Positions 1 through 58,313 of a stretch of 58,313 nt of DNA are shown piece by piece. The notes below the pieces were generated by a model, which had not been told where the DNA came from, did not search any database, and was given only the letters and a program-made list of their open reading frames with translations. Numbering within the stretch: the first letter of the stretch is position 1; each line of letters starts with the position of its first letter. Source of the DNA: a virus; the IMG/VR virus record IMGVR_UViG_3300037264_003745, positions 1-58,313 of that record. One strand, given 5' to 3'. The translations under genes were made by a program, and so were the position numbers.

Positions 1-127
1 GGCGACCGGTGCGACCGGGACCGCGGCCGCCGCAGCTTGCGCCGCCGCGGCTTCGAGGTACCACGCGGGCGCTACCGTTGCGCGCGCGGGCGGTGCGATG
101 CGGGGCGATCCGGTCGGCGCCCCCCCC
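1..127. repeat. Terminal direct repeat, left copy (contig overlap)
   Basis: Bases 1-127 are identical to 58187-58313. An exact 127-base overlap at contig ends is the usual sign that an assembler closed a circular or circularly permuted molecule. It could also be a short genuine terminal repeat. The open frame running through the join favours continuity. The unique length would be 58,186 bases. Confidence 0.9.
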
Positions 128-189
128 ATCGGCTTACCCGTCAAAGGGTTGACGCCTGCCTCGAAAAGCTTCCGTTCTCGCTTCGTCAT
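1..189 (-). CDS. Junction-spanning hypothetical protein, 5' part
   Basis: The gene starts at ATG 189 and reads leftward off base 1 into the right end (58186 down to 57986), giving 129 residues in total. A strong AGGAGG site (198-203) sits 8 nt before the start. The N-terminus is MTKRERKLFEAG, followed by an Ala/Pro-rich stretch. The C-terminal half, encoded at the other window end, has a mixed composition that looks folded. I do not recognise the family. It is the last but one gene of the leftward envelope operon. The frame stays open exactly across the overlap, which supports circularity. Confidence 0.75.
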   Translation of the reverse strand, partial: MTKRERKLFEAGVNPLTGKPMGGAPTGSPRIAPPARATVAPAWYLEAAAAQAAAAAVPVAPVA

Positions 190-411
190 ATGTTGTGCCT
201 CCTACTAGCACACCGATCCGTGCCGGCCGCACTTCACCCCCCCCCTCCCCTCCCCCCGGTAGTCAACTGTGGGGTGGGTAAAGCAGAAGACAGCTTCGGG
301 GCCAGCCGCAACGCGGATGTGGGGTGAAATATTGGTGCCAGGGAGGCAACGGAGACGGATGGCGGTGCGGACTGCGGTGCGGACTGTGGACTGTGGACTG
401 CGAGCTGCGAG
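190..411. other. Non-coding gap with short tandem repeats and a C-run
   Basis: No convincing gene on either strand. Bases 233-262 are a C-rich tract. Bases 364-408 hold imperfect repeats of GCGGACT/GTGGACT. A possible minus-strand TTGACT (262-267) has no matching -10 element, so I do not call a promoter. Confidence 0.4.
198..203 (-). promoter_or_regulatory. Strong Shine-Dalgarno site
   Basis: AGGAGG on the minus strand, 8 nt before ATG 189. It fixes the start of the junction-spanning gene, whose frame is cut by the window edge. Confidence 0.7.
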
Positions 412-654
412 CTAGCGAGCTCGACCGTGCGGCCCGAGCAGCTTCATCCGCTCCTGCTGCTGCCGCTTCACCGCCGCCTTGGTCCCGTCGATCGACACGC
501 GGCCGTCCGCGGTGCGCGCCAGATCCTCCCGCCACATGTCCAGCACCGCCGCGGCGATCAGTGCGCGGCGACGGAGGATGCGGAGGCGGCGATGGAAGCG
601 GGAGCGGAGGCCGTCGAGGGTGCGATGGAGATTGGTGCCGGCGTCGTGTTTCAT
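412..654 (-). CDS. Hypothetical small basic protein
   Basis: The protein has 80 residues. The start ATG at 654 follows a GAGGG site and lies 28 nt beyond the stop of the holin-like gene. It is rich in Arg and Leu, with RRRALIAAAVLDMWREDLAR in its middle and a charged C-terminal end containing KRQQQERMK. No transmembrane segment or known motif is obvious. Position in the envelope operon is the only clue to role. The frame is supported by spacing and ribosome site rather than homology. Confidence 0.5.
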   Translation of the reverse strand: MKHDAGTNLHRTLDGLRSRFHRRLRILRRRALIAAAVLDMWREDLARTADGRVSIDGTKAAVKRQQQERMKLLGPHGRAR

Positions 655-682
655 CACACCCTCGAGACCTCGAGACCTCGAC

Positions 683-1105
683 CTACCGCGAGAACAGAAC
701 CTTCGTCGCGCCCGCGAGCCCGACCTTGCCGCCACCGGACGCGAACCCGTGCTGGGCGATCGTGTTGAGCACCTCGCGCAGGACGAGCGCTGCGAGGGCG
801 ATGCCCGCGACGCCGATCGGAGCGGCGACACCAGCCATCCACACGGGGAGCTGCTCGACGATCCACGCCAGGACGAGCGGGAGGAAGGGAAGGACAGCGC
901 GCGGGATGACCGGGATCAGCAGCGTGATGCCCCACACGATCCACGGGATCGCCACGACGCCGAGCGCCGTGATGACCGAGGCGATCGTGATGTCGACGGC
1001 GGGCTTGGGGACCGCCGCGGCTTGCGCGAGCAACTGCCCCGCGATGCCGATGATGAGGAACGCGAAGAGTGTGATCCGAAACGCGACGAGCTTCCGCATG
1101 CGCAT
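683..1105 (-). CDS. Holin-like multi-pass membrane protein
   Basis: The protein has 140 residues. An AAGGAG site lies 7 nt before ATG 1105, a few bases after the previous stop at 1120. It has a basic N-terminus followed by three or four hydrophobic segments: about residues 7-29, 40-70 (IASVITALGVVAIPWIVWG) and 72-115. The C-terminus is short and basic. Size, topology and place downstream of spanin-like and lipoprotein genes suggest a holin or another inner-membrane exit protein. Holins share little sequence, so topology and context are the whole case. Confidence 0.55.
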   Translation of the reverse strand: MRMRKLVAFRITLFAFLIIGIAGQLLAQAAAVPKPAVDITIASVITALGVVAIPWIVWGITLLIPVIPRAVLPFLPLVLAWIVEQLPVWMAGVAAPIGVAGIALAALVLREVLNTIAQHGFASGGGKVGLAGATKVLFSR

Positions 1106-1119
1106 GTGTGTGCTCCTTT

Positions 1120-1437
1120 TCAAAACAGCTTTGGCGTCCAGACGACTTCGCCGCCGAGGGACAGGTTCTTCAGCCCGCCTCGATACGGCTTGTAGCAGCC
1201 GACCATGATCGACCAGTCGGAGCCGACGCGTGCGACGGCGGTGAGGCTCGCGCCGCCCGAGGACAGGTTGCCATCGGCATGGGCCACGACCGCGACATGC
1301 TGACCCTCGGGGATGAGCGCGAAGGCTCGCTTGACCGCGCGCTGGAGGTTCGCGTCGTCGAAGCGGCGGATGCCGTCCTTCTCATTGACAGACGGGGAAA
1401 CGGTGTTGAAGGTGTTGAAGGGGTCGGAGATCGGCAT
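1120..1437 (-). CDS. Hypothetical protein in envelope operon
   Basis: The protein has 105 residues and starts MPISDPFNTF. Two starts are possible: ATG 1443, which overlaps the previous stop as ATGA, and ATG 1437, which has the better 8-nt spacing from AGGAG. I chose 1437. The protein has an Asx-rich N-terminus and a likely beta-rich core containing GQHVAVVAHADGNLSSGG. No signal peptide, membrane segment or catalytic motif is evident. Function unknown. Confidence 0.65.
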   Translation of the reverse strand: MPISDPFNTFNTVSPSVNEKDGIRRFDDANLQRAVKRAFALIPEGQHVAVVAHADGNLSSGGASLTAVARVGSDWSIMVGCYKPYRGGLKNLSLGGEVVWTPKLF

Positions 1438-1439
1438 GG

Positions 1440-1820
1440 TCATCTCTCCTGTGTCTCGCACACTTCCGCGAGGTGTGACTCGACGATCTTCTCGGCAGTC
1501 TCTGCGTCTCGGTGCTCGTGGACACAGAGCAGGAGGGCCGCGAACGCCTTCAGTCGCGCGAGCTGCGCCTCCAGCTCGGCAACGCGGGCTTCAGCGACGG
1601 CCAGTAGCTTCCCGCGCAGGCCGCAGCGGAGGCGGAAGCGGCGGACGCGCAGCTCGTCCAGCTCCTGCGCCTGAGCTACGGACTTGCGATGGTCTTCCAC
1701 CTTCAGCTCTTCCAGCCGGCGGATAAGACCCTGCGCCTCGGCGACCTTAGCTTCGGCCGCACTGGCGCGAATCCCCATCTCGGCCAGCTCCTGCTCTAGC
1801 TTCTCCACGAGGGGGTCCAT
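1440..1820 (-). CDS. Coiled-coil protein
   Basis: The protein has 126 residues, nearly all predicted helical with heptad-like Leu/Ala/Glu spacing, for example LVEKLEQELAEMGIRASAAE near the start. A membrane anchor is not obvious. The initiation region, GGAGAGATGAGCATG, is almost the same as those of both neighbours. This suggests that the three small genes arose by duplication or share a conserved coupling signal. A Cys sits in an aliphatic stretch near residue 100. It could be a structural or accessory lysis protein. Confidence 0.6.
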   Translation of the reverse strand: MDPLVEKLEQELAEMGIRASAAEAKVAEAQGLIRRLEELKVEDHRKSVAQAQELDELRVRRFRLRCGLRGKLLAVAEARVAELEAQLARLKAFAALLLCVHEHRDAETAEKIVESHLAEVCETQER

Positions 1821-1822
1821 GC

Positions 1823-1999
1823 TCATCTCTCCAGTGTCTCTCTGCGTCTCAGATTCGCGATGTGGCCCTCATGCGACAAGACGAGCGCGTGCGTGTCCTG
1901 CTCGTCCTGTAGCTGCTGCTCCAGCTCGGCAACTCGGGCTTCGGCAGTGCTGGCGCGAATCTCCAAGTTGTGAATCTCCATGTCGTTCAAGCGGCGCAT
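1823..1999 (-). CDS. Small coiled-coil protein
   Basis: The protein has 58 residues and starts MRRLNDMEIHNLEI. It shares the phrase IRASTAEARVAELE with the next gene's IRASAAEAKVAEAQ, so the two coiled-coil genes look like divergent duplicates. The start at 1999 follows the GGAGAGATGAGC motif. The frame ends at 1823, four bases into the next start region. Function unknown; probably forms helical bundles. Confidence 0.55.
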   Translation of the reverse strand: MRRLNDMEIHNLEIRASTAEARVAELEQQLQDEQDTHALVLSHEGHIANLRRRETLER

Positions 2000-2001
2000 G
2001 C

Positions 2002-2448
2002 TCATCTCTCCCGCTCGACGTAAGCCCCGTCCCACCGAAGGATTCCCCGATACGGGTACTTCGCCCAGCAGCCCGTCGTGTAAGCGATCACGTGATGCTC
2101 CTCGTACAACCCGTCAGGCCGCGAGACGAGCACCCGATCCTCGTTCCGCACCGCGCACAGGCCAGCAGTCCGCAACTCGACCGCCAGGAACTCCAGCGGG
2201 ATGTCCTCCTCGTGCGGCCAGCATCCCGCGCCGATGCGCGCCTCAGCGTCGAGCACCGCCTGGAGATGCCGCGGGGCTTGCCACGGCGCGGGCACGTAGT
2301 CTCCTGCCGGGCCGGGCACGGGCGCGTAGCAGGCAGGGTAGAGCGTCGTCGTGGTCGTCGTGGGCGGAGGAGGTTGCGGCGGCACGGGCTCGCACCCGAC
2401 CCACCAGCCGGCCCACAGCACGGTGACGAGCGCCCACGCGCGGCTCAT
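2002..2448 (-). CDS. Putative lipoprotein, possible outer-membrane spanin
   Basis: The protein has 148 residues. The start at 2448 overlaps the preceding gene as ATGA. The N-terminus MSRAWALVTVLWAGWWVGC is a short hydrophobic signal ending in a Cys that could be lipidated. The -3 residue is not the usual Leu, so this is tentative. A Pro- and Thr-rich linker follows (PPQPPPPTTTTTT), then a Cys-containing folded domain. A proline-rich lipoprotein directly after a membrane/coiled-coil protein resembles an Rz/Rz1 spanin pair, though this one is long for an Rz1-type protein. Confidence 0.5.
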   Translation of the reverse strand: MSRAWALVTVLWAGWWVGCEPVPPQPPPPTTTTTTLYPACYAPVPGPAGDYVPAPWQAPRHLQAVLDAEARIGAGCWPHEEDIPLEFLAVELRTAGLCAVRNEDRVLVSRPDGLYEEHHVIAYTTGCWAKYPYRGILRWDGAYVERER

Positions 2449-2726
2449 GGCTCCACCCGCCGCGCCCGCACGAGCGCGTCGTGCGCGTCGAGCTCCGCCT
2501 CGATCCTCCGCAGTGCGTCTACAATCCCCGCCTGATTCTCGATCACGGCTCCGAGCTGCAACTCGGTCTTCGCCGCACGCATTTCGAGTTCGCGGTGCAT
2601 CGCGTCGTTCGCCTCGAATTGCGCCTTCACGTCCAGCCGCTCCTCGATCACGATCGCCAGCACCATTGCAGCGGCCAGCATGGTCAGGACTACGATGGTA
2701 CGGATCTTGTGCCCGTGCGCATCCAT
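2445..2726 (-). CDS. Putative inner-membrane spanin-like protein
   Basis: The protein has 93 residues: a short basic N-terminus, one transmembrane segment (about residues 10-26, IVVLTMLAAAMVLAIVI), then a long periplasmic-type coiled coil to the end. This is the topology of i-spanins (Rz family). Its stop overlaps the start of a putative lipoprotein, the usual spanin pairing. An AGGGGG site lies 4 nt before ATG 2726. The adjacent upstream gene has the same topology, so which of the two is the spanin is uncertain. Confidence 0.5.
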   Translation of the reverse strand: MDAHGHKIRTIVVLTMLAAAMVLAIVIEERLDVKAQFEANDAMHRELEMRAAKTELQLGAVIENQAGIVDALRRIEAELDAHDALVRARRVEP

Positions 2727-2734
2727 GATGCCCC

Positions 2735-3034
2735 CTATCGAGTCCCGACGGTGAAGTGCCGATCAATCTTCTCTTCGATCCGCATCAGTCGCTCCAGCAC
2801 AGCCCTTTGCGTCGAGCTGACGACCGCCATCTGCACCTCGACCGCTCCGATTCGCGCCTCGACCAAGCGCAGCTCCGTGCTCATTCGATCGCGCTGCGTG
2901 CTGGCGGAGCGGCGATCGTCCACGAGAAAGAAGCCCAACATCGCGATGATCGCCGACAAGACCATCGAGACAGTCCAGTCCGTGATGCTCTTGCCGCGCG
3001 GCGCGGGTACGGTGTCCGGCTCGATGTCGCTCAT
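2735..3034 (-). CDS. Membrane-anchored coiled-coil protein
   Basis: The protein has 99 residues and starts MSDIEPDTVPAPRGKS. One transmembrane segment (about residues 20-39, TVSMVLSAIIAMLGFFLV) is followed by a coiled coil with VEARIGAVEVQMAVV. ATG 3034 overlaps the upstream stop by one base (TGATG). The topology matches the next gene, and the C-terminal phrase RLMRIEEKIDRH resembles that gene's LRRIEAELDAHD, so they may be paralogues. It is a candidate i-spanin or holin-associated protein. Confidence 0.55.
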   Translation of the reverse strand: MSDIEPDTVPAPRGKSITDWTVSMVLSAIIAMLGFFLVDDRRSASTQRDRMSTELRLVEARIGAVEVQMAVVSSTQRAVLERLMRIEEKIDRHFTVGTR

Positions 3035-3444
3035 CACTTGTCGTGCTCCTGGTGCCAAGCCGCGTGCAGCTTGCTCGGGTCGTGCTCGGGGTAGTCGGCG
3101 AGGTAGCGGATGTTGGCGGCCATGTGGCAGATCCCGATCGCCGCGCCGCAGATCGGGCAGGCCAGGAACGTGGTGTCGCTGCCGTGGAAGGTCTGGTAGA
3201 TCGCGAACGGGATGTCGCTCTCGCGCAGCACGGGCGGGCTGTCGTTTAGGACGAGCGTCCCGCCCCCGGTATACCGATGGTTGCCCGGATGTTCCAAGCG
3301 CAGGACACACTGCGGGCCAGCCGGGGTGTCTTCGAGCGCCTGACAGCGTGGGACACTCACTGCGCAGGTGTAGAAGCCGGGCTCGCCGAGACTCGGTGGG
3401 ACAAAGTGCGGTCCGTCGAGGCCGCAGTTCACACACTGGCTCAT
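3034..3444 (-). CDS. Cysteine-rich zinc-binding-like protein
   Basis: The protein has 136 residues and starts MSQCVNCGLDGPHF. It has CxxC at residues 4-7, further Cys pairs in the middle, and a late ACPICGAAIG motif, so two zinc sites are likely. The start codon region (3417-3453) exists in a second exact copy at 3508-3544, inside the upstream gene. The gene therefore seems to have been cut from a longer ancestral frame by a 91-bp insertion. No enzyme signature is visible. Confidence 0.6.
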   Translation of the reverse strand: MSQCVNCGLDGPHFVPPSLGEPGFYTCAVSVPRCQALEDTPAGPQCVLRLEHPGNHRYTGGGTLVLNDSPPVLRESDIPFAIYQTFHGSDTTFLACPICGAAIGICHMAANIRYLADYPEHDPSKLHAAWHQEHDK

Positions 3445-3453
3445 TGCGTCACC
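3417..3453. repeat. 37-bp direct repeat, copy 1
   Basis: Identical to 3508-3544, offset by 91 bp. It holds the start codon and first codons of the MSQCVNCGL protein. With copy 2 it flanks a duplicated piece of another gene's 3' end. Confidence 0.9.
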
Positions 3454-3508
3454 ACGGGACCGCGACACAGGTCCACGGTCGGAGGTGCTGAGCATCGCAG
3501 CGTGCCAC
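3448..3508. repeat. Duplicated 3' end of the glycosidase-like gene
   Basis: This 61-bp block matches 3773-3839 except for 6 extra bases (3810-3815) in the latter. It keeps the codons for GPVVTQ plus the TGA stop of the glycosidase-like gene. It lies between the two 37-bp repeats, about 325 bp from its source. Confidence 0.85.
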
Positions 3509-3769
3509 GAGGCCGCAGTTCACACACTGGCTCATTGCGTCACCTTGCTTGTCACTCGCTGGCTCCTGTGGCTTCGGCCTGGGCCACCCGGACATCTCGC
3601 TCGTCCTCCCCACGGTGGCCGGGGGCAACGCGTGCAGAGGATCTTTCTTGTGCCATCCGATGATCTCGCCGGCCGAACAGTGCCGCAGTTGCAGGCAGAT
3701 CTCCTCCGCGGACACGCCACCAACCTCTTCTCCCAACAGATCAATGTCGACCGTAACCCATAGCCTCAC
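3449..3769 (-). CDS. Hypothetical protein with a rearranged C-terminus
   Basis: The protein has 106 residues. GTG 3769 overlaps the upstream stop as GTGA. The first 78 residues have an ordinary composition (LWVTVDIDLLGEEVGGVSAE) with Cys and His residues. The frame then runs through a second copy of the MSQCVNCGL start and ends in about 20 residues encoded out of frame by a duplicated piece of another gene. The natural C-terminus was therefore replaced by duplication. Without the duplicated 91 bp the frame would join the downstream Cys-rich gene, so the two may once have been one protein. Confidence 0.55.
   Translation of the reverse strand: MRLWVTVDIDLLGEEVGGVSAEEICLQLRHCSAGEIIGWHKKDPLHALPPATVGRTSEMSGWPRPKPQEPASDKQGDAMSQCVNCGLVARCDAQHLRPWTCVAVPW
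3508..3544. repeat. 37-bp direct repeat, copy 2
   Basis: Identical to 3417-3453. Read leftward, it is in frame with the gene starting at 3769. The 91-bp offset is not a multiple of three, so the reading frame changes after it. Confidence 0.9.
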
Positions 3770-5271
3770 TGTGTCACCACGGGACCGCGACACAGGTCCA
3801 CGGTCGGAGCATTCGGTGCTGAGCATCGCAGCGTGCCACTGCCCGAGCCCGTCACCACGTACTGGAAAACGTTGGGGCGAGGCTTGACGCCGATCGTCCC
3901 CGTTGCCGCCGTGAGCGAGTACGAGATCACGTCCGCCGGCCCCATGCCGAGCGCCGCCCGCTCGCACAGCGCCCGCGTGATGTCCCCCTCTGGCCGAATC
4001 GGCTGGCCGTTGCTGCCCTTCGGCGTGCAATCGAACAACGCCCCGCTGTGCCGCTTGCACGAGATGCTCGCGACCGGAGCCACGTCGTACGGGCACCCGT
4101 CGTTGAGCGCCGGCGTGCACGAGTCCTGCGCGATCAGCGACAGGCTCGCCTTCCACGCATTGCCGTCTTGGTCATGCCGCCATGCGGCCCAGTAGGTTCC
4201 GTGCGATCTCGCGTAGCACGTGAAGGCCTGCACAGCTTCGGGCCGCATGGCGGGGTCCGGATTGTACTCGTCCGTAACGTACGGCCTCGGCGAACCTCCG
4301 CCCCAGAACGTCGCGCTGTCGGTCGGCTGCGTGTCGTGCGCGTTGAGATATTGGAGTCGGTTCGCTTCGAGGTAAGGGAATGCCGGGTCCGCCTTGAAGT
4401 TCGTGCCGAAGAGATGCCGCGCGCAACCCTTCTCCGTCTCGACCTGCCGCAGCAGCGCCTCGAGTCCCAGCGAGTATTCGATCCGTGCGCCGGTGACTTG
4501 ATCCGGCTCGGTGCCATCCTCGTAGATCACGTTGCCGAACTCGCACGTCTCCTCGAACAGCTTCCGCGCGTGCGCGATGGGCACGAGGTCGGCGAGCGGA
4601 CCCGTCCACTCCGCCGTCAGGTGGTTCGCGCCCTGGATGTTCCCGTCCGCCCTCCACGGATGCGCGCAGGGTGCGCCGCCGCTCGACCAGACTTCCGTCT
4701 TCCTGCTCCAGCCGTCGTGTATCGAGTCCTCGATGACGATCCCGAGGTCGCCGGCCTGTGCGTGGCGTGCCCGGACTTCCTGCCAGTAGGCCGGGTTGAA
4801 TCGCGTCAGGTCGGCCTTCCCGTCCACCTCGACGTAGGGGCCACCGATCCCGTTCCTGCTCCACTCGGGCTCGTTGCAGGTGCGGAACGGTCCGTGCCGC
4901 CACTGGAGGATCGTCGCCCGCCCCTGCGTGTAGGCGAAGCCGACGAAGGACTCGCTGAGCCCCGGCCAGCCCGTCCCCTGCGTCGCCTCGCAGCACGAGA
5001 TCACCTTGCGGAGCTCGATCGATGCCCCGTCCACACGCACGAAGTCGCCCGCGCGCGTCGTGAGCAGCAGCTCCGGGTGGTAGTCGACTCCGGGCTGCGG
5101 TGTCGGCGTCGGGTGCGGCCCCGGCGGCTTCGGCGGGCACGACGCGCCCGACAGCAGCAGGATCGCTACACCGCCGAGAGCCAGGAGCCAGAGGCGGGAA
5201 CGGCGTGGCTCGGTCGGCCGCGGCGACCCGGTGTAGCGTGCGCGGCGGAGATAGACAGGCGTCATCACCAT
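3766..5271 (-). CDS. Putative secreted glycoside-hydrolase-like protein
   Basis: The protein has 501 residues. The N-terminus is basic, then hydrophobic around residues 25-43 (LWLLALGGVAILLLSGASC), consistent with a signal anchor or atypical lipobox. A Pro-rich linker (PPGPHPTPTPQP) leads to a large domain. The segment FGNVIYEDGTEPDQ resembles the strand-end Glu of clan A (TIM-barrel) glycosidases, with Thr in place of the usual Asn of NEP. It probably acts on envelope glycans during exit or remains anchored there. The alternative GTG at 5274 would add one residue. Its 3' end is duplicated downstream. Confidence 0.55.
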   Translation of the reverse strand: MVMTPVYLRRARYTGSPRPTEPRRSRLWLLALGGVAILLLSGASCPPKPPGPHPTPTPQPGVDYHPELLLTTRAGDFVRVDGASIELRKVISCCEATQGTGWPGLSESFVGFAYTQGRATILQWRHGPFRTCNEPEWSRNGIGGPYVEVDGKADLTRFNPAYWQEVRARHAQAGDLGIVIEDSIHDGWSRKTEVWSSGGAPCAHPWRADGNIQGANHLTAEWTGPLADLVPIAHARKLFEETCEFGNVIYEDGTEPDQVTGARIEYSLGLEALLRQVETEKGCARHLFGTNFKADPAFPYLEANRLQYLNAHDTQPTDSATFWGGGSPRPYVTDEYNPDPAMRPEAVQAFTCYARSHGTYWAAWRHDQDGNAWKASLSLIAQDSCTPALNDGCPYDVAPVASISCKRHSGALFDCTPKGSNGQPIRPEGDITRALCERAALGMGPADVISYSLTAATGTIGVKPRPNVFQYVVTGSGSGTLRCSAPNAPTVDLCRGPVVTQ

Positions 5272-5735
5272 CACCTTACCTCCCGTTTGCCGTACACCTC
5301 ATCCCAAACGGATTGCCGTATTCTCCAGCCTAGACTATAGCCTTTTACCAAGCCTATCTCACACGTACGTGCCTCACGCTCCATCCGCTCAATCATCGCG
5401 GACGTGACACGACGATCGTAGCTGTTCGTCCCGAGGTAGGGAAAATCATGTACGCAGTGGCAGACCTCGTGCGCGATGATGTCCATCCGACGCACCGCTG
5501 CTCGCCGCACTCTCACCACACACCCGTCAGACGCAAAATTCTTCACCACGCTCCCGATCCACTCGTCTGACTCCTCGATCTCTACTCTGTACTTCAAGTG
5601 TGGGGCCAGGAGTCGGCGCGAGTAGATGGAGGCTCGAGTAGCGGCAACTCGAAGGAAAACCGCATCGGGGTCAAGGACGGGGTCCAGCGGGGTCAGCGGG
5701 GTCAGCATGAGTGTGAGCGCGAGCGCGATCTTCAC
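5271..5735 (-). CDS. Secreted zinc metallopeptidase-like protein
   Basis: The protein has 154 residues. I chose GTG 5735 because GGAGG lies 6 nt upstream, it overlaps the preceding stop (GTGA), and it begins a plausible signal peptide (MKIALALTLMLTPLTPL). A HExxH zinc motif, AHEVCHCVHDF, lies at about residues 88-98. It is followed by a helical region with ERMEREARTCEIG that could supply the third ligand. It probably cleaves an envelope or virion protein, or modifies the periplasm at the end of infection. Small phage zincins of this type are mostly uncharacterised. Confidence 0.6.
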   Translation of the reverse strand: MKIALALTLMLTPLTPLDPVLDPDAVFLRVAATRASIYSRRLLAPHLKYRVEIEESDEWIGSVVKNFASDGCVVRVRRAAVRRMDIIAHEVCHCVHDFPYLGTNSYDRRVTSAMIERMEREARTCEIGLVKGYSLGWRIRQSVWDEVYGKREVR

Positions 5736-5938
5736 TTCGTCCCTCCATTTGGTGTGTCCCAATACGGGCTGCGACAAGTCGAGAGCGGGCAGCGCGTCGG
5801 CCAGTGAGCAGACCTCGGCAGCCACCTGTGTCCGCATCGACGGCAACTGAGCGCGAGCGACTCGAGCGTGATCCGTCTCGCATCGAGCCGGCTCGTCGTC
5901 CTCCGAACGTCTCGTGTCGCCATTTCATCCATCCGCAT
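5732..5938 (-). CDS. Zinc-ribbon protein
   Basis: The protein has 68 residues. The core SCRRCGHRWLPRS followed by RCPLSTCRSPYW is the classic small zinc-ribbon pattern of two Cys pairs, common in phages and archaeal/bacterial regulators. It is the first gene after the leftward promoter (-10 at 5947-5952). The start is ambiguous: ATG 5938, 5932 or 5923. The first would be almost leaderless, and the palindrome at 5931-5944 overlaps it. A nucleic-acid-binding or regulatory role is inferred. Confidence 0.6.
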   Translation of the reverse strand: MRMDEMATRDVRRTTSRLDARRITLESLALSCRRCGHRWLPRSAHWPTRCPLSTCRSPYWDTPNGGTK

Positions 5939-5944
5939 ACGGAT
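5931..5944. promoter_or_regulatory. Operator-like palindrome at transcription start
   Basis: ATCCGCATACGGAT has perfect 5-bp arms (ATCCG/CGGAT). It lies immediately downstream of the -10 element, over the expected transcription start. This is a typical position for repressor binding, though the regulator is unknown. Confidence 0.4.
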
Positions 5945-5946
5945 AC

Positions 5947-5975
5947 CTTATACGCCATCGTCTCCGTTGTGTCAA
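5947..5975 (-). promoter_or_regulatory. Sigma70-like promoter of leftward envelope operon
   Basis: On the minus strand, TTGACA (5975-5970) and TATAAG (5952-5947) are 17 bp apart, a near-consensus promoter. Transcription should start near 5940 and run leftward through the envelope genes. Confidence 0.75.
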
Positions 5976-5987
5976 CATCTCTCTACC

Positions 5988-7706
5988 GTGGCGCAGCCCC
6001 GCATCCCTTCGATCGACGAGCTCCTGGCCGGCGACGCCGACTCCTACCTTGCGAAGATCGCGAAGCTCCCGGCCCCGCTCGTCGCGGAAGTCGAGAAACA
6101 GCTCAAGCAGCTCTACTCCCGCATCGGTGCGCACTCCGATATCCCATCGACTCCCATCGAGATGGCGATCCGCAATCCGCGCTACCGCTGGATGGACACT
6201 CCGCACTTCCGCTTCCTCGGCGAGAAAGCGGCGGAGTCGATCGAGTTCCTCGAGCCGACGATCGTCTCCATGCCACCGCGCTGTGGGAAATCGACAACCC
6301 TCTCGCAGTGGACTCCGTTTTGGGCGCTCGCCAAAAACCCGGAGCTTTCCATCCTCTTTGTCTCCTACGAAACCAACTTCGCCCGCCGCTGGGGGCTCAA
6401 GACCCGACAGCTCGTCGAGCTCCACGGCCACGAGTACGGGCTGAAGCTCAACCCGCGACAGACCGCCGCGGACAACTGGGAGCTCGAGAGCGGCGGCGGA
6501 ATGTCGACGGTCGGCGTAGGCGGCGGCATCGGCGGCAAGCCCGCGAAGCTCTTCATCCTCGACGATCTCCTGAAGGATCAGGAGGAGGCTCGATCCACCG
6601 TCCAGCGTGAGAACGCTTGGGAGTGGTGGCAGATGACTGCGATGCAGCGCATCGAGCCTGACACCGCTGTCTTCGCGATCGGCACACGCTGGAACGAGGA
6701 CGACATACTCGCGCGGATGATCTCGGCATCGAAGAGCGGGGCCGGCCCGCGCTTCAACGTGATCTCACTCCCCGCGCTCGCCGAGGAGAACGATCCGATC
6801 GGGCGAGCGGTCGGGGATCCGCTCTGGCCGGAGAGGTTCTCGAAAGCGTGGTGGGAGGCGCGGCGCTCCAACGTCTCCGATTACGTCTGGTCGGCGGTCT
6901 ACCAGCAGCGCCCAACCCCGCCGAGAGGGAACATCATCGACCCGGCGTGGTGGAGATACTACAGACTGAGCGAGCTGCCGGGCGAGTTCGACCAGATCAT
7001 CCAGTCCTGGGATCTCGCGCTCGACGCGCAGAAGCGGACAGACTCCTACCACTGCGGCGGTGTGCTCGCGCGCAAAGGCGCTCTCGTCTTCCTCCTCGCC
7101 GCTTTCCACGAGCACTGCGACATCAACAAGGTGATGAGTCAGATCCTCGACTGGAACCAGCTCTACCCGAAGGCCCGCACCAAGCTCATCGAGCGCGCGA
7201 TCAGCGGCCCCGCGGTCGTCCAGATGCTCCAGCATCAGGTGAGCGGGATGACGCCGTGGCCCCCGAAGGGAACGCGGAAGGACTCGAAGGAGGGGTGTCT
7301 TCACGCGATCCTGCCCGACATCCGCTCCGGCAACGTCCTCCTCCCGCTCAACTACGACGGCTCGAGACCGAAGTGGGTGGACGACATGACGGGCGAGGTG
7401 AGCAGCTTCCCGCACGCTCCTCATGACGATTGGGTCGACATGCTGAGCATGGGCGTCGCGTTCCTTCTCCCCTCCGCCCGGCGCGCAATCTCCGATGCCC
7501 ATGCCGAGGCACTGGCCTTGAAGCGGCCCGAGACTTCCGAGCAGGAACACGCCCGCTCCCTCCACTCCATCATCTCGAAGGTTGCCAAACCGCGGATGGA
7601 CGCGATGCGGAAGCTACAGGCGCGAGACGACGCATCGCCGTTCCCCACCAGCACGATCGACAGCTCGAAGCTCCGATCCGGGCGCGGAGTGCGGAAGGTG
7701 TGGTAG
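5988..7706 (+). CDS. terL: Terminase large subunit
   Basis: The protein has 572 residues from GTG 5988; a longer frame from 5868 would overlap the divergent gene and its promoter. This is the ATP-driven DNA-packaging motor and nuclease. The Walker A-type motif MPPRCGKST is at about 95-103 and Walker B LFILDD at 188-193. The nuclease domain has QSWDLALD (Asp about 342) and a late acidic cluster HDDWVDML (about 479-486). All key residues are present. The putative small subunit is far away at 56161. No clear plus-strand promoter is visible before it, and the ribosome site is weak. Confidence 0.9.
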   Translation: MAQPRIPSIDELLAGDADSYLAKIAKLPAPLVAEVEKQLKQLYSRIGAHSDIPSTPIEMAIRNPRYRWMDTPHFRFLGEKAAESIEFLEPTIVSMPPRCGKSTTLSQWTPFWALAKNPELSILFVSYETNFARRWGLKTRQLVELHGHEYGLKLNPRQTAADNWELESGGGMSTVGVGGGIGGKPAKLFILDDLLKDQEEARSTVQRENAWEWWQMTAMQRIEPDTAVFAIGTRWNEDDILARMISASKSGAGPRFNVISLPALAEENDPIGRAVGDPLWPERFSKAWWEARRSNVSDYVWSAVYQQRPTPPRGNIIDPAWWRYYRLSELPGEFDQIIQSWDLALDAQKRTDSYHCGGVLARKGALVFLLAAFHEHCDINKVMSQILDWNQLYPKARTKLIERAISGPAVVQMLQHQVSGMTPWPPKGTRKDSKEGCLHAILPDIRSGNVLLPLNYDGSRPKWVDDMTGEVSSFPHAPHDDWVDMLSMGVAFLLPSARRAISDAHAEALALKRPETSEQEHARSLHSIISKVAKPRMDAMRKLQARDDASPFPTSTIDSSKLRSGRGVRKVW

Positions 7707-7764
7707 GCGTAGGTGTTGACGGCGGCCCTGGCAGGTGAGACGATCCAGCGTCTGGAGGTGGATG

Positions 7765-8229
7765 ATGTTCCACCAGTCGTGTGAAGCCCTCCGCACCTCC
7801 CTCCTAGCCCGCATCGCGGACCTCGAGTCCGAGAACCAACGTCTCGTTGACAAGCTGTTGGAGAGCCATGACGCAGCGGCGCAGCGGGAGCTCGAGCTCA
7901 CCGATCGTCTCCTCGCCGCCACGAATCCGCTCGCGGCCCGGACGGTGGCGGCGATGCGATCCCAGGCCCCGGCTTCCCCCCTTCCCGTGATGGGGCGTGT
8001 GGGGACATCCCAGGCCGCTCGCCGCTCCGGCGTCCGCCCGGTGCTCAACCCAGCCGCGGCCGGCTTCCGTCCGCTCACCGACATGATGAATCAGCAGCGG
8101 CAGCGCGTCGTCGACCGCGTCACGACGACCTTCCCCCCGCCGGCCGAGTCCGAGTCCGAGTCCGAGTCCGGGCTGCTCGAGCCTCGCTCCGACGGCCACG
8201 ATCCCGGTCAGAAGTCCGCCGCCGGTTAG
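7765..8229 (+). CDS. Hypothetical coiled-coil protein between terminase and portal
   Basis: The protein has 154 residues. GGAGG lies 6 nt before ATG 7765. The N-terminal third is helical with LLARIADLESENQRLVDK, a coiled coil. The rest is Pro/Ala-rich and probably flexible. An in-frame GAGTCC repeat encodes an ESESESES run near residues 128-135. Its location between terL and the portal gene suggests a head-assembly or packaging accessory, but no family is recognised. Confidence 0.6.
   Translation: MFHQSCEALRTSLLARIADLESENQRLVDKLLESHDAAAQRELELTDRLLAATNPLAARTVAAMRSQAPASPLPVMGRVGTSQAARRSGVRPVLNPAAAGFRPLTDMMNQQRQRVVDRVTTTFPPPAESESESESGLLEPRSDGHDPGQKSAAG
8145..8170 (+). repeat. GAGTCC microsatellite in coding sequence
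   Basis: About four tandem GAGTCC units encode a Glu-Ser repeat in the gene at 7765-8229. They are in-frame and prone to slippage. Confidence 0.8.
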
Positions 8230-8241
8230 CGGTATCCCGCA

Positions 8242-10962
8242 GTGGCTCTCGACGAAAGTCGCTTCTTCCCGGCACAGAACGCGAGCGAGGCCGATCTCCT
8301 CCGCTTCCGCGACCGCATCATCAACCGCTGGTCGACGTACCGCAACCAGCACATGGGACGTATCGCCCTCTCCTTCTGGTACTACCTCGGCCGGCAGTGG
8401 GCGGAGCTCGATGCCGAAGCCGCGTTCGACGGTGTGCGAGGCTCGATCCTCCGGGACGTCGACACCTCCGATCTCCCTCGGCCCGTCACGAACGAAATCT
8501 CCCCCGCGATGGAAGAGGAGATGATCGCGCTCGTTGGCCGGAAGTGGATAGCGACCAACACCCCGACCTCCAACGACCCGCGGATCAAGGCCGCGGCGCA
8601 GGTGGCGAAGGATCAGCTCAACTACAGGCTCGAACAGCTACAGTGGCAGCGGAAGCGGCGTCAGACCGCGCTCCACTTCGCGGTCGGCGGCACGGGTCTC
8701 ATCTACAGCACATGGGATAAGTCGTACTTCAACCTCCGCACCGTCGGTGCCCCAAGCGCTGTCTACTGTGGCTCGTGCTCGCTCAAGCTCTACTCTCCCG
8801 ACATCCCCCTCGCGACCTTCACCGCCGGGCTCGAAGGGCGACCGTTCTCGCACGCAGAAGCCGCACGCGAGCTCCCCCTCGGAGAAGGTGAGGGCGTGGA
8901 GGACAAGGACGACGCCCGGATGATGCGGCTCTCGTACTGCCCCCGCTGCCAGGAGGCGCACGAGCTCAAGCGCTACGACGTACCCGAAGAAGAAGCCCGA
9001 GAGAGCGACGACATCCTCGGTCGTCCCCTCGGCATCCAGGAGCCGCGGGGCGGGACGGAGATCGAGATCGACATCCCATTCGAGTTCTACCCGCAGAACG
9101 CGGGTGCGCGCGTCTCTCCGTACGATCTCAAGCGTTGGGGCCGGCGCAAGATCCGCTCGCTCGAGTGGATCGAGGAGCGCTTCCCGCACCTCGTCCATCT
9201 CATCTCTCCCGATCCCCCATCCGAGCTTCTCTACGACGACCCGATGCTCGGCGAGTGGTCAGTCCTCGGAAGCTGGTCGCCCTCGCTCGACTCCGGCATC
9301 CTCGACAACCACGCCCTCGTCGACGAGATCGTGGACGAGCCCTCCTTCCGTCACCCGCGGGGAAGGTACGTCGTCGCCACGAAAGACCTCGTCCTCGAAG
9401 ACTCCCCGCTCCTCGAAGAGCAGTACGACGAGACCGAAGGCGAGAAGCTCTACGTCCCGCGCGTCCAGATGAGCATCTCGCGCTACAAGATTCGGCCGCT
9501 CGAGCTGTGGGGGACGAGCGGCCCTGACGAAGTCATCTCGCCGCAGAATCGCGAGAACGGTATCGACGCCCAGCTCATCGAAGCTCGGCTGCGGATGGGC
9601 GGACCCAACATGTTCATGCACCCGGACATGTGGGTCGACAACCCGATCCGAACGGATTCGAGCTACGGGCTCGGCAAAATCTTCTTCTTCAATCCGTCGC
9701 TCGCGAATCCGCAGTTCGCCAAGCCCGAGGTGTTCGGGGGCGAGCTCATGTCGGATTCGGTCTACATGGAGCGGGATCGTGTGCAGGCCGACATCAAGCG
9801 GATCATCGGGCCGAGTGACGCTTCCCGCGGAGTAGCCCCAAAGAACGTCGGAACCACCAGCGGTCTCCAGCTCCTCATCGAGGGCGACGAGCGGTCTCGA
9901 TCTCTACGTGAGGAGGAGTTCGTCTCGAGCGTCGAGCGTACGTGGTCGCACATTCTTCAGCTCGAGTGGATCCTCCGCGTCGACCCGGATGTCTACCGCG
10001 TCCTCGGCCCCGACAAGACATGGAAGTACGAGCAGTATCGAGGCGCGATGCTGCGGGGCCAGTACGAGATCAAGATCGAGCGCTCCGCATTCATCGGGAA
10101 GAGCGTCGTGAGACGGGAAGCGATGCGGGAGGCGATTGCGGATGGGCTCGTCGCGGTCGACACCCCCGTCGCCCGCCGACGCGCTCTCGAAGCCTACGGA
10201 ACCGAGTGCGATGTCTCGGTGAACGCGGACCAGCAGTACCAAGTCGATCAGGCCGACAGGCAGTGGGTCGACTTCTCCGACAAAGGACTCGTGCGGGTGC
10301 AGGACTCGATCGACGATCCTGGGATTCGCTACCTCGTCCTCGGCACCCATCTCCTCAGCGACGAGGGCCAACGCATCACGCTCGAGAACTCTTGGGACGA
10401 CAAGGCGAGGGCGATCGCCGGGTGGGAGGCCGAGCTCCAGCGCGCATCGGCTCTCGAGCAGTCCGTCATCGCGTTCTACGGGGGGCGGCTGGGGGCGGAA
10501 GAGGCCAAGGTCGCGTACGCCACGGCGATGGTGGCGTACGACGAACAGATGCAGCTCCACGAGAAGCAGCTCGAGACCACTCGTGAGGTGGCTGCCACAC
10601 CGATCCCCGGCGCTCCTCCGCCGCCCGAGCCGCCGGCTCCGAGCAAGCCCCCGCCGCCGATCTTCCTCCCCGCCCTCCTCCAGGACCGCATCCTCACCAT
10701 CTGGCAGGGGATGTTCGAGAAGGCGGGGATCGAGCTGAGCGGTGGTGTCACGGAGGGGATGGAGCGCGACCCGCTCATCTACGTCAAGTTCCGAGCGCTG
10801 GTCGAAGCCTATCGGATGTCCGGGGCTGGGGGGCCGGCAGCGATGCCCGCGCCCAACGGCCCGCCGGCCGCTCCCCCCGCTGCGACGGCTCCGGCAAACA
10901 CGGGCAAGGGCGGCAATACGCCGCCGCCGACTGCGCCGATGCCGGAGGGCGGGAAGCACTGA
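8242..10962 (+). CDS. Portal protein (head-tail connector)
   Basis: The protein has 906 residues from GTG 8242. It forms the dodecameric ring through which DNA is packaged and ejected. N-terminal segments such as FWYYLGRQW and NEISPAMEEEMIALVGRKW are typical of podoviral portals. The stem/wing region around 500-560 includes DRVQADIKRIIGPSDASRG. It is unusually long. One insertion carries CGSC (Cys 176, 179) and CPRC (Cys 233, 236), a likely Cys4 zinc ribbon. The C-terminus is Pro/Ala-rich and probably disordered. Order terL-portal-scaffold-capsid supports the call. Confidence 0.85.
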   Translation: MALDESRFFPAQNASEADLLRFRDRIINRWSTYRNQHMGRIALSFWYYLGRQWAELDAEAAFDGVRGSILRDVDTSDLPRPVTNEISPAMEEEMIALVGRKWIATNTPTSNDPRIKAAAQVAKDQLNYRLEQLQWQRKRRQTALHFAVGGTGLIYSTWDKSYFNLRTVGAPSAVYCGSCSLKLYSPDIPLATFTAGLEGRPFSHAEAARELPLGEGEGVEDKDDARMMRLSYCPRCQEAHELKRYDVPEEEARESDDILGRPLGIQEPRGGTEIEIDIPFEFYPQNAGARVSPYDLKRWGRRKIRSLEWIEERFPHLVHLISPDPPSELLYDDPMLGEWSVLGSWSPSLDSGILDNHALVDEIVDEPSFRHPRGRYVVATKDLVLEDSPLLEEQYDETEGEKLYVPRVQMSISRYKIRPLELWGTSGPDEVISPQNRENGIDAQLIEARLRMGGPNMFMHPDMWVDNPIRTDSSYGLGKIFFFNPSLANPQFAKPEVFGGELMSDSVYMERDRVQADIKRIIGPSDASRGVAPKNVGTTSGLQLLIEGDERSRSLREEEFVSSVERTWSHILQLEWILRVDPDVYRVLGPDKTWKYEQYRGAMLRGQYEIKIERSAFIGKSVVRREAMREAIADGLVAVDTPVARRRALEAYGTECDVSVNADQQYQVDQADRQWVDFSDKGLVRVQDSIDDPGIRYLVLGTHLLSDEGQRITLENSWDDKARAIAGWEAELQRASALEQSVIAFYGGRLGAEEAKVAYATAMVAYDEQMQLHEKQLETTREVAATPIPGAPPPPEPPAPSKPPPPIFLPALLQDRILTIWQGMFEKAGIELSGGVTEGMERDPLIYVKFRALVEAYRMSGAGGPAAMPAPNGPPAAPPAATAPANTGKGGNTPPPTAPMPEGGKH

Positions 10963-11021
10963 ACATGGATGAGTGGATGACGGATGACGGACGACCGACG
11001 GACGAAAGAGAGGGTTGAGAA

Positions 11022-11393
11022 ATGAACAGGATCGACGCCCCCGGTGGTGCAGCAAAGGCAAGCTGGCGCGACAGGATCTTACACGCGTTAGGTAGTGTGA
11101 ACGGGATCGACGATGAGGAAGAAGCCTGGGGGAGGAGGATACGCCGCATCGACAACGAGGTGCAGTCTCGCCGCCCATGGGGGGAAATCGACAGGAAGGC
11201 GAAGGCGAAGGCCGCGGCCGGTGGGGAGTTCGACGATCTGCTCGCGAAGAACGAGGAAGCCGCTGCTGGGGGCGCGGACGCAGCGGATGCCGCGGGCGAC
11301 GCGGATGACTACGCCGCGCAGCTAGAGAGGGAGAGGGAGAGGCGCAGGAATCCCCCTCCCGCAGGCCCGCAGGCGGATGCACTGAAGAAGTAG
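11022..11393 (+). CDS. Hypothetical virion-region protein
   Basis: The protein has 123 residues and is highly charged, with helical stretches (RDRILHALG near the start, RRIRRIDNEVQ in the middle) and Ala/Gly-rich segments. It ends in a Pro-rich tail. The leader before it contains GACGGATGACGGACGAC-type repeats. It lies between portal and scaffold, so an assembly role is possible. No family is recognised. Confidence 0.6.
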   Translation: MNRIDAPGGAAKASWRDRILHALGSVNGIDDEEEAWGRRIRRIDNEVQSRRPWGEIDRKAKAKAAAGGEFDDLLAKNEEAAAGGADAADAAGDADDYAAQLERERERRRNPPPAGPQADALKK

Positions 11394-11409
11394 GCAAAGG
11401 CAAATCACG

Positions 11410-11712
11410 ATGACAACGAAAACAACCTCTTCCGGTTACGTCGGTGACATGCGTCCGGCCGAGAGAGCGGATCAGCCTCCCCCCCGACTGGCTCGAACGC
11501 TTTCCGAGTGGCGGCTGTCGGTCAGCTTCATGCAGGGGGTGAGTGAGCTCATCCTCACCTTCACCACGCGCGAGGCCGCGCTCAAGTCCGCGCTCGCGAT
11601 CATCAGCCAGGGGTACGTGGAGCAGGACCGCCAGAAAGACCCCTCGATCTACGACACCGTGATCTACCCGATCCAGCAGGTTCGGACGATGTACGTCTTC
11701 GAGAAGAAGTGA
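11410..11712 (+). CDS. Hypothetical virion-region protein
   Basis: The protein has 100 residues. The mixed alpha/beta composition, with LARTLSEWRLSVSFMQGVSE and FTTREAALKSALAIIS, suggests a compact folded domain. It starts 17 bases after the previous stop and is followed closely by the next gene. No signal peptide or membrane segment is seen. Function unknown; co-transcribed with head genes. Confidence 0.65.
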   Translation: MTTKTTSSGYVGDMRPAERADQPPPRLARTLSEWRLSVSFMQGVSELILTFTTREAALKSALAIISQGYVEQDRQKDPSIYDTVIYPIQQVRTMYVFEKK

Positions 11713-11724
11713 ACGGGAGCTGAG

Positions 11725-11919
11725 ATGGCGAAGTGGATGGCGAGAGGTGAGGGCGGGGGCGAGGATGAGGGTGGGGAGAAGGCGAGGACGGTGGGGAAGA
11801 AGCTGCCCCCAGCGTTCCTGAAGCGCGGGAAGCGCATGAAGCGTGGCCGCGAGAAGGGCCGCGCCCACACGCAGGCTCGAGCGCTTCAGGCGCAGGCCGC
11901 GGAAGAGAACGAGATCTGA
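11725..11919 (+). CDS. Small basic protein
   Basis: The protein has 64 residues. A Gly/Glu-rich N-terminus precedes a Lys/Arg-rich segment (FLKRGKRMKRGREKGRAH), then an Ala/Gln helix. The gene overlaps the next one by one base (TGATG). The strongly basic region could bind DNA or RNA, or an acidic scaffold. No family recognised. Confidence 0.55.
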   Translation: MAKWMARGEGGGEDEGGEKARTVGKKLPPAFLKRGKRMKRGREKGRAHTQARALQAQAAEENEI

Positions 11920-12173
11920 TGCCGAAGTACCTCCCCTGTCCAACCTGCCACTCGCACGCTCTCGCGACGAAGTCCGGCCTTCTCCACTCCGCCGGCCAGC
12001 TCTCCGCCCCTACGATCTCCTACATCTGCAAGCGCTGCGGCCGACCCACCACCCTCTCCGCCCCGGAGTTCGAGCTCCTCCCCGAGATGTCCTCCGCCGA
12101 GATCACCGCGGCCACTTGTGATCTCCCGTACTCCGCCCTGGACGTCCCGACCGCACAGCACGCCAAGTCATAG
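11919..12173 (+). CDS. Zinc-ribbon-like small protein
   Basis: The protein has 84 residues. CPTCHSH near residue 7 and CKRCGRP near residue 37 form two Cys pairs about 30 residues apart, a zinc-ribbon pattern. The C-terminal half is unremarkable. Its start codon overlaps the previous stop. Its place between portal and scaffold parallels the Cys4 insertion in the portal, but no interaction can be inferred from sequence alone. Confidence 0.65.
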   Translation: MPKYLPCPTCHSHALATKSGLLHSAGQLSAPTISYICKRCGRPTTLSAPEFELLPEMSSAEITAATCDLPYSALDVPTAQHAKS

Positions 12174-12185
12174 CACCGTCGGAGC

Positions 12186-12215
12186 TTGACAACTCCACTC
12201 GTCCACTCCTACACT
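12186..12215 (+). promoter_or_regulatory. Sigma70-like promoter before scaffold and capsid genes
   Basis: TTGACA (12186-12191) and TACACT (12210-12215) are 18 bp apart in a 92-bp intergenic gap, 50 bp before the scaffold start. It would boost head-gene expression. Confidence 0.7.
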
Positions 12216-12265
12216 CCACCTAGTATGAGTTCCACACGTTCACGCCAGCGAAGGGAGAACCCCTG

Positions 12266-13543
12266 ATGCCTGACGGTGATGTAGACGTCACGGTCGGAGG
12301 CGACGCAGCCTCCGACGTTGGTATCGACTCCAGTTTTCCTTCCACCTCCGGCACCGGGCGAACCCCGGCAACGGACGAGGGTGAAGGGGGCGGCGGCGAC
12401 CCCGATCTCGAACAGGTCGCCGAGGAGTTCGACGCCGAGGCACTGGCGGCATTGGGGGGTCAGCGCCCCAGGTCCGTCAGGGGAGAGGGTGCAGACGTCG
12501 ACGGTCGAAGGTCCACTTCCGACCCGATCGACGACTTCATCGAGAAGAACTACCAGGGTGATCGCGACGCATTCGTCCACTCGCTCTATTCGTCACGCGA
12601 GGAAATGAAGCGGATGCGATCGGAGATCGACGAGCTCAAGCACGGAGAAGCCAGCCATGCGCGAGCCCCGATCGCGACCCGCGACCGCGAAGCCGACTTC
12701 TCGTCGGCACGCGCGTCGAACCCGGAGCTCCAGGCCCTCGACCAGGAAATCAAGGTCATCGACAACGACGCGCAGGTGGCGACGAAAGAGCTTCACAGCA
12801 CCGCCGGACGGGCACAACAGGTGGCGAGCCGGGTCAAAGAGCTTCAAGGGCAGATGTCGAAATCCGAGCCCGAGGAGCGCGCCATTTTGCGTGCAGAGGT
12901 GGCAGAGCTCAACGCAGAGCTCTTCTCCCTCGATCAGGACTGGAAGAATGTCCAGTCCGAGCTCCGCCGGCTCAACATGGAGAAGCGTCGCACACAACGC
13001 GAGGTCATTCGTGCGGAGCAGTCCGTCCGCGAGTCGGTGGCCGACGAGGAGAAAGCCGGTAGAGAGCGCGCAGAGGTGATCACGACGACGCGTCAGCAGT
13101 TCGACTCGTCGCTCGCTTCTCACTTCAACACGATTGGGGTAGACCCGCAGTCCGAGCAGGGGCAATTCCTGCGTGAGACCTGCCGTACCAAGCTCCGCGA
13201 CTACTTCTCGTCGCTGGGTGATGGCTACGGGCTCGATGGTGCCGGCATCCACCGCGCGGTGGGGCAGATCCTAATCCGCGCTGTGAAGGCGTTCGGTCTC
13301 CGTCCGAGCCAATCATCCCGGAGGTCGTCCATCACTCCCCGCCCGATCATCACTCCACGCATGCCTGCACCGTTCGCTCGAACCGGGCCGCGTCCCTCCT
13401 CGTCCCAATCATCCCTTGATGGTGTGCTCGACAATCCGAACCTCAGTCCACGCGAGAAAGCAGCGTTCGTGCGAAAGCGCGCCGATGCGGTCTTCGCGGC
13501 TGGGGGCCGGGCCGTTGCTCGAGGTGGCCGCGGCCCGTCGTAG
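12266..13543 (+). CDS. Putative scaffolding protein
   Basis: The protein has 425 residues and lies directly upstream of the capsid gene, the normal place for a podoviral scaffold. The acidic, low-complexity N-terminus (about 1-95) is followed by a long coiled coil (about 110-280, with REEMKRMRSEIDELKHGEAS near its start). A basic, Ser/Pro-rich C-terminus (about 350-425) could contact capsid subunits, as scaffold C-termini usually do. Identification rests on position, charge pattern and helical content rather than motif. It is the first gene of the promoter at 12186. Confidence 0.65.
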   Translation: MPDGDVDVTVGGDAASDVGIDSSFPSTSGTGRTPATDEGEGGGGDPDLEQVAEEFDAEALAALGGQRPRSVRGEGADVDGRRSTSDPIDDFIEKNYQGDRDAFVHSLYSSREEMKRMRSEIDELKHGEASHARAPIATRDREADFSSARASNPELQALDQEIKVIDNDAQVATKELHSTAGRAQQVASRVKELQGQMSKSEPEERAILRAEVAELNAELFSLDQDWKNVQSELRRLNMEKRRTQREVIRAEQSVRESVADEEKAGRERAEVITTTRQQFDSSLASHFNTIGVDPQSEQGQFLRETCRTKLRDYFSSLGDGYGLDGAGIHRAVGQILIRAVKAFGLRPSQSSRRSSITPRPIITPRMPAPFARTGPRPSSSQSSLDGVLDNPNLSPREKAAFVRKRADAVFAAGGRAVARGGRGPS

Positions 13544-13582
13544 TCCGTGGTCGATCACACCAGCCTCCGCTAGGAGACTATC

Positions 13583-14875
13583 GTGCCTGGAGCAATCACA
13601 GACATCGCAAACAGCTTGAAGGTCGCCTACCCGTCCCGAGCCATCGAAACGATGGTGCAGGCCGAGCAGGTCTTCAGGCCCCGCCTCACCCGTGAGCTGC
13701 CGTCCGGTTCCAAGCTCACCGACGGGTACGAGATCCGGTTCGGAGCTCGCCTCTCGCCGTCTCAGAACGTCGGGCAGATCGCCGACATGGGATCCTTCCC
13801 GTACGCGAAGGACGCGATCGACCGGCAGTTCGTCTTCAAGCCGACGATCTTCGCCGCCGACTTCCAGATCGGCATCATGACGCGGTTCGTTGCCGCGTCG
13901 AACGTCGCCGGCTTCAACGGCGGCGAGATGCGGCGACGACCGGAAGAGGTCATGAACGACCTCGGCAAGTTCATCGAGTCGACCTACGTCGGCACGGACG
14001 GCTCCGGGATCCGCGGCTACGTCGAGTCCGACCCCGGTGCGAACCAGCTCAAGATGAAGCTGCCCCACGGCATCCGTCTGCTCCGCGAGAACTTCTACAT
14101 CTCGGAGCGCATCGCCGCCGGCAGCACCGTCCGTGACTCGCTCGACGGCCGCACCATCACGGACATGGCGTACGACACGCGGATCATCACCTACTCCGGG
14201 GCCGACCAGACGCCGGTCGCGGACGATCCCGTCTACGTCGTCTCCGAGACGACGCAGACCCTCACGACGCTCTTCGCGAACGGTCTCCGCGGCCAGATCG
14301 ACGACGGCACGCTCGCGCAGTACATCCACACGCTCGACCGCACCGCAGCCGGCAACACCAAGCTGAAGTCGCTCGTCTACAGCAACGGTGGTGAGCGCCG
14401 GAACCTGACCGAGCAGCTCATGATCGCCGCGAACCACGACATCTGGCAGCGCGTCAGCAAGCGGCCCTCGACGCTCTTCATGCCCGAGACGCAGGTGGAG
14501 AAGTACATCGAGTTCGTCGCTCCCGCGCGTCGCTTCCCCGCGGTGGGTCGCGAGCGTCAGGGCAAGTCGACCGGCTACGACGTCTCCGATCTGCACCACT
14601 TCGCACCGGGCGTCGACATGGACTTCATGATCTCCCCGGACGCTCTGCCCGGCGAAATCTACGGTCTCTCGTGGGATTCGTTCTTCCTCTACGAGGCAGT
14701 CCGTCTCCAGTGGCTCAGCGGCCACGACACCGCGAACCTCCTCCTCCTCCCCGGCACCGGCACGCACAAGGCCGGCTGGGGCGCGTACCTCGTCTCGATC
14801 GAGAACTTCGGCACGGACTTCCCGCTCGCTTCGTGGAAGATGACCGACCTGAAGGATCGGGCGCTCGGCGACTAG
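13583..14875 (+). CDS. Major capsid protein
   Basis: The protein has 430 residues from GTG 13583, following AGGAG. It builds the icosahedral shell. The N-terminus (AITDIANSLKVAYPSRAIET), the LTDGYEIRFGARL stretch and the long beta-rich middle match the general pattern of HK97-fold capsid proteins of podoviruses. The scaffold lies just before it and a strong hairpin just after. Codon use is strongly GC-ending, as expected for a highly expressed gene. The promoter at 12186 and the attenuator at 14914 suggest it is expressed above its downstream neighbours. Confidence 0.8.
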   Translation: MPGAITDIANSLKVAYPSRAIETMVQAEQVFRPRLTRELPSGSKLTDGYEIRFGARLSPSQNVGQIADMGSFPYAKDAIDRQFVFKPTIFAADFQIGIMTRFVAASNVAGFNGGEMRRRPEEVMNDLGKFIESTYVGTDGSGIRGYVESDPGANQLKMKLPHGIRLLRENFYISERIAAGSTVRDSLDGRTITDMAYDTRIITYSGADQTPVADDPVYVVSETTQTLTTLFANGLRGQIDDGTLAQYIHTLDRTAAGNTKLKSLVYSNGGERRNLTEQLMIAANHDIWQRVSKRPSTLFMPETQVEKYIEFVAPARRFPAVGRERQGKSTGYDVSDLHHFAPGVDMDFMISPDALPGEIYGLSWDSFFLYEAVRLQWLSGHDTANLLLLPGTGTHKAGWGAYLVSIENFGTDFPLASWKMTDLKDRALGD

Positions 14876-14913
14876 CGTTCGCTCGTTCACCTTCGTTCGC
14901 GTCCTCACCCGCA

Positions 14914-14948
14914 CCCCAGGGGGCTGATATCCTCCCAGCCCCCTGGGG
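14914..14948 (+). terminator. Strong hairpin after capsid gene (attenuator)
   Basis: CCCCAGGGGGCTG (14914-14926) pairs perfectly with 14936-14948 across a 9-nt loop. CTCTTACTC follows rather than a long T-run, so it is probably a partial terminator or RNA-end stabiliser, comparable in position to the terminator after the T7 capsid gene. Confidence 0.7.
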
Positions 14949-15050
14949 CTCTTACTCGGAGGCTGGAATGCAGAGTGCAGACCCGATCTGCTCTGACCGT
15001 CACCCTCCCGAGGGTGCCGGCAATCTCGACGCACAAGAGGAGATGAATCC

Positions 15051-15983
15051 ATGACCAACTTCAATCCCGCGGGTGGGGCGATCCCGCACGAACGTGTGTA
15101 CGCGCACCAGCTCAGCGAGGGCGTGCGGAAGGGGAAGTACTGCATCATCGAGCGGATCTCCACCCACCCTCTCATCCTCGAGCACGGGACGCAGACCACA
15201 CCCGTCGTCGTCCCCACGCTCCCCACGGCCGCGCAGGATGGCCTCAGCACCATCTACTTCCGGGAGGGGCTCGGTGAGGCCGTCCTCGAGATGTTCCAGA
15301 CGACCGCACAGACCCTCGTGCCCTCGCGTCACGCGACGAAGGGCATCCTGATCGGCTGCGACGTCGTCAACAACGAGTCGGTCGAGTTCGTCCCCGGCGG
15401 CAACCACGCCGCGAACCCGCTCGGCTGTCTCGCCGGCACCGATCCGGGCGTCTTCATCCGCGCCACGTTCGAGTTCGCGGACACCAGCGGCACCGACCAG
15501 TTCGTCGTCGGCTTCCGCAAGCAGGCAGCCTACGCCGTGCCGACCTCCTTCCTCACGACGGGCGACGCTCTTTACACCGACTACTTCGGCATCGGGTTCA
15601 GCGGCACCGCGGCCTCGAACCTCGTGAAGACCGCATCCGACCTCAACGACGCCGGGTCGGCCGTCGTCACCTCCACGGGCTTCGCCTGGGCGGACGGTCT
15701 CATCCACACGCTCGAAGTCCGCGTCAAGGGTCGCCGCGTCACCTGTGCGATCAACGGTGTCGTGCTCGGCAGCTCGGTGAAGAAGGACGGGCTCGGTGCC
15801 GCGATCACCGCGCAGTCGACTCTCACGACTCCGGTCTTCTCGTTCGATGCCGGCGACTTCCTGATCCCCTTCATCTTCCACCGCTACGACGCCACGACAC
15901 CGGGTGCGGTCTACCTCCGCAAGCTGGTCGTCGGGCAGCTTCTCGAGGACGGGCTCGATCCGTCCGGGAAGGGACCGCAGTAG
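15051..15983 (+). CDS. Putative capsid-decoration or lectin-like virion protein
   Basis: The protein has 310 residues. The N-terminal 100 residues include HPLILEHGTQTTPVVVPTLP. The C-terminal about 200 residues look beta-sandwich-like (FIRATFEFADTSGTDQFVVG, then FAWADGLIHTLEVRVKGRRV), resembling concanavalin A/laminin-G-type lectin domains. Its place right after the capsid gene and attenuator suggests a capsid surface or head-fibre protein that may bind glycans. I infer the fold by eye only. The GAGGAG-type site before ATG 15051 is good. Confidence 0.5.
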   Translation: MTNFNPAGGAIPHERVYAHQLSEGVRKGKYCIIERISTHPLILEHGTQTTPVVVPTLPTAAQDGLSTIYFREGLGEAVLEMFQTTAQTLVPSRHATKGILIGCDVVNNESVEFVPGGNHAANPLGCLAGTDPGVFIRATFEFADTSGTDQFVVGFRKQAAYAVPTSFLTTGDALYTDYFGIGFSGTAASNLVKTASDLNDAGSAVVTSTGFAWADGLIHTLEVRVKGRRVTCAINGVVLGSSVKKDGLGAAITAQSTLTTPVFSFDAGDFLIPFIFHRYDATTPGAVYLRKLVVGQLLEDGLDPSGKGPQ

Positions 15984-15987
15984 CTCG

Positions 15988-16719
15988 ATGGACTGGCTCC
16001 AGGAGGGTCGACGCCGGGCGAACTCGCGCATGCAGTCGATGGTCGACTCTGCGCCGACCCTCTCCGTTCCCATCCGCGACACCGCGGAATCCGCTCCCGG
16101 CTGGCGCTACCTCGGCGAGACCTACTCCTGCATCCCCGACGCCGTCTACCCGTGGGATCCGGCGGTCGTTCGCGCCATCCGTGAGTTCTGCTCGGACGCG
16201 GTCCCCATCTCCATCCGCTCCGTCTGGAAGTCCTCTCGCCTCGATGGCGAACCCCGAACGATGGTCATCGTCCGTCACGGTCTCGCGCGCTCCATCCGCG
16301 ATCCGATCGCCCCGATTCACCACTTCGACTGCATCATGCCGTCGACTCCGGTTTCGGGCGGCGTGCGACTCCCGAAGCCCAACTACATCGAGCTCAACTG
16401 GTACGACAAGGAGGTCCGCCCGTGGGGGTACGATCTGCCCGGTGCGTACCTCCCGTTCGATTGGGAGCTCCATGCGTGCCTCCGTCGTGCGTACGTCGAC
16501 TCCCTCTCTCCAACCGAGCTGGTCGACTATCTCGTCTCGCCATACAACGCGAGGCAGAAGATCCGAACGAAGCAGAAGAAGGATGAGGAAGCGTACGTCA
16601 ACAACGACGTGCAGACCTATGCTGCGAAGAAGATCGCAGGCATGTCGGATGTCGAGCTGAAGGAAGCGGTGCTGGGAGAACCCCCGCCACCCGAATCCAG
16701 TCCAAGAGGAGATCACTAA
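15988..16719 (+). CDS. Hypothetical virion protein
   Basis: The protein has 243 residues and starts MDWLQEGRRRANSR, 4 bases after the previous stop. The central part is rich in aromatic residues and Pro (WYDKEVRPWGYDLPGAYLPF). The C-terminal 60 residues are helical and charged with a KQKKDEEAY stretch. It is conserved-looking and folded but not recognised. It belongs to the head/connector block between the decoration-like and adaptor genes. Confidence 0.65.
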   Translation: MDWLQEGRRRANSRMQSMVDSAPTLSVPIRDTAESAPGWRYLGETYSCIPDAVYPWDPAVVRAIREFCSDAVPISIRSVWKSSRLDGEPRTMVIVRHGLARSIRDPIAPIHHFDCIMPSTPVSGGVRLPKPNYIELNWYDKEVRPWGYDLPGAYLPFDWELHACLRRAYVDSLSPTELVDYLVSPYNARQKIRTKQKKDEEAYVNNDVQTYAAKKIAGMSDVELKEAVLGEPPPPESSPRGDH

Positions 16720-16722
16720 GCC

Positions 16723-17595
16723 ATGTCGTCTCAGCCCAACATCGCACCGCAGATCGTCTCGTTCGTCGCGCCTCGCCGCTCGTACGTCCTTCACAACGCG
16801 AAGCCGAAGCGCGTCGAGGTGATGTACGTCGGGAACCTGATGACGCTTCCCGCCATCGACGAGGTCCACGCCATCAAGGCCGATACGGACGCGGACGGCG
16901 ATCCCATCCCCGGCACGTACGTTCTCGAGGACCAGTACATCTTCATCCCCGACATCGGAGACGAGGTGCTGATCTTCGACTGCGCGAAGGCCATTGCCCA
17001 CATCCTTGGTCTGAAGCGGGGATCGGACGGCAAGCTCACCGAGGCCACGGGCCACTTCGCGGTTGGGGGTGTCAGTCTCCTCCCGCGCCACTCCACGAAG
17101 GAGCAGTGGCAGGGAGTGGCGGCGACGGGTGAGCAGCGGGCGTGGATGACGCGTGTGCGGGTGGCGCAGCAGCTCATCCAGGACGTGGATGAGAAGAATG
17201 CTCGGCGGAAGTCCGCGGGGATGGACGCGGTCCACGGTGGCCCGGAGTGGGACGCGGCGCGCGCGCTCATCACCGAGTACAACGCCGTCATGCAGCAGGA
17301 TGCGCGGAAGGTACTCTCGATCTCTCCGGTCGCCTCGGAGAAGCTCGACGACGACATCGAGATCACGGCGATTGCGCGGGCGAAGGCGATGGAGCTCGCG
17401 ACCACGGTGTCGGAGGGCAAGAAGATCGACGCTCAGCAGCTCTTCAACGAGCTGATGGACGATCCGAAGATCCGGCAGTGGGCACAGAAGGAGTGGAGGT
17501 TCCGTCGTCGCGGCCACGAGCCGATCAAGGACGCGGAACTCGTCGCCGCTGCGGAGCTCGGCGTGCCGGTCAGCGCGGTAGGTCTGGAGAAGTAG
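16723..17595 (+). CDS. Hypothetical virion protein
   Basis: The protein has 290 residues. The N-terminal about 110 residues are beta-rich (SFVAPRRSYVLHNAKPKRVE; YIFIPDIGDEVLIFDCAKA). The C-terminal part is helical and charged. ATG 16723 lies just after the preceding stop, with AGGAG upstream. Position before the adaptor gene suggests a head-completion or connector-associated role. No motif identifies it. Confidence 0.65.
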   Translation: MSSQPNIAPQIVSFVAPRRSYVLHNAKPKRVEVMYVGNLMTLPAIDEVHAIKADTDADGDPIPGTYVLEDQYIFIPDIGDEVLIFDCAKAIAHILGLKRGSDGKLTEATGHFAVGGVSLLPRHSTKEQWQGVAATGEQRAWMTRVRVAQQLIQDVDEKNARRKSAGMDAVHGGPEWDAARALITEYNAVMQQDARKVLSISPVASEKLDDDIEITAIARAKAMELATTVSEGKKIDAQQLFNELMDDPKIRQWAQKEWRFRRRGHEPIKDAELVAAAELGVPVSAVGLEK

Positions 17596-17628
17596 TCGGA
17601 GGTCGAAGGTCGGAAAGGGGGATTCGAG

Positions 17629-18264
17629 ATGACGCCCGCAGCCGCCATCAGCATCATCATCTCGGACTACGACAGCGCTGATCCGACCGACGCCGACAAT
17701 GCCGCCCTCCGCGTGAAGTACCTCCGCTTCCTTCAGCACATCTACAGCTACGTCTGGAACATCCGAGAGTGGGAGTGGACGTACAAGGAGGCGACAGTCA
17801 CCATCACGGCGGGCAACAACTACGTCGCACTCCCGACGGACTTCCAGTCGCTCGGGCAGCAGGGATCGCTCTACGACCAGAACGGCCTTCAGTTCGTGCC
17901 AAAAGCCCGATACATCGTCGAGAGGCTGCGGCGATCCGGGGGGAGCAGCACTGGCATCTTCGCGGTGTGGGGTGGGAAGATCCAGCTCCCCTATGCCGTG
18001 TCAGCGACCACGGTCCTCACGATCTTCTACCGCCTCCGCGCCGAGACGCTCGCGGACGGCTCCACGGAGATGACGATACCGGATCGCTACGCTCACACCG
18101 TGATCATTCCCGGACTCGTCTTCCGGGCACAAGAGAAGAAGCAGGACGCGCGCGAGACGTGGTCGCAGCAGTTCAACAGCGGTCTCAGCCAGATGGCAGC
18201 GGAAGAGAATCCGTCGAAGTTCGAGAACGTGCGCATGCCGCTCATGATGAGAGGCGGATGGTAG
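17629..18264 (+). CDS. Putative tail adaptor (gp4/gp11-like)
   Basis: The protein has 211 residues. An N-terminal helical block (LRFLQHIYSYVWNIREWEWT) is followed by a beta-rich middle (ATVTITAGNNYVALPTDFQS) and a C-terminal helix region. This resembles the podoviral adaptor/tail-tubular-A family that forms a ring under the portal. Size (about 200 residues) and place after the head genes agree. Aromatic-rich helices at this position are typical. Confidence is moderate because the call is by pattern, not alignment. Confidence 0.6.
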   Translation: MTPAAAISIIISDYDSADPTDADNAALRVKYLRFLQHIYSYVWNIREWEWTYKEATVTITAGNNYVALPTDFQSLGQQGSLYDQNGLQFVPKARYIVERLRRSGGSSTGIFAVWGGKIQLPYAVSATTVLTIFYRLRAETLADGSTEMTIPDRYAHTVIIPGLVFRAQEKKQDARETWSQQFNSGLSQMAAEENPSKFENVRMPLMMRGGW

Positions 18265-18293
18265 GACGCAGGGAACGGAGAACGGAGAACAAG

Positions 18294-19454
18294 ATGAAGA
18301 GACTGCTGCTGTCGGCGACGGTGATCGCCACGCTCATGGCCGGAGCCATGCCCGTGCCCGCACACGCACAGGCGCTCGTGCGTGTGGCGACGGAGACGAA
18401 GTACGTCACGCTCGCCGCCGGTTTCGATCTCGACGGCGAGGCGGCGGACGACAACCAGATCGTCACGGTTGTGACTCTCGCCGACTCGACGACCTTCACC
18501 ATCGCCGCCCAGCCGGACTCCTGCCGCCTGATCGACATGACGATCGTCGACGCCGACTCGTCGACCACGGCCGGGACCGTCACCTTCACCGGCACGGACT
18601 GCTTCGGCTACGCCCGCGTCTGCCAATTCGACTTCGCCGTCGCGGCGACCCGTGGCTCCGGCGTGAAGACGCTCCCCGTGACGACCGGACCTCCGAACTC
18701 GAGCTGCCGCCTCGGCGCAGTCACGTCGATCATCTCATCCGCTCTCACAGGGGAGGGCGGAGCCGGAGACACGATCCTCGTGGGCTATACCTCGAACAGC
18801 GAAAACACCTGGACCGGATACGGGAAGCTCGACGTCGGGCCGTCCGGCGAGCACGTCGTCAACCTCCTCGGTTCCTACTCCGAGGGCAAGCGGATCACGA
18901 CGGCCGGCGTGACGACTACGACCATCGACTCCGTCGCCACGAATGGTGCATTCACGAATGTCGTCGCGGGCGATCTCATCACGATCGGTCTCGGCGATCT
19001 CGTGTACGAGCTCCAAGTCGTGTCTCGGGCGAGCGCCGAGCAGATCGTCGTCCACAAGGCAGTGAAGATCCCGACAGCCGGCCAGACGTTCACGTTCAAG
19101 CACAAGTACGTGACGACCGACCCGACCGACCGGATATGGATTCCGACGGCCGTCTGGAAAGCACTGGCCGTCAACTGGAGCATCGACTCGAACACGGACA
19201 CCGGTGGAGTCGTCGCGCTCCTGGAGTGCATCGACCATTTGGGTATCGACGCTCCCGAGGGCAAGTGGGTGCCGGTCGAAACCGTCACGACTGCGAGCAC
19301 CGTGGCGCAAGCTCCGACGGTGGACGGGCTCGGCCCGGTGAATCTGGCGTTGACGCCGTTCTCTTACTGCCGCGTCGGGCATCGGTTCGGGACCGGCGAC
19401 GACGGCGATACCGGAGTCGAGGACATCAACATCAGCGTTGCTCTATCGAAGTGA
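18294..19454 (+). CDS. Virion-region protein with an apparent Sec signal peptide
   Basis: The protein has 386 residues. The N-terminus MKRLLLSATVIATLMAG, ending in AHAQA, is an excellent signal peptide with a likely AxA cleavage site near residue 25. The rest is beta-rich and Thr-rich, with at least seven Cys, suggesting disulfides in an oxidising compartment. It sits between adaptor and endolysin genes, where exported proteins are not expected. It may be secreted to the periplasm late in infection or be an acquired host gene. GGAG lies upstream of ATG 18294. Confidence 0.65.
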   Translation: MKRLLLSATVIATLMAGAMPVPAHAQALVRVATETKYVTLAAGFDLDGEAADDNQIVTVVTLADSTTFTIAAQPDSCRLIDMTIVDADSSTTAGTVTFTGTDCFGYARVCQFDFAVAATRGSGVKTLPVTTGPPNSSCRLGAVTSIISSALTGEGGAGDTILVGYTSNSENTWTGYGKLDVGPSGEHVVNLLGSYSEGKRITTAGVTTTTIDSVATNGAFTNVVAGDLITIGLGDLVYELQVVSRASAEQIVVHKAVKIPTAGQTFTFKHKYVTTDPTDRIWIPTAVWKALAVNWSIDSNTDTGGVVALLECIDHLGIDAPEGKWVPVETVTTASTVAQAPTVDGLGPVNLALTPFSYCRVGHRFGTGDDGDTGVEDINISVALSK

Positions 19455-19492
19455 CGACGGACGGCGGACGACGGACGACGGGCGGTGTACCG

Positions 19493-19972
19493 ATGAAGAT
19501 CCCTTTGGGCATCGAAGAAATCCGAGCACTGTACGGTGATCCGCGTCCTCTCATCAAGGACGACGGCTCGACCTGTCCCGCGTGGGAGTCGATGATTCTC
19601 ACCTGGGTCAATCTCCCCGCCAGCCTGCCGCTCGGCTGGGATCTCAATCACACCGTCACCCGCATCCGAGTGAACAAGGCCATCGCCAATCTCACCCGCA
19701 CCACGCTCGAGCAGATCTACCACGACGGTCTGTGGCACCTGCTTCTGACGTTCGACGGCTGCTACTGCTGGAGGCCGAAGCGGACGAGCTCACGGCTGTC
19801 GCTCCACGCGTGGGGTGCGGCGATCGACTTGAACGCTGGAATGAACCTGATCGGGATGGCCGGGAATCAGGACGAGCGCCTGCTGGCGGTGTTCCGTAAG
19901 CACGGCTGGGTGTGGGGTGGCTCATTCCACTTCCCGGACGCGATGCACTTTCAGGCCGCGGCTGGATACTGA
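19493..19972 (+). CDS. M15-family peptidase, probable endolysin
   Basis: The protein has 159 residues. It shows the M15 (VanY / L-alanyl-D-glutamate peptidase) zinc pattern: SLHAWGAAIDLN (His and Asp ligands, about residues 103-114) and HFPDAMHFQ (about 144-152, catalytic and third His). It should cleave peptidoglycan peptide bridges. No signal peptide is present, so export would rely on a holin or on virion delivery. It lies among tail genes rather than with the envelope operon, so it may also act during entry. Its stop overlaps the next start (TGATG). Confidence 0.8.
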   Translation: MKIPLGIEEIRALYGDPRPLIKDDGSTCPAWESMILTWVNLPASLPLGWDLNHTVTRIRVNKAIANLTRTTLEQIYHDGLWHLLLTFDGCYCWRPKRTSSRLSLHAWGAAIDLNAGMNLIGMAGNQDERLLAVFRKHGWVWGGSFHFPDAMHFQAAAGY

Positions 19973-21249
19973 TGGCAAAGATCCCCTCGACAGCATCGGA
20001 GTTCCACATCCGTCCTGGCGTCGCTCCGCTCGAGGACGCTGGCTGGGCCGGCGTCAACACCGAGGACGATCCGATCTCCCTCCGCGCCAACGAGCTTCAG
20101 CGCGGGCAGAATCTCCGACGCCAGGGGAAGATCCTGAAGAGTCGGCCGGGCCTCGTCCAGAAGATCGACCTCGCCACTGTCGCCGGCTTCTCGCCCGGCG
20201 CTGTCATGTGGATGAAGGAAGCTCCGATCACGGGCACGCCCCTCAACCTGTGGGCGAGCAGCTTGGGCGTCTACGGAGCCACCCCCGACGAGGGTGCCTC
20301 CATCCTCCGGCTCGAGTCAACCGCGGTGCCTATGGAGCATCGCTACGCCGCCTTCACCGCTGCCGCCGACAGACAGATCCCGCTCGCATCCTACGGGAGC
20401 AGACTCATCATCGGCGACGGCTCCGTCCTCCGCGAGCTCATCCGCATCGTTCACTACCCTGGTCCCGGTACGGATGTCGCGCTCCGCATCCCCACAGCTC
20501 CCACCGCCATACTCGCGCAGATCCCCGGCTACGCGATCCGCTGCCTCCTCGAGTTCGACGGCAAGCTCTTCGTCGGCCTCGAGAATCTCACGACCGCCGC
20601 CAGCTCGAAGATCGCGGTGTGGGACGGCATGCAACTGACGGACGACATCACCTCCGTCCGACCGCCGCTCGCACTCGGGATCTGGCGAGACAAGCTCGTC
20701 GCCGGATTCGACGCGACAGCCGCCAACATCCGCGTGCGCAACCGCGGCGTCGCGCCCGGAACATGGAACACGTTCGCCCTCGCCGGCTCCCTCTGCGCCA
20801 CTCAAGGCAACGCGATGCAGGAGTTCGGACCCTACCTCTACATCGCAAGCGGCGCGGACAAGATATTCAAGTTCGACGGTGCCGCGCTCACCCTCGTCCA
20901 CACTATCACTGACTGCGCGACGAACGGCCGCGGTGTGACATCCCTCGTTCTCCACAACGATCTCCTCTACTATGGCTGGAACGCCATCACCACCTATGTA
21001 GCTTCTCTCGGCCGCCACGATCCCGATTCCACTGCCACAGAGTGGGTCGACTCCTACAGGGTGCTGGCAACTGGGGCGACTGCACTCTTCAACACCATCT
21101 CAGCCCTCGCCTCCTATCGCGGTAGAATCGCCTGCGGTGGGTATGGGCGCGGGATCATATCCACTGGAGCCTTCGTGGGAGACACCCCGATCGCAATCGC
21201 TCTCGGCTCCGCAGCAGGTTTCAACATCCTTCAATTCCTACGTTTCTGA
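19972..21249 (+). CDS. Putative tail protein, beta-propeller-like
   Basis: The protein has 425 residues. The start overlaps the endolysin stop by one base. Repeated beta segments with Trp/Gly turns (FDGKLFVGLENLTTAASSK; GPYLYIASGADKIFKFDGA; LLYYGWNAITTYVA) look like a multi-bladed propeller. It ends two bases before the next, similar gene. It is likely a tail-tube or nozzle component of a podoviral tail. No enzyme motif seen. Confidence 0.6.
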   Translation: MAKIPSTASEFHIRPGVAPLEDAGWAGVNTEDDPISLRANELQRGQNLRRQGKILKSRPGLVQKIDLATVAGFSPGAVMWMKEAPITGTPLNLWASSLGVYGATPDEGASILRLESTAVPMEHRYAAFTAAADRQIPLASYGSRLIIGDGSVLRELIRIVHYPGPGTDVALRIPTAPTAILAQIPGYAIRCLLEFDGKLFVGLENLTTAASSKIAVWDGMQLTDDITSVRPPLALGIWRDKLVAGFDATAANIRVRNRGVAPGTWNTFALAGSLCATQGNAMQEFGPYLYIASGADKIFKFDGAALTLVHTITDCATNGRGVTSLVLHNDLLYYGWNAITTYVASLGRHDPDSTATEWVDSYRVLATGATALFNTISALASYRGRIACGGYGRGIISTGAFVGDTPIAIALGSAAGFNILQFLRF

Positions 21250-21250
21250 C

Positions 21251-23704
21251 ATGGCATACTTTGCTTCGACCTTCAGCGTGCTCACTGGGGCGAAGGGCTG
21301 CTTCTCCGGCATCCTCGCGTGGATCAACGAGAACTGGAGCGGTGGCATCCGCATTCACCTCCCCCCGAACTGCTCGACGGTCGAGAATCCCCCTTCCGGG
21401 GACAGCTACGTCAACCGCCAGTATCTCGTCGGCGGTCATACACGGAATCTCGTCATCGACGAGATGTTTCGTGCATCGGTGCAAGGGATTCCTCCTCCGC
21501 CGTCGCCGACTGTCTCCTCTGGTGCTGGCGCAATCGCGCAGATCGGCTACCTCCGCTACTACGACGGGATCACGGGCGAGCGATCCACCCTCTCGAGCGG
21601 CTTGGTCTTCACGGGTGACGTCACCCGCGCTTGGACGAGTCTCCCCACCTCTCCCGGCGAGGTCATCGTGCTCGACGGGGTTGCCACTATCTCGTCAGGC
21701 ACCGTCACCGGAACCGGCACCAACTTCCACGATCTCCGTCCAGGAGACCGCATCGCCGTGTCAACCACGCTCACCCGCTGGGCGCAGGTGGAGGTGGTTA
21801 CCTCCTCGACGTCCATGACGATCGACGACGCCGCGATGTCCGGGACCGGGGTGGCGCTCGTAGTCAAGCCCGTGCAGAGGATCTCGCACGTCGAGCTGTG
21901 GGTGTCGGTGGGCGGCGCTCTCCCGCGTTTCATCCTCCGTGTCCGTATCGGCACGACCGCAGTCACGGAATCCGTCGCGACACTCGCACTCGGCGAAGCC
22001 TTCACCGACAACTACGAGCCGATGCCGCATGGCACCTACAACGTCATCTACAACAGCCGGCAGATTATGGCTGGTGTAGCGGGGCGACTCGATCGCGTCT
22101 TCATCTCACTGGTCGGATACCCGGAGAGGTACGGTGGGCTGAACTTTCAGGTGAAGTACGGCGAGACCATTGTCGGCCTCGTGCGCACGCGTGATTACGT
22201 CGTCGTCCTCTGCCCGAAGTCCTCTTACCGTTTGCAAGGCTTCACGGAGGATGACTTCACGCTCTCGGTGCTCGAGCCGGAGATCGGTGGGCTCAGTCAC
22301 GGCGCGAATGCTGTGTGTGGGGGGCAGATTTTCATACCGTCGCGGGAGCAGATCCAGACCTTCGATGGCGCTTTCCACGATGCGATGCCGACGAGGCGAA
22401 GTGAGTGGGTGCGGAACGTGCGCGCGTCCCCGGACGCGTATCAAGGAGGTGTCGGAATGGTGGATCCGGGGAGTCAGACCTATCGGTTCATGCCATTCCA
22501 ACCGAGATTGACGGCTGAGGTGACTAGCGACCTCCCCGCTCCTCCGGTTGCGCCGACGTCGGGCTGTCCTGATGTGTGGTTGGATGGGATCGAGCAGATA
22601 CTCGGGGAGCGGCTCTACTTCCTTCAGTATGTCAGCGCTGGGATTTGTGGGTACTTCTACTTCTCTGACGACCAGATCCCGGTGCTATGTCTGCAAACAT
22701 ACCCCACCGGAGTCGAAGATTATGACGCCATCATCTTCGCATCCGGAGATGGCGGCGCATTCATCCTCGGCTACGACAACACCAACTACCTGCTCCGGGA
22801 ATTCGCCCGCCGCGAACTTCCAACACTTCTGGCGAGTACCGCGAAGGCAGTGCCGGGAGTGGGTGCGGAAGGTCTCGCTGGAATCGTCTATCAGGGCGAG
22901 CCTTATATCTTCGTGGATCTGGAAACCTCCCCCGCAATCTACAAGTACACGGGTGGTGCGCTCGTGGCCGAAACCATCCCCGCTGTGGCTCCGCCCGCTA
23001 TTCCCCACATGGGCTTTCCGGCGATGACGGAGTTTTTCGTGGTCGGAGATGATCTCTACCACGTCAGCGCACTGATAGATCCAACCACAAATCCGGCCGA
23101 TCCTATCTACACCTACTACAAGATTTACAGAAAGAGCGGCGGGACATGGACGGCGTTCGGATTGCCAGAGTTCTCCGGGGTGAATCTTATCGTTGCTGGC
23201 GCAGTCTCCTACGATGGCGCTCTCTACATCTTCGGGGCAGGGGGGGGAATGTTCGACTGGGTAGTCCTCAAAGTCGTCGGCTCAACCGTTACGCTCGAGC
23301 TCGTCTCCACTGGGATGCAGCTCTCCAGTCCTTGCGTCTTCAACGGCTACCTCTACTACATCGCGGATCCCGGTGCCTCCTACCCGAATCAGCCCTACCT
23401 CGGCCGCTTCGACGGCACAACCTGGGACGACACTCATCTGGCCCTTTCGTCCTTCATCCCCGGCATGGTCGGGTACGGTTGGGATGGTCCCAAGGGGACC
23501 GTGTTCCTCGGAGCCATGGGCGATTCGCTGCGCCTGATCATCTTCGACGAGCATCCGACGAGCCCGTGTGAGTTCAACATCTACTCGTCGCCCGGAATCA
23601 ACACTGCTGGAACGTGGGTCTGTCATGCCGCCCGTCACATGGGCCTCACGAGTCACGACTACGGCGGCCCGTCCTTCCCCGGCGCTATGGGTATCGTCTC
23701 CTAA
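21251..23704 (+). CDS. Large tail protein, tail-tubular-B/nozzle-like
   Basis: The protein has 817 residues, starting one base after the previous stop. The middle and C-terminal parts are rich in beta-turn repeats such as FDGAFHDAM, YRFMPFQPRL, FNGYLYYIADPG and GRFDGTTWDD, consistent with propeller-like domains. Size and place after the adaptor block fit a podoviral tail nozzle (tail tubular protein B/gp10-type). It is adjacent to a third small beta-rich protein. Identification is by context and composition. Confidence 0.6.
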   Translation: MAYFASTFSVLTGAKGCFSGILAWINENWSGGIRIHLPPNCSTVENPPSGDSYVNRQYLVGGHTRNLVIDEMFRASVQGIPPPPSPTVSSGAGAIAQIGYLRYYDGITGERSTLSSGLVFTGDVTRAWTSLPTSPGEVIVLDGVATISSGTVTGTGTNFHDLRPGDRIAVSTTLTRWAQVEVVTSSTSMTIDDAAMSGTGVALVVKPVQRISHVELWVSVGGALPRFILRVRIGTTAVTESVATLALGEAFTDNYEPMPHGTYNVIYNSRQIMAGVAGRLDRVFISLVGYPERYGGLNFQVKYGETIVGLVRTRDYVVVLCPKSSYRLQGFTEDDFTLSVLEPEIGGLSHGANAVCGGQIFIPSREQIQTFDGAFHDAMPTRRSEWVRNVRASPDAYQGGVGMVDPGSQTYRFMPFQPRLTAEVTSDLPAPPVAPTSGCPDVWLDGIEQILGERLYFLQYVSAGICGYFYFSDDQIPVLCLQTYPTGVEDYDAIIFASGDGGAFILGYDNTNYLLREFARRELPTLLASTAKAVPGVGAEGLAGIVYQGEPYIFVDLETSPAIYKYTGGALVAETIPAVAPPAIPHMGFPAMTEFFVVGDDLYHVSALIDPTTNPADPIYTYYKIYRKSGGTWTAFGLPEFSGVNLIVAGAVSYDGALYIFGAGGGMFDWVVLKVVGSTVTLELVSTGMQLSSPCVFNGYLYYIADPGASYPNQPYLGRFDGTTWDDTHLALSSFIPGMVGYGWDGPKGTVFLGAMGDSLRLIIFDEHPTSPCEFNIYSSPGINTAGTWVCHAARHMGLTSHDYGGPSFPGAMGIVS

Positions 23705-23705
23705 C

Positions 23706-24356
23706 ATGCCCAGCTCACTCATCCTCGTCGGCAACTACTCGGACCTCAAATCCCAAGGCGTCGTCCACTGGTACGACGACGACTACACGACGCCCGGCAC
23801 GACGCAGGGCCGCGCCACCACGTTCGCCTACCTCACTCGCCCCGGTCATCGTGTCGGCAACGTCTTCATCGGAGACAGCCTCGGCCGCATCTTCGAGGAG
23901 GACACCGCCGACACCGTCGCGTTCCCCGGCGAGTCGGTCATCGCCTCCTCCCACCTCACCATGGGCGACGTTGGCGGCGGCGACGACGAAGGGAAGCGGC
24001 TCGTCCGCTGCTGGTCGTACGTGGAGTCCGAGTCCTCCGCCTGGACCTTCCGCGTCTGGTCGGGGGACGAGCGCGCCTACCCACCGTTCCGGGCCATGAA
24101 CTGGATTCGACTGATCAAGCCGGGCGGGGAGTCGATCACCGCGTCCAAGCTGACCGGGACGGTGACGTGGGAGGAGGCTGATACTCGAACCCAGCCCAAG
24201 ACCGTTCACTCTCATCAGCCTGAGAAGGAGACCGCGGGTCGCGGCTTCACGTTCGAGTACCGCTTCCAGAACCCCATCAACGTCCGCTTCTATGGCTTCG
24301 GCGGTGTGGTGGAGCCGGGCAGGACAAGACGACCTCTTGTGGAGGTGACGCCGTGA
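23706..24356 (+). CDS. Hypothetical tail protein
   Basis: The protein has 216 residues and starts MPSSLILVGNYSDLKS, one base after the previous TAA. It is beta-rich with aromatic residues and ends FGGVVEPGRTRRPLVEVTP. The C-terminal piece TFEYRFQNPINVRFYGFGG suggests a receptor- or tail-domain fold. It completes the three-gene tail cluster. No motif recognised. Confidence 0.65.
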   Translation: MPSSLILVGNYSDLKSQGVVHWYDDDYTTPGTTQGRATTFAYLTRPGHRVGNVFIGDSLGRIFEEDTADTVAFPGESVIASSHLTMGDVGGGDDEGKRLVRCWSYVESESSAWTFRVWSGDERAYPPFRAMNWIRLIKPGGESITASKLTGTVTWEEADTRTQPKTVHSHQPEKETAGRGFTFEYRFQNPINVRFYGFGGVVEPGRTRRPLVEVTP

Positions 24357-24393
24357 GGGGTGCTAGGGTGTATCATCGGGTCGGGGTACGCTT

Positions 24394-25191
24394 ATGGCCG
24401 TGACTACGCCTGCATCCGCACAGGCCGACGCGCTCCGAAAGCTCGTCCCTGGCGGTGCCGTGATCACCCCTCCTGGAGGTGGAACTCCGCAACTACCGGG
24501 CGAGGCCCTCTCCCACCTGGGCGGCCCCCGGTCGAGGCTGGCCGCGCAGACTCCGCCGGCTCCCACCTCCGGCCCCGCTGTTCCTCTCCCGCCAGTCACC
24601 ACCTCGACCCCCATGGACCCCTCGCAGGCCGCAGCGACCGCCGGCTGGCAGACGTACGGGAACGAGCTGCAAGCGGGGACCGCGGCGGAGACGCAGCGAG
24701 AGCTCCAGCGGAATCGCGATGAGATCAGCGTGGGCATGCAGGCGGAGGGTGAGGCCGCGATCGGACGTGGAGCCGACCCGTCCCTCTTCCGCAGTCGCGC
24801 TCTCGAGAGCGGGAAGCGCGGAACGCTCGAGCTTCAAGGCAGGCTCGCCGACGTCTCGCTCAACAAGAGGGCGGACGCGCTTCGTGGATTCACGGATGCG
24901 GCTGGAGCCGGCGCGGCGGAGAGACGCCAGCTCCATCTCGGCACGATGGCAGCGCGGCTCGGTGAGCAGCGCGCGGCACTCGACGCTTCGGAGCTCCAGG
25001 CGCGGTTGAACGAGGCTCCGTACAGAAGGCTGTCGGAGCTGATGGGCAGTGGCGGCGGCGGAGGCGGTGGTGGTGGTGGTGGTGGTGGTGGTCGCAGAGG
25101 CGGCGGCGGGCGTAGCTCCGGCGCAGTCCTCAGCGGCGGTGGACTCGGCGGATCCTCGGGGTCCGGCGGGTTTGGGTCGCTCGGCGGCTGA
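24394..25191 (+). CDS. Putative internal virion protein with poly-Gly tail
   Basis: The protein has 265 residues. The N-terminus is Pro/Ala-rich. The middle (about 85-210) is a long amphipathic helix region with RNRDEISVGMQAEGEAAIGR and ERRQLHLGTMAARLGEQRA. The end is a Gly-rich run encoded by GGC/GGT repeats (25048-25100). Helical, Ala-rich proteins between nozzle and giant genes in podoviruses are often ejected internal proteins. The GGN repeats are prone to length change by slippage. Confidence 0.55.
   Translation: MAVTTPASAQADALRKLVPGGAVITPPGGGTPQLPGEALSHLGGPRSRLAAQTPPAPTSGPAVPLPPVTTSTPMDPSQAAATAGWQTYGNELQAGTAAETQRELQRNRDEISVGMQAEGEAAIGRGADPSLFRSRALESGKRGTLELQGRLADVSLNKRADALRGFTDAAGAGAAERRQLHLGTMAARLGEQRAALDASELQARLNEAPYRRLSELMGSGGGGGGGGGGGGGGRRGGGGRSSGAVLSGGGLGGSSGSGGFGSLGG
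25048..25100 (+). repeat. GGN repeat encoding a poly-Gly tail
   Basis: GGC/GGT tandem codons encode a long Gly run in the internal virion protein gene at 24394-25191. Confidence 0.85.
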
Positions 25192-25251
25192 AGAGGCGGA
25201 GCGGGCGGTAGCGGTCTAGCGTAGCGTCGGGAAAGAGAACGGAGAAGACAA

Positions 25252-25644
25252 ATGCCCAGGCCAGCGCCGGGACTGCACACCAACTCGACGATCGACAGCG
25301 GCGGGGGGTTAACCACGACTCTCCCGCGCACGGGCGTCGACATCGGCCCGACCCCTGACTTTTGGGCCGACAGGAAGAAGATGGATCGGTACCAGGATCA
25401 GCGGCGGGATGAAGAGGACGATCGGCAGTCGAGATCAGGGGTGCAGGAAGAGGCGATGGCTGCACCGTCTCAGCCCGTGCTGGGACAGAAGGCTCCGGTG
25501 GATGACGACGGTAAGGAAGACTGGTACGGCAAATGGATGCAAATCGGCGGCGGTCCGGGGGGCTGGGTGGCGGCGGATGCAGGGGACACCGGGGCTGTTT
25601 GGCGAGGTCGACGAAGTCGACGGCCGCAGCGGGGGGGCAAGTAG
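25252..25644 (+). CDS. Hypothetical virion-region protein
   Basis: The protein has 130 residues. Polar and Gly/Asp-rich, it is probably disordered at both ends, with a charged helix in the middle (RKKMDRYQDQRRDEEDDRQS) and a Trp-rich patch (DWYGKWMQIGGG). A GGAGAAGAC leader precedes the ATG. Its stop directly abuts the next start. No family recognised; likely co-assembled with internal virion proteins. Confidence 0.55.
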   Translation: MPRPAPGLHTNSTIDSGGGLTTTLPRTGVDIGPTPDFWADRKKMDRYQDQRRDEEDDRQSRSGVQEEAMAAPSQPVLGQKAPVDDDGKEDWYGKWMQIGGGPGGWVAADAGDTGAVWRGRRSRRPQRGGK

Positions 25645-26073
25645 ATGGACTCACGAACCGCTCTTCGATCCGCCAACCGCGGCGCTCGCACTGACAACGG
25701 GGCACCGACCGCGCCGTCGGTCTCCTACCCCGCCGCTCAGACCTTTGCCATGTCGGGACCGTCTGCCCTGCCGGGATCGACGCTACGACAGTTCGACGGC
25801 ATCATGTCGCCGCGCCGCAACGGGGAAGAGTTCGGCGGCGAGGAGAAATACCAAGAGGCGGTGGCCGCTGACCGTGCCAGCAGAGGAGGCGGGGGCGGCA
25901 AAGGCAAAGGCGGCGGAGCGGCCTCCGACCAAGCCGCAGCACTCACACCGCGAGAAGCGGCATACGAAGGAGGCGGATTCGATCGGGTCAAGCAGGAGGA
26001 AGGCTGGTACGACAAGCCCGAGTGGGAGCGCACGCAGATCCTGTCTGATCTGACGGAGACTCCGCGTGCGTAA
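25645..26073 (+). CDS. Hypothetical virion-region protein
   Basis: The protein has 142 residues. The ATG follows the previous TAG with no gap. The Ser/Ala/Gly-rich sequence contains FDGIMSPRRNGEEFGGEEKY and a Gly/Lys linker. It ends with a charged helix rich in Trp/Glu (QEEGWYDKPEWERTQ) that resembles short helical docking motifs. It overlaps the next gene by 8 bases. Function unknown. Confidence 0.55.
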   Translation: MDSRTALRSANRGARTDNGAPTAPSVSYPAAQTFAMSGPSALPGSTLRQFDGIMSPRRNGEEFGGEEKYQEAVAADRASRGGGGGKGKGGGAASDQAAALTPREAAYEGGGFDRVKQEEGWYDKPEWERTQILSDLTETPRA

Positions 26074-27244
26074 CGAGCCCGGACTCGCGCCGCTCGATCC
26101 GCTGGCTTCTCTCAGCGGTCTTGCCCGGCGTAGTCTCGATGCCTATCTCCGGGCGGATCTCCAGAACCGCCATGAGGCTCTCAACGAAACCGAGCCGATC
26201 TCCAGCATGGTTCGCAACCTCGCCACCCTGGGACAGGAACAAGCTCCCGAGAGGAGCAGGCTGGCTCGAGTGCTGGGGGATGTGGCGGGCCTTGCCGGTC
26301 ATGTCGCCGATGCTCCGGCACCGATAGGGCGATTCGTCAGAGGTTTGCCGGGACGAGCGGCCGGCGGAGTGCTGTCAGGACTCGGCGCGGCGTCGGCCTA
26401 TGCCCTCGAAGATCCGAATCCGACGGCGGTCCCGTCGCCCGCTCAGCCCTCCGTCGCTCCGACCGCAGCGACCGTACCTCCGCGCCAGTTCGGTTTTTCC
26501 CCTCTCCACTACCCCGGTCAGGCTCCGACCTATCCGGGTCTGGGCGCGGACACGCCCGCGGAGCCGCAGTATCCTGGGCTGGGCACGAAGACAGACGAGC
26601 CCTACCAAGCTCCGCAGACCGGAGCCTCTCGACTCCGCGCCCTCCGTCTCCCCGACGGCCGCGTCATCTTCACGAACAGAGACGAGTACGGCGGTGAGGA
26701 GTTCACCACCAAGGAGGGCGGACAGCTCGTCCGCGCTCAGCAGCGCCAAGAGAATCCCTCCCGCGAAGCACTCACCGGGATGCTGCGCGCGTCCATGCGT
26801 GCGACGGAGAGAGAAGCCTCCGAGCCGCCTCCAGAGGGTCGGATGGTGGGGGGCGAAGCTCCCGAGACGGGGGCGGGCTTCTCCGCGATCGAAGGCACGA
26901 CTCAGATGCGGAACCAAGTCGGGCTGGAGGACGCGATGGGAGCGCTCGCCCTCGCCAGGATCGAGCAGGACACCGCGCGTGCTCTACTCACGCCCGATGC
27001 TCTCGCCGCCACCAACGATCCGAACATCCGTGCGATGCGCTGGATCTCCAAGAACATCCAGCCGAAGATCGACGCAGCCAACGCACAGGCGGCGGCCGAG
27101 AAAGCACACATCCTCGCCACCGTCCCTGATCCGAAGGAGCAGGCACGACAGATCGACGAAGTCGAGGCAGACGCAGCCGCTCGGATCGACGCCCTGGGCG
27201 TAGTCGCCTCCTCGGGCTCGAGGCAGCGACTGCCCGGAACGTAG
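26066..27244 (+). CDS. Putative internal virion protein
   Basis: The protein has 392 residues from GTG 26066. An N-terminal helical block leads to a hydrophobic/Gly-rich segment (about 75-115, LAGHVADAPAPIGRFVRGLP) that could insert in membranes. Next comes a Pro-rich repeat zone with YPGLGADTPAEPQYPGLGTK, then a C-terminal helical domain (about 270-390). Its place directly before the giant gene suggests it is ejected with it. The YPGLG repeats are noteworthy. No enzyme motif seen. Confidence 0.55.
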   Translation: MRNEPGLAPLDPLASLSGLARRSLDAYLRADLQNRHEALNETEPISSMVRNLATLGQEQAPERSRLARVLGDVAGLAGHVADAPAPIGRFVRGLPGRAAGGVLSGLGAASAYALEDPNPTAVPSPAQPSVAPTAATVPPRQFGFSPLHYPGQAPTYPGLGADTPAEPQYPGLGTKTDEPYQAPQTGASRLRALRLPDGRVIFTNRDEYGGEEFTTKEGGQLVRAQQRQENPSREALTGMLRASMRATEREASEPPPEGRMVGGEAPETGAGFSAIEGTTQMRNQVGLEDAMGALALARIEQDTARALLTPDALAATNDPNIRAMRWISKNIQPKIDAANAQAAAEKAHILATVPDPKEQARQIDEVEADAAARIDALGVVASSGSRQRLPGT

Positions 27245-27255
27245 GGAGCGGTGGG

Positions 27256-30200
27256 GTGAGCAGCTCCATCACGCATCTCGAGCGTCTCCGAAGACTCCGG
27301 CTCCTCCGTGATCAGGCTGATGATTCGAGGGACAGCGAGTTCGCGCCGCTCGACGCCATCGTCAACCCCGTCGACGATCCCAGGCTGAGCCCGGACTTCG
27401 CAGCCGCGATCCGCTCCGAGCCCGAGCCCGAGCCCGAGCCCGACAGCCCTGGCGCTCTCCGCACCGGCTGGTCCTACGCCACGTCGCCCATCCGCGCCCT
27501 GATGGGCTACACCGGCACGATCCTTCCCCAGGTCATACGCCAGTTCGACCCCGAGGCATACGGGCGTGCCGCGGAGGAGCTCAAGCAGCGGGAGAAGATC
27601 GGCCCGGAGTTCGCGCGGGGGGCTGAGGAGCTGCCGGCGACCGGCGACGTGCTGGCGCAGTACGTCCCGGATGAGGCGAGGGAGAGTCTTCTCGGCCGGA
27701 CAGTCGGCCCGGTCGCGCGCCTCGGCGCGAACATCCTCGGTGATCCGACCTCCTATATCGGTTGGGGTCTGCTCCCGAGGCTCGCCGCGGCGGGGAGAGC
27801 AGGTCGGGCGCTCGAGGGGCTCGAAGCGCTGGGGAGAGTCGGGGCGGTGAAGGAAGCTGCGAGGGCCGCTCTCGCATCCTCCACGATGGCGGGCCATCTC
27901 CGCGGCGTAGGCAAGCTCGGCCTCTCCCTCCCCATCTCCCCGTTCGCAGGGCTCGCCTACGCACCGGAGCTCGTCGAGGGTGTCGCTGGGCAGGCGAAGG
28001 AGTCGGTCGAGGCGGTGGAGGCAGGGAGGTACGAGGAAGCAGCGTCGAGCGGAGTCGGCGCGATGCTGATGGGCGGGCTCGGAGTGCTCGTCACGCGTGG
28101 TGTCATCTCCGAGTCACGGGCGGTGGACGTCGCCAAGCGGGCGGTAGACGAGCAGCTCGGGCTGACGGCGAAGGCGAAGGCGGAGGCGGATGCGAGGACG
28201 TCCGGCGGGGGAGGCGCGGAAGGCGGAATGGTCTCCCCGCGACAGCAGATTGAAGGGCTGAGGCAGGAGCCGCAGCCGACGGACGTCGAGGGCTTCGAGG
28301 GTGTCGAGGGCGAGGGATTTGCCGAGGCCCCGGCGGGGATGGCAGCCCCCACCGCCCCCACCGCCCCCACTGTCCGCGCCGAGGCCCCGCCGCAGGCCAC
28401 TCAGACCGCTCCGATCGCTCCGATCGTAGGTCCGGTCGCGGCTCCCCCGGACGTCCCCGTGCCCCTGCCGACCCTGCCGGAGGCGCTCGAGCAGCTCCTA
28501 CAGGACAAGGCGAAGTCCGGTGCCCTCCTCACCTCCTCAGAAGTTGAGTCTCTCGGACTCATATCAAAGACGAAGCGGAAGACTGCCGAGGAGAAGCTGA
28601 AGAAGCTCGGGGTGTGGGACAGGCTGGAGTACGTCCCTGGTCTTGGGTACAAGGTGAAGGCCGGGGGGCAGCCGGCTCCGCCCGTCTCCCCCACAGCCGC
28701 GCCCGACGCGCCCGACGCACCCGTCGACGCTGCCGTGCCGCGCGACACCGCCGCTCCCTCTGCGCGACCGCCGGCCGCACCCGCCCCGGCCGCTGATGGA
28801 GTCCGTCCCTCCTGGTTCCAGGAGGTTCGAGACGCTGACGCTGAGCCTGCCGAGTCCGTCTCCGCCCCCGTCTCCGCCCCCGCTCCCGCTCCCGCTCCCG
28901 CTCCCGCTCCCGCCCCCGCCGTCATCACCCGCGCCGAGATCCGCCGTCAGCTCGCCGACCCCGCTCTCCGCGCCCAGGCCGACGACGCTCTCCGCACCAT
29001 CTCCAGCGAGACCGGCGTCCCTCTCCATCTCCTCACCCCCGTTCACGTCCAGGCGGTCTTCCCAGGCGACGCCAACTCCGCCACCCGAGCCGTGCTCAAC
29101 CAGCTCGTCAGCCCCGGTCGCGAGGCTCGAGGCACGCGGCCTCCTCCGCCCGAACCCTCCGCCCCCTCCGCCTCTCTCACGCTCGACGCACTCGCCGCAC
29201 GCCAGCACGAGCCCGGAGCGCGCGCGCGCATGGAGGAGATCGCCGCCGCACCGGATCGGCCGGAAGCCGCGGCGATCGAGCCCACCCCCATCCCCCGCGC
29301 CATCCGCACGCCGGCCGAGCTCACAACCGCCCGAGCCGAGCTCCTCGAGATCCGAGACTTCGTCGCATCCGACCCCGAGCGCTGGGGACCGGCGCTCGCC
29401 GATCGCGACATCGAGCTCACGACCGCAGTCGAAGACGCCCTCCGCCGCGGTGTCGGTCCTCCGATGCCGGAGTTGCGGCGGGCGGAGAGGATGGAGGAGC
29501 TGAAGCCCGAGCCGCCCGAGCCGCGGGAGATGATCTACGAGAGCCTCCCGGCCGGGCGTCCGCGCGTCCCCGCGCCCGGTGCCGAGCGCCTGGAGCGATT
29601 GGCGCTCGCGCGGCCCGCACCCACACCCTTGACCGCCGAAGAGACCGCACGCGCCTCCGACCTGCATGAGGCGACGAGGCAGAAGTGGGCGCGGGACATG
29701 CGGGAGGGGCGGAGAAGCACCCCCGCCCCCACATCGCCAGTCACGAGAGGTCCGGTCGCGGTCGAAGCCGATATCGCAGCGGGGACCGGGCCGCTCGAGT
29801 GGATGCGAGCGTTCCTCGTCGACGAGCCAGCTACGAGCCGCATCATGCAGAAGGGGACCACGAATGGCGTTACCAGCAAAGCTGCCTACCTCGCTCCCCC
29901 TGTCTACCGCTACCAGAAGGCAGCCTTCCGCGCCGGGGCCGAGCTTTTCCTGGGCAAGTCCCGCGGCTTGGACCCAGGCCAAGGTGTGAGGCTCGCCGAC
30001 CCAACCGTCACAGTGGCTGAGCTCCACTTGGTGATGTCCGCGGCCGAGCGCAACCCCGAGATGTTTGGCGGTCGACCCCGCAACATCCGTGAGCTCGATC
30101 CGAAGCAGATGGCGGTTGCGGCTCCGCGCCTCGTCGGCACGACACGGCCGGAAGAGATCGAGATGGCAGACTGGAGCAAGGGGGGATTCCTCTACGATTC

Positions 30201-33200
30201 TCGCTCCCCCGCCGGACGCATCCAGCGACAGATCCGCAGGACCGACACCTACAGGGGACTGCCCGGAGCCGAGCAGCTTCTACAGGATAAGCTGACAGAC
30301 TGGCTCGAAGGTCTCGGTCGAGACGACGCTCTCCACCGCGCCTCCGGCGAGGCTCGCGCCGAGGTCGCGTCGCGGAAGGGTGAAGCGAAAGCAGCCGCGC
30401 TCGATGCCGCGGGAAAGACCGAAGAAGCCGCGGCCCTCCGCCAGAAGACGCTGACGGATGTCGACGCCATCTTCAGACGCGCCGAGGCCAGTGAGAAAAA
30501 CGCGCAGAATATCCGCCGTCTCCTCCTCGAGGAGCCCCCTCCGAAGCCGGTGGAGATCGAGAAACTTCTCCGCAAACATCTCGGCGACCGCTTCAAGGAC
30601 TTCCTCAAGGTCAAGGCTCCGGGCGGCAAGAACACATCGTTCATAGATGACGTGATCGCGAACGGGGAGGCCGCACGTCTCGACAAGAGCCTGCACGGCC
30701 GCAGCGCTGTCTCCGACGAGGGAGTCCTCCGTGTCGCCGCGCTGGACGCGGGGCAGCACGCTCTCATCGAGCCTGCCGCCGCATCCGTCGAACCCGCCAA
30801 ACCCGCTCCCCGCCCGGTCCCGCGTTATGCTGTCGACATCCCCACCCGCCCCGAGGGTCTCTCCACAGCCGATTGGACGCGCCACGTCACCTCCGACAGT
30901 GGTCGCGATCTTCTCCACCGCATCCTTGGCTCCGTCTCGCGTCTGCGCTGGGAGGCGGAGGCCAGCAAGGGGCAGCTCAACTCCCAGCACATCATCGACC
31001 TTCGCCGGATCGCATCGGACCTCGGCATCTCGGAAGGTAACAAGAAGAGCGCGAGCAAGATCGCTGACGGGATCGCCAACAAGCTCGAGCGCGAGCTTCC
31101 CTCGCCCTCCGCCTCCGCTTTCCTCACCGACGAGCTCGTCGCCGAACGAGGCTCGGTGTGGAGACAGGCCGTAGAGCGCTCCTCGGTCGATCCCACCACC
31201 AACGCTCGAGTCGTGGACTTCGAGGGCGACGCCGCGGATCTCGTCCAGCCCCTCCACTCCGTCCTCAGCTCGGACTACGTCGCCGCTGTCTCCCGCGTCA
31301 TCTCCGACGCAGCTCGCCTCACCAAGCTCCCCTCGAGCCTCGGCGGCTTCATGTCGTCCCCGGCGCTCGAGGGCGTCCGTCTCGATGACGGCGTCTACAT
31401 CAACTCTCTTCACAGCCGTCACCGGGCGCTCTCCGAAGTGCCTGCCGGGCTCGAGGGAGAAGCACGCGCGGATGCGCTCAACTACCTCACAGCCCGTTCC
31501 ACCGTCGATCTCATCCTCCACGAGATCACGCACAAGTCTCTCAACCTCGCTCGTCACGTCGCAGAGACCGCTGACGTAGCGTTCTCACGCGCGTACTCGG
31601 ACGTCATACGCACGGTGTCGCCGATCTACGGCGACCTCGTCCGCCGCGTGCAGGACACACTCTCGCCGCTCTCTGCCCAGCTCGATGAGGTGTACCCGTC
31701 CTATCGCACTGCGTTCGAGCGTTACAAGGAAGGAGCTGAACGTGTCAAGTCCGGTCCCGGTCCCGGTCCCGTCTCCGCCGTCTCCGTCCCCACAGGATCT
31801 CGTGCTCGGACAGATCAAGCAGTCCATCCGCCCGGTCAACCCGGATCCACGGGAGATCGAGCAGGCGCTTCTCATGGCGTTCCGCCTGGGGTACGACCCA
31901 TCCGACCTATACCTCCGGGCGATCCAGGCGCGGCCGCAGGAGTTCGATCCGGCACCGGGGATAGGGGAGGTGCTGACGCCGGAGGTGCTGGAGTACCTGA
32001 GCACCTGGGACGAGAGGTCGAACGCGGGCGAGTAGCATCTCCCTCAGCCGCCGCTACGCTCACGGATTCGAGCGTCACCCTCGGATCGGCCAAGCACGCG
32101 CAGGAAGTCGAAGACCACTTCGCACGCTTCTTCGCCTCCGAAACCGCACGCTACTCCGGCCACCCAGAGGCCGCGGATCGCTACCTCAAACAGCTCGAGG
32201 CCGTCCGCGCTCTCCCGCCCGACGTGCAGGCCCGGATGAAAGCGGCCGGCCCCCGACGCCCATTCGACATCGGCTACAACGTCACCAAGATCCACCCCGA
32301 CGCCATGTCGGACGAGCAGCGGATGGTGGTGGCGATGGCGGTCAAGATGCGGGAGGCCATCCAGAGGGTCGGAGGTGATCCCGCCTCCCGAGCCGTCCCC
32401 TACACGCGCGAGCGCTTGCGCGAGGACATGAAGGTCGTCCTCGGCACTCACACGCCGGAGGAGTTCGTCGACATGGCGGCGGTGGCGAGGACGATCCAGA
32501 CCCCTGCTGATCTCGCGCTCCTCAAGACGGTCGCCGTGACGTTCTCGGCCAAGGTGGACGAGTACCGAACGCGACTCGTGGCTGCGGAGAGAGACCTCGC
32601 TACAGCCAAGAAGTCCGGCGACACGGTCGCGGAGAGCGAAGCCCGCTCGAACGTCACGGTGACGAACGATCTGCTCGCTCAAGCCGTCCTCCGCAGTGAA
32701 CACGCGATCTTCACGCTTCTCCCGCACACCACGCGCGTCGCACGGATGCTGCAAGCTCTCAACCAGACGTTCGCACCGCTCACCGCTGAAGAGACTTTCC
32801 GCTCTCGATTCATGGGAGCGCTGTCGAACTCCCATGTCAAGAAGCCGAAGGCCGAAGAGTTCTACGAGATGTTCATGGATCAGCGGAAGCTCGGACCGGC
32901 CGCGAATTGGTCTGAGTTCATCACCGCATTCCGAAAGGCGACCAAGCCGAGCTACTTCAACCGCTTCATCGAGTTCTGGAAGGCCGGTCTCCTCGGCATC
33001 CCAACGCAGATCGTCAACGTCACTAGCACCGGTGGATTCCTCGCACTCCGCAACCTCGAGCACGCTGTCTCTATTCCCGCGAACATCGCCTTCACCAGTC
33101 TGCGGGGGCGCTCCCAGGAGCGCTTCATCAGCGAGGCCGCAGCTCGCATGAAGTCGACGCGGATGGGACTGCGAGAGGCGTGGGACGGGCTCAAGCTGGA

Positions 33201-34767
33201 TATCGGGGATATCGCCAACCTCCGACCACCCGATCTCGGGCGACGCCTCGAGATGGGGTCGTTCTATGACGAGCCCAACCTCCGACAGCTCTTCGGCGCT
33301 ATCGGTGGAAAGACTGGGGAGTTCGTGCGCATCCCCTTCAAGTTCCTCGACGCCTTCGACAACTTCTACAAGCACATCATTCGGAATCAGGAGTGGGCGG
33401 CGAGAGCGAACCGGATGGCGCACGATGTCGAACGCCGCTCTCCTGGCGAGGCCGTCTCTCATGCATCCGACCGCATCTACGACGAGCTCCGCCGCCTCGC
33501 ATCGGACCCGTTCTCGCACTTCGAGCTGTGGAAGAAGCCCGGCTATCGAGAGGCGATCGAAGGGGGTCGGAACGCTTCCACCTCCGACACGTTCCAGGAG
33601 GCTCTCGTCGGGAACTCGGTGCGGAGAGCCATGGGTAACTTCCGCGATGGTGTGCAGGCTCATCCAGCGCTCGAGCTCCTCTTCCCCTTCTGGAAGACAC
33701 CTTTCAACATCCTCGCCGAGGGGATGAAGCGCACGCCGATCGCGGTGGCCTGGGCGCTCCGCAAGTATGCGAAGGGCGAGCCCGGATTCGACGACCCGGC
33801 ATTCATCGAGGCCATGGTGAAGTCCGGTCTCGGCAGCATCTTCATGCTGTCCGCGGCTGGTCTCGCCCTCCAAGGCGGGTTGACCGGTGGCGGACCTGCC
33901 GATCCAAAGCAAGCCCAGCTCCTCAAGAACACGGGTTGGCAGCCGCGGTCATTCAAGATCGGCGACCAGTACATCTCCTATCAGCGCCTCGCTCCCTTCT
34001 CGATCCTGATCGGGATGGCGGCGGACATCGCCGAAGCCTGGGAGCGCAAGGACATCGACACGGGGGCGGAGCTCATCCAGAAAGGCGTCGCGTCGTTCTC
34101 GGACAACGTCATGGATCAGACGTTCGTCACCGGACTCAGCGCGCTCACGAAGATCCTGACGGACCCGCAGCGCGAGGGTCTGTCCGCCATCCGCGGTCTC
34201 CAGGCGTCGCTCATCCCGAACATCGTCGGCGTCGTGCCGGTCGGCCATCTCGCCCGCGCGATTGATCCGATCTACCGCGAAACCGAGGCGTTCACGACCA
34301 GCCCGATGCAAGCGCAGGTGCCGTTCCTCTCGAAGCTCCTCCCGCCGCAGCTCGAGCCGACCGGAGAGCAGCGAGAACGCAAGGGCACACCGGTTGAGCG
34401 TCTCCTCTTGCCGTTCACACGCTCGACCGTCCAGACCGGGCCGATCGCCGACGCTGCGACGGAGATCGTGCGGCTCGGGAAGTCGCTCGAACCCACGCCG
34501 CGCTTCTTCCGTGTCGGCGAGGAGCGCATCTACTACTCGGAGAGTGAGCGCGAGCAGATCGCGAATGCGGTGACGCGGGGAGTGCGTGAAGTGGCCCGGC
34601 TCACTCGGAAGTCCTCCTATCGTGCGCTGCCGGACGCCGATTCTCCCGAGGATCCAGGCGCGCGCACGAAGTACGACGCCATCCTCGCCATCCTCAATCA
34701 CTACCGCGCACCTGTCACGGCGAGAGCGCGAAGAGCGGCGGAGCGGCGTTGGAGAGCGGAGAGATGA
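27256..34767 (+). CDS. Giant internal virion / polyvalent protein with zincin motif
   Basis: The protein has 2503 residues from GTG 27256. Such giants in podoviruses are packed in the head and ejected into the host. Residues about 330-670 are Pro/Ala-rich linkers, including an (AP)n run. A HExxH motif, DLILHEITHKSLNLA, lies at about 1418-1432. Residues about 1496-1593 are Gly/Pro/Arg-rich and coincide with a nested gene in another frame. The C-terminal 450 residues (GWQPRSFKIGDQYISYQRLA) carry a conserved-looking internal-protein domain and hydrophobic segments. Start and stop overlap neighbours tightly. Confidence 0.8.
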   Translation: MSSSITHLERLRRLRLLRDQADDSRDSEFAPLDAIVNPVDDPRLSPDFAAAIRSEPEPEPEPDSPGALRTGWSYATSPIRALMGYTGTILPQVIRQFDPEAYGRAAEELKQREKIGPEFARGAEELPATGDVLAQYVPDEARESLLGRTVGPVARLGANILGDPTSYIGWGLLPRLAAAGRAGRALEGLEALGRVGAVKEAARAALASSTMAGHLRGVGKLGLSLPISPFAGLAYAPELVEGVAGQAKESVEAVEAGRYEEAASSGVGAMLMGGLGVLVTRGVISESRAVDVAKRAVDEQLGLTAKAKAEADARTSGGGGAEGGMVSPRQQIEGLRQEPQPTDVEGFEGVEGEGFAEAPAGMAAPTAPTAPTVRAEAPPQATQTAPIAPIVGPVAAPPDVPVPLPTLPEALEQLLQDKAKSGALLTSSEVESLGLISKTKRKTAEEKLKKLGVWDRLEYVPGLGYKVKAGGQPAPPVSPTAAPDAPDAPVDAAVPRDTAAPSARPPAAPAPAADGVRPSWFQEVRDADAEPAESVSAPVSAPAPAPAPAPAPAPAVITRAEIRRQLADPALRAQADDALRTISSETGVPLHLLTPVHVQAVFPGDANSATRAVLNQLVSPGREARGTRPPPPEPSAPSASLTLDALAARQHEPGARARMEEIAAAPDRPEAAAIEPTPIPRAIRTPAELTTARAELLEIRDFVASDPERWGPALADRDIELTTAVEDALRRGVGPPMPELRRAERMEELKPEPPEPREMIYESLPAGRPRVPAPGAERLERLALARPAPTPLTAEETARASDLHEATRQKWARDMREGRRSTPAPTSPVTRGPVAVEADIAAGTGPLEWMRAFLVDEPATSRIMQKGTTNGVTSKAAYLAPPVYRYQKAAFRAGAELFLGKSRGLDPGQGVRLADPTVTVAELHLVMSAAERNPEMFGGRPRNIRELDPKQMAVAAPRLVGTTRPEEIEMADWSKGGFLYDSRSPAGRIQRQIRRTDTYRGLPGAEQLLQDKLTDWLEGLGRDDALHRASGEARAEVASRKGEAKAAALDAAGKTEEAAALRQKTLTDVDAIFRRAEASEKNAQNIRRLLLEEPPPKPVEIEKLLRKHLGDRFKDFLKVKAPGGKNTSFIDDVIANGEAARLDKSLHGRSAVSDEGVLRVAALDAGQHALIEPAAASVEPAKPAPRPVPRYAVDIPTRPEGLSTADWTRHVTSDSGRDLLHRILGSVSRLRWEAEASKGQLNSQHIIDLRRIASDLGISEGNKKSASKIADGIANKLERELPSPSASAFLTDELVAERGSVWRQAVERSSVDPTTNARVVDFEGDAADLVQPLHSVLSSDYVAAVSRVISDAARLTKLPSSLGGFMSSPALEGVRLDDGVYINSLHSRHRALSEVPAGLEGEARADALNYLTARSTVDLILHEITHKSLNLARHVAETADVAFSRAYSDVIRTVSPIYGDLVRRVQDTLSPLSAQLDEVYPSYRTAFERYKEGAERVKSGPGPGPVSAVSVPTGSRARTDQAVHPPGQPGSTGDRAGASHGVPPGVRPIRPIPPGDPGAAAGVRSGTGDRGGADAGGAGVPEHLGREVERGRVASPSAAATLTDSSVTLGSAKHAQEVEDHFARFFASETARYSGHPEAADRYLKQLEAVRALPPDVQARMKAAGPRRPFDIGYNVTKIHPDAMSDEQRMVVAMAVKMREAIQRVGGDPASRAVPYTRERLREDMKVVLGTHTPEEFVDMAAVARTIQTPADLALLKTVAVTFSAKVDEYRTRLVAAERDLATAKKSGDTVAESEARSNVTVTNDLLAQAVLRSEHAIFTLLPHTTRVARMLQALNQTFAPLTAEETFRSRFMGALSNSHVKKPKAEEFYEMFMDQRKLGPAANWSEFITAFRKATKPSYFNRFIEFWKAGLLGIPTQIVNVTSTGGFLALRNLEHAVSIPANIAFTSLRGRSQERFISEAAARMKSTRMGLREAWDGLKLDIGDIANLRPPDLGRRLEMGSFYDEPNLRQLFGAIGGKTGEFVRIPFKFLDAFDNFYKHIIRNQEWAARANRMAHDVERRSPGEAVSHASDRIYDELRRLASDPFSHFELWKKPGYREAIEGGRNASTSDTFQEALVGNSVRRAMGNFRDGVQAHPALELLFPFWKTPFNILAEGMKRTPIAVAWALRKYAKGEPGFDDPAFIEAMVKSGLGSIFMLSAAGLALQGGLTGGGPADPKQAQLLKNTGWQPRSFKIGDQYISYQRLAPFSILIGMAADIAEAWERKDIDTGAELIQKGVASFSDNVMDQTFVTGLSALTKILTDPQREGLSAIRGLQASLIPNIVGVVPVGHLARAIDPIYRETEAFTTSPMQAQVPFLSKLLPPQLEPTGEQRERKGTPVERLLLPFTRSTVQTGPIADAATEIVRLGKSLEPTPRFFRVGEERIYYSESEREQIANAVTRGVREVARLTRKSSYRALPDADSPEDPGARTKYDAILAILNHYRAPVTARARRAAERRWRAER
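31742..32035 (+). CDS. Nested overprinted gene inside the giant virion gene
   Basis: This is a 97-codon frame, +1 relative to the giant gene, entirely inside it. AAGGAG (31730-31735) lies 6 nt before GTG 31742. The product begins with a Pro/Val repeat, then has a well-formed helical domain (IEQALLMAFRLGYDPSDLYL; GEVLTPEVLEYLSTWDERS). Third codon positions are strongly G/C. Over exactly the same stretch the giant frame becomes Gly/Pro/Arg-rich and low in complexity, and it recovers after the nested stop. It could instead be the scar of an inserted gene or of a frameshift in the assembly. Confidence 0.6.
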   Translation: MSSPVPVPVPSPPSPSPQDLVLGQIKQSIRPVNPDPREIEQALLMAFRLGYDPSDLYLRAIQARPQEFDPAPGIGEVLTPEVLEYLSTWDERSNAGE

Positions 34768-35993
34768 AGTACGCCTCGAGTCGCACCGTCGACACACCGC
34801 CTCGGATCGTTGGCCGCAATCCAACCGAGTACGCACAGGAGCTCCAGGAGTTTCTCGAGAAGCTACACGCGAATATCACGGGCGGTATTCCGCCGGGGTT
34901 CAACGATATCGCGCCGCCTGACATCGAGGGCGGGGTGAGTGCAGCTGCTGGGGCAGAGTCGGACGGCTGGGCCTCGGCATCCCACCAGCACGCGCTGGAC
35001 ACCGCTGGGACGCCGGGCACGGTGGCGACGGTCTCGGCTCAGGGCGACGGGCCGAGCGTCTCGCTCAACGCTCACACGCACCGCCTTGGCATCCTCACCA
35101 CGAAGGGTGATCTTGTCGCGCACAACGGAACCGACCCGGTGCGCTTGCCCGTGGGAACAGCGGCTCTCGTGCTGACGGTCGACGCTGTTGAGACGGCCGG
35201 CGTGAAGTGGTCGACCATGGATCACGGGGCGCTGACCGGGCTCGGAGACGACGACCACACGCAGTACGTGCAAGAGACGACGACGATCTCCACCACCGCA
35301 CCTCTCACGGGCGGGGGGGATCTGAGCGCGAACCGCACGCTGGCGATCTCCGACTTCGGTGGAGACGCAGGGGCGGGGGGGACGAAAGGATCAGTACCCG
35401 CGCCTGCTACCGGTGACGCGGCGGCGGGGAAGTATTTGAAGGCGAGCGGCGGATGGGAGGTGCCACCGGATACGACCGGAGTCCCGACCTCGCGGACGAT
35501 CTCCACAACGGCACCGCTCACCGGGGGCGGCGACCTCACCACGAATCGCACGCTCGATGTCAGCAACTTCGGCGGAGACGCCGGGGCTGGCGGGACGAAG
35601 GGCACGGTGCCGGCTCCGGCGACAGGCGATGCGGCGGCGGGGAAGTATCTCAAGGCGGATGGCACATGGGCAGTCCCGGCGGGCGGTGGAGGTGGAGACC
35701 ACGGCGGGCTGACCGGACTCGCCGACGACGATCACGCGCAGTATCTGATCCTCACCGGAGCGCGCCCGATGACCGGCGCACTCGACATGGATCAGCACTC
35801 GATCACCGACCCGACGCACGTCGACATGGATGTCAGCGTTGCGGCGGGCACGAGCTACACGGCGGCGGAGGGGATCGTCTCGTGGGACTCGGTCGAAGAC
35901 ACGCTCATCGCATACGTGCGGAGCGGGAGCGGCGCCGCGGTCGTGCTGGTGGCGCTCGGCTGGGGCTGCCTGGCGGCGGTGAACGGGACATGA
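34764..35993 (+). CDS. Tail fibre protein with tandem internal repeats
   Basis: The protein has 409 residues. ATG 34764 overlaps the giant gene's stop (ATGA). After an N-terminal attachment region, two near-identical about 57-residue repeats begin with ISTTAPLTGGGDL, one 71-codon period apart. Outside them are two DHGxLTGLxDDDHxQY motifs. Such His/Asp repeats are known from phage tail-fibre shafts, where they bind metal ions and set fibre length. The end includes a Trp/Gly-rich tip. It overlaps the next gene by four bases. Likely a fibre shaft or neck. Confidence 0.75.
   Translation: MKYASSRTVDTPPRIVGRNPTEYAQELQEFLEKLHANITGGIPPGFNDIAPPDIEGGVSAAAGAESDGWASASHQHALDTAGTPGTVATVSAQGDGPSVSLNAHTHRLGILTTKGDLVAHNGTDPVRLPVGTAALVLTVDAVETAGVKWSTMDHGALTGLGDDDHTQYVQETTTISTTAPLTGGGDLSANRTLAISDFGGDAGAGGTKGSVPAPATGDAAAGKYLKASGGWEVPPDTTGVPTSRTISTTAPLTGGGDLTTNRTLDVSNFGGDAGAGGTKGTVPAPATGDAAAGKYLKADGTWAVPAGGGGGDHGGLTGLADDDHAQYLILTGARPMTGALDMDQHSITDPTHVDMDVSVAAGTSYTAAEGIVSWDSVEDTLIAYVRSGSGAAVVLVALGWGCLAAVNGT
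35286..35669 (+). repeat. Two-unit coding repeat in tail fibre
   Basis: Two units start at 35286 and 35499 (213-bp period). Each encodes ISTTAPLTGGGDL through about 57 residues ending in AAAGKYLKA. They differ at few positions, so recombination between them could change fibre length. Confidence 0.8.
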
Positions 35994-36718
35994 TCATCCC
36001 TGGCGGATGGGACGTGAAGATCGGTATCAGTGCATCTCCGGACTACGGACGGCTGATCAGCGTGGGCGGTCTCGTCTGGAACAAGAATGAGAATGCCGGA
36101 TTCTACGGTTACGACACGTATCCAGACGATTCCGACGCTGCGCTCGATGCGATGCTGCGATGGGGCGCGAACAAGCCGTCGGGAGCGTTGTCGTTGCTGG
36201 AAGTGCAGTCGGAGAGCGCCGCGGCGGGAGCTGGAGCGTACGGCTCGGCGTTCAACGCTGGTCTAGCGCGGCTCGGGCACACGGTGACGCTTACGGGCTT
36301 CGGGAACAAGTTCAACGGGTACGAGCCACTCGACTACGACGTGCTGATCCTACTCGATACCACGCTCTCGACAACGGAGACGTACCAGGGGTCAGCGGTG
36401 TACAACACCAAGGTGGACTACATACTGTCCCATGGCGGCGCGATCCTCCTTGACAACATCAATGGTCGAGTGGACCGTTACGGGCTGGATATTCAAGGCT
36501 CGCCCAATCACGCCAGTCACCCCGCCACTCCGAGTCAGCGGCCATTCTACTGCGATGCGATCGGACCGCTGCTGTACAAGCTCGCACTCCAGACGACGAA
36601 GATCGTGACCGCAGGCACGAACGTCATGGGGGGCGAAGCGACGGTGTATGCCTGCAACGTCGCCCACGCGCAGGGCGTAATCGGGCTGTGGACGAAGCCG
36701 TGGAAGCCGGTGACATAG
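35990..36718 (+). CDS. Hypothetical tail-associated protein
   Basis: The protein has 242 residues. ATG 35990 overlaps the fibre stop. It looks like an alpha/beta fold: beta strands alternate with helices (ALSLLEVQSESAAAGAGAYG; LDYDVLILLDTTLSTTETYQ; GGAILLDNI). A DVLILLDT strand-loop is reminiscent of Rossmann-like or glutamine-amidotransferase-like folds. No catalytic triad is obvious. Lying between two fibre genes, it may be a tip domain, a chaperone or a virion enzyme. Unassigned. Confidence 0.6.
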   Translation: MIIPGGWDVKIGISASPDYGRLISVGGLVWNKNENAGFYGYDTYPDDSDAALDAMLRWGANKPSGALSLLEVQSESAAAGAGAYGSAFNAGLARLGHTVTLTGFGNKFNGYEPLDYDVLILLDTTLSTTETYQGSAVYNTKVDYILSHGGAILLDNINGRVDRYGLDIQGSPNHASHPATPSQRPFYCDAIGPLLYKLALQTTKIVTAGTNVMGGEATVYACNVAHAQGVIGLWTKPWKPVT

Positions 36719-36721
36719 ACC

Positions 36722-37873
36722 ATGGCAACGATCGCGCGATTCACACTAGTCCAGATCGACTCTGTCATCGGCGGCAAGCCGGCCGTCATCCCATGGACGC
36801 CTGCTGCCTATGAGCAGCCTGGATTGGCAACTGCGCACAAGCTCCTTGGCGTGACGGCGACTGCGTCCGCGTACGGCGAGCCCGTCGCGACGATGATGCG
36901 CGGGTATCTGCGAGCGGTGACGGAGCAGAACAGCGAGACGTGGGCGGCGGGCGATATCTTGTGGGCGAAGTCGGACGGGTCGATCACGAAGACGCGCCCG
37001 ACCGCACCGACGCCGCTCGTGGTTGTCGGCACGGTGTTCGCGGACGAGGACGCGGGAACGAACTTCACAATCGACGTGGACGTGCGAGTGCTGCCGTCGC
37101 TCGGCGAGCTGTCCGGCGTGAAGGTCGAGACCCCTGTCGACCTCGACGTGCTGATTTTCGCGAGCGCCACCCACACATGGGATCCGCGTCAGTTGATCGG
37201 CGCGGATGTCGCCAACACCCCGGCAGGTGGGATCGCGGCGACCACGGTGCAGGCGGCGGTGAACGAGCTGGATACGGAGAAGGCGAATCTCGCGAGCCCA
37301 ACATTCACGGGCATTCCGGCAGCACCGACGGCGGCGGTCGGCACCACGACCACGCAGATTGCGACGACCGCATTCGTCGACGCCGAGGCAGTTGCCAAGG
37401 CCGGCGATTCGATGACGGGCAGGCTCACGATCACGCTTTCCGGTAATTCAGGGTTTATCGTTCGTAGCACTGACGCGACTTTTGATAGCGCAATGTATCA
37501 AAATGTCCTCGGAGCCGCCCTATTCTTATCCAACTGGGATTTACCAACCGTCGCACAATCCGACGCGACAAAATCTACATGGTTTTTCACCATGAATCCC
37601 GCAGGAGATTTCGCCGCCATTGGAAGATATCCCCCGGGTGGGGCGGCAACAACATTGTTTAGGATAAATAATGCCGGTAACGTCGGCATCGGCACGACCG
37701 CGCCAACTACGATCTTCGACGCGAACGGTGACACAATGCGGCTGCGCACGGCGAAGACTCCGGCGAGTGCCGCTGCGGCTGGAGACGTGGGGTCCATCTG
37801 CTGGGACGCCTCGTACATCTACATCTGCACAGCCACCAACACATGGAAGAGAGTCGCAATCGCGACATGGTAA
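36722..37873 (+). CDS. Receptor-binding tail fibre protein
   Basis: The protein has 383 residues. The middle holds a classic fibre segment (ASPTFTGIPAAPTAAVGTTT, then TQIATTAFVDAEAVAKAG) seen in many phage fibres just before the receptor-binding region. Residues about 240-330 (bases about 37430-37690) are encoded by visibly lower-GC DNA with more A/T-ending codons than the rest of the genome. The C-terminal part is a probable trimeric tip. The lower GC suggests the binding domain was exchanged horizontally. Confidence 0.7.
   Translation: MATIARFTLVQIDSVIGGKPAVIPWTPAAYEQPGLATAHKLLGVTATASAYGEPVATMMRGYLRAVTEQNSETWAAGDILWAKSDGSITKTRPTAPTPLVVVGTVFADEDAGTNFTIDVDVRVLPSLGELSGVKVETPVDLDVLIFASATHTWDPRQLIGADVANTPAGGIAATTVQAAVNELDTEKANLASPTFTGIPAAPTAAVGTTTTQIATTAFVDAEAVAKAGDSMTGRLTITLSGNSGFIVRSTDATFDSAMYQNVLGAALFLSNWDLPTVAQSDATKSTWFFTMNPAGDFAAIGRYPPGGAATTLFRINNAGNVGIGTTAPTTIFDANGDTMRLRTAKTPASAAAAGDVGSICWDASYIYICTATNTWKRVAIATW
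37430..37690 (+). other. Lower-GC segment in fibre gene
   Basis: This stretch has many A/T-ending codons and A-runs, such as GATAAATAATGCCGG, within a genome otherwise strongly G/C-rich. Sharp borders within one gene suggest a mosaic exchange of the receptor-binding region. Confidence 0.6.
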
Positions 37874-37883
37874 GGGGGACTCG

Positions 37884-38144
37884 ATGACGTTCGACCAGAA
37901 ACTACAGCTCGCATACGTAAACACCGCGAAGGTCGTGGCGGCGCTCAACCCCGGCAGTGCGCAGTACGCGCAGAAGGTCCGCATCGCGCTACAGCTCGCG
38001 CAGGGCGGGCAGGCGGTCGAGTGGTTCGTCCGTACCGACATGCTCCTCGGCCAGGGATACGATGACACGACATCGCAGGCAGCGATCGAGTCGCACCTCA
38101 TCACGCTGCTGCAAATCCTCATCACGCTGGGATTCGGAGCGTAG
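37884..38144 (+). CDS. Small hypothetical protein after fibre genes
   Basis: The protein has 86 residues, with AAGGGGG before ATG 37884. It is mostly helical: TFDQKLQLAYVNTAKVVAAL, then a C-terminal hydrophobic helix (HLITLLQILITLGFGA) that could be a membrane segment or buried helix. Together with the next small gene it ends the rightward virion operon. A holin or fibre-assembly role is possible but unproven. Confidence 0.6.
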   Translation: MTFDQKLQLAYVNTAKVVAALNPGSAQYAQKVRIALQLAQGGQAVEWFVRTDMLLGQGYDDTTSQAAIESHLITLLQILITLGFGA

Positions 38145-38148
38145 CGCG

Positions 38149-38304
38149 ATGGACACACCGGCCACTCCAGCGCAGCCTCAGCCTCAGATCCAGCTCAGCA
38201 TCGGGGAGGTCCAGCTCTTGCTCGGCGAGCGCGACCTCACGATCTACATGCTGAATCGGGAGATCCAGCAACTGAAGCAGAAGCTCTTCACCGAGGGGAA
38301 GTAG
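38149..38304 (+). CDS. Small coiled-coil protein at operon end
   Basis: The protein has 51 residues and starts MDTPATPAQPQPQI. It has a Pro/Gln-rich N-terminus followed by a helix rich in Leu and Gln (YMLNREIQQLKQKLF). The start lies 4 bases after the previous stop. It is the last gene before the nested hairpin at 38316-38385. Function unknown. Confidence 0.5.
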   Translation: MDTPATPAQPQPQIQLSIGEVQLLLGERDLTIYMLNREIQQLKQKLFTEGK

Positions 38305-38315
38305 CGGCCCGCGTC

Positions 38316-38385
38316 TAGCAGGGGGAGGGGCTAACCCGGTTGGGAAAACCGTGCGCCCCCCCGCTCCCCAGCGTTTCCCCTGCTA
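38316..38385. terminator. Nested hairpin between convergent operons
   Basis: TAGCAGGGG (38316-38324) pairs with CCCCTGCTA (38377-38385). Inside are G-rich/C-rich arms and a central CGGTT/AACCG stem. No T-run is present on either strand. It sits exactly where the rightward virion and leftward replication operons meet, so it may stop transcription from both sides. Confidence 0.45.
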
Positions 38386-38598
38386 CTGGATTCTAGCCGA
38401 GGTCAAGGGCGCTCGACAAGTCGGGCTGCGGAACGTCCTCCAGGCCGAGTGCGGATCCCGACCCACCACCACGATGCGCTCGAATGGACGGAACGATCTG
38501 GCGAGCGGAGCGCAGATCAGATCGAGGCAGCGTGAGCAGTGGATTCCGTCCCCAGCCACGACATGAACGACCTCTTCCAGATGATCCTCAGCAGACAT
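38383..38598 (-). CDS. Small Cys-containing hypothetical protein
   Basis: The protein has 71 residues. GGAGAAG lies 6 nt before ATG 38598. It includes HCSRCLDLIC (CxxCxxxxC), then a basic C-terminal half. It may bind zinc. It is the last gene of the leftward replication operon, and its 3' end enters the nested hairpin. Function unknown. Confidence 0.55.
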   Translation of the reverse strand: MSAEDHLEEVVHVVAGDGIHCSRCLDLICAPLARSFRPFERIVVVGRDPHSAWRTFRSPTCRAPLTSARIQ

Positions 38599-38600
38599 CG

Positions 38601-38816
38601 CTACTTCTCCCGTCTCCACTTCCCGAAGTCGGTGATCAGACTCTCCAGCCGATCCTCCAGCTCAGCCAGCCTGTGATTCGGCCAGCACACGGAGCAGAAG
38701 CATGACTTCACTCGGTCCTCGACGCGCGCTGCGCTGGTCCGGGCTACGTACACGGCCGTGTTGCAACGCATCCCGCAGCCGACGCAGTCGAACGTCTTCG
38801 AGAATGGAATCGGCAT
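38601..38816 (-). CDS. Small zinc-finger-like protein
   Basis: The protein has 71 residues and starts MPIPFSKTFDCVGCGMRC. CVGCGMRC and CFCSVC are about 28 residues apart and probably form a zinc site. A helix follows (RLAELEDRLESLITDFGKWR). GAGGAG, overlapping the upstream stop, precedes ATG 38816 by 9 nt. It is one of many small Cys-rich proteins here. It could bind nucleic acid. Confidence 0.6.
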   Translation of the reverse strand: MPIPFSKTFDCVGCGMRCNTAVYVARTSAARVEDRVKSCFCSVCWPNHRLAELEDRLESLITDFGKWRREK

Positions 38817-38822
38817 CGTCCG

Positions 38823-39212
38823 TTACTCCTCGCCGCCCTTCCTGTTCTCCCCCGGCTCCGTCACCTTCAGGCTCGTCCACGGCGTCGAGCTCGTCGCCTT
38901 CTCGATCAGCTCCTCGCTCACACCGAGCTCGTACAACTTCCGCCCGCTGATCCGCTTGCTCACGCCCTCGAGCAGCGTCGTTCGCAGCTCGTTCACCATC
39001 ACGCTCCTGACCCCGACCTTGATGAGGATCTTCGAGCCCTCCGCGGCGAGCACCTTCTTCCGCGCTTCGAGGAGCACGATCTGTATCCGAACGTCGTTGA
39101 ACTCCTCGACGAGCTCCGCGATCTTCGTCCGCTTCAGGCCGACGATCGTCGTGTAGTCCGGGACGTCGGTCGCGGTCGGTGCGGGCGTGTTCGTCTTCGT
39201 CTCTTTCGCCAT
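38823..39212 (-). CDS. Hypothetical helical protein
   Basis: The protein has 129 residues. I chose ATG 39212 because GGAGG (39219-39223) is 6 nt upstream; the TTG at 39218 is too close to it. It is helical and charged (DYTTIVGLKRTKIAELVEEF; RIQIVLLEARKKVLAAEGSK). It follows a clear leftward promoter, so it may be expressed independently of the polymerase. No motif recognised. Confidence 0.65.
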   Translation of the reverse strand: MAKETKTNTPAPTATDVPDYTTIVGLKRTKIAELVEEFNDVRIQIVLLEARKKVLAAEGSKILIKVGVRSVMVNELRTTLLEGVSKRISGRKLYELGVSEELIEKATSSTPWTSLKVTEPGENRKGGEE

Positions 39213-39230
39213 CTTCAACCTCCGAGGAGC

Positions 39231-39259
39231 ACGGTAGCAGAGTGTTGCCTACTTGTCAA
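39231..39259 (-). promoter_or_regulatory. Sigma70-like promoter between polymerase and small genes
   Basis: On the minus strand, TTGACA (39259-39254) and TACCGT (39236-39231) are 17 bp apart in the short gap after the polymerase stop at 39265. It would drive 39212 leftward to 38383. Confidence 0.7.
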
Positions 39260-39264
39260 CGGCG

Positions 39265-41883
39265 TCATGCGCTCCACCCCGCCATCTTCCCCCAGCTCCT
39301 CCCGGCCTTGCTGTTCGCCGTGATCGGCACACTCACCATCCGCTGATCCGCCCGCATCATGTGCTCGACCACCTCCGCGACCTCCGCCATCCTCTCCTCC
39401 TTCACCTCCAGCAGCAACTCGTCGTGGATCTGCAACCACGGCTGGACGGCATCGCGCAGCCCTTCTTCTTCGATCCATTCCCCGCACCTTATCTCCGCCC
39501 GCTTCACCAGCCCATGCGCCCCGCCCTGAATCGGCATGTTGCCGGCGAGCCTTTGCGCCGCCTCCCGCATCGGGCCGTCGAGCACACGGAGATTCGGCAC
39601 GTAGCACATCCTCCCCCACATATCCCGCACGAACCCGTCCTTCTCCGCCTGCTCCCACAGCTTCTTGAGGTAGCGACGGACTGACGGGTACGCCGCGAAC
39701 CACTCGGCGATGAACCTCTCGCAGTCACGTAACGTGAAGTCGAAGATCCCCGCTTTGTAGAGCTGTTCGAGAAGAGCTTGCGGCGAGATGCCGTACATCA
39801 CCGCGAAGTTGATCGTCTTCGCGACGTACCTTTTCGCCGGATACTTCGCCACTTCCTCCAGTGCGATCCGAAAGATCAGCGTCGTCGTGAGCGCGTGCAG
39901 ATCCGCTCCGGCCTCGAACGCCCGCACCATCTTCGGATCCCGCGAGTGATGTGCCATCACCCGCAGCTCGATCTGGCTCGCATCACACGAGAGGATGAGG
40001 TGGCCGTCTCTCGCTACGAAGCATGACCGGATTCGCTTCCCGAGCTCCGTGCGAGTTGGGAACGCCAGCACGTTCGGCTCGTGGCTCGAGTTCCGCCCGC
40101 TGATCACACGCGTCACACGGAAGTTCGGATGCAGTCTCCAATCCCCACTCGCGTCCTGTCTCATGTATCGCAGCACGGGCAGCACGAACGTCCCATGGTA
40201 CTTGTCCGCCTCCCGGTAGTCCTGCTCAGCCTCGATGAACGCCCGGACATCCGGGTCGCCCTTCGAGTGATACCCCCGCAGCATCATCAGCGACTCGTCG
40301 CTCGTGCTCCCGCGGCCCGTGTCCGTATACCGCAGCACCGGCAGCCCCTTCGCCTTGTACAGCCACCCCGACACCTGATCGCTGCTCCCCGGATTGAACC
40401 AGCGATCCCCGACGATGCGCCGGACGTCGGCTGCCCGCTCCTCCCGCAGCTCGCTGAGCTCGGCCTCGAGCGCCCGCAGCTTCTCGAGGTCGATCCGCAG
40501 CCCGACCTCCTGCATGCGGTCGACGAAGCGGAGAGCCTTCCGATCCATCTCGTAGACGCGACTGAGACCTTTCTCCTCGACCATCCGCTTGAGACTTGGC
40601 TCGATGAGCGCCGTCGCCACGGCATCCAGCCCGCTATACGCCACGGCCTTCTTCCGCGGCACGCTGAAGATCGCGAAGTCAGGAAACTCCCTGCCGACAT
40701 TCGCCGTTGCCTTCGCCTGGAACTCCCGCGTGAAGTCGATCCACTGCGTCTCGCCGATCTCAGCCCAGCGCTTCTCGAGCTTCGTCTCGTCAGGCTTCGT
40801 CTCGTACGACTTCAGCAGATTCCCGATCCTCCGCCCCAACCCCTGCGGCTTGTACTCTCGCCACTTCCGCTTCGCCAGATCCGCGACCGCGATCGGCTCA
40901 GGCTTGTCGTACTCGAACTCCGCCGCCTTCCGTAGCCACGCGACCGCCTCCCGATTGAACCACGGCCGCACGATGTCCTCGAAGCTCGCCATCTTCATGC
41001 CGCAGTGGCGGAAGGCGAGAGCCTTCAAGGCTTGCGGCTCGAGCCGCAGGTTGAACGCCATCACCATCGTGTCGTCGACGTCGATCTCGCTCGTGTCGAT
41101 GCCCATCGCACGGAGGACGGGGAGATCGTGGAGGGCGTTGTGGAAGACGATGCGGCCGCGGAGTCGAGGCGGCTTCCATCCGGGCCGATACAGCACCACC
41201 TCCGCCACTCGCCCGTCCTTCGACCAGCTAAACCCCCAGGGCCGCGGGACGAGTCCCTCGGTATCGACGAACCCCCCGACGTACTCCGGGCGCGGAGTCC
41301 GCTTCCACACGACCTTGTACTTCGGTCGCCGCCGCGCCTTCACCGGGTTGCGGAGGAGATATGCGAACCGCAGCAGATCGTCTTGCGCGAAGCTCGCGAG
41401 CTCCGGGTTGTAGAAGCCAGCCGCCGGGTGGTAGCACGGAACGATGACCGTGCGCGGAGCGCGCGCCGACACGCACGGCGTCCCATGCACCATCTCCATG
41501 TCGACGTCGCCGAGGAACCAGCGGGTCGGGATCCGCCCGAGCGTCGCGATCACCCGCGGCTTCACTCTCGCGATGTCAGCTCGAAGGATGTGCTCGGAGC
41601 CGGCGATCTGAGCCGGTGTCGGGTCCGGATTTCCGGACCCCGTCCAGAACGGATAAAGGTTGGTGACGAAGATGTCGGGGCGAGCGAGACCGGAGGCGCG
41701 GCAGTAAGCCGTAAAGACCGATCCCGCCTTGCCTACGAACGGCCGATGGGAGATGTGCTCGTTGTAGCCGCCGGCCTCACCGACCGCCATCCCGTCGCAG
41801 GGGATCGGACCGGCACCGTGGATGCGGTCCGGATCGTCTTCAGGCTGTGGTTCGTTCGATAGCTCGCTCGACCTCGTCCGCAT
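39265..41883 (-). CDS. Uracil-DNA glycosylase - family A DNA polymerase fusion
   Basis: The protein has 872 residues. GGGAGG lies 7 nt before ATG 41883. Domain 1 (about 20-180) resembles family 4 uracil-DNA glycosylases: VGEAGGYNEH then PFVGKAG, TNLYPFW, and a YHPA motif at 151-154. Domain 2 (about 200-425) is a 3'-5' exonuclease with DTEG (207-210), HNALHDLP and YSGLD (416-420). Domain 3 is a Pol I-type polymerase: SCDASQIELR (motif A, Asp 634), KTINFAVMYG (motif B) and IHDELLLEV (motif C, 819-827). All catalytic residues are present. The fusion could remove uracil as DNA is copied. Confidence 0.9.
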   Translation of the reverse strand: MRTRSSELSNEPQPEDDPDRIHGAGPIPCDGMAVGEAGGYNEHISHRPFVGKAGSVFTAYCRASGLARPDIFVTNLYPFWTGSGNPDPTPAQIAGSEHILRADIARVKPRVIATLGRIPTRWFLGDVDMEMVHGTPCVSARAPRTVIVPCYHPAAGFYNPELASFAQDDLLRFAYLLRNPVKARRRPKYKVVWKRTPRPEYVGGFVDTEGLVPRPWGFSWSKDGRVAEVVLYRPGWKPPRLRGRIVFHNALHDLPVLRAMGIDTSEIDVDDTMVMAFNLRLEPQALKALAFRHCGMKMASFEDIVRPWFNREAVAWLRKAAEFEYDKPEPIAVADLAKRKWREYKPQGLGRRIGNLLKSYETKPDETKLEKRWAEIGETQWIDFTREFQAKATANVGREFPDFAIFSVPRKKAVAYSGLDAVATALIEPSLKRMVEEKGLSRVYEMDRKALRFVDRMQEVGLRIDLEKLRALEAELSELREERAADVRRIVGDRWFNPGSSDQVSGWLYKAKGLPVLRYTDTGRGSTSDESLMMLRGYHSKGDPDVRAFIEAEQDYREADKYHGTFVLPVLRYMRQDASGDWRLHPNFRVTRVISGRNSSHEPNVLAFPTRTELGKRIRSCFVARDGHLILSCDASQIELRVMAHHSRDPKMVRAFEAGADLHALTTTLIFRIALEEVAKYPAKRYVAKTINFAVMYGISPQALLEQLYKAGIFDFTLRDCERFIAEWFAAYPSVRRYLKKLWEQAEKDGFVRDMWGRMCYVPNLRVLDGPMREAAQRLAGNMPIQGGAHGLVKRAEIRCGEWIEEEGLRDAVQPWLQIHDELLLEVKEERMAEVAEVVEHMMRADQRMVSVPITANSKAGRSWGKMAGWSA

Positions 41884-42040
41884 CCGCCACCCTCCCCGTC
41901 TCATACCGGAACTGCCGTGCGACGAGCGCTACTGCCGGCAACTCTCGGCAGGCTAAGAAGGCTTCGACGATCAGTCGGAGACGGGCTCGATCTTGTTCGC
42001 GCGACGCGGTGACGGTCGCGGAGTCGGAGCTCGATGACAC
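41840..42040 (-). CDS. Small helical protein overlapping polymerase start
   Basis: The protein has 66 residues from GTG 42040. It starts with a Ser-rich stretch, then a helical region (RARLRLIVEAFLACRELPAV). It overlaps the upstream zinc protein by 70 bases and the polymerase start by 44. The frame shows good G/C-ending codon use, but the long overlaps make the start uncertain. Function unknown. Confidence 0.45.
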   Translation of the reverse strand: MSSSSDSATVTASREQDRARLRLIVEAFLACRELPAVALVARQFRYETGRVADADEVERAIERTTA

Positions 42041-42186
42041 TTCAACCACCCTTTCGACGACCGCTCCTCGCACGTCAGGCAGCAGCCGCAGACTGAGCAT
42101 TGGCGGTGATCGCCGACGAGGTACGGATCGGGCAGCGGGTGAGCGCAGTACGGACAGAAGCAGAAGCGGGCGGATAGCATTCTCAT
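41971..42186 (-). CDS. Small Cys-rich zinc-binding protein
   Basis: The protein has 71 residues and starts MRMLSARFCFCPYC. It carries CFCPYC and CSVCGCCLTC clusters, at least nine Cys in all, plus a late Cys-His. A two-zinc treble or ribbon fold is likely. ATG 42186 overlaps the upstream stop (ATGA). It is placed between the XPF-type nuclease block and the polymerase. A DNA-binding accessory role is inferred. Confidence 0.6.
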   Translation of the reverse strand: MRMLSARFCFCPYCAHPLPDPYLVGDHRQCSVCGCCLTCEERSSKGWLKCHRAPTPRPSPRRANKIEPVSD

Positions 42187-42368
42187 AGTCGGTTCGCCCC
42201 ACACCCTCCACCCACCCACCGCCCCCCGCCCTCGCGCATCGTGAGCTGCTCCTCGGCTTCCTTGACCAGTGCCGCGTCGCTCGTCACATTCTCAGCGATC
42301 CAGCGCAGATACCCGTCGTCCAGATCCTCGAGCTGCTCACCCTTGTGCTTGCCGAATGGCATCCTCAT
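42183..42368 (-). CDS. DUF3820-like small protein
   Basis: The protein has 61 residues and starts MRMPFGKHKGEQLEDLDDGY. The PFGKHKG and DGYLRWIAEN signatures match the small DUF3820 family found in phages and bacteria next to nucleases. The last 15 residues are Gly-rich. It overlaps both neighbours as ATGA. DUF3820 domains often accompany exonuclease or polymerase genes, and the role is not established. Confidence 0.7.
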   Translation of the reverse strand: MRMPFGKHKGEQLEDLDDGYLRWIAENVTSDAALVKEAEEQLTMREGGGRWVGGGCGANRL

Positions 42369-43114
42369 ATTCTCTCCCTCAGCCACCGCCACACGAACGC
42401 CGCATCCTTCTTCCCCAGCCCAGCCTTCCGCCACTCCCCCTCCGTCGCATCCGTCATCTCCGCAACCGATCGAAAGTACCGACCGACCTTGAGCGCAGTC
42501 TTCGCCCCGATCTTGTCGTACGCGAACGCGGCTTTCTGCACGCGGTTCGGCTTGTGGATCATGGCGTGGATCTTGTCGGGCATCTGCATGTTGAGCTCGA
42601 TCGCGACATGCCCGGCGTGCTGGTCGTACTTCTTGTTCCACCAGCGGAGGAGAGTTCCGAGCCACGCCGCGGTCTCGCCGTCGCTGCTCGTCCGCCACCG
42701 CCGCCCTCTCCCACCGACCGCCTCGTCGTACGTCAGCAGCCAGCCTTGCAGCGCGCTCCAGGTGAGCGGGACGCGGCTCGCCACCCACGTACCTCCGCGC
42801 CAGACCTCGATCGCGTCGTCATCGCCCGGCCGGAAGATGCCTTCGATCAGCAGCCAGATCCGATCGTACTCGTCGAGCATGCGCGGTAGCTGCGTGCCGA
42901 AGAGACGGTTCATCACGAGACTGGATCCGAGATCTCCGAGGGTCTTCCGCTCGACCCCGATCTTCCAGTCCGCTCCGGCCTTCCCGCGGCCTACACACGC
43001 GAAGTCCGCCGGCAGTCTCGGATAGAGCGAGCACTTCACGCCGCGACGGCGGAGGATGGGCTCGAGCTCCTTGCTCCCGACCGCGGTGTCGATGTAGAGG
43101 ATGCCGGCTTCCAT
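42365..43114 (-). CDS. XPF/ERCC4-type nuclease with C-terminal HhH
   Basis: The protein has 249 residues. The N-terminal domain has YIDTAVGSKELEPIL and IGVERKTLGDLGSS, the ERKxxxD catalytic motif of the XPF/Mus81 family at residues 55-61, with Arg 70 and Gln 76 also conserved. A middle alpha/beta part follows, then a C-terminal helix-hairpin-helix pair (GAKTALKVGRYFRSVAEM; AGLGKKDAAFV). It should cut branched or flapped DNA. It begins directly after the previous stop. The full-length catalytic and HhH layout is unusual in so small a phage protein. Confidence 0.8.
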   Translation of the reverse strand: MEAGILYIDTAVGSKELEPILRRRGVKCSLYPRLPADFACVGRGKAGADWKIGVERKTLGDLGSSLVMNRLFGTQLPRMLDEYDRIWLLIEGIFRPGDDDAIEVWRGGTWVASRVPLTWSALQGWLLTYDEAVGGRGRRWRTSSDGETAAWLGTLLRWWNKKYDQHAGHVAIELNMQMPDKIHAMIHKPNRVQKAAFAYDKIGAKTALKVGRYFRSVAEMTDATEGEWRKAGLGKKDAAFVWRWLRERI

Positions 43115-43309
43115 CTACTTCCGCTCCTGGAGCCACCAACTAACCGACGTTGCATGCAGCTCCCACAGCTTGCCGTCGACCGCGCGCACGACACAGATCG
43201 CGGTGTCCCAGAACCCGCCACTGATCTCAACAACCGTCGAGTTCAGCAGCGCCTTCTCGTCGCGAGCTCTTCGATCCTCTTGAGTATGGGTAAACGCTAG
43301 CCATCTCAC
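43115..43309 (-). CDS. Hypothetical small protein
   Basis: The protein has 64 residues. GGGAGGA lies 6-7 nt before GTG 43309. It begins MRWLAFTHTQEDRRARDEKA and has a likely beta hairpin (NSTVVEISGGFWDTAICVV) and an aromatic C-terminus (WELHATSVSWWLQE). The stop abuts the nuclease start. Conserved-looking but not recognised. Confidence 0.55.
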   Translation of the reverse strand: MRWLAFTHTQEDRRARDEKALLNSTVVEISGGFWDTAICVVRAVDGKLWELHATSVSWWLQERK

Positions 43310-43338
43310 TCCCACTCCTCCCGGCGCCGGCCGCGCGT

Positions 43339-43956
43339 CTACCCCTTGTCCCCAACCACGTTGTCTCTCGACGCCCAGACGACGTCAGCGTCGTCGTCCA
43401 CGCGCACGCGGCAGACCTCACCACACGTCGGACACGTCTCCGTCTCGTCCTCATGCCACCACGGCCCCGTGCGCTCGAAGATGTCCTCTCCGCAGTTCGG
43501 GCAACTCAGGTAGTGGTAGTTCATCGGCCTCGCCTCTTCCTCGCACTCGCCTTCGCTCCCCAGCCATGCCAGGAACGCCGCGAGGGACTCCTGCGAGATC
43601 ACCCGCCTACCGTCCGAGAGCTGGATGCACTCCAGCTCTAGCCCCGGGACCAAGCGGAGCACGCCTCGATGTGTGGCCCACGGCAGGCTCCCCCGGTGGG
43701 GCCGGGCGGGGAGCTGTTCCCACTGCATGCGCGGATCGGAGAAAGTCAGCGCGGGGCCAGCCACCAAGTCCCCGGCGGCAGCCTCGTCTGCGGCGTCGAG
43801 CATCGCCTGGAGATACTTGGCTGTCTCGACGTGCAGCGCCTCCTCGTGCGCGAGGTCCAGACGCGCCGCCGCCAGCTGGGCCTCGGCCACCTCTGCGCGG
43901 CGCGCGTTGAAGCACGCGCTGTCCCATGCGGCCTCGGCTTCGGTCTCGCCCTTCAT
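43339..43956 (-). CDS. Hypothetical protein with C-terminal zinc ribbon
   Basis: The protein has 205 residues. The N-terminal half is helical (RRAEVAEAQLAAARLDLAHE). The middle is rich in Pro/Gly/Leu. The C-terminal 60 residues, starting MNYHYLSCPNCGED, carry SCPNCGED and TCPTCGEVC, a clear Cys4 ribbon. That part could be a separate product from an internal Met. It overlaps the upstream gene as ATGA. Function unknown. Confidence 0.6.
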   Translation of the reverse strand: MKGETEAEAAWDSACFNARRAEVAEAQLAAARLDLAHEEALHVETAKYLQAMLDAADEAAAGDLVAGPALTFSDPRMQWEQLPARPHRGSLPWATHRGVLRLVPGLELECIQLSDGRRVISQESLAAFLAWLGSEGECEEEARPMNYHYLSCPNCGEDIFERTGPWWHEDETETCPTCGEVCRVRVDDDADVVWASRDNVVGDKG

Positions 43957-44330
43957 CGCTTCTTCTCCTTCGGCGGGTCAGGCTCCCAGATCAGGGTGCC
44001 CAAGGGTGACTTCTCGGTCAGCAGTACCAACCGGTCGCAATGTACCCGCAGCCTGTCAGGCTCCAGCATCAGGCACACGCCGTCGAACCCTAGGGTGCCG
44101 TGTCCCAGCACGACGCGGTGGACCTTGCGCGGCTTGCGCTTCGTCATCGCTTCTCCTCCTTCGGCGGGCGGGTCCAGTCTTGGCGACTCGAGATCCACCA
44201 CCTTGACCCAGCGCTTCTTCCAGTCCGTCCTCGACTCGCCGTCTTCTCGTGTCGGGATGAACCAGATCGTCCCCTTCGGCAAGGACTCGTCGGTCATGAT
44301 GGGAGGATAGAAAGCGTTGTCGTCGCTCAT
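43953..44330 (-). CDS. Hypothetical protein, possibly two fused small genes
   Basis: The protein has 125 residues, with ATGA overlaps at both ends. The first half (SDDNAFYPPIMTDESLPKGT) and the second half (MTKRKPRKVHRVVLGHGTLG) look like separate domains. A strong internal site, AAGGAGGAGAAGCG, precedes ATG 44147. Near it, another frame would encode TRPPKEEKR plus a stop, echoing the true end PDPPKEKKR. This suggests that two small genes with ATGA coupling were merged by a frameshift. Function unknown. Confidence 0.5.
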   Translation of the reverse strand: MSDDNAFYPPIMTDESLPKGTIWFIPTREDGESRTDWKKRWVKVVDLESPRLDPPAEGGEAMTKRKPRKVHRVVLGHGTLGFDGVCLMLEPDRLRVHCDRLVLLTEKSPLGTLIWEPDPPKEKKR

Positions 44331-45190
44331 TCCCACTCCTCCGCATCCGTCCCCGTCACCGCCGACATCACAGTCGGAAAGCTGCACGCCCGCCCCTCAA
44401 ACTTCTCACCCTCCATCGCAGTATCCAACCGGCAGTGCTTGACCTCCACGGAGAACACACCCTTCACCTTCGCCGTCCGCATCACCACCTGCATCTCGTA
44501 CGGGGCCTGATTGTAGCCGTCGCTCACGTACTGCCCGGTCGGAGCGTTCGACTTCCACTCCTCCTTGATCCGGTGCAGCCACAACACGTTCTTGTCGTAG
44601 TTGTATCCGTCGGTGATGAGCCCTTGGAAGATCGCCTTCATGTCGCCGGACTTCGAGCCGTACGGATCGTCCTTCGCGTTCGGCCTGCCCTTGTCCATGC
44701 CGTGGAACGCAAACCGCGCGAGCGCGTACGCCGCTCCGCCCGTATCCACGATCCCCGTCCGTGCATCCGACCGATAGAACTCGTCGAGGTCGCTGATGAA
44801 CCTCTCCCACACGGGATAGGCCAACGCCTTCACGCGCTCGAGGTAGGCCGAGTCGCGCCGGCTCTCCCCCCGCATCGGCACCGGCCGCGCGAAGTGGTAG
44901 CTCGGATACTTCCCGCCGGACTTGAGCTTCGGATCCCCGGCGACCGTGATCCGCTTCCCCTTCTTCACGAACTTCTCGATCACACCCTCGAGACCGCAGT
45001 CGAAGTTGAAGATGACGATCGGATCAGGTGCCGTCACCGAGAAGTGATCCTTGCCGGTCTTCGGCCCACCCTCGATACTCGCGATGACACGGTTGGTGAG
45101 GGTGGTGGAGGTTGCGGTGACGAACGAGTCCGAGCGGAGTCCGAGCTCGCGCGGTGTCGGGTTGTCTTTGTCCTTGTCCTTGTCCTTCAC
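44327..45190 (-). CDS. Sak4-like single-strand annealing ATPase
   Basis: The protein has 287 residues from GTG 45190 (GTGA overlap). It has a Lys/Asp-rich start (MKDKDKDKDN). A RecA-like core follows: EGGPKTGKDHFSV at 40-52 resembles a Walker A loop but has Asp instead of Thr/Ser after GK. IVIFNFDCGLEG follows, and GIVDTGGAAYALARF (146-160) is Walker B-like. Sak4 family proteins pair recombinase function with a neighbouring exonuclease, as here. The Asp substitution could weaken nucleotide binding or be family-typical. The C-terminus ends in an acidic tail, common in such proteins. Confidence 0.65.
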   Translation of the reverse strand: MKDKDKDKDNPTPRELGLRSDSFVTATSTTLTNRVIASIEGGPKTGKDHFSVTAPDPIVIFNFDCGLEGVIEKFVKKGKRITVAGDPKLKSGGKYPSYHFARPVPMRGESRRDSAYLERVKALAYPVWERFISDLDEFYRSDARTGIVDTGGAAYALARFAFHGMDKGRPNAKDDPYGSKSGDMKAIFQGLITDGYNYDKNVLWLHRIKEEWKSNAPTGQYVSDGYNQAPYEMQVVMRTAKVKGVFSVEVKHCRLDTAMEGEKFEGRACSFPTVMSAVTGTDAEEWE

Positions 45191-45777
45191 TGCTCATTCT
45201 CCATGCGGTCTCTCGCCCGCAGTATCATCCGCCAGTTCTCTTCGATCTCTCTCGGCGTGTATCCGACCAGCCACGGATTCGCAACCGGCTCCCCGAACCT
45301 GCCGCCCGCCATCTCGTAGCTGCCGTTCGCATGCAGCACGATCAGCTCACACTCCGTCGTATCCATCGCGCGGCAGCCGGCCATGATCTGGACGTGCCAG
45401 TGCCAGAACCTCTCGCTGCTGATTCCGTTCGCCGCGCTGATCTTCGTCGACTTCGCTTCTCTCGTCCGCCACTGCTCCGTGTCGAAGCCGTCGAGCGTGA
45501 GGAAGATCCCGTCCTGCTCGACCTCGATCTGCCGCATGCCGAGCTGCCTTCCGAACACCCACGACAGCGTGTCCTCCCATATGAACCCGCCTTGTGCCAT
45601 CGCCGGCTTGATCTCCCCGTCCCCGCCGAACCTCTCCGGCTTGAGCTTCGTCATGATGTACCGCATGACCTCGGACAGATGACGGCCCGGCGAGCGATGC
45701 GTTACCCGCCGGGCCTGGAACCGAGCCAGCTCGGCTTCGATGTCGATGTCGAGACGGGAGGCTCGCATTCGATCCAC
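45187..45777 (-). CDS. PD-(D/E)XK exonuclease-like protein
   Basis: The protein has 196 residues. The catalytic pattern is visible: FIWEDTL (Glu 68), IFLTLDG (Asp 96) and REAKSTK (Glu 107, Lys 109), matching E-x(n)-D-x(10)-E-x-K of lambda-exonuclease/Cas4-type nucleases. It overlaps the Sak4-like gene by GTGA, the usual recombinase-nuclease coupling. It probably resects DNA ends for annealing. The start is GTG 45777 or ATG 45768; the ribosome site is weak. Confidence 0.75.
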   Translation of the reverse strand: MDRMRASRLDIDIEAELARFQARRVTHRSPGRHLSEVMRYIMTKLKPERFGGDGEIKPAMAQGGFIWEDTLSWVFGRQLGMRQIEVEQDGIFLTLDGFDTEQWRTREAKSTKISAANGISSERFWHWHVQIMAGCRAMDTTECELIVLHANGSYEMAGGRFGEPVANPWLVGYTPREIEENWRMILRARDRMENEQ

Positions 45778-45788
45778 TCGTCGTCCGT

Positions 45789-46058
45789 CTACAGCCGCGC
45801 CGGAGTCGGCTCCTGCCGCGCAGCCCGCGCCCGCTCACGCCTCTGCTCGATCTCCGCGGGGTTGTCCTTCACGACCGGCTTCCTGCCGCGCTTGACCGGC
45901 GCGGCAGCCTTCGCCGCGACCTTCGCCTTCCGCGTGTACTTCCGCTTCTTCCGCCCCGTCGACGCCGAACCGAACTTCGCCAGCGTCGACTCGACCAGCT
46001 TGAGCTGTCGCAGCAGAGCCTTGCGCTCCTGCTGAACCGCCTTCACGATTGCCTTCAT
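45789..46058 (-). CDS. Lys/Arg-rich hypothetical protein
   Basis: The protein has 89 residues. GGAGG is 6 nt before ATG 46058. A helical start (AIVKAVQQERKALLRQLKLV) leads to a Lys/Arg/Ala-rich tail (GRKKRKYTRKAKVAAKAAAP), typical of histone-like or nucleic-acid-binding tails. It lies between the SSB-like and exonuclease genes. Likely binds DNA or RNA. No family assigned. Confidence 0.6.
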   Translation of the reverse strand: MKAIVKAVQQERKALLRQLKLVESTLAKFGSASTGRKKRKYTRKAKVAAKAAAPVKRGRKPVVKDNPAEIEQRRERARAARQEPTPARL

Positions 46059-46094
46059 CACCAACCTCCGTGTCTTGCTTCAGAACTGATGGAG

Positions 46095-46121
46095 ACTGGA
46101 GCGCCCCGGCCACGCTCCAGT
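46095..46121. other. Intercistronic hairpin
   Basis: ACTGGAGCG (46095-46103) pairs perfectly with CGCTCCAGT (46113-46121) over a 9-nt loop. It lies in the 96-bp gap between two leftward genes. No T-run is present, so an RNA processing or stability element is more likely than a terminator. Confidence 0.55.
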
Positions 46122-46154
46122 CACGAGCGCATTCCAATCCGGGAGCCCTCTCGA

Positions 46155-47051
46155 CTAGACGGGCAGCAGCACGGCGGCGTCGCCCTTGCCGCTGACCTTC
46201 CACGGCCGGTCGCCCGAGACCCAGTCCTCGTCCTCGACGAGAGCCATGCAGTCCTTCTTGTCGTCGTCGCTGCGCACCGCGTTGTAGACGATCGTCCAGA
46301 GCTTCTCGAGCGGCAGGCCCTTCTTGTACTTGCCACCCTCGAGTGCGTCGACCACGACCTGCTCGACCTTCTTCTCGGACTCGTCTCCCGATGACTTCTT
46401 GCCGCGCGCCTTCGGCTTCGGCTCCTCTTCCTCCTCGTCCTTGTCCTTGTCCGACGCCGCGCTGCGGCTGCGCTTCGCCGGCCGCTCGTCCTCGTCCTCG
46501 TCCTTCGCCTTCCCCTTCCGCGCCGCCTTCGGCAGCTCGACGATCTCCTCCGCGATGAGCGTCGGGCGCACGTTCGTCAGCCCCTCGCGCTTCACGACGA
46601 TGGCTCCCGCCACGAACTTCAGCCCGACCAGCACCGCGCTGATCCCGTCGTCGTGCAGCTCCTCCGGGACCGCCTTGCTCTTGTGAACCGACTTGTCCGA
46701 GATGGACTTCAGGAACACGTCGGCGTTGCAGCCTTCCGAAATCGCGGTCGCCGTGCTTCCCTCCGCGATGTCGAGGAACTCGCCGTCCTTCGACGGGCTG
46801 AGCCCGCGCTTCGCCTTGCCCGCCCGCAGGTAGACCGGAGGCCGGTCTTCCTCGACGCCCTCGATCTCGCCGACCAGCTTGAGGACGGGGTCTTCGGGAT
46901 CGCCCTGCGAGACGAACTTCTCGCCGGCCTCCTGAGCCTCCGCCCACGCCGCTTCGGTGATCGTGACTACGGAGCCGGGGGGGAACCCGAACGCGCCCCC
47001 ACCCTTTTCCGCATCGCTCGGTCTCGTTGACGCATGCTTGGATTTTGCCAC
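46155..47051 (-). CDS. Hypothetical protein, possible ssDNA-binding partner
   Basis: The protein has 298 residues from GTG 47051, with AAGGAG 8 nt upstream. A beta-rich N-terminal half (VVTITEAAWAEAQEAGEKFV; VLVGLKFVAGAIVVKREGLT) could be an OB-like fold. An acidic/basic charged linker follows (about 180-235, DEDEDERPAKRSRSAAS), then a C-terminal helical domain with LEKLWTIVYNAVRSDDDKKD. The place upstream of the exonuclease/Sak4 pair suggests a single-strand-binding or recombination role. No definite family. Confidence 0.5.
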   Translation of the reverse strand: MAKSKHASTRPSDAEKGGGAFGFPPGSVVTITEAAWAEAQEAGEKFVSQGDPEDPVLKLVGEIEGVEEDRPPVYLRAGKAKRGLSPSKDGEFLDIAEGSTATAISEGCNADVFLKSISDKSVHKSKAVPEELHDDGISAVLVGLKFVAGAIVVKREGLTNVRPTLIAEEIVELPKAARKGKAKDEDEDERPAKRSRSAASDKDKDEEEEEPKPKARGKKSSGDESEKKVEQVVVDALEGGKYKKGLPLEKLWTIVYNAVRSDDDKKDCMALVEDEDWVSGDRPWKVSGKGDAAVLLPV

Positions 47052-47100
47052 TGCTGCTTCTCCTTTTCCACGTGTAATGTGACGTCTACGCTCGACCCCG

Positions 47101-47130
47101 ACTCTACCGCAGCCGGTGCCCCCTTGTCAA
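47101..47130 (-). promoter_or_regulatory. Sigma70-like promoter of the recombination genes
   Basis: On the minus strand, TTGACA (47130-47125) and TAGAGT (47106-47101) are 18 bp apart. It overlaps the helicase stop codon and lies 50 bp before GTG 47051, so it would drive the SSB-like, exonuclease, Sak4-like and polymerase genes. Confidence 0.65.
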
Positions 47131-48686
47131 CAGTCCACGTCCTCGTCCATGTTCAACGCTGGGGGTGGAGCCGGTGGCAGCCCACGTCCATCCACGCTCT
47201 TCACCGCGGCGTGCCACCATCTCGGCGCGAAGTTCCAGTGTCTCGCCATCAGCCAGCCGAGATTCGAGTCCGTCACGAATGTCTCGCACTGATCGTCCTC
47301 GGCCCTCATTCCACGCCCAGTCTCCTGCACGATCGTCTGAAGCGCCGAGTACGCACCGTACGTCTTGTCTCGCTCCTGTCTCGCACGTACGAGCGGCGAT
47401 GAGAGATCAGGAAACGGAACTTTCGGAATGATCTGATACTCGCACTGCGAAAACGGGAAGTCCAGCCCCGTCGCCACGGCGGGTGACACGAGCACACGCG
47501 CTCGGTCGCTCGCACGAAACTCTGCAACCAGATCCGCAGTCTTGCTCTTCCGACTATCGACGATGAAGATACCGCTCGTCCTGTGCCGCGATCTCCGCAG
47601 TATCTCCCACGCCCGATCGTACGAGACCGAATGAATGATGCCTTTGCGATCTCGCCGAGCGTCGATGATGAGGTCGATCGCCTCGACCCACTGCGCGCTC
47701 TGCGCCTCCGTCATTCCCCGCTTCACGTTCACGGCCGGCCAGTAGTAGACCGGCCTCCGCCTCACCGGGAAGCTGCTCTCCTGCTCATGTACGCTCACAT
47801 GCTGGTCGACTCCGAGCATCTCGAGTGTCTTCTTCCGCACGCTCGCGCTCGCGAAGATCACCTTCTTCGCGCCTCGAAACAGCAGATCCTCGGCGAGAAG
47901 CCCAGGCTCGATGAGATCCCAGCGCCAGCGCCGCGTCTTCGCATCCGCACTCGCCACCCAATCCTGCTCGCTCAGTCGACACAGCCTACCGAGATCGCGC
48001 TGCAACCGCCGCGCTCGCTTCCGCTTTCCCATGTCGAGCGTGCCCACCGTCGCCGTCAACACCCGCTCGATTCTCTCGATCGTGTCCGGTGCCCATGTCC
48101 GAAACGCCCGTTGTCCCGGCAGCGGCAGCCCGAGCTCTCTCAGCCCGGCCTCACCCACCTCGACCGCGGCGAAGTCCGATATCTGATCCGGCGCAGTATG
48201 TGCCTCGTCCAGCACCAGCACATCGAAGCCCCCGATTCCCCTGCTCTCCTCGTCGTGCAGCCAGTACGCGTAGTTCGTCACGACCAGCCGACTCGCCGCG
48301 GCCCGCCTCCTCTGATCGTAGTACCCGCACCCAGGCACCTTCAGGTACTCGCAGAAGACCCCGGCCGTGCATGCCGCCTCCGCCGCCGTCACCTCCGCGA
48401 TCTCGCAGTTGTAGTTCTGCCGCCCGCGCATGTCGATGAGACCCATCGCGCGGAAGTCCGAGAGGAGCTGGTCCTGGAGAGCGCGGGTTGCGGTCAGCAC
48501 GCACACGCGCTGATGGTCGTGGAGCGCGGCGAGACCCATGTATGTTGCGGACTTGCCCGATCCCGTCGGAGTCGTCAGCATGTCGAAGCGGTCGGACGAG
48601 TACAGGATGTCCTTGAGTGCGCGGTCCTGACCTTTGCGCCAGCTCTCGAACTTCTCCGGCAGTCCGATACTCGATGGCGTTCTCAT
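47127..48686 (-). CDS. XPD/DinG-type superfamily 2 helicase with Fe-S cysteines
   Basis: The protein has 519 residues. ATG 48686 overlaps the upstream stop (ATGA); a longer frame exists but lacks support. Walker A TPTGSGKSATY is at about 39-49 and the DEAH box VLVLDEAHTA at 156-165. Between them lie four Cys (94, 106, 112, 120) in the position of the XPD/DinG Fe-S domain. Motif VI is QETGRGMR. It should unwind DNA 5'-3' using ATP. XPD-like helicases are repair or replication-fork enzymes; here one sits with an XPF-type nuclease and a UDG-polymerase. Confidence 0.8.
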   Translation of the reverse strand: MRTPSSIGLPEKFESWRKGQDRALKDILYSSDRFDMLTTPTGSGKSATYMGLAALHDHQRVCVLTATRALQDQLLSDFRAMGLIDMRGRQNYNCEIAEVTAAEAACTAGVFCEYLKVPGCGYYDQRRRAAASRLVVTNYAYWLHDEESRGIGGFDVLVLDEAHTAPDQISDFAAVEVGEAGLRELGLPLPGQRAFRTWAPDTIERIERVLTATVGTLDMGKRKRARRLQRDLGRLCRLSEQDWVASADAKTRRWRWDLIEPGLLAEDLLFRGAKKVIFASASVRKKTLEMLGVDQHVSVHEQESSFPVRRRPVYYWPAVNVKRGMTEAQSAQWVEAIDLIIDARRDRKGIIHSVSYDRAWEILRRSRHRTSGIFIVDSRKSKTADLVAEFRASDRARVLVSPAVATGLDFPFSQCEYQIIPKVPFPDLSSPLVRARQERDKTYGAYSALQTIVQETGRGMRAEDDQCETFVTDSNLGWLMARHWNFAPRWWHAAVKSVDGRGLPPAPPPALNMDEDVDC

Positions 48687-49285
48687 TCGGCTGACTCCGA
48701 CTCCGACTCCGACTCCGACTCCCTGGCCTTCACCTTCCCACCCTTCCGCGCCCGATCGAGCATCGCCTTCGTTTTCTTCCGATACTCTGCCCGCCAATAC
48801 TCATCGCCGATCCGGTCGATCGTCACCCACACTCTCTCCGCGAGCTCGATCGCCTTCTCCCGATGCCCGTCCGTCGTCAGTCTCTCCACCGTCGTCGATA
48901 TCTTCCGCAGGATGTCGAGGTAGTAGATGTGCTCCATCTCCACCGCCGCCGCTCTCACCCAGCCGGCCAGCGTGCTCGCCTCGTTCGTCACATCCTCGTC
49001 CTTCGCCCGCTTCGACAGCTCGCCGATCCCCTGCTTGATGCACCAGCGAAAGATGTCGCTCTCCGTCTGGAATGTGAAGAGCTCTCTCGACAGGATCGTG
49101 CTCGCGATCCGCTTGTAGTCAGGCGGCGACGCGAAGCTCACATTCACGGAGCGCCCGAGCGGGTCGGATGGGCGGACGAAGTAGTCGGTGATCGGGAAGG
49201 AGGCTTCGGCGCGTGAAGGGTGGGTCTTGGCTTGACGACGACGAGTCGATGGGGAGATGCCGCGACGGTGTGAGGGGTTGGACAA
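48683..49285 (-). CDS. Hypothetical helical protein with Ser-Glu tail
   Basis: The protein has 200 residues. TTG 49285 follows GGAG by 7 nt; no ATG lies near the N-terminus. A basic N-terminus leads to a helical domain (REKAIELAERVWVTIDRIGD) and a Cys/aromatic stretch (IFRWCIKQGIGE). The C-terminus is an SE repeat encoded by CTCGGA-type tandem DNA (48691-48724). It is coupled to the helicase gene, so a helicase partner is possible. No family assigned. Confidence 0.55.
   Translation of the reverse strand: MSNPSHRRGISPSTRRRQAKTHPSRAEASFPITDYFVRPSDPLGRSVNVSFASPPDYKRIASTILSRELFTFQTESDIFRWCIKQGIGELSKRAKDEDVTNEASTLAGWVRAAAVEMEHIYYLDILRKISTTVERLTTDGHREKAIELAERVWVTIDRIGDEYWRAEYRKKTKAMLDRARKGGKVKARESESESESESAE
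48691..48724. repeat. GACTCC microsatellite in coding sequence
   Basis: Five or so tandem units encode the Ser-Glu tail of the leftward gene at 48683-49285, just before the helicase start. Confidence 0.8.
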
Positions 49286-49316
49286 GCCTCAGCTCCGGAC
49301 CGCAGACGTGGTCGTG

Positions 49317-49438
49317 GGCTCAGAAGAGGGGCGGCCGGGCTTGATTCCGGCTGTCTCGTACGTCGCCCAAGGTCGTCGAGACCTATCCGCGCGCGCCGCT
49401 AGAGCGTGTCCATCCACGCCGCGCCCCTCATCTGAGCC
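49317..49438. promoter_or_regulatory. Inverted repeat upstream of divergent genes
   Basis: GGCTCAGAAGAGGGGCGGC (49317-49335) is repeated, inverted and slightly changed, at 49418-49438. The right arm contains the palindrome CTCATCTGAG. It lies in the 215-bp gap between the leftward gene starting at 49285 and the rightward regulator, so operator function is plausible. Confidence 0.4.
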
Positions 49439-49461
49439 TACGACTGCTGACCTGATCGACC

Positions 49462-49491
49462 TTGACCGTTGCACAACCGGCATGCTACCAT
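49462..49491 (+). promoter_or_regulatory. Extended -10 promoter of the XRE regulator
   Basis: TTGACC (49462-49467) and TACCAT (49486-49491), with TG just upstream of the -10, are 18 bp apart. The start of transcription (near 49498) is almost at ATG 49501, so the mRNA should be leaderless. Confidence 0.6.
49466..49480. promoter_or_regulatory. Operator-like palindrome in regulator promoter
   Basis: CCGTTGCACAACCGG contains the perfect 10-bp palindrome GTTG-CA-CAAC and lies between the -35 and -10 elements. This suggests autorepression by the downstream XRE protein. Confidence 0.5.
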
Positions 49492-49500
49492 CTCGTTGTC

Positions 49501-49788
49501 ATGGAGGCAACACCAAATCTCACTGCCCGCAAGAAACTGCTCGGCCCGTACTCGCTACGTGCGCTGGCTGGGCGAGCTGGGATCTCGCCATCCTACTTCA
49601 GCCGCGTGCTGTCCGGGAAGCGCCGGCCGCTGATGGAGACGGTACACATGCTGGCTCGAGCGCGGGGCATGGGCCTCGATGAGTTCTATGTGCTGCTGAC
49701 GCGCACGCCGGTGTACGCACCGCCTGCACCGTCCGCTCGTACGCGTCGCGTAGTGAAGGCCAAAAAAAGGGGCGCTCGAGCCCGCTAG
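49501..49788 (+). CDS. XRE-family transcriptional regulator
   Basis: The protein has 95 residues and starts MEATPNLTARKKLL. The helix-turn-helix is clear: SLRALAGRAGISPSYFSRVL, then SGKRRPLMETVHMLARARGM. This is a Cro/C1-type DNA-binding domain; the basic C-terminal tail may also contact DNA. It is the only rightward gene among leftward operons and has its own promoter with a palindrome inside. It probably controls the switch between the flanking leftward operons. No integrase is present, so a lysogeny role is not implied. Confidence 0.8.
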   Translation: MEATPNLTARKKLLGPYSLRALAGRAGISPSYFSRVLSGKRRPLMETVHMLARARGMGLDEFYVLLTRTPVYAPPAPSARTRRVVKAKKRGARAR

Positions 49789-49810
49789 TCCGAGCCAAGC
49801 CGAGCGCCCC
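49762..49810 (-). terminator. Intrinsic terminator of leftward accessory operon
   Basis: On the minus strand, GGGGCGCTCG (49810-49801) pairs perfectly with CGAGCGCCCC (49778-49769), followed by seven T (49768-49762). It ends the operon 55840-49819 and overlaps the 3' end of the regulator gene. Confidence 0.85.
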
Positions 49811-49818
49811 GTCGATCG

Positions 49819-50181
49819 TCAGTCTCTCACGCTGACGCCACCTCCACCTCCACCTCCACCTCCACCTCCCACCTCTTCCGCGTTCAACTTCGCCGCCAGC
49901 TCCGCAGCCTCTCGCAGCGCTTTCCCATACGCCGACCGCGGACCCGTGTACTTGCCGTCCAAGTGCTGCGTGCCACGCCCACTGTACTGGTCGCCCCACT
50001 GCTTCACCGTAGCGCGACGCACCCAAGACAGCCCCGAGCCCGGAGCGTGTTTCGCAGTGGTTGTGTCGAGCACGCGAACCACCCTGGCCCATCCCCAAAA
50101 CGTCGCCGGGGCTCGCGCGCTCTTGATGTCTACGACGTAGCGCACCGTCGGTGTGTACGTCCAGCGTGTGCTCATGCTCAT
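49819..50181 (-). CDS. Hypothetical protein with poly-Gly end
   Basis: The protein has 120 residues; ATG 50181 overlaps the upstream stop (ATGA). It has an aromatic-rich beta core (WTYTPTVRYVVDIKSARAPA; ATFWGWARVVRVLDT), then a helix, then a poly-Gly run encoded by CCTCCA repeats (49838-49872). It is the last gene before the terminator. The Gly run could vary in length. Function unknown. Confidence 0.6.
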   Translation of the reverse strand: MSMSTRWTYTPTVRYVVDIKSARAPATFWGWARVVRVLDTTTAKHAPGSGLSWVRRATVKQWGDQYSGRGTQHLDGKYTGPRSAYGKALREAAELAAKLNAEEVGGGGGGGGGGGVSVRD

Positions 50182-50651
50182 GCCGTCACCCCCACCCCCA
50201 TCCCCATCTCCTCCACCAGCCGCAGTACGAACCTTGCGTCGAACTTCCCCCCTCCGCACAGCCCGCAGCTCAACCTCCTCCCCTCCTTCGGTCTCCGATA
50301 CCGCATCTTCACCTTGCCGCAGCTCACGCACTTCAGCTTCCACTTCCCGTCGGGCTGTGCGAGAAGCGGCCGGCGCTTGCCGCTGCATCCGATCCCCTTC
50401 GCTATCCGCACCCACTCCGCATCGTGTCTCTCCGTCCCCGCGAGGGCATGTGCGATCTCGTGCAGCGTGATCTCACTCACACCCGCGGCGTCGTTCGCCC
50501 GCAGTATCGGCTCCGACAGCTCGATCCGATCGGAGTCGAGCCAGCAGAGTCCGGCCGTAGTCAGGGACTGCATGTACCCGAACGTCCACGAGTGGAGATG
50601 GTGGCGGTGCATGAGGGATGTGACGAGGAAGCGAGCTTCGATCGAGTTCAT
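50178..50651 (-). CDS. SprT-like zinc metallopeptidase
   Basis: The protein has 157 residues; GGAGG precedes ATG 50651. The HEIAHALAGTERHDAEW segment gives HExxH (64-68) and a third His (76) in the SprT/Spartan pattern. A C-terminal zinc ribbon has CVSCGK (108-113) and CGLCGG (129-134). SprT-like proteins cut proteins crosslinked or bound to DNA in host repair. In a phage it could clear host DNA-binding proteins. Overlaps both neighbours as ATGA. Confidence 0.75.
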   Translation of the reverse strand: MNSIEARFLVTSLMHRHHLHSWTFGYMQSLTTAGLCWLDSDRIELSEPILRANDAAGVSEITLHEIAHALAGTERHDAEWVRIAKGIGCSGKRRPLLAQPDGKWKLKCVSCGKVKMRYRRPKEGRRLSCGLCGGGKFDARFVLRLVEEMGMGVGVTA

Positions 50652-50791
50652 CTCCCACCTCCCCCGCCCACCATCCGCCACACCGTCACCACGATCGCCA
50701 ACCCTCCGATCACGAGCCCCGTCCAGATCGCGAGGCCGGCGATCATGCCGAGGATGGTGTCGGGTATCGACATCCGTCGTTGCGGTTTCAC
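50648..50791 (-). CDS. Small single-pass membrane protein
   Basis: The protein has 47 residues from GTG 50791, with GGAGG 7 nt upstream. A basic N-terminus (MKPQRRMSIPDTILG) precedes one hydrophobic segment (about 17-38, AGLAIWTGLVIGGLAIVVTV), then a Gly tail. It overlaps both neighbours (ATGA/GTGA). Too short for a classic holin, it may be an accessory membrane protein. Confidence 0.6.
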   Translation of the reverse strand: MKPQRRMSIPDTILGMIAGLAIWTGLVIGGLAIVVTVWRMVGGGGGR

Positions 50792-50973
50792 TTCTTCCCC
50801 TCCTCCACCTTCAAGAAGTCTGTCGAGATGAGCACCACGCGCAGGTCGCGGAGCAAGATCATTGTCCTCAGCTCGGGCCACAGCTCGTCGGTCCGCAACC
50901 GCTTCAACTGGGCCTCCAGCTCGCGCACCTCACGCGAGTAGTCCGCCGCTGTGCGCTTCGGCTTGTCGCTCAT
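50788..50973 (-). CDS. Small helical protein
   Basis: The protein has 61 residues and starts MSDKPKRTAADYSREVRELE, a charged amphipathic helix. Then comes a region rich in Leu/Arg (ELRTMILLRDLRVVLISTDF). Start and stop overlap the neighbours. No membrane segment or motif is certain. Function unknown. Confidence 0.55.
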   Translation of the reverse strand: MSDKPKRTAADYSREVRELEAQLKRLRTDELWPELRTMILLRDLRVVLISTDFLKVEEGKK

Positions 50974-51308
50974 CACTCCACCTCGTCATCGCACGGCACG
51001 GCTCGCCACCCGCTCACCAGCGTCCAGCGGCTGGCGAGAGCACTGGCGTACTCCAGAGCCTCGGCTTCGGTCGCGAACCTGAGCGCGTTCCCGCACCACA
51101 CGCCCGAGCTGTCCGCGATCACCTCGGCTTTCCAGCTCTTCGGAGTCGACTGCTCCTCCGCTCGCTCCTCCTCCTCCTCCTCCTCCTCCTCCTTCTCCTT
51201 CTCCTTCTCCTCCCTCTCCCCCCTCTCTCCGTCCGACTCGTCGTCGGGCGTCGCCAGCTTCCACTCGTCGTAACCTCGAATCGTCCCGCCGTATCCGTGA
51301 TCGCTCAT
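50973..51308 (-). CDS. Hypothetical protein with acidic Glu-Lys run
   Basis: The protein has 111 residues; GGAGGG lies 9 nt before ATG 51308. A central Glu/Lys repeat (EREEKEKEKEEEEEEEEER) is encoded by CTCCTC tandem DNA (about 51165-51219). The C-terminal half (KAEVIADSSGVWCGNALRFA) looks folded. A hairpin lies in its leader. Acidic repeats can mimic DNA or bind basic proteins. No family assigned. Confidence 0.55.
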   Translation of the reverse strand: MSDHGYGGTIRGYDEWKLATPDDESDGERGEREEKEKEKEEEEEEEEERAEEQSTPKSWKAEVIADSSGVWCGNALRFATEAEALEYASALASRWTLVSGWRAVPCDDEVE

Positions 51309-51327
51309 ATCGCCATACCCTCCGATC

Positions 51328-51378
51328 GCCCTCTCGACCCAACCGATCCGAGCTGAGCCGAGAGGGCAACCGCAGACT
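51328..51378 (-). ncRNA. Intercistronic RNA element, copy A
   Basis: On the minus strand, GTAGTCTGCGG is followed by the stem GCCCTCTCG/CGAGAGGGC (arms 51359-51367 and 51328-51336), then GATCGGAGGG before the next gene. A second copy at 53110-53147 has the same flanks but a different stem. That is the kind of compensatory change expected of an RNA structure. Confidence 0.5.
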
Positions 51379-51387
51379 ACGCCGCGG

Positions 51388-52689
51388 TCAGTTGATCGTC
51401 AGAGCCTTCTCGATCGCCAGAGCGTGCGGCGTCCCCTTCCTCACCACCTCGACCGCCCGAGCCTGGAACACGCTCGCCACCCGCTCCATCTCGTGCTCGT
51501 CGGCCCACGTCTCGCCCTTGTGCGCCGCCTCGGAGATCGCCGCCGACAGCCCGAAGATGCTCGCCGGGTAGTGGCTCGCCGTCCACTGCTCGGTCCAGCT
51601 CTTCGCCGTCGCCGCCGGGAGCTGATACCGCTTCGCGATCTCGCCGAGCGCCCGAGCGGGCGTCCACGCCGAGCCGATCTCGATCTGCGCGCTCCTCGTG
51701 ATGACCGCGAGCAACGGCTCCATGTCGTAGAACGCGGAGCGGATCGCCTTCTGCAACCGGGACAGCAACGAGCCCGCGTCCCCGATGTGGCGGATCACGA
51801 CCTCCGTCCCCTCTCCGACGCTCACCGTGAGGTTCGCGCAGGCAGCGCGGACGACGGCCGGCGCGATGCGGAGGGAGCCCTCGCCCGTCTCCGAGTTCGT
51901 GATCGACAGCATGCCGTAGTGGACGTCACCGACGACGAACGTCTCGACACCGATCTCGTTCGGCCAGATGATCTCGAACCGCGACCGCTGATCGCCCGGC
52001 TTGTAGTCGAGCCTACCTTTCGTGTCCCCTGACATCACCTGCCCGAGCGCGTCGGCGATGTCGACGTCCGTCACCGAGCCGTACTTGCCGGAGAGCGCAG
52101 CCCTTGCGATCCGACTCCCCGAGTGCGGGACGCGGGTACGGAGGGTGACGGCGGTGCCGGGCTCCGTCCTCGCGATCCGCTTGTTCACGATCTCCGCCCG
52201 CTCCTGGTCCGAGAGGTAGAGGAGGGCGGACGAGAACCCGCGCGGTGCGTCGTCGAGCGGGTCGACCTGAGTGACGAGCTGGCGGAGCGTGTGCGGCCCG
52301 TAGCCGAGGCCGAAGTCCGTTCGCTGGTCGTTGATGTGATCCGCGTGAACCAGCCGCCCGTCGCGCGGGCGGAGGCGGAGATCGCTGACCTTGATTCCGT
52401 AGTCCTTCCGATCCTCTGCCGCGAGGGCCGTCCCCACGAGCCCGACGACCTCACCCGCGATCGGCAGCCGTCGCCACGCAGCGCGATCGGACTTCAGCTT
52501 GTCGACACCCGACGAGTAGAGCGCGGTGCCCTCGGGGAGAATGGTCCCCGGCCACACGATCCCGGCCGCCTCACACGCCCTCCGTGCCGTCTCCTGTCGC
52601 GACACGAAGTCGTTCGTCACCGTCGCCGTCGTCGTCGCCGTCGCCGGCACCACCGCCGTCTCGCCACGCACCATCAGTTCGGTTGACAT
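51388..52689 (-). CDS. DUF932-like phage/plasmid protein
   Basis: The protein has 433 residues. AGGAGAG lies before ATG 52689. The long folded region (DPLDDAPRGFSSALLYLSDQ; QRSRFEIIWPNEIGVETFVV; GDVHYGMLSITNSETGEGSL) and the helical C-terminal half match the general pattern of the DUF932 family (phage/plasmid-like TIGR03299 proteins), typically about 300-430 residues. Molecular function is unknown; such genes are frequent in phage and plasmid accessory regions. It is the largest gene of the early-type accessory operon. Confidence 0.6.
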   Translation of the reverse strand: MSTELMVRGETAVVPATATTTATVTNDFVSRQETARRACEAAGIVWPGTILPEGTALYSSGVDKLKSDRAAWRRLPIAGEVVGLVGTALAAEDRKDYGIKVSDLRLRPRDGRLVHADHINDQRTDFGLGYGPHTLRQLVTQVDPLDDAPRGFSSALLYLSDQERAEIVNKRIARTEPGTAVTLRTRVPHSGSRIARAALSGKYGSVTDVDIADALGQVMSGDTKGRLDYKPGDQRSRFEIIWPNEIGVETFVVGDVHYGMLSITNSETGEGSLRIAPAVVRAACANLTVSVGEGTEVVIRHIGDAGSLLSRLQKAIRSAFYDMEPLLAVITRSAQIEIGSAWTPARALGEIAKRYQLPAATAKSWTEQWTASHYPASIFGLSAAISEAAHKGETWADEHEMERVASVFQARAVEVVRKGTPHALAIEKALTIN

Positions 52690-52726
52690 TTTGCTTCTCT
52701 CTCCTGGGCGATCTCCGACCGCCCTG

Positions 52727-53095
52727 TTACCGTCCATCCTCAACCCTGCACCCGCTGCCTGACCGAAGAGCTGCCCAAAGCGCTCGGCGCCCGCGATGAT
52801 CCTCGCCCCACTCGTGCGAGGGGCTGTCCTGCGGTCCGTCGATCCCATTGGCGAGCAGAAGGCCACGCTCGCGCAGCCTGTCCAGCCAGCCCCACGCGCT
52901 CTCCGTGCGGATGGCGCGCTTGATCCGGGCGAAGTGCGGATCGCTCAGGCCGCGGGCATCCGCCTCAGCCTCCAGAGCCTCGACCGCCCGATCCCGCGCC
53001 GAGCGCGAGCCAAACCAGACCTTGTGGCCGTGAGGGTTGTTCGCGCACACGAAGTACCTGCTGTTCTCGTATCCGTAGATCGTCGTCGTCTTCAT
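52727..53095 (-). CDS. Hypothetical accessory protein
   Basis: The protein has 122 residues; GGAGG is 5 nt before ATG 53095. The N-terminal half is beta-rich (TTTIYGYENSRYFVCANNPH), followed by helices (RSARDRAVEALEAEADARGL). The C-terminal tail is polar. Its leader contains the second copy of the intercistronic hairpin element. Unrecognised. Confidence 0.6.
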   Translation of the reverse strand: MKTTTIYGYENSRYFVCANNPHGHKVWFGSRSARDRAVEALEAEADARGLSDPHFARIKRAIRTESAWGWLDRLRERGLLLANGIDGPQDSPSHEWGEDHRGRRALWAALRSGSGCRVEDGR

Positions 53096-53109
53096 CGTCA
53101 CCTCCGATC

Positions 53110-53147
53110 GTCCCACGACTCGCGCCGTGGGACGCCCGCAGACTACG
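53110..53147 (-). ncRNA. Intercistronic RNA element, copy B
   Basis: On the minus strand, GTAGTCTGCGGGC is followed by the stem GTCCCACG/CGTGGGAC (8 bp), an 8-nt loop, then GATCGGAGGTGACG and the next start. The flanks match copy A while the stem bases differ and still pair. Arms are 53110-53117 and 53126-53133. Confidence 0.5.
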
Positions 53148-53149
53148 AT

Positions 53150-53458
53150 TTACTCGCTCACCTCGTCGGCGAGCACTGCGAGGTCGGCCGGCAGCTGATG
53201 GTTGTTGACAAGCAGCCACTGCGCTGCCGCTTGGTTGCTGATCCATTCCGCCGATGCGCGCGTGCCTGCCCACTGACTCCAGTGCACCAAGTAGTACCGC
53301 CCCTTCCGCGAGGCGTAGAGCTGCTGGTGGTCCCACTGCGAGCCCGTCGCCGAGCTACAGCTGTTGTGGCCATCCCAGTAGGTGTCCTCTCGCCACCAAG
53401 TGGCCGTCGCCTTGTCGGTGTCCACGATCGTCCCGTCATCCATCCGATACCGTGCCAT
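53150..53458 (-). CDS. Hypothetical small accessory protein
   Basis: The protein has 102 residues; AGGAG lies 6 nt before ATG 53458. MARYRMDDGTIVDTDKATAT is a beta-hairpin-like start common in small phage proteins. A region rich in Trp and Asn follows (WREDTYWDGHNSCSSATGSQ), then a helical C-terminus. No catalytic motif seen. It appears to be a conserved accessory gene of unknown role. Confidence 0.65.
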   Translation of the reverse strand: MARYRMDDGTIVDTDKATATWWREDTYWDGHNSCSSATGSQWDHQQLYASRKGRYYLVHWSQWAGTRASAEWISNQAAAQWLLVNNHQLPADLAVLADEVSE

Positions 53459-53523
53459 GTGCGTCTCCTGCGCTTTCGCGCGTTCGGCGTCCTCAGACGC
53501 CACCCTCGATCGAAGCCCGCATC

Positions 53524-53784
53524 TCACCCCTCCTCTTCAACGTCCACCACCACCATCTCGCACGAGCACATCTCCCCCCGCGGCACGCTATCGCCGCACT
53601 CCGCGCACCGTCTCGGCCTGTTCGGACACCCGTTCTCGTGACACGCAATCCCGCAGATCGACACCGCATCGCACTGCGAGCAGCCGACCGTGACGCCGCG
53701 CTCGCGCACCTCGATTCTCGACTTGTCGAACCCTCCCCGCACGAGGCTCGCGAGGATTCCGGTCTTCTTGTTCCTCACGCTCAT
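53524..53784 (-). CDS. Small Cys-rich zinc protein
   Basis: The protein has 86 residues. CSQCDAVSICGIACHENGC and CAECGDSVPRGEMCSCE give many Cys/His ligands in a CxxC...CHxxxC arrangement seen in conserved small phage proteins. Probably two zincs. Leftward co-transcribed accessory gene. The function of this family is unknown. Confidence 0.65.
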   Translation of the reverse strand: MSVRNKKTGILASLVRGGFDKSRIEVRERGVTVGCSQCDAVSICGIACHENGCPNRPRRCAECGDSVPRGEMCSCEMVVVDVEEEG

Positions 53785-53785
53785 C

Positions 53786-54112
53786 TCAGTCCTCCCTCCG
53801 CAGCGACTCCCGTCGTCGTCGTCGAGCCCCGATCTTCTCCGCGACCTTCGCGCAGTGCGAGCCCGGCCGGACGAGGATGATCTCGAACCACCCCGGCCCC
53901 CAATGGCCGAACCGATGTGACTCGCAGCTCAGCTCGTTGTCCATCACACTCGCGTCCTCGATCCGCGACCAAGCGCGCTCGAAGTTGCGCGCGACCGCGA
54001 TCCCGCTGTCCCGCGTCCGCATCACTTCGACCACGAGCCAGTCTCTGCGGTGCCCGAGAAACGCCCCAGGCGAGTCGAACCCTGTCGGCGACCAGTCCTT
54101 GTAGGCTTTCAT
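53786..54112 (-). CDS. Conserved hypothetical accessory protein
   Basis: The protein has 108 residues. It begins MKAYKDWSPTGFDSPGAFLG, a small folded domain with RDWLVVEVMRTRDSGIAVAR and HRFGHWGPGWFEIILVRPGS. Phage small proteins with an HFGHW...GWFE signature are widespread and uncharacterised. The C-terminus is a basic RRRRRESLRRED tail. Start 54112 follows the preceding stop (TGAGATG). Confidence 0.65.
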   Translation of the reverse strand: MKAYKDWSPTGFDSPGAFLGHRRDWLVVEVMRTRDSGIAVARNFERAWSRIEDASVMDNELSCESHRFGHWGPGWFEIILVRPGSHCAKVAEKIGARRRRRESLRRED

Positions 54113-54113
54113 C

Positions 54114-54350
54114 TCACTCCTCCTCCTCCTCATCCTCATCCTCATCGTCGCCCTCGTCCTCACCCAACGCACACGCCTGACAGATCGCCACCGCATCCGC
54201 ATCGTCCGCCACGAAGCTCTCGCCACAGATGTCACACTGAGGCTCGAAGTCCGGGAGCTTCGCGAACGGGACGTGGTCGATCAGCCGCACCTTCTCCTCA
54301 GGCTCGAGATCGTCCAGCATCGCGTCGTACTGCTGTTTCGGTGTCGTCAT
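54114..54350 (-). CDS. Small protein with Cys pairs and acidic tail
   Basis: The protein has 78 residues and starts MTTPKQQYDAMLDDLEPEEK. CDICGES and ICQACAL form two Cys pairs (likely zinc), then a poly-acidic tail (DEGDDEDEDEEEEE). It overlaps the next gene by one base (TGATG). The acidic tail could mimic DNA phosphate. Role unknown. Confidence 0.6.
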   Translation of the reverse strand: MTTPKQQYDAMLDDLEPEEKVRLIDHVPFAKLPDFEPQCDICGESFVADDADAVAICQACALGEDEGDDEDEDEEEEE

Positions 54351-54883
54351 CACTTCACCTCCGTGTTTCCGCCGCCGTCGTGCTTCACGATCCACTCGTG
54401 TCTCCCGCCCTCCCACCGCCACACCTTCCACACCATCGCCGTCTTGTCGAACGCCACCGACAGCGGCTCGCCCTCTCGATCCTCGACCACGAACCCGCCT
54501 TCGAGCGCGTAGTCGTACTCCCACACGGGCATCGACAGCACTTCGTGGAATTCGTCCGCGATGACGTCCTTGATGTCGTTGCGATTCACCCCCGTGATCC
54601 TCAGCTTGAACCCGTACTGAAGCGACGGCGTGACGACGATCGTGTGCTCCGTCCAACCGTCATACATACCGTCGTTTATGTGATGCCACTCCCCGTAAAG
54701 CATGATCTTCTCAGGCCCGCTCCCCTCGGCCAGAGACGTGCCGAGATCCCATCCGCCCCCGCTCGGCAGCATGTCGAGCAGCTCATTCAGCCTCTCGTCC
54801 TTCCGCGTGACGTACTCGCTCTCCACGGGCGGCTGCCACGCGATCGTCCTCGCGAGCACCATGTACAGCGGCTTCTTCGTCAT
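54350..54883 (-). CDS. Hypothetical accessory protein
   Basis: The protein has 177 residues from ATG 54883, with GGGGGAG upstream. It looks folded: LARTIAWQPPVESEYVTRKD, HTIVVTPSLQYGFKLRITGV and VWEYDYALEGGFVVEDREGE are beta-rich with conserved aromatic residues. No known motif or membrane segment. It overlaps the next gene by TGATG. Function unknown. Confidence 0.6.
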   Translation of the reverse strand: MTKKPLYMVLARTIAWQPPVESEYVTRKDERLNELLDMLPSGGGWDLGTSLAEGSGPEKIMLYGEWHHINDGMYDGWTEHTIVVTPSLQYGFKLRITGVNRNDIKDVIADEFHEVLSMPVWEYDYALEGGFVVEDREGEPLSVAFDKTAMVWKVWRWEGGRHEWIVKHDGGGNTEVK

Positions 54884-54884
54884 C

Positions 54885-55451
54885 TCACTCCCCCTTCCGC
54901 ATCTTGCCCAGCTCGTCACGCACGATGTAGTGCCAAACCGGGTTGTCGGGCACGATCGAGCCATCGGGCAGAACGCCGTTCACACGCGCCCACTTCCGAA
55001 ACTCTACCTCCTCTTCAGGAGACAGCTTCCGAAAGAACGTGGCGGACAGCCTCTCCTCACGCTCGCAGTCACAGCGGTTCGGCGAGAGCGAGCCGCACTC
55101 CGGGCAGTCGCCGCAAGCTCCGTATCCGCAGGTGCGCCCGCAGTCCTCGTGTCCGCACTCGCTTCCGCTCTCGCTCTCGCTCTCGCTCTCGCTCTCGCTC
55201 TCGCTCTCCGACCCCGACTCCGACATGTCCGTCCACGTCTCGACGTTCGCGTTGTAGTTCGGATTCTCCTCGTCCTCCACGTCGCTCCCGATGCAGACCT
55301 CGAGTCCTCTCGCCTCGAGCAGAGCGAGCAAGCACGGGACGAGCGCCTCGGCGTCGTTCTCCGGCAGCTCCCTCCTCGACTTCGCCTCGAACCCGCCCGG
55401 CAGCAGCCCTTCGCCCTCCTCGTACGCCCACACCCGCACCTTTCCGCTCAT
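54885..55451 (-). CDS. Hypothetical protein with SE repeat and Cys cluster
   Basis: The protein has 188 residues from ATG 55451 (ATGA overlap). The N-terminal region is followed by an SE-repeat linker encoded by CTCGCT tandem DNA (55166-55208), then a Cys-rich block (CGHEDCGRTCGYGACGDCPE) that could bind zinc, and a helical C-terminus (ELGKMRKGE). The repeat could change length. No family assigned. Confidence 0.6.
   Translation of the reverse strand: MSGKVRVWAYEEGEGLLPGGFEAKSRRELPENDAEALVPCLLALLEARGLEVCIGSDVEDEENPNYNANVETWTDMSESGSESESESESESESESGSECGHEDCGRTCGYGACGDCPECGSLSPNRCDCEREERLSATFFRKLSPEEEVEFRKWARVNGVLPDGSIVPDNPVWHYIVRDELGKMRKGE
55166..55208. repeat. CTCGCT microsatellite in coding sequence
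   Basis: Seven tandem units encode the SE linker of the leftward gene at 54885-55451. Confidence 0.85.
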
Positions 55452-55840
55452 CTCGCCCTCCTCAGTGCCGCAACCTCCGCCTTCGCCCACACGACCATCG
55501 CCCCCGCCTCTCTTCCAGCTCCGTTCCACCCACCGCCTTTCCAGAACTTCTCCGTCAGCTCCGGCGGTATCGTCACGAGCCCGTCCCACACCGCGTCGGG
55601 CAGCTTATCGCCGTCCATCGGCAGTCCGTCATCGCCGTACGTCCCGCTCACCGTCAGCGAGCACGGCCCGATCCTCACGCTCCCCATCATCCAGTGCCCG
55701 CACTGGCGCATGCTCGTCCGCCGCACCGCGGCCCGCAGCTCGTGCGGGTTCGCTCTCCGGCTGAACACCATGAGGAAGAGCCCCGACGCGACTTGCCGCC
55801 CGTCCCTGTCATAGCCACGTCTGCGTGACGTGATGAACAT
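55448..55840 (-). CDS. Hypothetical protein, first gene of accessory operon
   Basis: The protein has 130 residues from ATG 55840; an AAGGGG-like site lies upstream. It is folded-looking: ASGLFLMVFSRRANPHELRA, TVSGTYGDDGLPMDGDKLPD and IPPELTEKFWKGGGWNGAGR. It is the first gene of the leftward accessory operon, but no promoter could be identified in the 320-bp gap before it. Function unknown. Confidence 0.6.
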   Translation of the reverse strand: MFITSRRRGYDRDGRQVASGLFLMVFSRRANPHELRAAVRRTSMRQCGHWMMGSVRIGPCSLTVSGTYGDDGLPMDGDKLPDAVWDGLVTIPPELTEKFWKGGGWNGAGREAGAMVVWAKAEVAALRRAR

Positions 55841-56160
55841 GGTCGATCCCCTTTCCGGCAGCCGCGATCCAGCCGACCCAGCCGATCCAGCCGCCACACC
55901 AGCCCACCGATTCCTGCCGGCCGCAGCCTCATCGCGCCTGCTCGTCCTCGCGCCTCGTCCGCTGCCCGCAGGCCCGCGCCGCGTCCACGCGTTCGCACAG
56001 GCCCCGTCCTCCCCCCAGTCCTCCCCCCGCCGAGCGGACTCACGGCGCGAGCGGGTGCGGGGCCTCCCCCCCCCCCCCGCCCCGTCCGATCACCAGCCGT
56101 CCATCCCCGTACGCGCTATCCCGCTCCATCCCCGCGTGTTACCCATGCTACCCTCCGGCC
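55841..56160. other. Non-coding gap before small terminase gene
   Basis: Divergent intergenic region. It holds a tandem repeat of GCCGATCCA-type units (about 55871-55893), a C-run (about 56065-56080) and the likely promoter of the rightward gene. No credible open frame with a ribosome site was seen, and no TTGACA-type element for the leftward side. Confidence 0.4.
56146..56154 (+). promoter_or_regulatory. Extended -10 element before small terminase gene
   Basis: TGCTACCCT resembles the TGCTACCAT of the XRE regulator promoter. No -35 element is evident. Transcription would begin at about 56161, the ATG itself, giving a leaderless mRNA. Confidence 0.35.
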
Positions 56161-56796
56161 ATGCCTAAGAAGGACCGTCAACCCGCCCACGTCCTACATC
56201 GCGGCCCGCGCCGAAAGCCCGAATCCGCCGCCGAGGCGGACCTCCAGGCGCGAGACCGTGCCAACGCGCCCATCCGCCGCCACATCTCGCGGAAGCAGCG
56301 CGAGTTCATCTCGCGCCACGCGGATCTCGGCTTCCTCTATCCGTATCGCGCAGGTGCGGAGGCCGGCATCACTCGCGCGACCGATGTTGATCGCCTGCTC
56401 GTCCGTCTCAAGGATCTCATTGACGCGGAACGTCTTCGGAGGGCGATGGGGCAGCAGATGGAGGTGGATGAGGCGTTGACGCTGGTCGCGGCGATAGCGC
56501 GATCAACGGATGACGCGAAGGTCGCGCACTCCGCGCTGCGCACCGTGCTCGAAGTCCATGGCGTGCTGACCGGCGCACCACGCGTTGATCGTCGTGAGTC
56601 GATGCGCGCGATTCACTCACTCGTCGCTGCGATCAAGGAGAAAGTGAGCGGAGGCGGAAGCGGAAGCGGAGGCGGAAGCGGAGGCGGAAGCGGAGGAGCT
56701 CGCGTTCGCATCCGCGCGGGAGAGAGAGAGACGGTGACGGAGACGGAGACGGTCTTGGAGGCTGAGATCGAGGGGGAAGGGGGCGGAAGGGAGTAA
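56161..56796 (+). CDS. Putative terminase small subunit
   Basis: The protein has 211 residues and starts MPKKDRQPAHVLHRGPRRKP. SRKQREFISRHADLGFLYPY, followed by AGAEAGITRATDVDRLLVRL, resembles the helix-turn-helix plus oligomerisation layout of small terminases. A helical middle follows. The C-terminus has a GS/GGS repeat linker and an acidic, Thr/Glu-rich tail. It would recognise packaging sites and recruit TerL. The gene is far from terL. The HTH could equally be another DNA-binding protein. Confidence 0.5.
   Translation: MPKKDRQPAHVLHRGPRRKPESAAEADLQARDRANAPIRRHISRKQREFISRHADLGFLYPYRAGAEAGITRATDVDRLLVRLKDLIDAERLRRAMGQQMEVDEALTLVAAIARSTDDAKVAHSALRTVLEVHGVLTGAPRVDRRESMRAIHSLVAAIKEKVSGGGSGSGGGSGGGSGGARVRIRAGERETVTETETVLEAEIEGEGGGRE
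56652..56700 (+). repeat. GGCGGAAGC-type microsatellite in coding sequence
   Basis: Tandem GGCGGAAGC-like units encode a Gly-Ser linker in the putative small terminase. Confidence 0.8.
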
Positions 56797-56826
56797 AAAT
56801 GATCGGGTGATAGGGTTGGTACGGCC

Positions 56827-56855
56827 TTGTACTTATTAGTGTAAGGTGGTACCAT
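56827..56855 (+). promoter_or_regulatory. Sigma70-like promoter before RHH gene
   Basis: TTGTAC (56827-56832) and TACCAT (56850-56855) are 17 bp apart in an A/T-rich gap. The start would be near 56862, 59 bp before ATG 56921. An imperfect inverted repeat (CCTTGTAC...GTGTAAGG) overlaps the promoter and could be an operator. Confidence 0.6.
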
Positions 56856-56920
56856 TCGTATCCCCGTGTATACAGATAGAGGTAGGCAACACCAACACGG
56901 GGCTTGGAAAGGAGCCCGGA

Positions 56921-57259
56921 ATGGGACGAGGGAAGGGTGGGCAGTACGAGGAGAAGAACGACAGCCCGATACACAAGCTCGGGGAGCTGCTCGAGTTCGG
57001 CGACAAGATGAGGAAGGACAAGGAGGACGCGCTCGCAGCCAAGCAGGCATACGAGCACGCTGGGAGCGATCCGCTGCTCCAGACGCCATCCGTCCGCCGC
57101 GGGACGCGGAGGGCTGCCATCACGCTTACGCTCTCCCTCTCGGCGATCGACGCGATCGACCGACTCGCGATCGTCCGGGGCGAACGCCGCGGCTACGTGC
57201 TCGACGACCTCATCATGGCGGCAGCCCGGACCGAGCTGAAGGGGGAGAAGACGAAGTGA
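56921..57259 (+). CDS. Ribbon-helix-helix-like regulator
   Basis: The protein has 112 residues; AAGGAG is 6 nt before ATG 56921. The C-terminal half, TRRAAITLTLSLSAIDAIDR followed by LAIVRGERRGYVLDDLIMAA, is a beta-strand plus two-helix pattern typical of RHH (CopG/Arc) repressors. The N-terminal region is charged and may add contacts. Promoter and inverted repeat just upstream suggest autoregulation. It is followed with a GTGA overlap by another small gene. Confidence 0.6.
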   Translation: MGRGKGGQYEEKNDSPIHKLGELLEFGDKMRKDKEDALAAKQAYEHAGSDPLLQTPSVRRGTRRAAITLTLSLSAIDAIDRLAIVRGERRGYVLDDLIMAAARTELKGEKTK

Positions 57260-57594
57260 GCAGAATCCCAAGCCGCAACCCGCCCGCGCCCACCGGCGAG
57301 ATCGCGCTCACCACGTACGACGTGTCCGTGTGGGAAGCAGCTCGCATGTATGCCGAGGAGTGGCATGTCGACCTCGGGCTCTACGTCGAGTATTCCCTCC
57401 GCTCCTACCACAAGAAACGGCACGACAAGCTGCGCTTCGCCCGCTGGAAGCACGAGCAGGACATGAAAGATCCCGACAACCGCGCGATTCGCGACTTCCT
57501 CGCGGAGAACGATCCGCGGCCCGAGCCCGAATACATGGAACCGAAGTACGCGCCGAAGTCCGCGCGGAAGCTGCCGCGTCGCGTAGCGCGATAG
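57256..57594 (+). CDS. Hypothetical protein downstream of RHH gene
   Basis: The protein has 112 residues from GTG 57256 (GTGA overlap). The N-terminal part has a beta strand then helices (LTTYDVSVWEAARMYAEEWH; LGLYVEYSLRSYHKKRHDKL). The start resembles an RHH domain in position and pattern. A basic, Lys-rich C-terminus follows. It may be a second RHH-type regulator or partner of the first. Confidence is low for the fold. Confidence 0.5.
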   Translation: MSRIPSRNPPAPTGEIALTTYDVSVWEAARMYAEEWHVDLGLYVEYSLRSYHKKRHDKLRFARWKHEQDMKDPDNRAIRDFLAENDPRPEPEYMEPKYAPKSARKLPRRVAR

Positions 57595-57683
57595 GCGAGA
57601 CGGACTCGCTCACACGCGTCCTCGCGCGTACGAGACATGCGTGGCGAATGGCTCACACGCTTGGGCTCGATGGGCCGGGAGAC
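57595..57683. other. Short gap between convergent genes
   Basis: No gene is supported here. The following terminator stops leftward transcription. Rightward reads from the RHH operon have no clear terminator. Confidence 0.35.
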
Positions 57684-57730
57684 AAAAAAAGGGGCCGCGC
57701 CGCCAGGGCTACGTGCCCCGACGGCGCGGC
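57684..57730 (-). terminator. Intrinsic terminator of leftward envelope operon
   Basis: On the minus strand, GCCGCGCCG (57730-57722) pairs perfectly with CGGCGCGGC (57702-57694), with CCC and seven T following (57690-57684). It ends the leftward operon that crosses the sequence join. Confidence 0.85.
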
Positions 57731-57749
57731 AACGGCAAAACGGCTCAGG

Positions 57750-57899
57750 TCAGCGAGGACAGCGTGCGGCCAGGAAGTCAGCCAGGAAGGCCGCGTCATT
57801 CGCTGCATCAACGCAGTCGCGATCGAGAGCCGTTCGGATCGCTTCTTTCAGCCAGAAGGAAGCCGTAGGGTCCCGGTAAATCTCGTGCTCCGTCATCAT
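57750..57899 (-). CDS. Small hypothetical protein with duplicated start region
   Basis: The protein has 49 residues and starts MMTEHEIYRDPTASFWLKEA. The composition looks folded and acidic (DCVDAANDAAFLADFL). CGGAGG and ATGATG occur twice in tandem 24-bp units, so translation could also start at 57923, adding eight residues (MMTDRRFG). I chose the inner ATG as most conservative. Last gene before the terminator. Function unknown. Confidence 0.6.
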   Translation of the reverse strand: MMTEHEIYRDPTASFWLKEAIRTALDRDCVDAANDAAFLADFLAARCPR

Positions 57900-57938
57900 T
57901 CCGAACCTCCGATCCGTCATCATTCCGAACCTCCGATC
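57890..57938. repeat. 24-bp tandem duplication of ribosome site and start
   Basis: Two identical 24-bp units (57891-57914 and 57915-57938) each contain, on the minus strand, CGGAGG, a 6-nt spacer and ATGATG. The unit length keeps the frame. Confidence 0.9.
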
Positions 57939-57985
57939 GGCCCGCACCTAGCAGAGCGTACGGGCCGACCGCAGGTGACTGAGCG

Positions 57986-58313
57986 TTAGCTCAGCAGCTG
58001 CGCGAGCGGCGAGTCCGGCGCCGCCGTAGTGGACAGACCGACCACGCGACCCTCTGCGATCGCGCGGATTGCGTCACCAGGGAAAGTTGCGCGGAACGAA
58101 CCGCCGTTGCGCATGGGAGCGCTCAGGACGATCGTGTCTCGCCCGCTTCCCGAAACGCCCCGGCTCGTGTACGTCCAGACCCGATCGGCGACCGGTGCGA
58201 CCGGGACCGCGGCCGCCGCAGCTTGCGCCGCCGCGGCTTCGAGGTACCACGCGGGCGCTACCGTTGCGCGCGCGGGCGGTGCGATGCGGGGCGATCCGGT
58301 CGGCGCCCCCCCC
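57986..58313 (-). CDS. Junction-spanning hypothetical protein, 3' part
   Basis: This is the continuation of the gene that begins at base 189 on the left end; 58187-58313 repeats bases 1-127. The TAA stop is at 57986-57988. The region encodes the Ala/Pro-rich middle (VPVAPVADRVWTYTSR) and a C-terminal domain ending in APDSPLAQLLS. No transmembrane segment or known motif is visible. Downstream in the same direction are the small gene at 57750-57899 and a strong terminator. Function unknown. Confidence 0.75.
   Translation of the reverse strand, partial: GGAPTGSPRIAPPARATVAPAWYLEAAAAQAAAAAVPVAPVADRVWTYTSRGVSGSGRDTIVLSAPMRNGGSFRATFPGDAIRAIAEGRVVGLSTTAAPDSPLAQLLS
58187..58313. repeat. Terminal direct repeat, right copy (contig overlap)
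   Basis: This is an exact copy of bases 1-127. It should be counted once when the genome is circularised. It lies inside the leftward gene that spans the join. Confidence 0.9.

Follow-up and report, generated by a model that had tools for sequence, protein, structure and literature searches.

A gene in the virus record IMGVR_UViG_3300037264_003745 (58,313 nucleotides analyzed in full, here called the window) joins what looks like a uracil-DNA glycosylase (UDG) to a family A DNA polymerase. This raises the questions of whether the UDG domain is a genuine one, how widespread such fusions are, and what a glycosylase tethered to a polymerase might do. Identical 127-bp direct repeats at the two ends of the record (1-127 and 58187-58313) make it probable that it represents an entire phage genome, circularly mapping and about 58.2 kb long.

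A glycosylase, an exonuclease, and a polymerase in one chain

The reading frame is open on the minus strand for 879 codons (39265-41904) and encodes a single chain. The ATG at 41883, the start given in the first-pass annotation, is probably the better start codon and would yield an 872-amino-acid product; it is preferred because GGGGAGGG, a Shine-Dalgarno-like sequence at 41890-41897 (minus strand), sits 6 nt upstream. Residues are numbered below from the first of the 879 codons; positions in the 872-amino-acid product are lower by 7.

39265..41883, minus strand: UDG-exonuclease-polymerase (UDG-Exo-PolA) fusion gene (open reading frame, Pfam UDG and DNA_pol_A, AF2 full chain)
41350..41814, minus strand: family-4-type UDG domain, residues 31-185 (Pfam, Foldseek; none of four Fe-S cysteines)
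41722..41781, minus strand: UDG motif A, GEAGGYNEHISHRPFVGKAG, with E43 and E49 (alignments)
41659..41661, minus strand: N82 of the TN motif, uracil recognition position (N in 71 of 73 in the column)
41629..41631, minus strand: N92, water-activating position (N in 59 and D in 10 of 73)
41428..41430, minus strand: H159 of motif B, YHPAAG (H in 72 of 73)
40585..41289, minus strand: 3'-5' exonuclease region, residues 206-440 (motif residues, weak exo1 match)
39289..40485, minus strand: family A polymerase domain, residues 474-872 (Pfam, invariant residues)

The UDG, the 3'-5' exonuclease, and the polymerase lie in that order, the UDG occupying the N-terminal place held by the 5'-nuclease domain in cellular Pol I. 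The first-pass annotation had proposed this fusion from motifs in the N-terminal 180 or so residues, had suggested a profile search and a whole-chain structure prediction as checks, and had named the lack of a UDG match or fold, or a pocket lacking Asn and His, as what would refute it. Pfam UDG (PF03167) matched residues 31-171 (E 1.3e-15; 58.1 bits against a cutoff of 24.3), and DNA_pol_A matched residues 474-872 (E 1.2e-89, 301 bits). The AF2 model of the full chain was confident (pLDDT 91.7, pTM 0.90), as was that of the UDG domain alone (pLDDT 90.8), and in Foldseek the whole-chain model matched Pol I large fragments. With the pocket Asn and His present by sequence and fold, the proposed fusion was thus borne out, with the UDG domain spanning about residues 30-185; a scan of the window's own genome placed it at 41392-41814.

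The annotation was also right that the other two active sites are intact. The exonuclease motifs are DTE (214-216), HNALHD (255-260), and YSGLD (423-427), and the polymerase motifs are A (D641), B (R692..K696), and C (H827 D828). D214, E216, D260, Y423, and D427, together with polymerase residues D641, K696, and D828, were invariant in an alignment with 44 relatives. Judged by its residues, the exonuclease is complete despite a sub-threshold Pfam exo1 score (E 0.0068). The best explanation of the gene product is that it is the replicative family A polymerase of the phage with an N-terminal family-4-type UDG.

Among solved structures, the UDG part matched the family 4 enzymes 4zbx (8.7e-19), 1vk2 (8.7e-15), and 1ui0 (5.4e-13) by sequence, and 4zbx, 4zby, 1ui0, and 1ui1 ranked first with the AF2 model in Foldseek (TM 0.78-0.79, E about 1e-14). 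A chance match or frame artifact is ruled out by the 58-bit score, the fold match, and the many relatives. The catalytic Glu, Asn, and motif B His of family 4 are all present as E43, N92, and H159. We take N82 to be N80 and N92 to be N89 of TthUDGa, whose row served only as an aid to alignment; the assignment to family 4 comes from the searches against solved structures and from Foldseek. The catalytic set as a whole (E43, E49, N82, N92 as N or D, and H159) is complete in the window, which is one of 66 sequences keeping it among the 70 UDGs of the IMG/VR scan; the count for the H159 column is partly biased, motif B being part of the scan pattern, while the other four positions lie outside the patterns. 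The position equivalent to N92 (H109 in UdgX) has been treated previously (PMC10359453). UdgX is defined by a KRRIH loop with a nucleophilic His and by GEQPG (PMC10359453), and a covalent enzyme of this type is ruled out: the window has TNLYPFWTGSGN at the loop, lacks the R-loop, and reads GEAGG.

Motif A departs from the family 4 consensus, GEAGG standing in place of GE(A/G)PG. This Pro-to-Gly change (P45G) is unique to the window among the 70 UDGs, D50H is also private to it, and G53H is common to the window and one other sequence. In close relative pairs, all of them Fe-S-bearing, dN/dS of the UDG domain was 0.08-0.27, similar to that of the exonuclease and polymerase domains, which shows the UDG domain to be under selection in these relatives.

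None of the four cysteines that would bind the 4Fe-4S cluster of family 4 is present in the window UDG, and it is therefore better described as family-4-like or derived than as a canonical family 4 enzyme. Across the group the cysteines are near all-or-none: about 47 sequences have all four, one has three, and about 22, window included, have none. In a tree based solely on the exonuclease and polymerase, one clade (support 95/97) contained 12 of the 13 full-length proteins that lack the Fe-S cysteines; the remaining one (L088) was a separate loss. What is specific to the window gene is a state that is Fe-S-free yet, by its residues, catalytically complete.

Spread of the fusion and repeated loss of the pocket

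The remark in the first-pass annotation that uracil glycosylases are normally free enzymes overlooks a common phage architecture. The UDG-Exo-PolA fusion is not new; it has already been described, and SPO1 (gp31), PaBG, and phiLo (9qhs) rule out novelty. A tblastn search with the window UDG part returned 21 named phage records, and one with an Fe-S-bearing relative returned 107 records, of which many are annotated as polymerases. Individual fusions were identified in SPO1 gp31, PMBT14, and phiLo, as well as in Serbin, LysYB1, EalM132, KimJongPhill, Triscuit, StAshley, vir526, and Mel-JY34. When the UDG alignment was used to scan IMG/VR, 80 loci were recovered, and at nearly all of these the UDG was fused to an exonuclease or polymerase. 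Over all scans 139 open reading frames passed the fusion rule, a few being alignment failures or duplicate contigs, and the fusion was seen in well over 100 phage contigs. It is carried by tailed phages rather than by cells, and terminase, capsid, and internal virion genes were recognized in the window. A cellular origin or host fusion is disfavored, as only 1 of 10 UDG matches in cellular genomes was fused, and that one (L096) lies on a short contig of a metagenome-assembled genome.

Several variants of these genes were encountered. In four Fe-S-less relatives (L014, 3932-6399; L019, 1933-4334; L038, 3947-6417; L041, 3923-6378) the polymerase gene consists of two overlapping reading frames, divided in one common loop that lies between motifs II and III of the exonuclease, the second frame being in -1 and preceded by a start-like codon and a Shine-Dalgarno-like sequence. 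This could be a two-chain polymerase or a frameshift site, and the Shine-Dalgarno-like sequences favor internal initiation over -1 frameshifting. Inserts occur near or inside the UDG part in L006 (about 9203-10283), where an HNH-like protein is encoded, and in L009 (about 935-1805), and SPO1 gene 31 has an intron with an endonuclease open reading frame. In Pseudomonas phage nickie (L093, 1070-4462) a C-terminal UDG (Pfam 3.6e-12), with the motif B His and TN Asn replaced, is attached to PolIII alpha; here a UDG was joined independently to a polymerase of a different family (family C).

In many of the fusions the pocket has been broken. In the SPO1-like, Serbin/PMBT14-like, and actinophage fusions, N82 is gone along with much of motif A, yet their UDGs are still detected by Pfam (Triscuit, 4.6e-09; KimJongPhill, 1.8e-07; Serbin, 1.3e-20; PMBT14, 3.7e-24; LysYB1, 5.3e-26). 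The near relatives L044/L243 and L074/L268 are also broken; by their substitutions, L044 (H159S) and L074 (E43S, E49D, and N92K) both look dead. The intact or broken state changed 8 times on the best tree (68 rows), with at least 5 changes forced by starred branches. Because the domain was kept after repeated loss of its pocket, it presumably does something besides cutting, and since many phage polymerases retain it in this condition, repair is not its sole role. The UDG domain probably also has a noncatalytic, DNA-holding role.

The state of the pocket is associated with the genes nearby. In raw counts that pool canonical thymidylate synthase (TS) with dUMP hydroxymethylase, sought within the fetched flanks only, 32 broken and 5 intact pockets had a TS beside the polymerase, and 5 broken and 26 intact had none, the set lacking TS coming mostly from one pattern scan. 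Strong as these counts are, the TS trait changed only 3 times on the tree, giving 2 to 3 independent pairs, and the 16 named sequences from which the idea arose are also in the larger count, which is thus no independent test; replacement of thymine is at most a candidate explanation of pocket loss.

What the glycosylase domain may do

Genes of a replication module were recognized on the same strand.

42365..43114, minus strand: ERCC4-type nuclease gene (Pfam ERCC4, 5e-08)
44327..45190, minus strand: Sak4-like AAA ATPase gene, weakly matched (PHROG 124, E 0.001; AAA_24, E 0.003)
47127..48797, minus strand: SF2 helicase gene, start codon uncertain (PHROG 2488, 1.4e-69; Pfam Helicase_C_2, 1.8e-12)

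In PMBT14 and ctfzr933, too, the fused polymerase has Sak4/AAA genes in its vicinity. Scanning of the window genes with Pfam and PHROGs, which used a simple gene caller and had limited sensitivity, recognized no dUTPase, TS, sliding clamp, ligase, or uracil-glycosylase inhibitor, and library searches of limited sensitivity recognized no AP endonuclease in the window. Because dUTPase, TS, the glycosylase inhibitor, and the others were not recognized, uracil incorporated into its DNA could present the phage with a genuine difficulty. Elsewhere in the window, the structural region contains a 2,503-amino-acid open reading frame (27256-34767, plus strand) without a Pfam match, and a pair of 188-nt direct repeats, 75% identical to each other, lies in a structural gene (35282-35682). 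A protein with an SprT-like metalloprotease domain is encoded at 50178-50651 (minus strand; Pfam 6.2e-11). SprT-like proteases in cells act on DNA-protein crosslinks, and the protein may be relevant beside an enzyme that makes abasic sites.

We consider it modestly probable that the domain carries out uracil excision tied to the replication fork and completed by host enzymes. The tethered UDG would act at the fork or immediately behind it, excising from phage DNA the uracil that arises from dUMP drawn from the host dUTP pool or from deaminated C. The abasic sites left behind would be repaired by host AP endonuclease and ligase together with the phage polymerase, to which the UDG domain would probably also add a DNA contact. 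The UDG match by profile, sequence, and fold, the intact pocket residues, selection in relatives, and the confident full-chain model are all consistent with excision. Against it, activity could be reduced by P45G, D50H, and G53H, the Fe-S cluster has been lost, and no AP endonuclease was recognized in the window with searches of limited sensitivity; moreover, retention of the domain with a broken pocket in other fusions means that excision need not be the main role. The suggestion in the first-pass annotation that template uracil is removed or sensed during copying is plausible on sequence grounds, while nothing here speaks for its further suggestion of APOBEC-like damage.

The repeated breakage of the pocket, its state having changed at least 5 times (8 on the best tree) in polymerases whose UDG stays recognizable to Pfam, is what would be expected if the domain mainly held or scanned DNA for the polymerase, with excision secondary or absent. 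Vaccinia UDG, by analogy, is a processivity factor (PMC10253040) and offers the closest precedent for a role of this kind, and no sliding clamp was recognized in the window, although a clamp could be host supplied or have escaped recognition. However, a purely structural module would have no need of the catalytic set that is intact in the window and in 66 of 70 of the wider group, and it seems unlikely that this is the main function here. The same set bears on whether the pocket might bind template uracil without cutting and stall the polymerase, for a pure sensor has no need of the water-activating E43/N92 pair. In archaeal family B polymerases, an N-terminal pocket stalls the polymerase at template uracil. 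A comparable arrangement would fit the position of the UDG directly before the exonuclease in one chain of confidently predicted overall arrangement (pTM 0.90), and the PDB title of the phiLo relative 9qhs is "family-A DNA polymerase with modified template"; nevertheless, we regard such read-ahead sensing as quite improbable.

The substitutions around motif A (P45G, D50H, and G53H), the Fe-S loss, and the apparently dead nearby relatives L044 (H159S) and L074 (E43S, E49D, and N92K) might instead indicate a domain on its way to the broken state of L044/L243 and L074/L268. Yet E43, E49, N82, N92, and H159 all persist, as does a confidently modeled family 4 fold, despite a long branch (1.44-1.62) over which unconstrained drift would probably have erased them, and decay is very hard to credit.

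A broader scheme, which we offer tentatively and think rather doubtful as it stands, is that of a dual-use module: the DNA-holding part would be kept after the pocket breaks, and catalysis would be kept with ordinary thymine and often lost beside TS-like or hydroxymethylase genes, with the window representing an Fe-S-free catalytic state. To return to excision at the fork, if the domain is active, the window gene would encode an Fe-S-free glycosylase, derived from family 4, that operates while joined to a replicative polymerase; the cluster would be dispensable, and a single chain would serve as a tool for removing uracil as DNA is copied. The sequences compared here provide testable contrasts, both between intact and broken pockets within one polymerase family and between phages with and without TS neighbors.

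Comparison with known systems

The UDG domain resembles the family 4 enzymes of S. tokodaii (4zbx) and T. thermophilus (1ui0) in fold (TM 0.78-0.79), sequence (26-32% identity), motif A GEA..E, TN motif, catalytic Asn, and HPAA motif. It differs from them in lacking the 4Fe-4S ligands, in being fused to a polymerase, and in having GEAGG rather than GE(A/G)PG.

Bacillus phage SPO1 gp31 and its relatives EalM132 and LysYB1 have the same domain order, and the Cys of the KCRP position is absent from the SPO1 UDG too. However, the pocket of the SPO1 group is altered (N82 to S or G, F56 to M, and motif A broken), whereas that of the window is intact, and a dUMP hydroxymethylase/TS-like gene adjoins the SPO1-group gene, whereas no TS was recognized in the window. 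Gp205 of Pseudomonas phage PaBG (Lupandier group) was described in 2020 as having an N-terminal UDG, a 3'-5' exonuclease, and a polymerase, and a fidelity role was also proposed (PMC7412058). By this published description the three-domain layout is like that of the window protein, although PaBG belongs to a jumbo phage group. The polymerase of Thermus phage phiLo (structure solved, PDB 9qhs, released March 2026) likewise has a UDG (Pfam 5.3e-21) and PolA in one chain and keeps N82 and H159 of the pocket. It differs in length (1,175 amino acids), in its distant polymerase, and in its Cys-bearing UDG.

Vaccinia D4 is a family 1 UDG, and the vaccinia polymerase belongs to family B. D4 acts as a processivity factor with the A20/E9 polymerase (PMC10253040) and, like the UDG domain of the window, is physically attached to a viral replicative polymerase. 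In contrast to the single chain of the window, D4 is a separate protein bridged by A20, and the resemblance is one of arrangement only, not of relationship.
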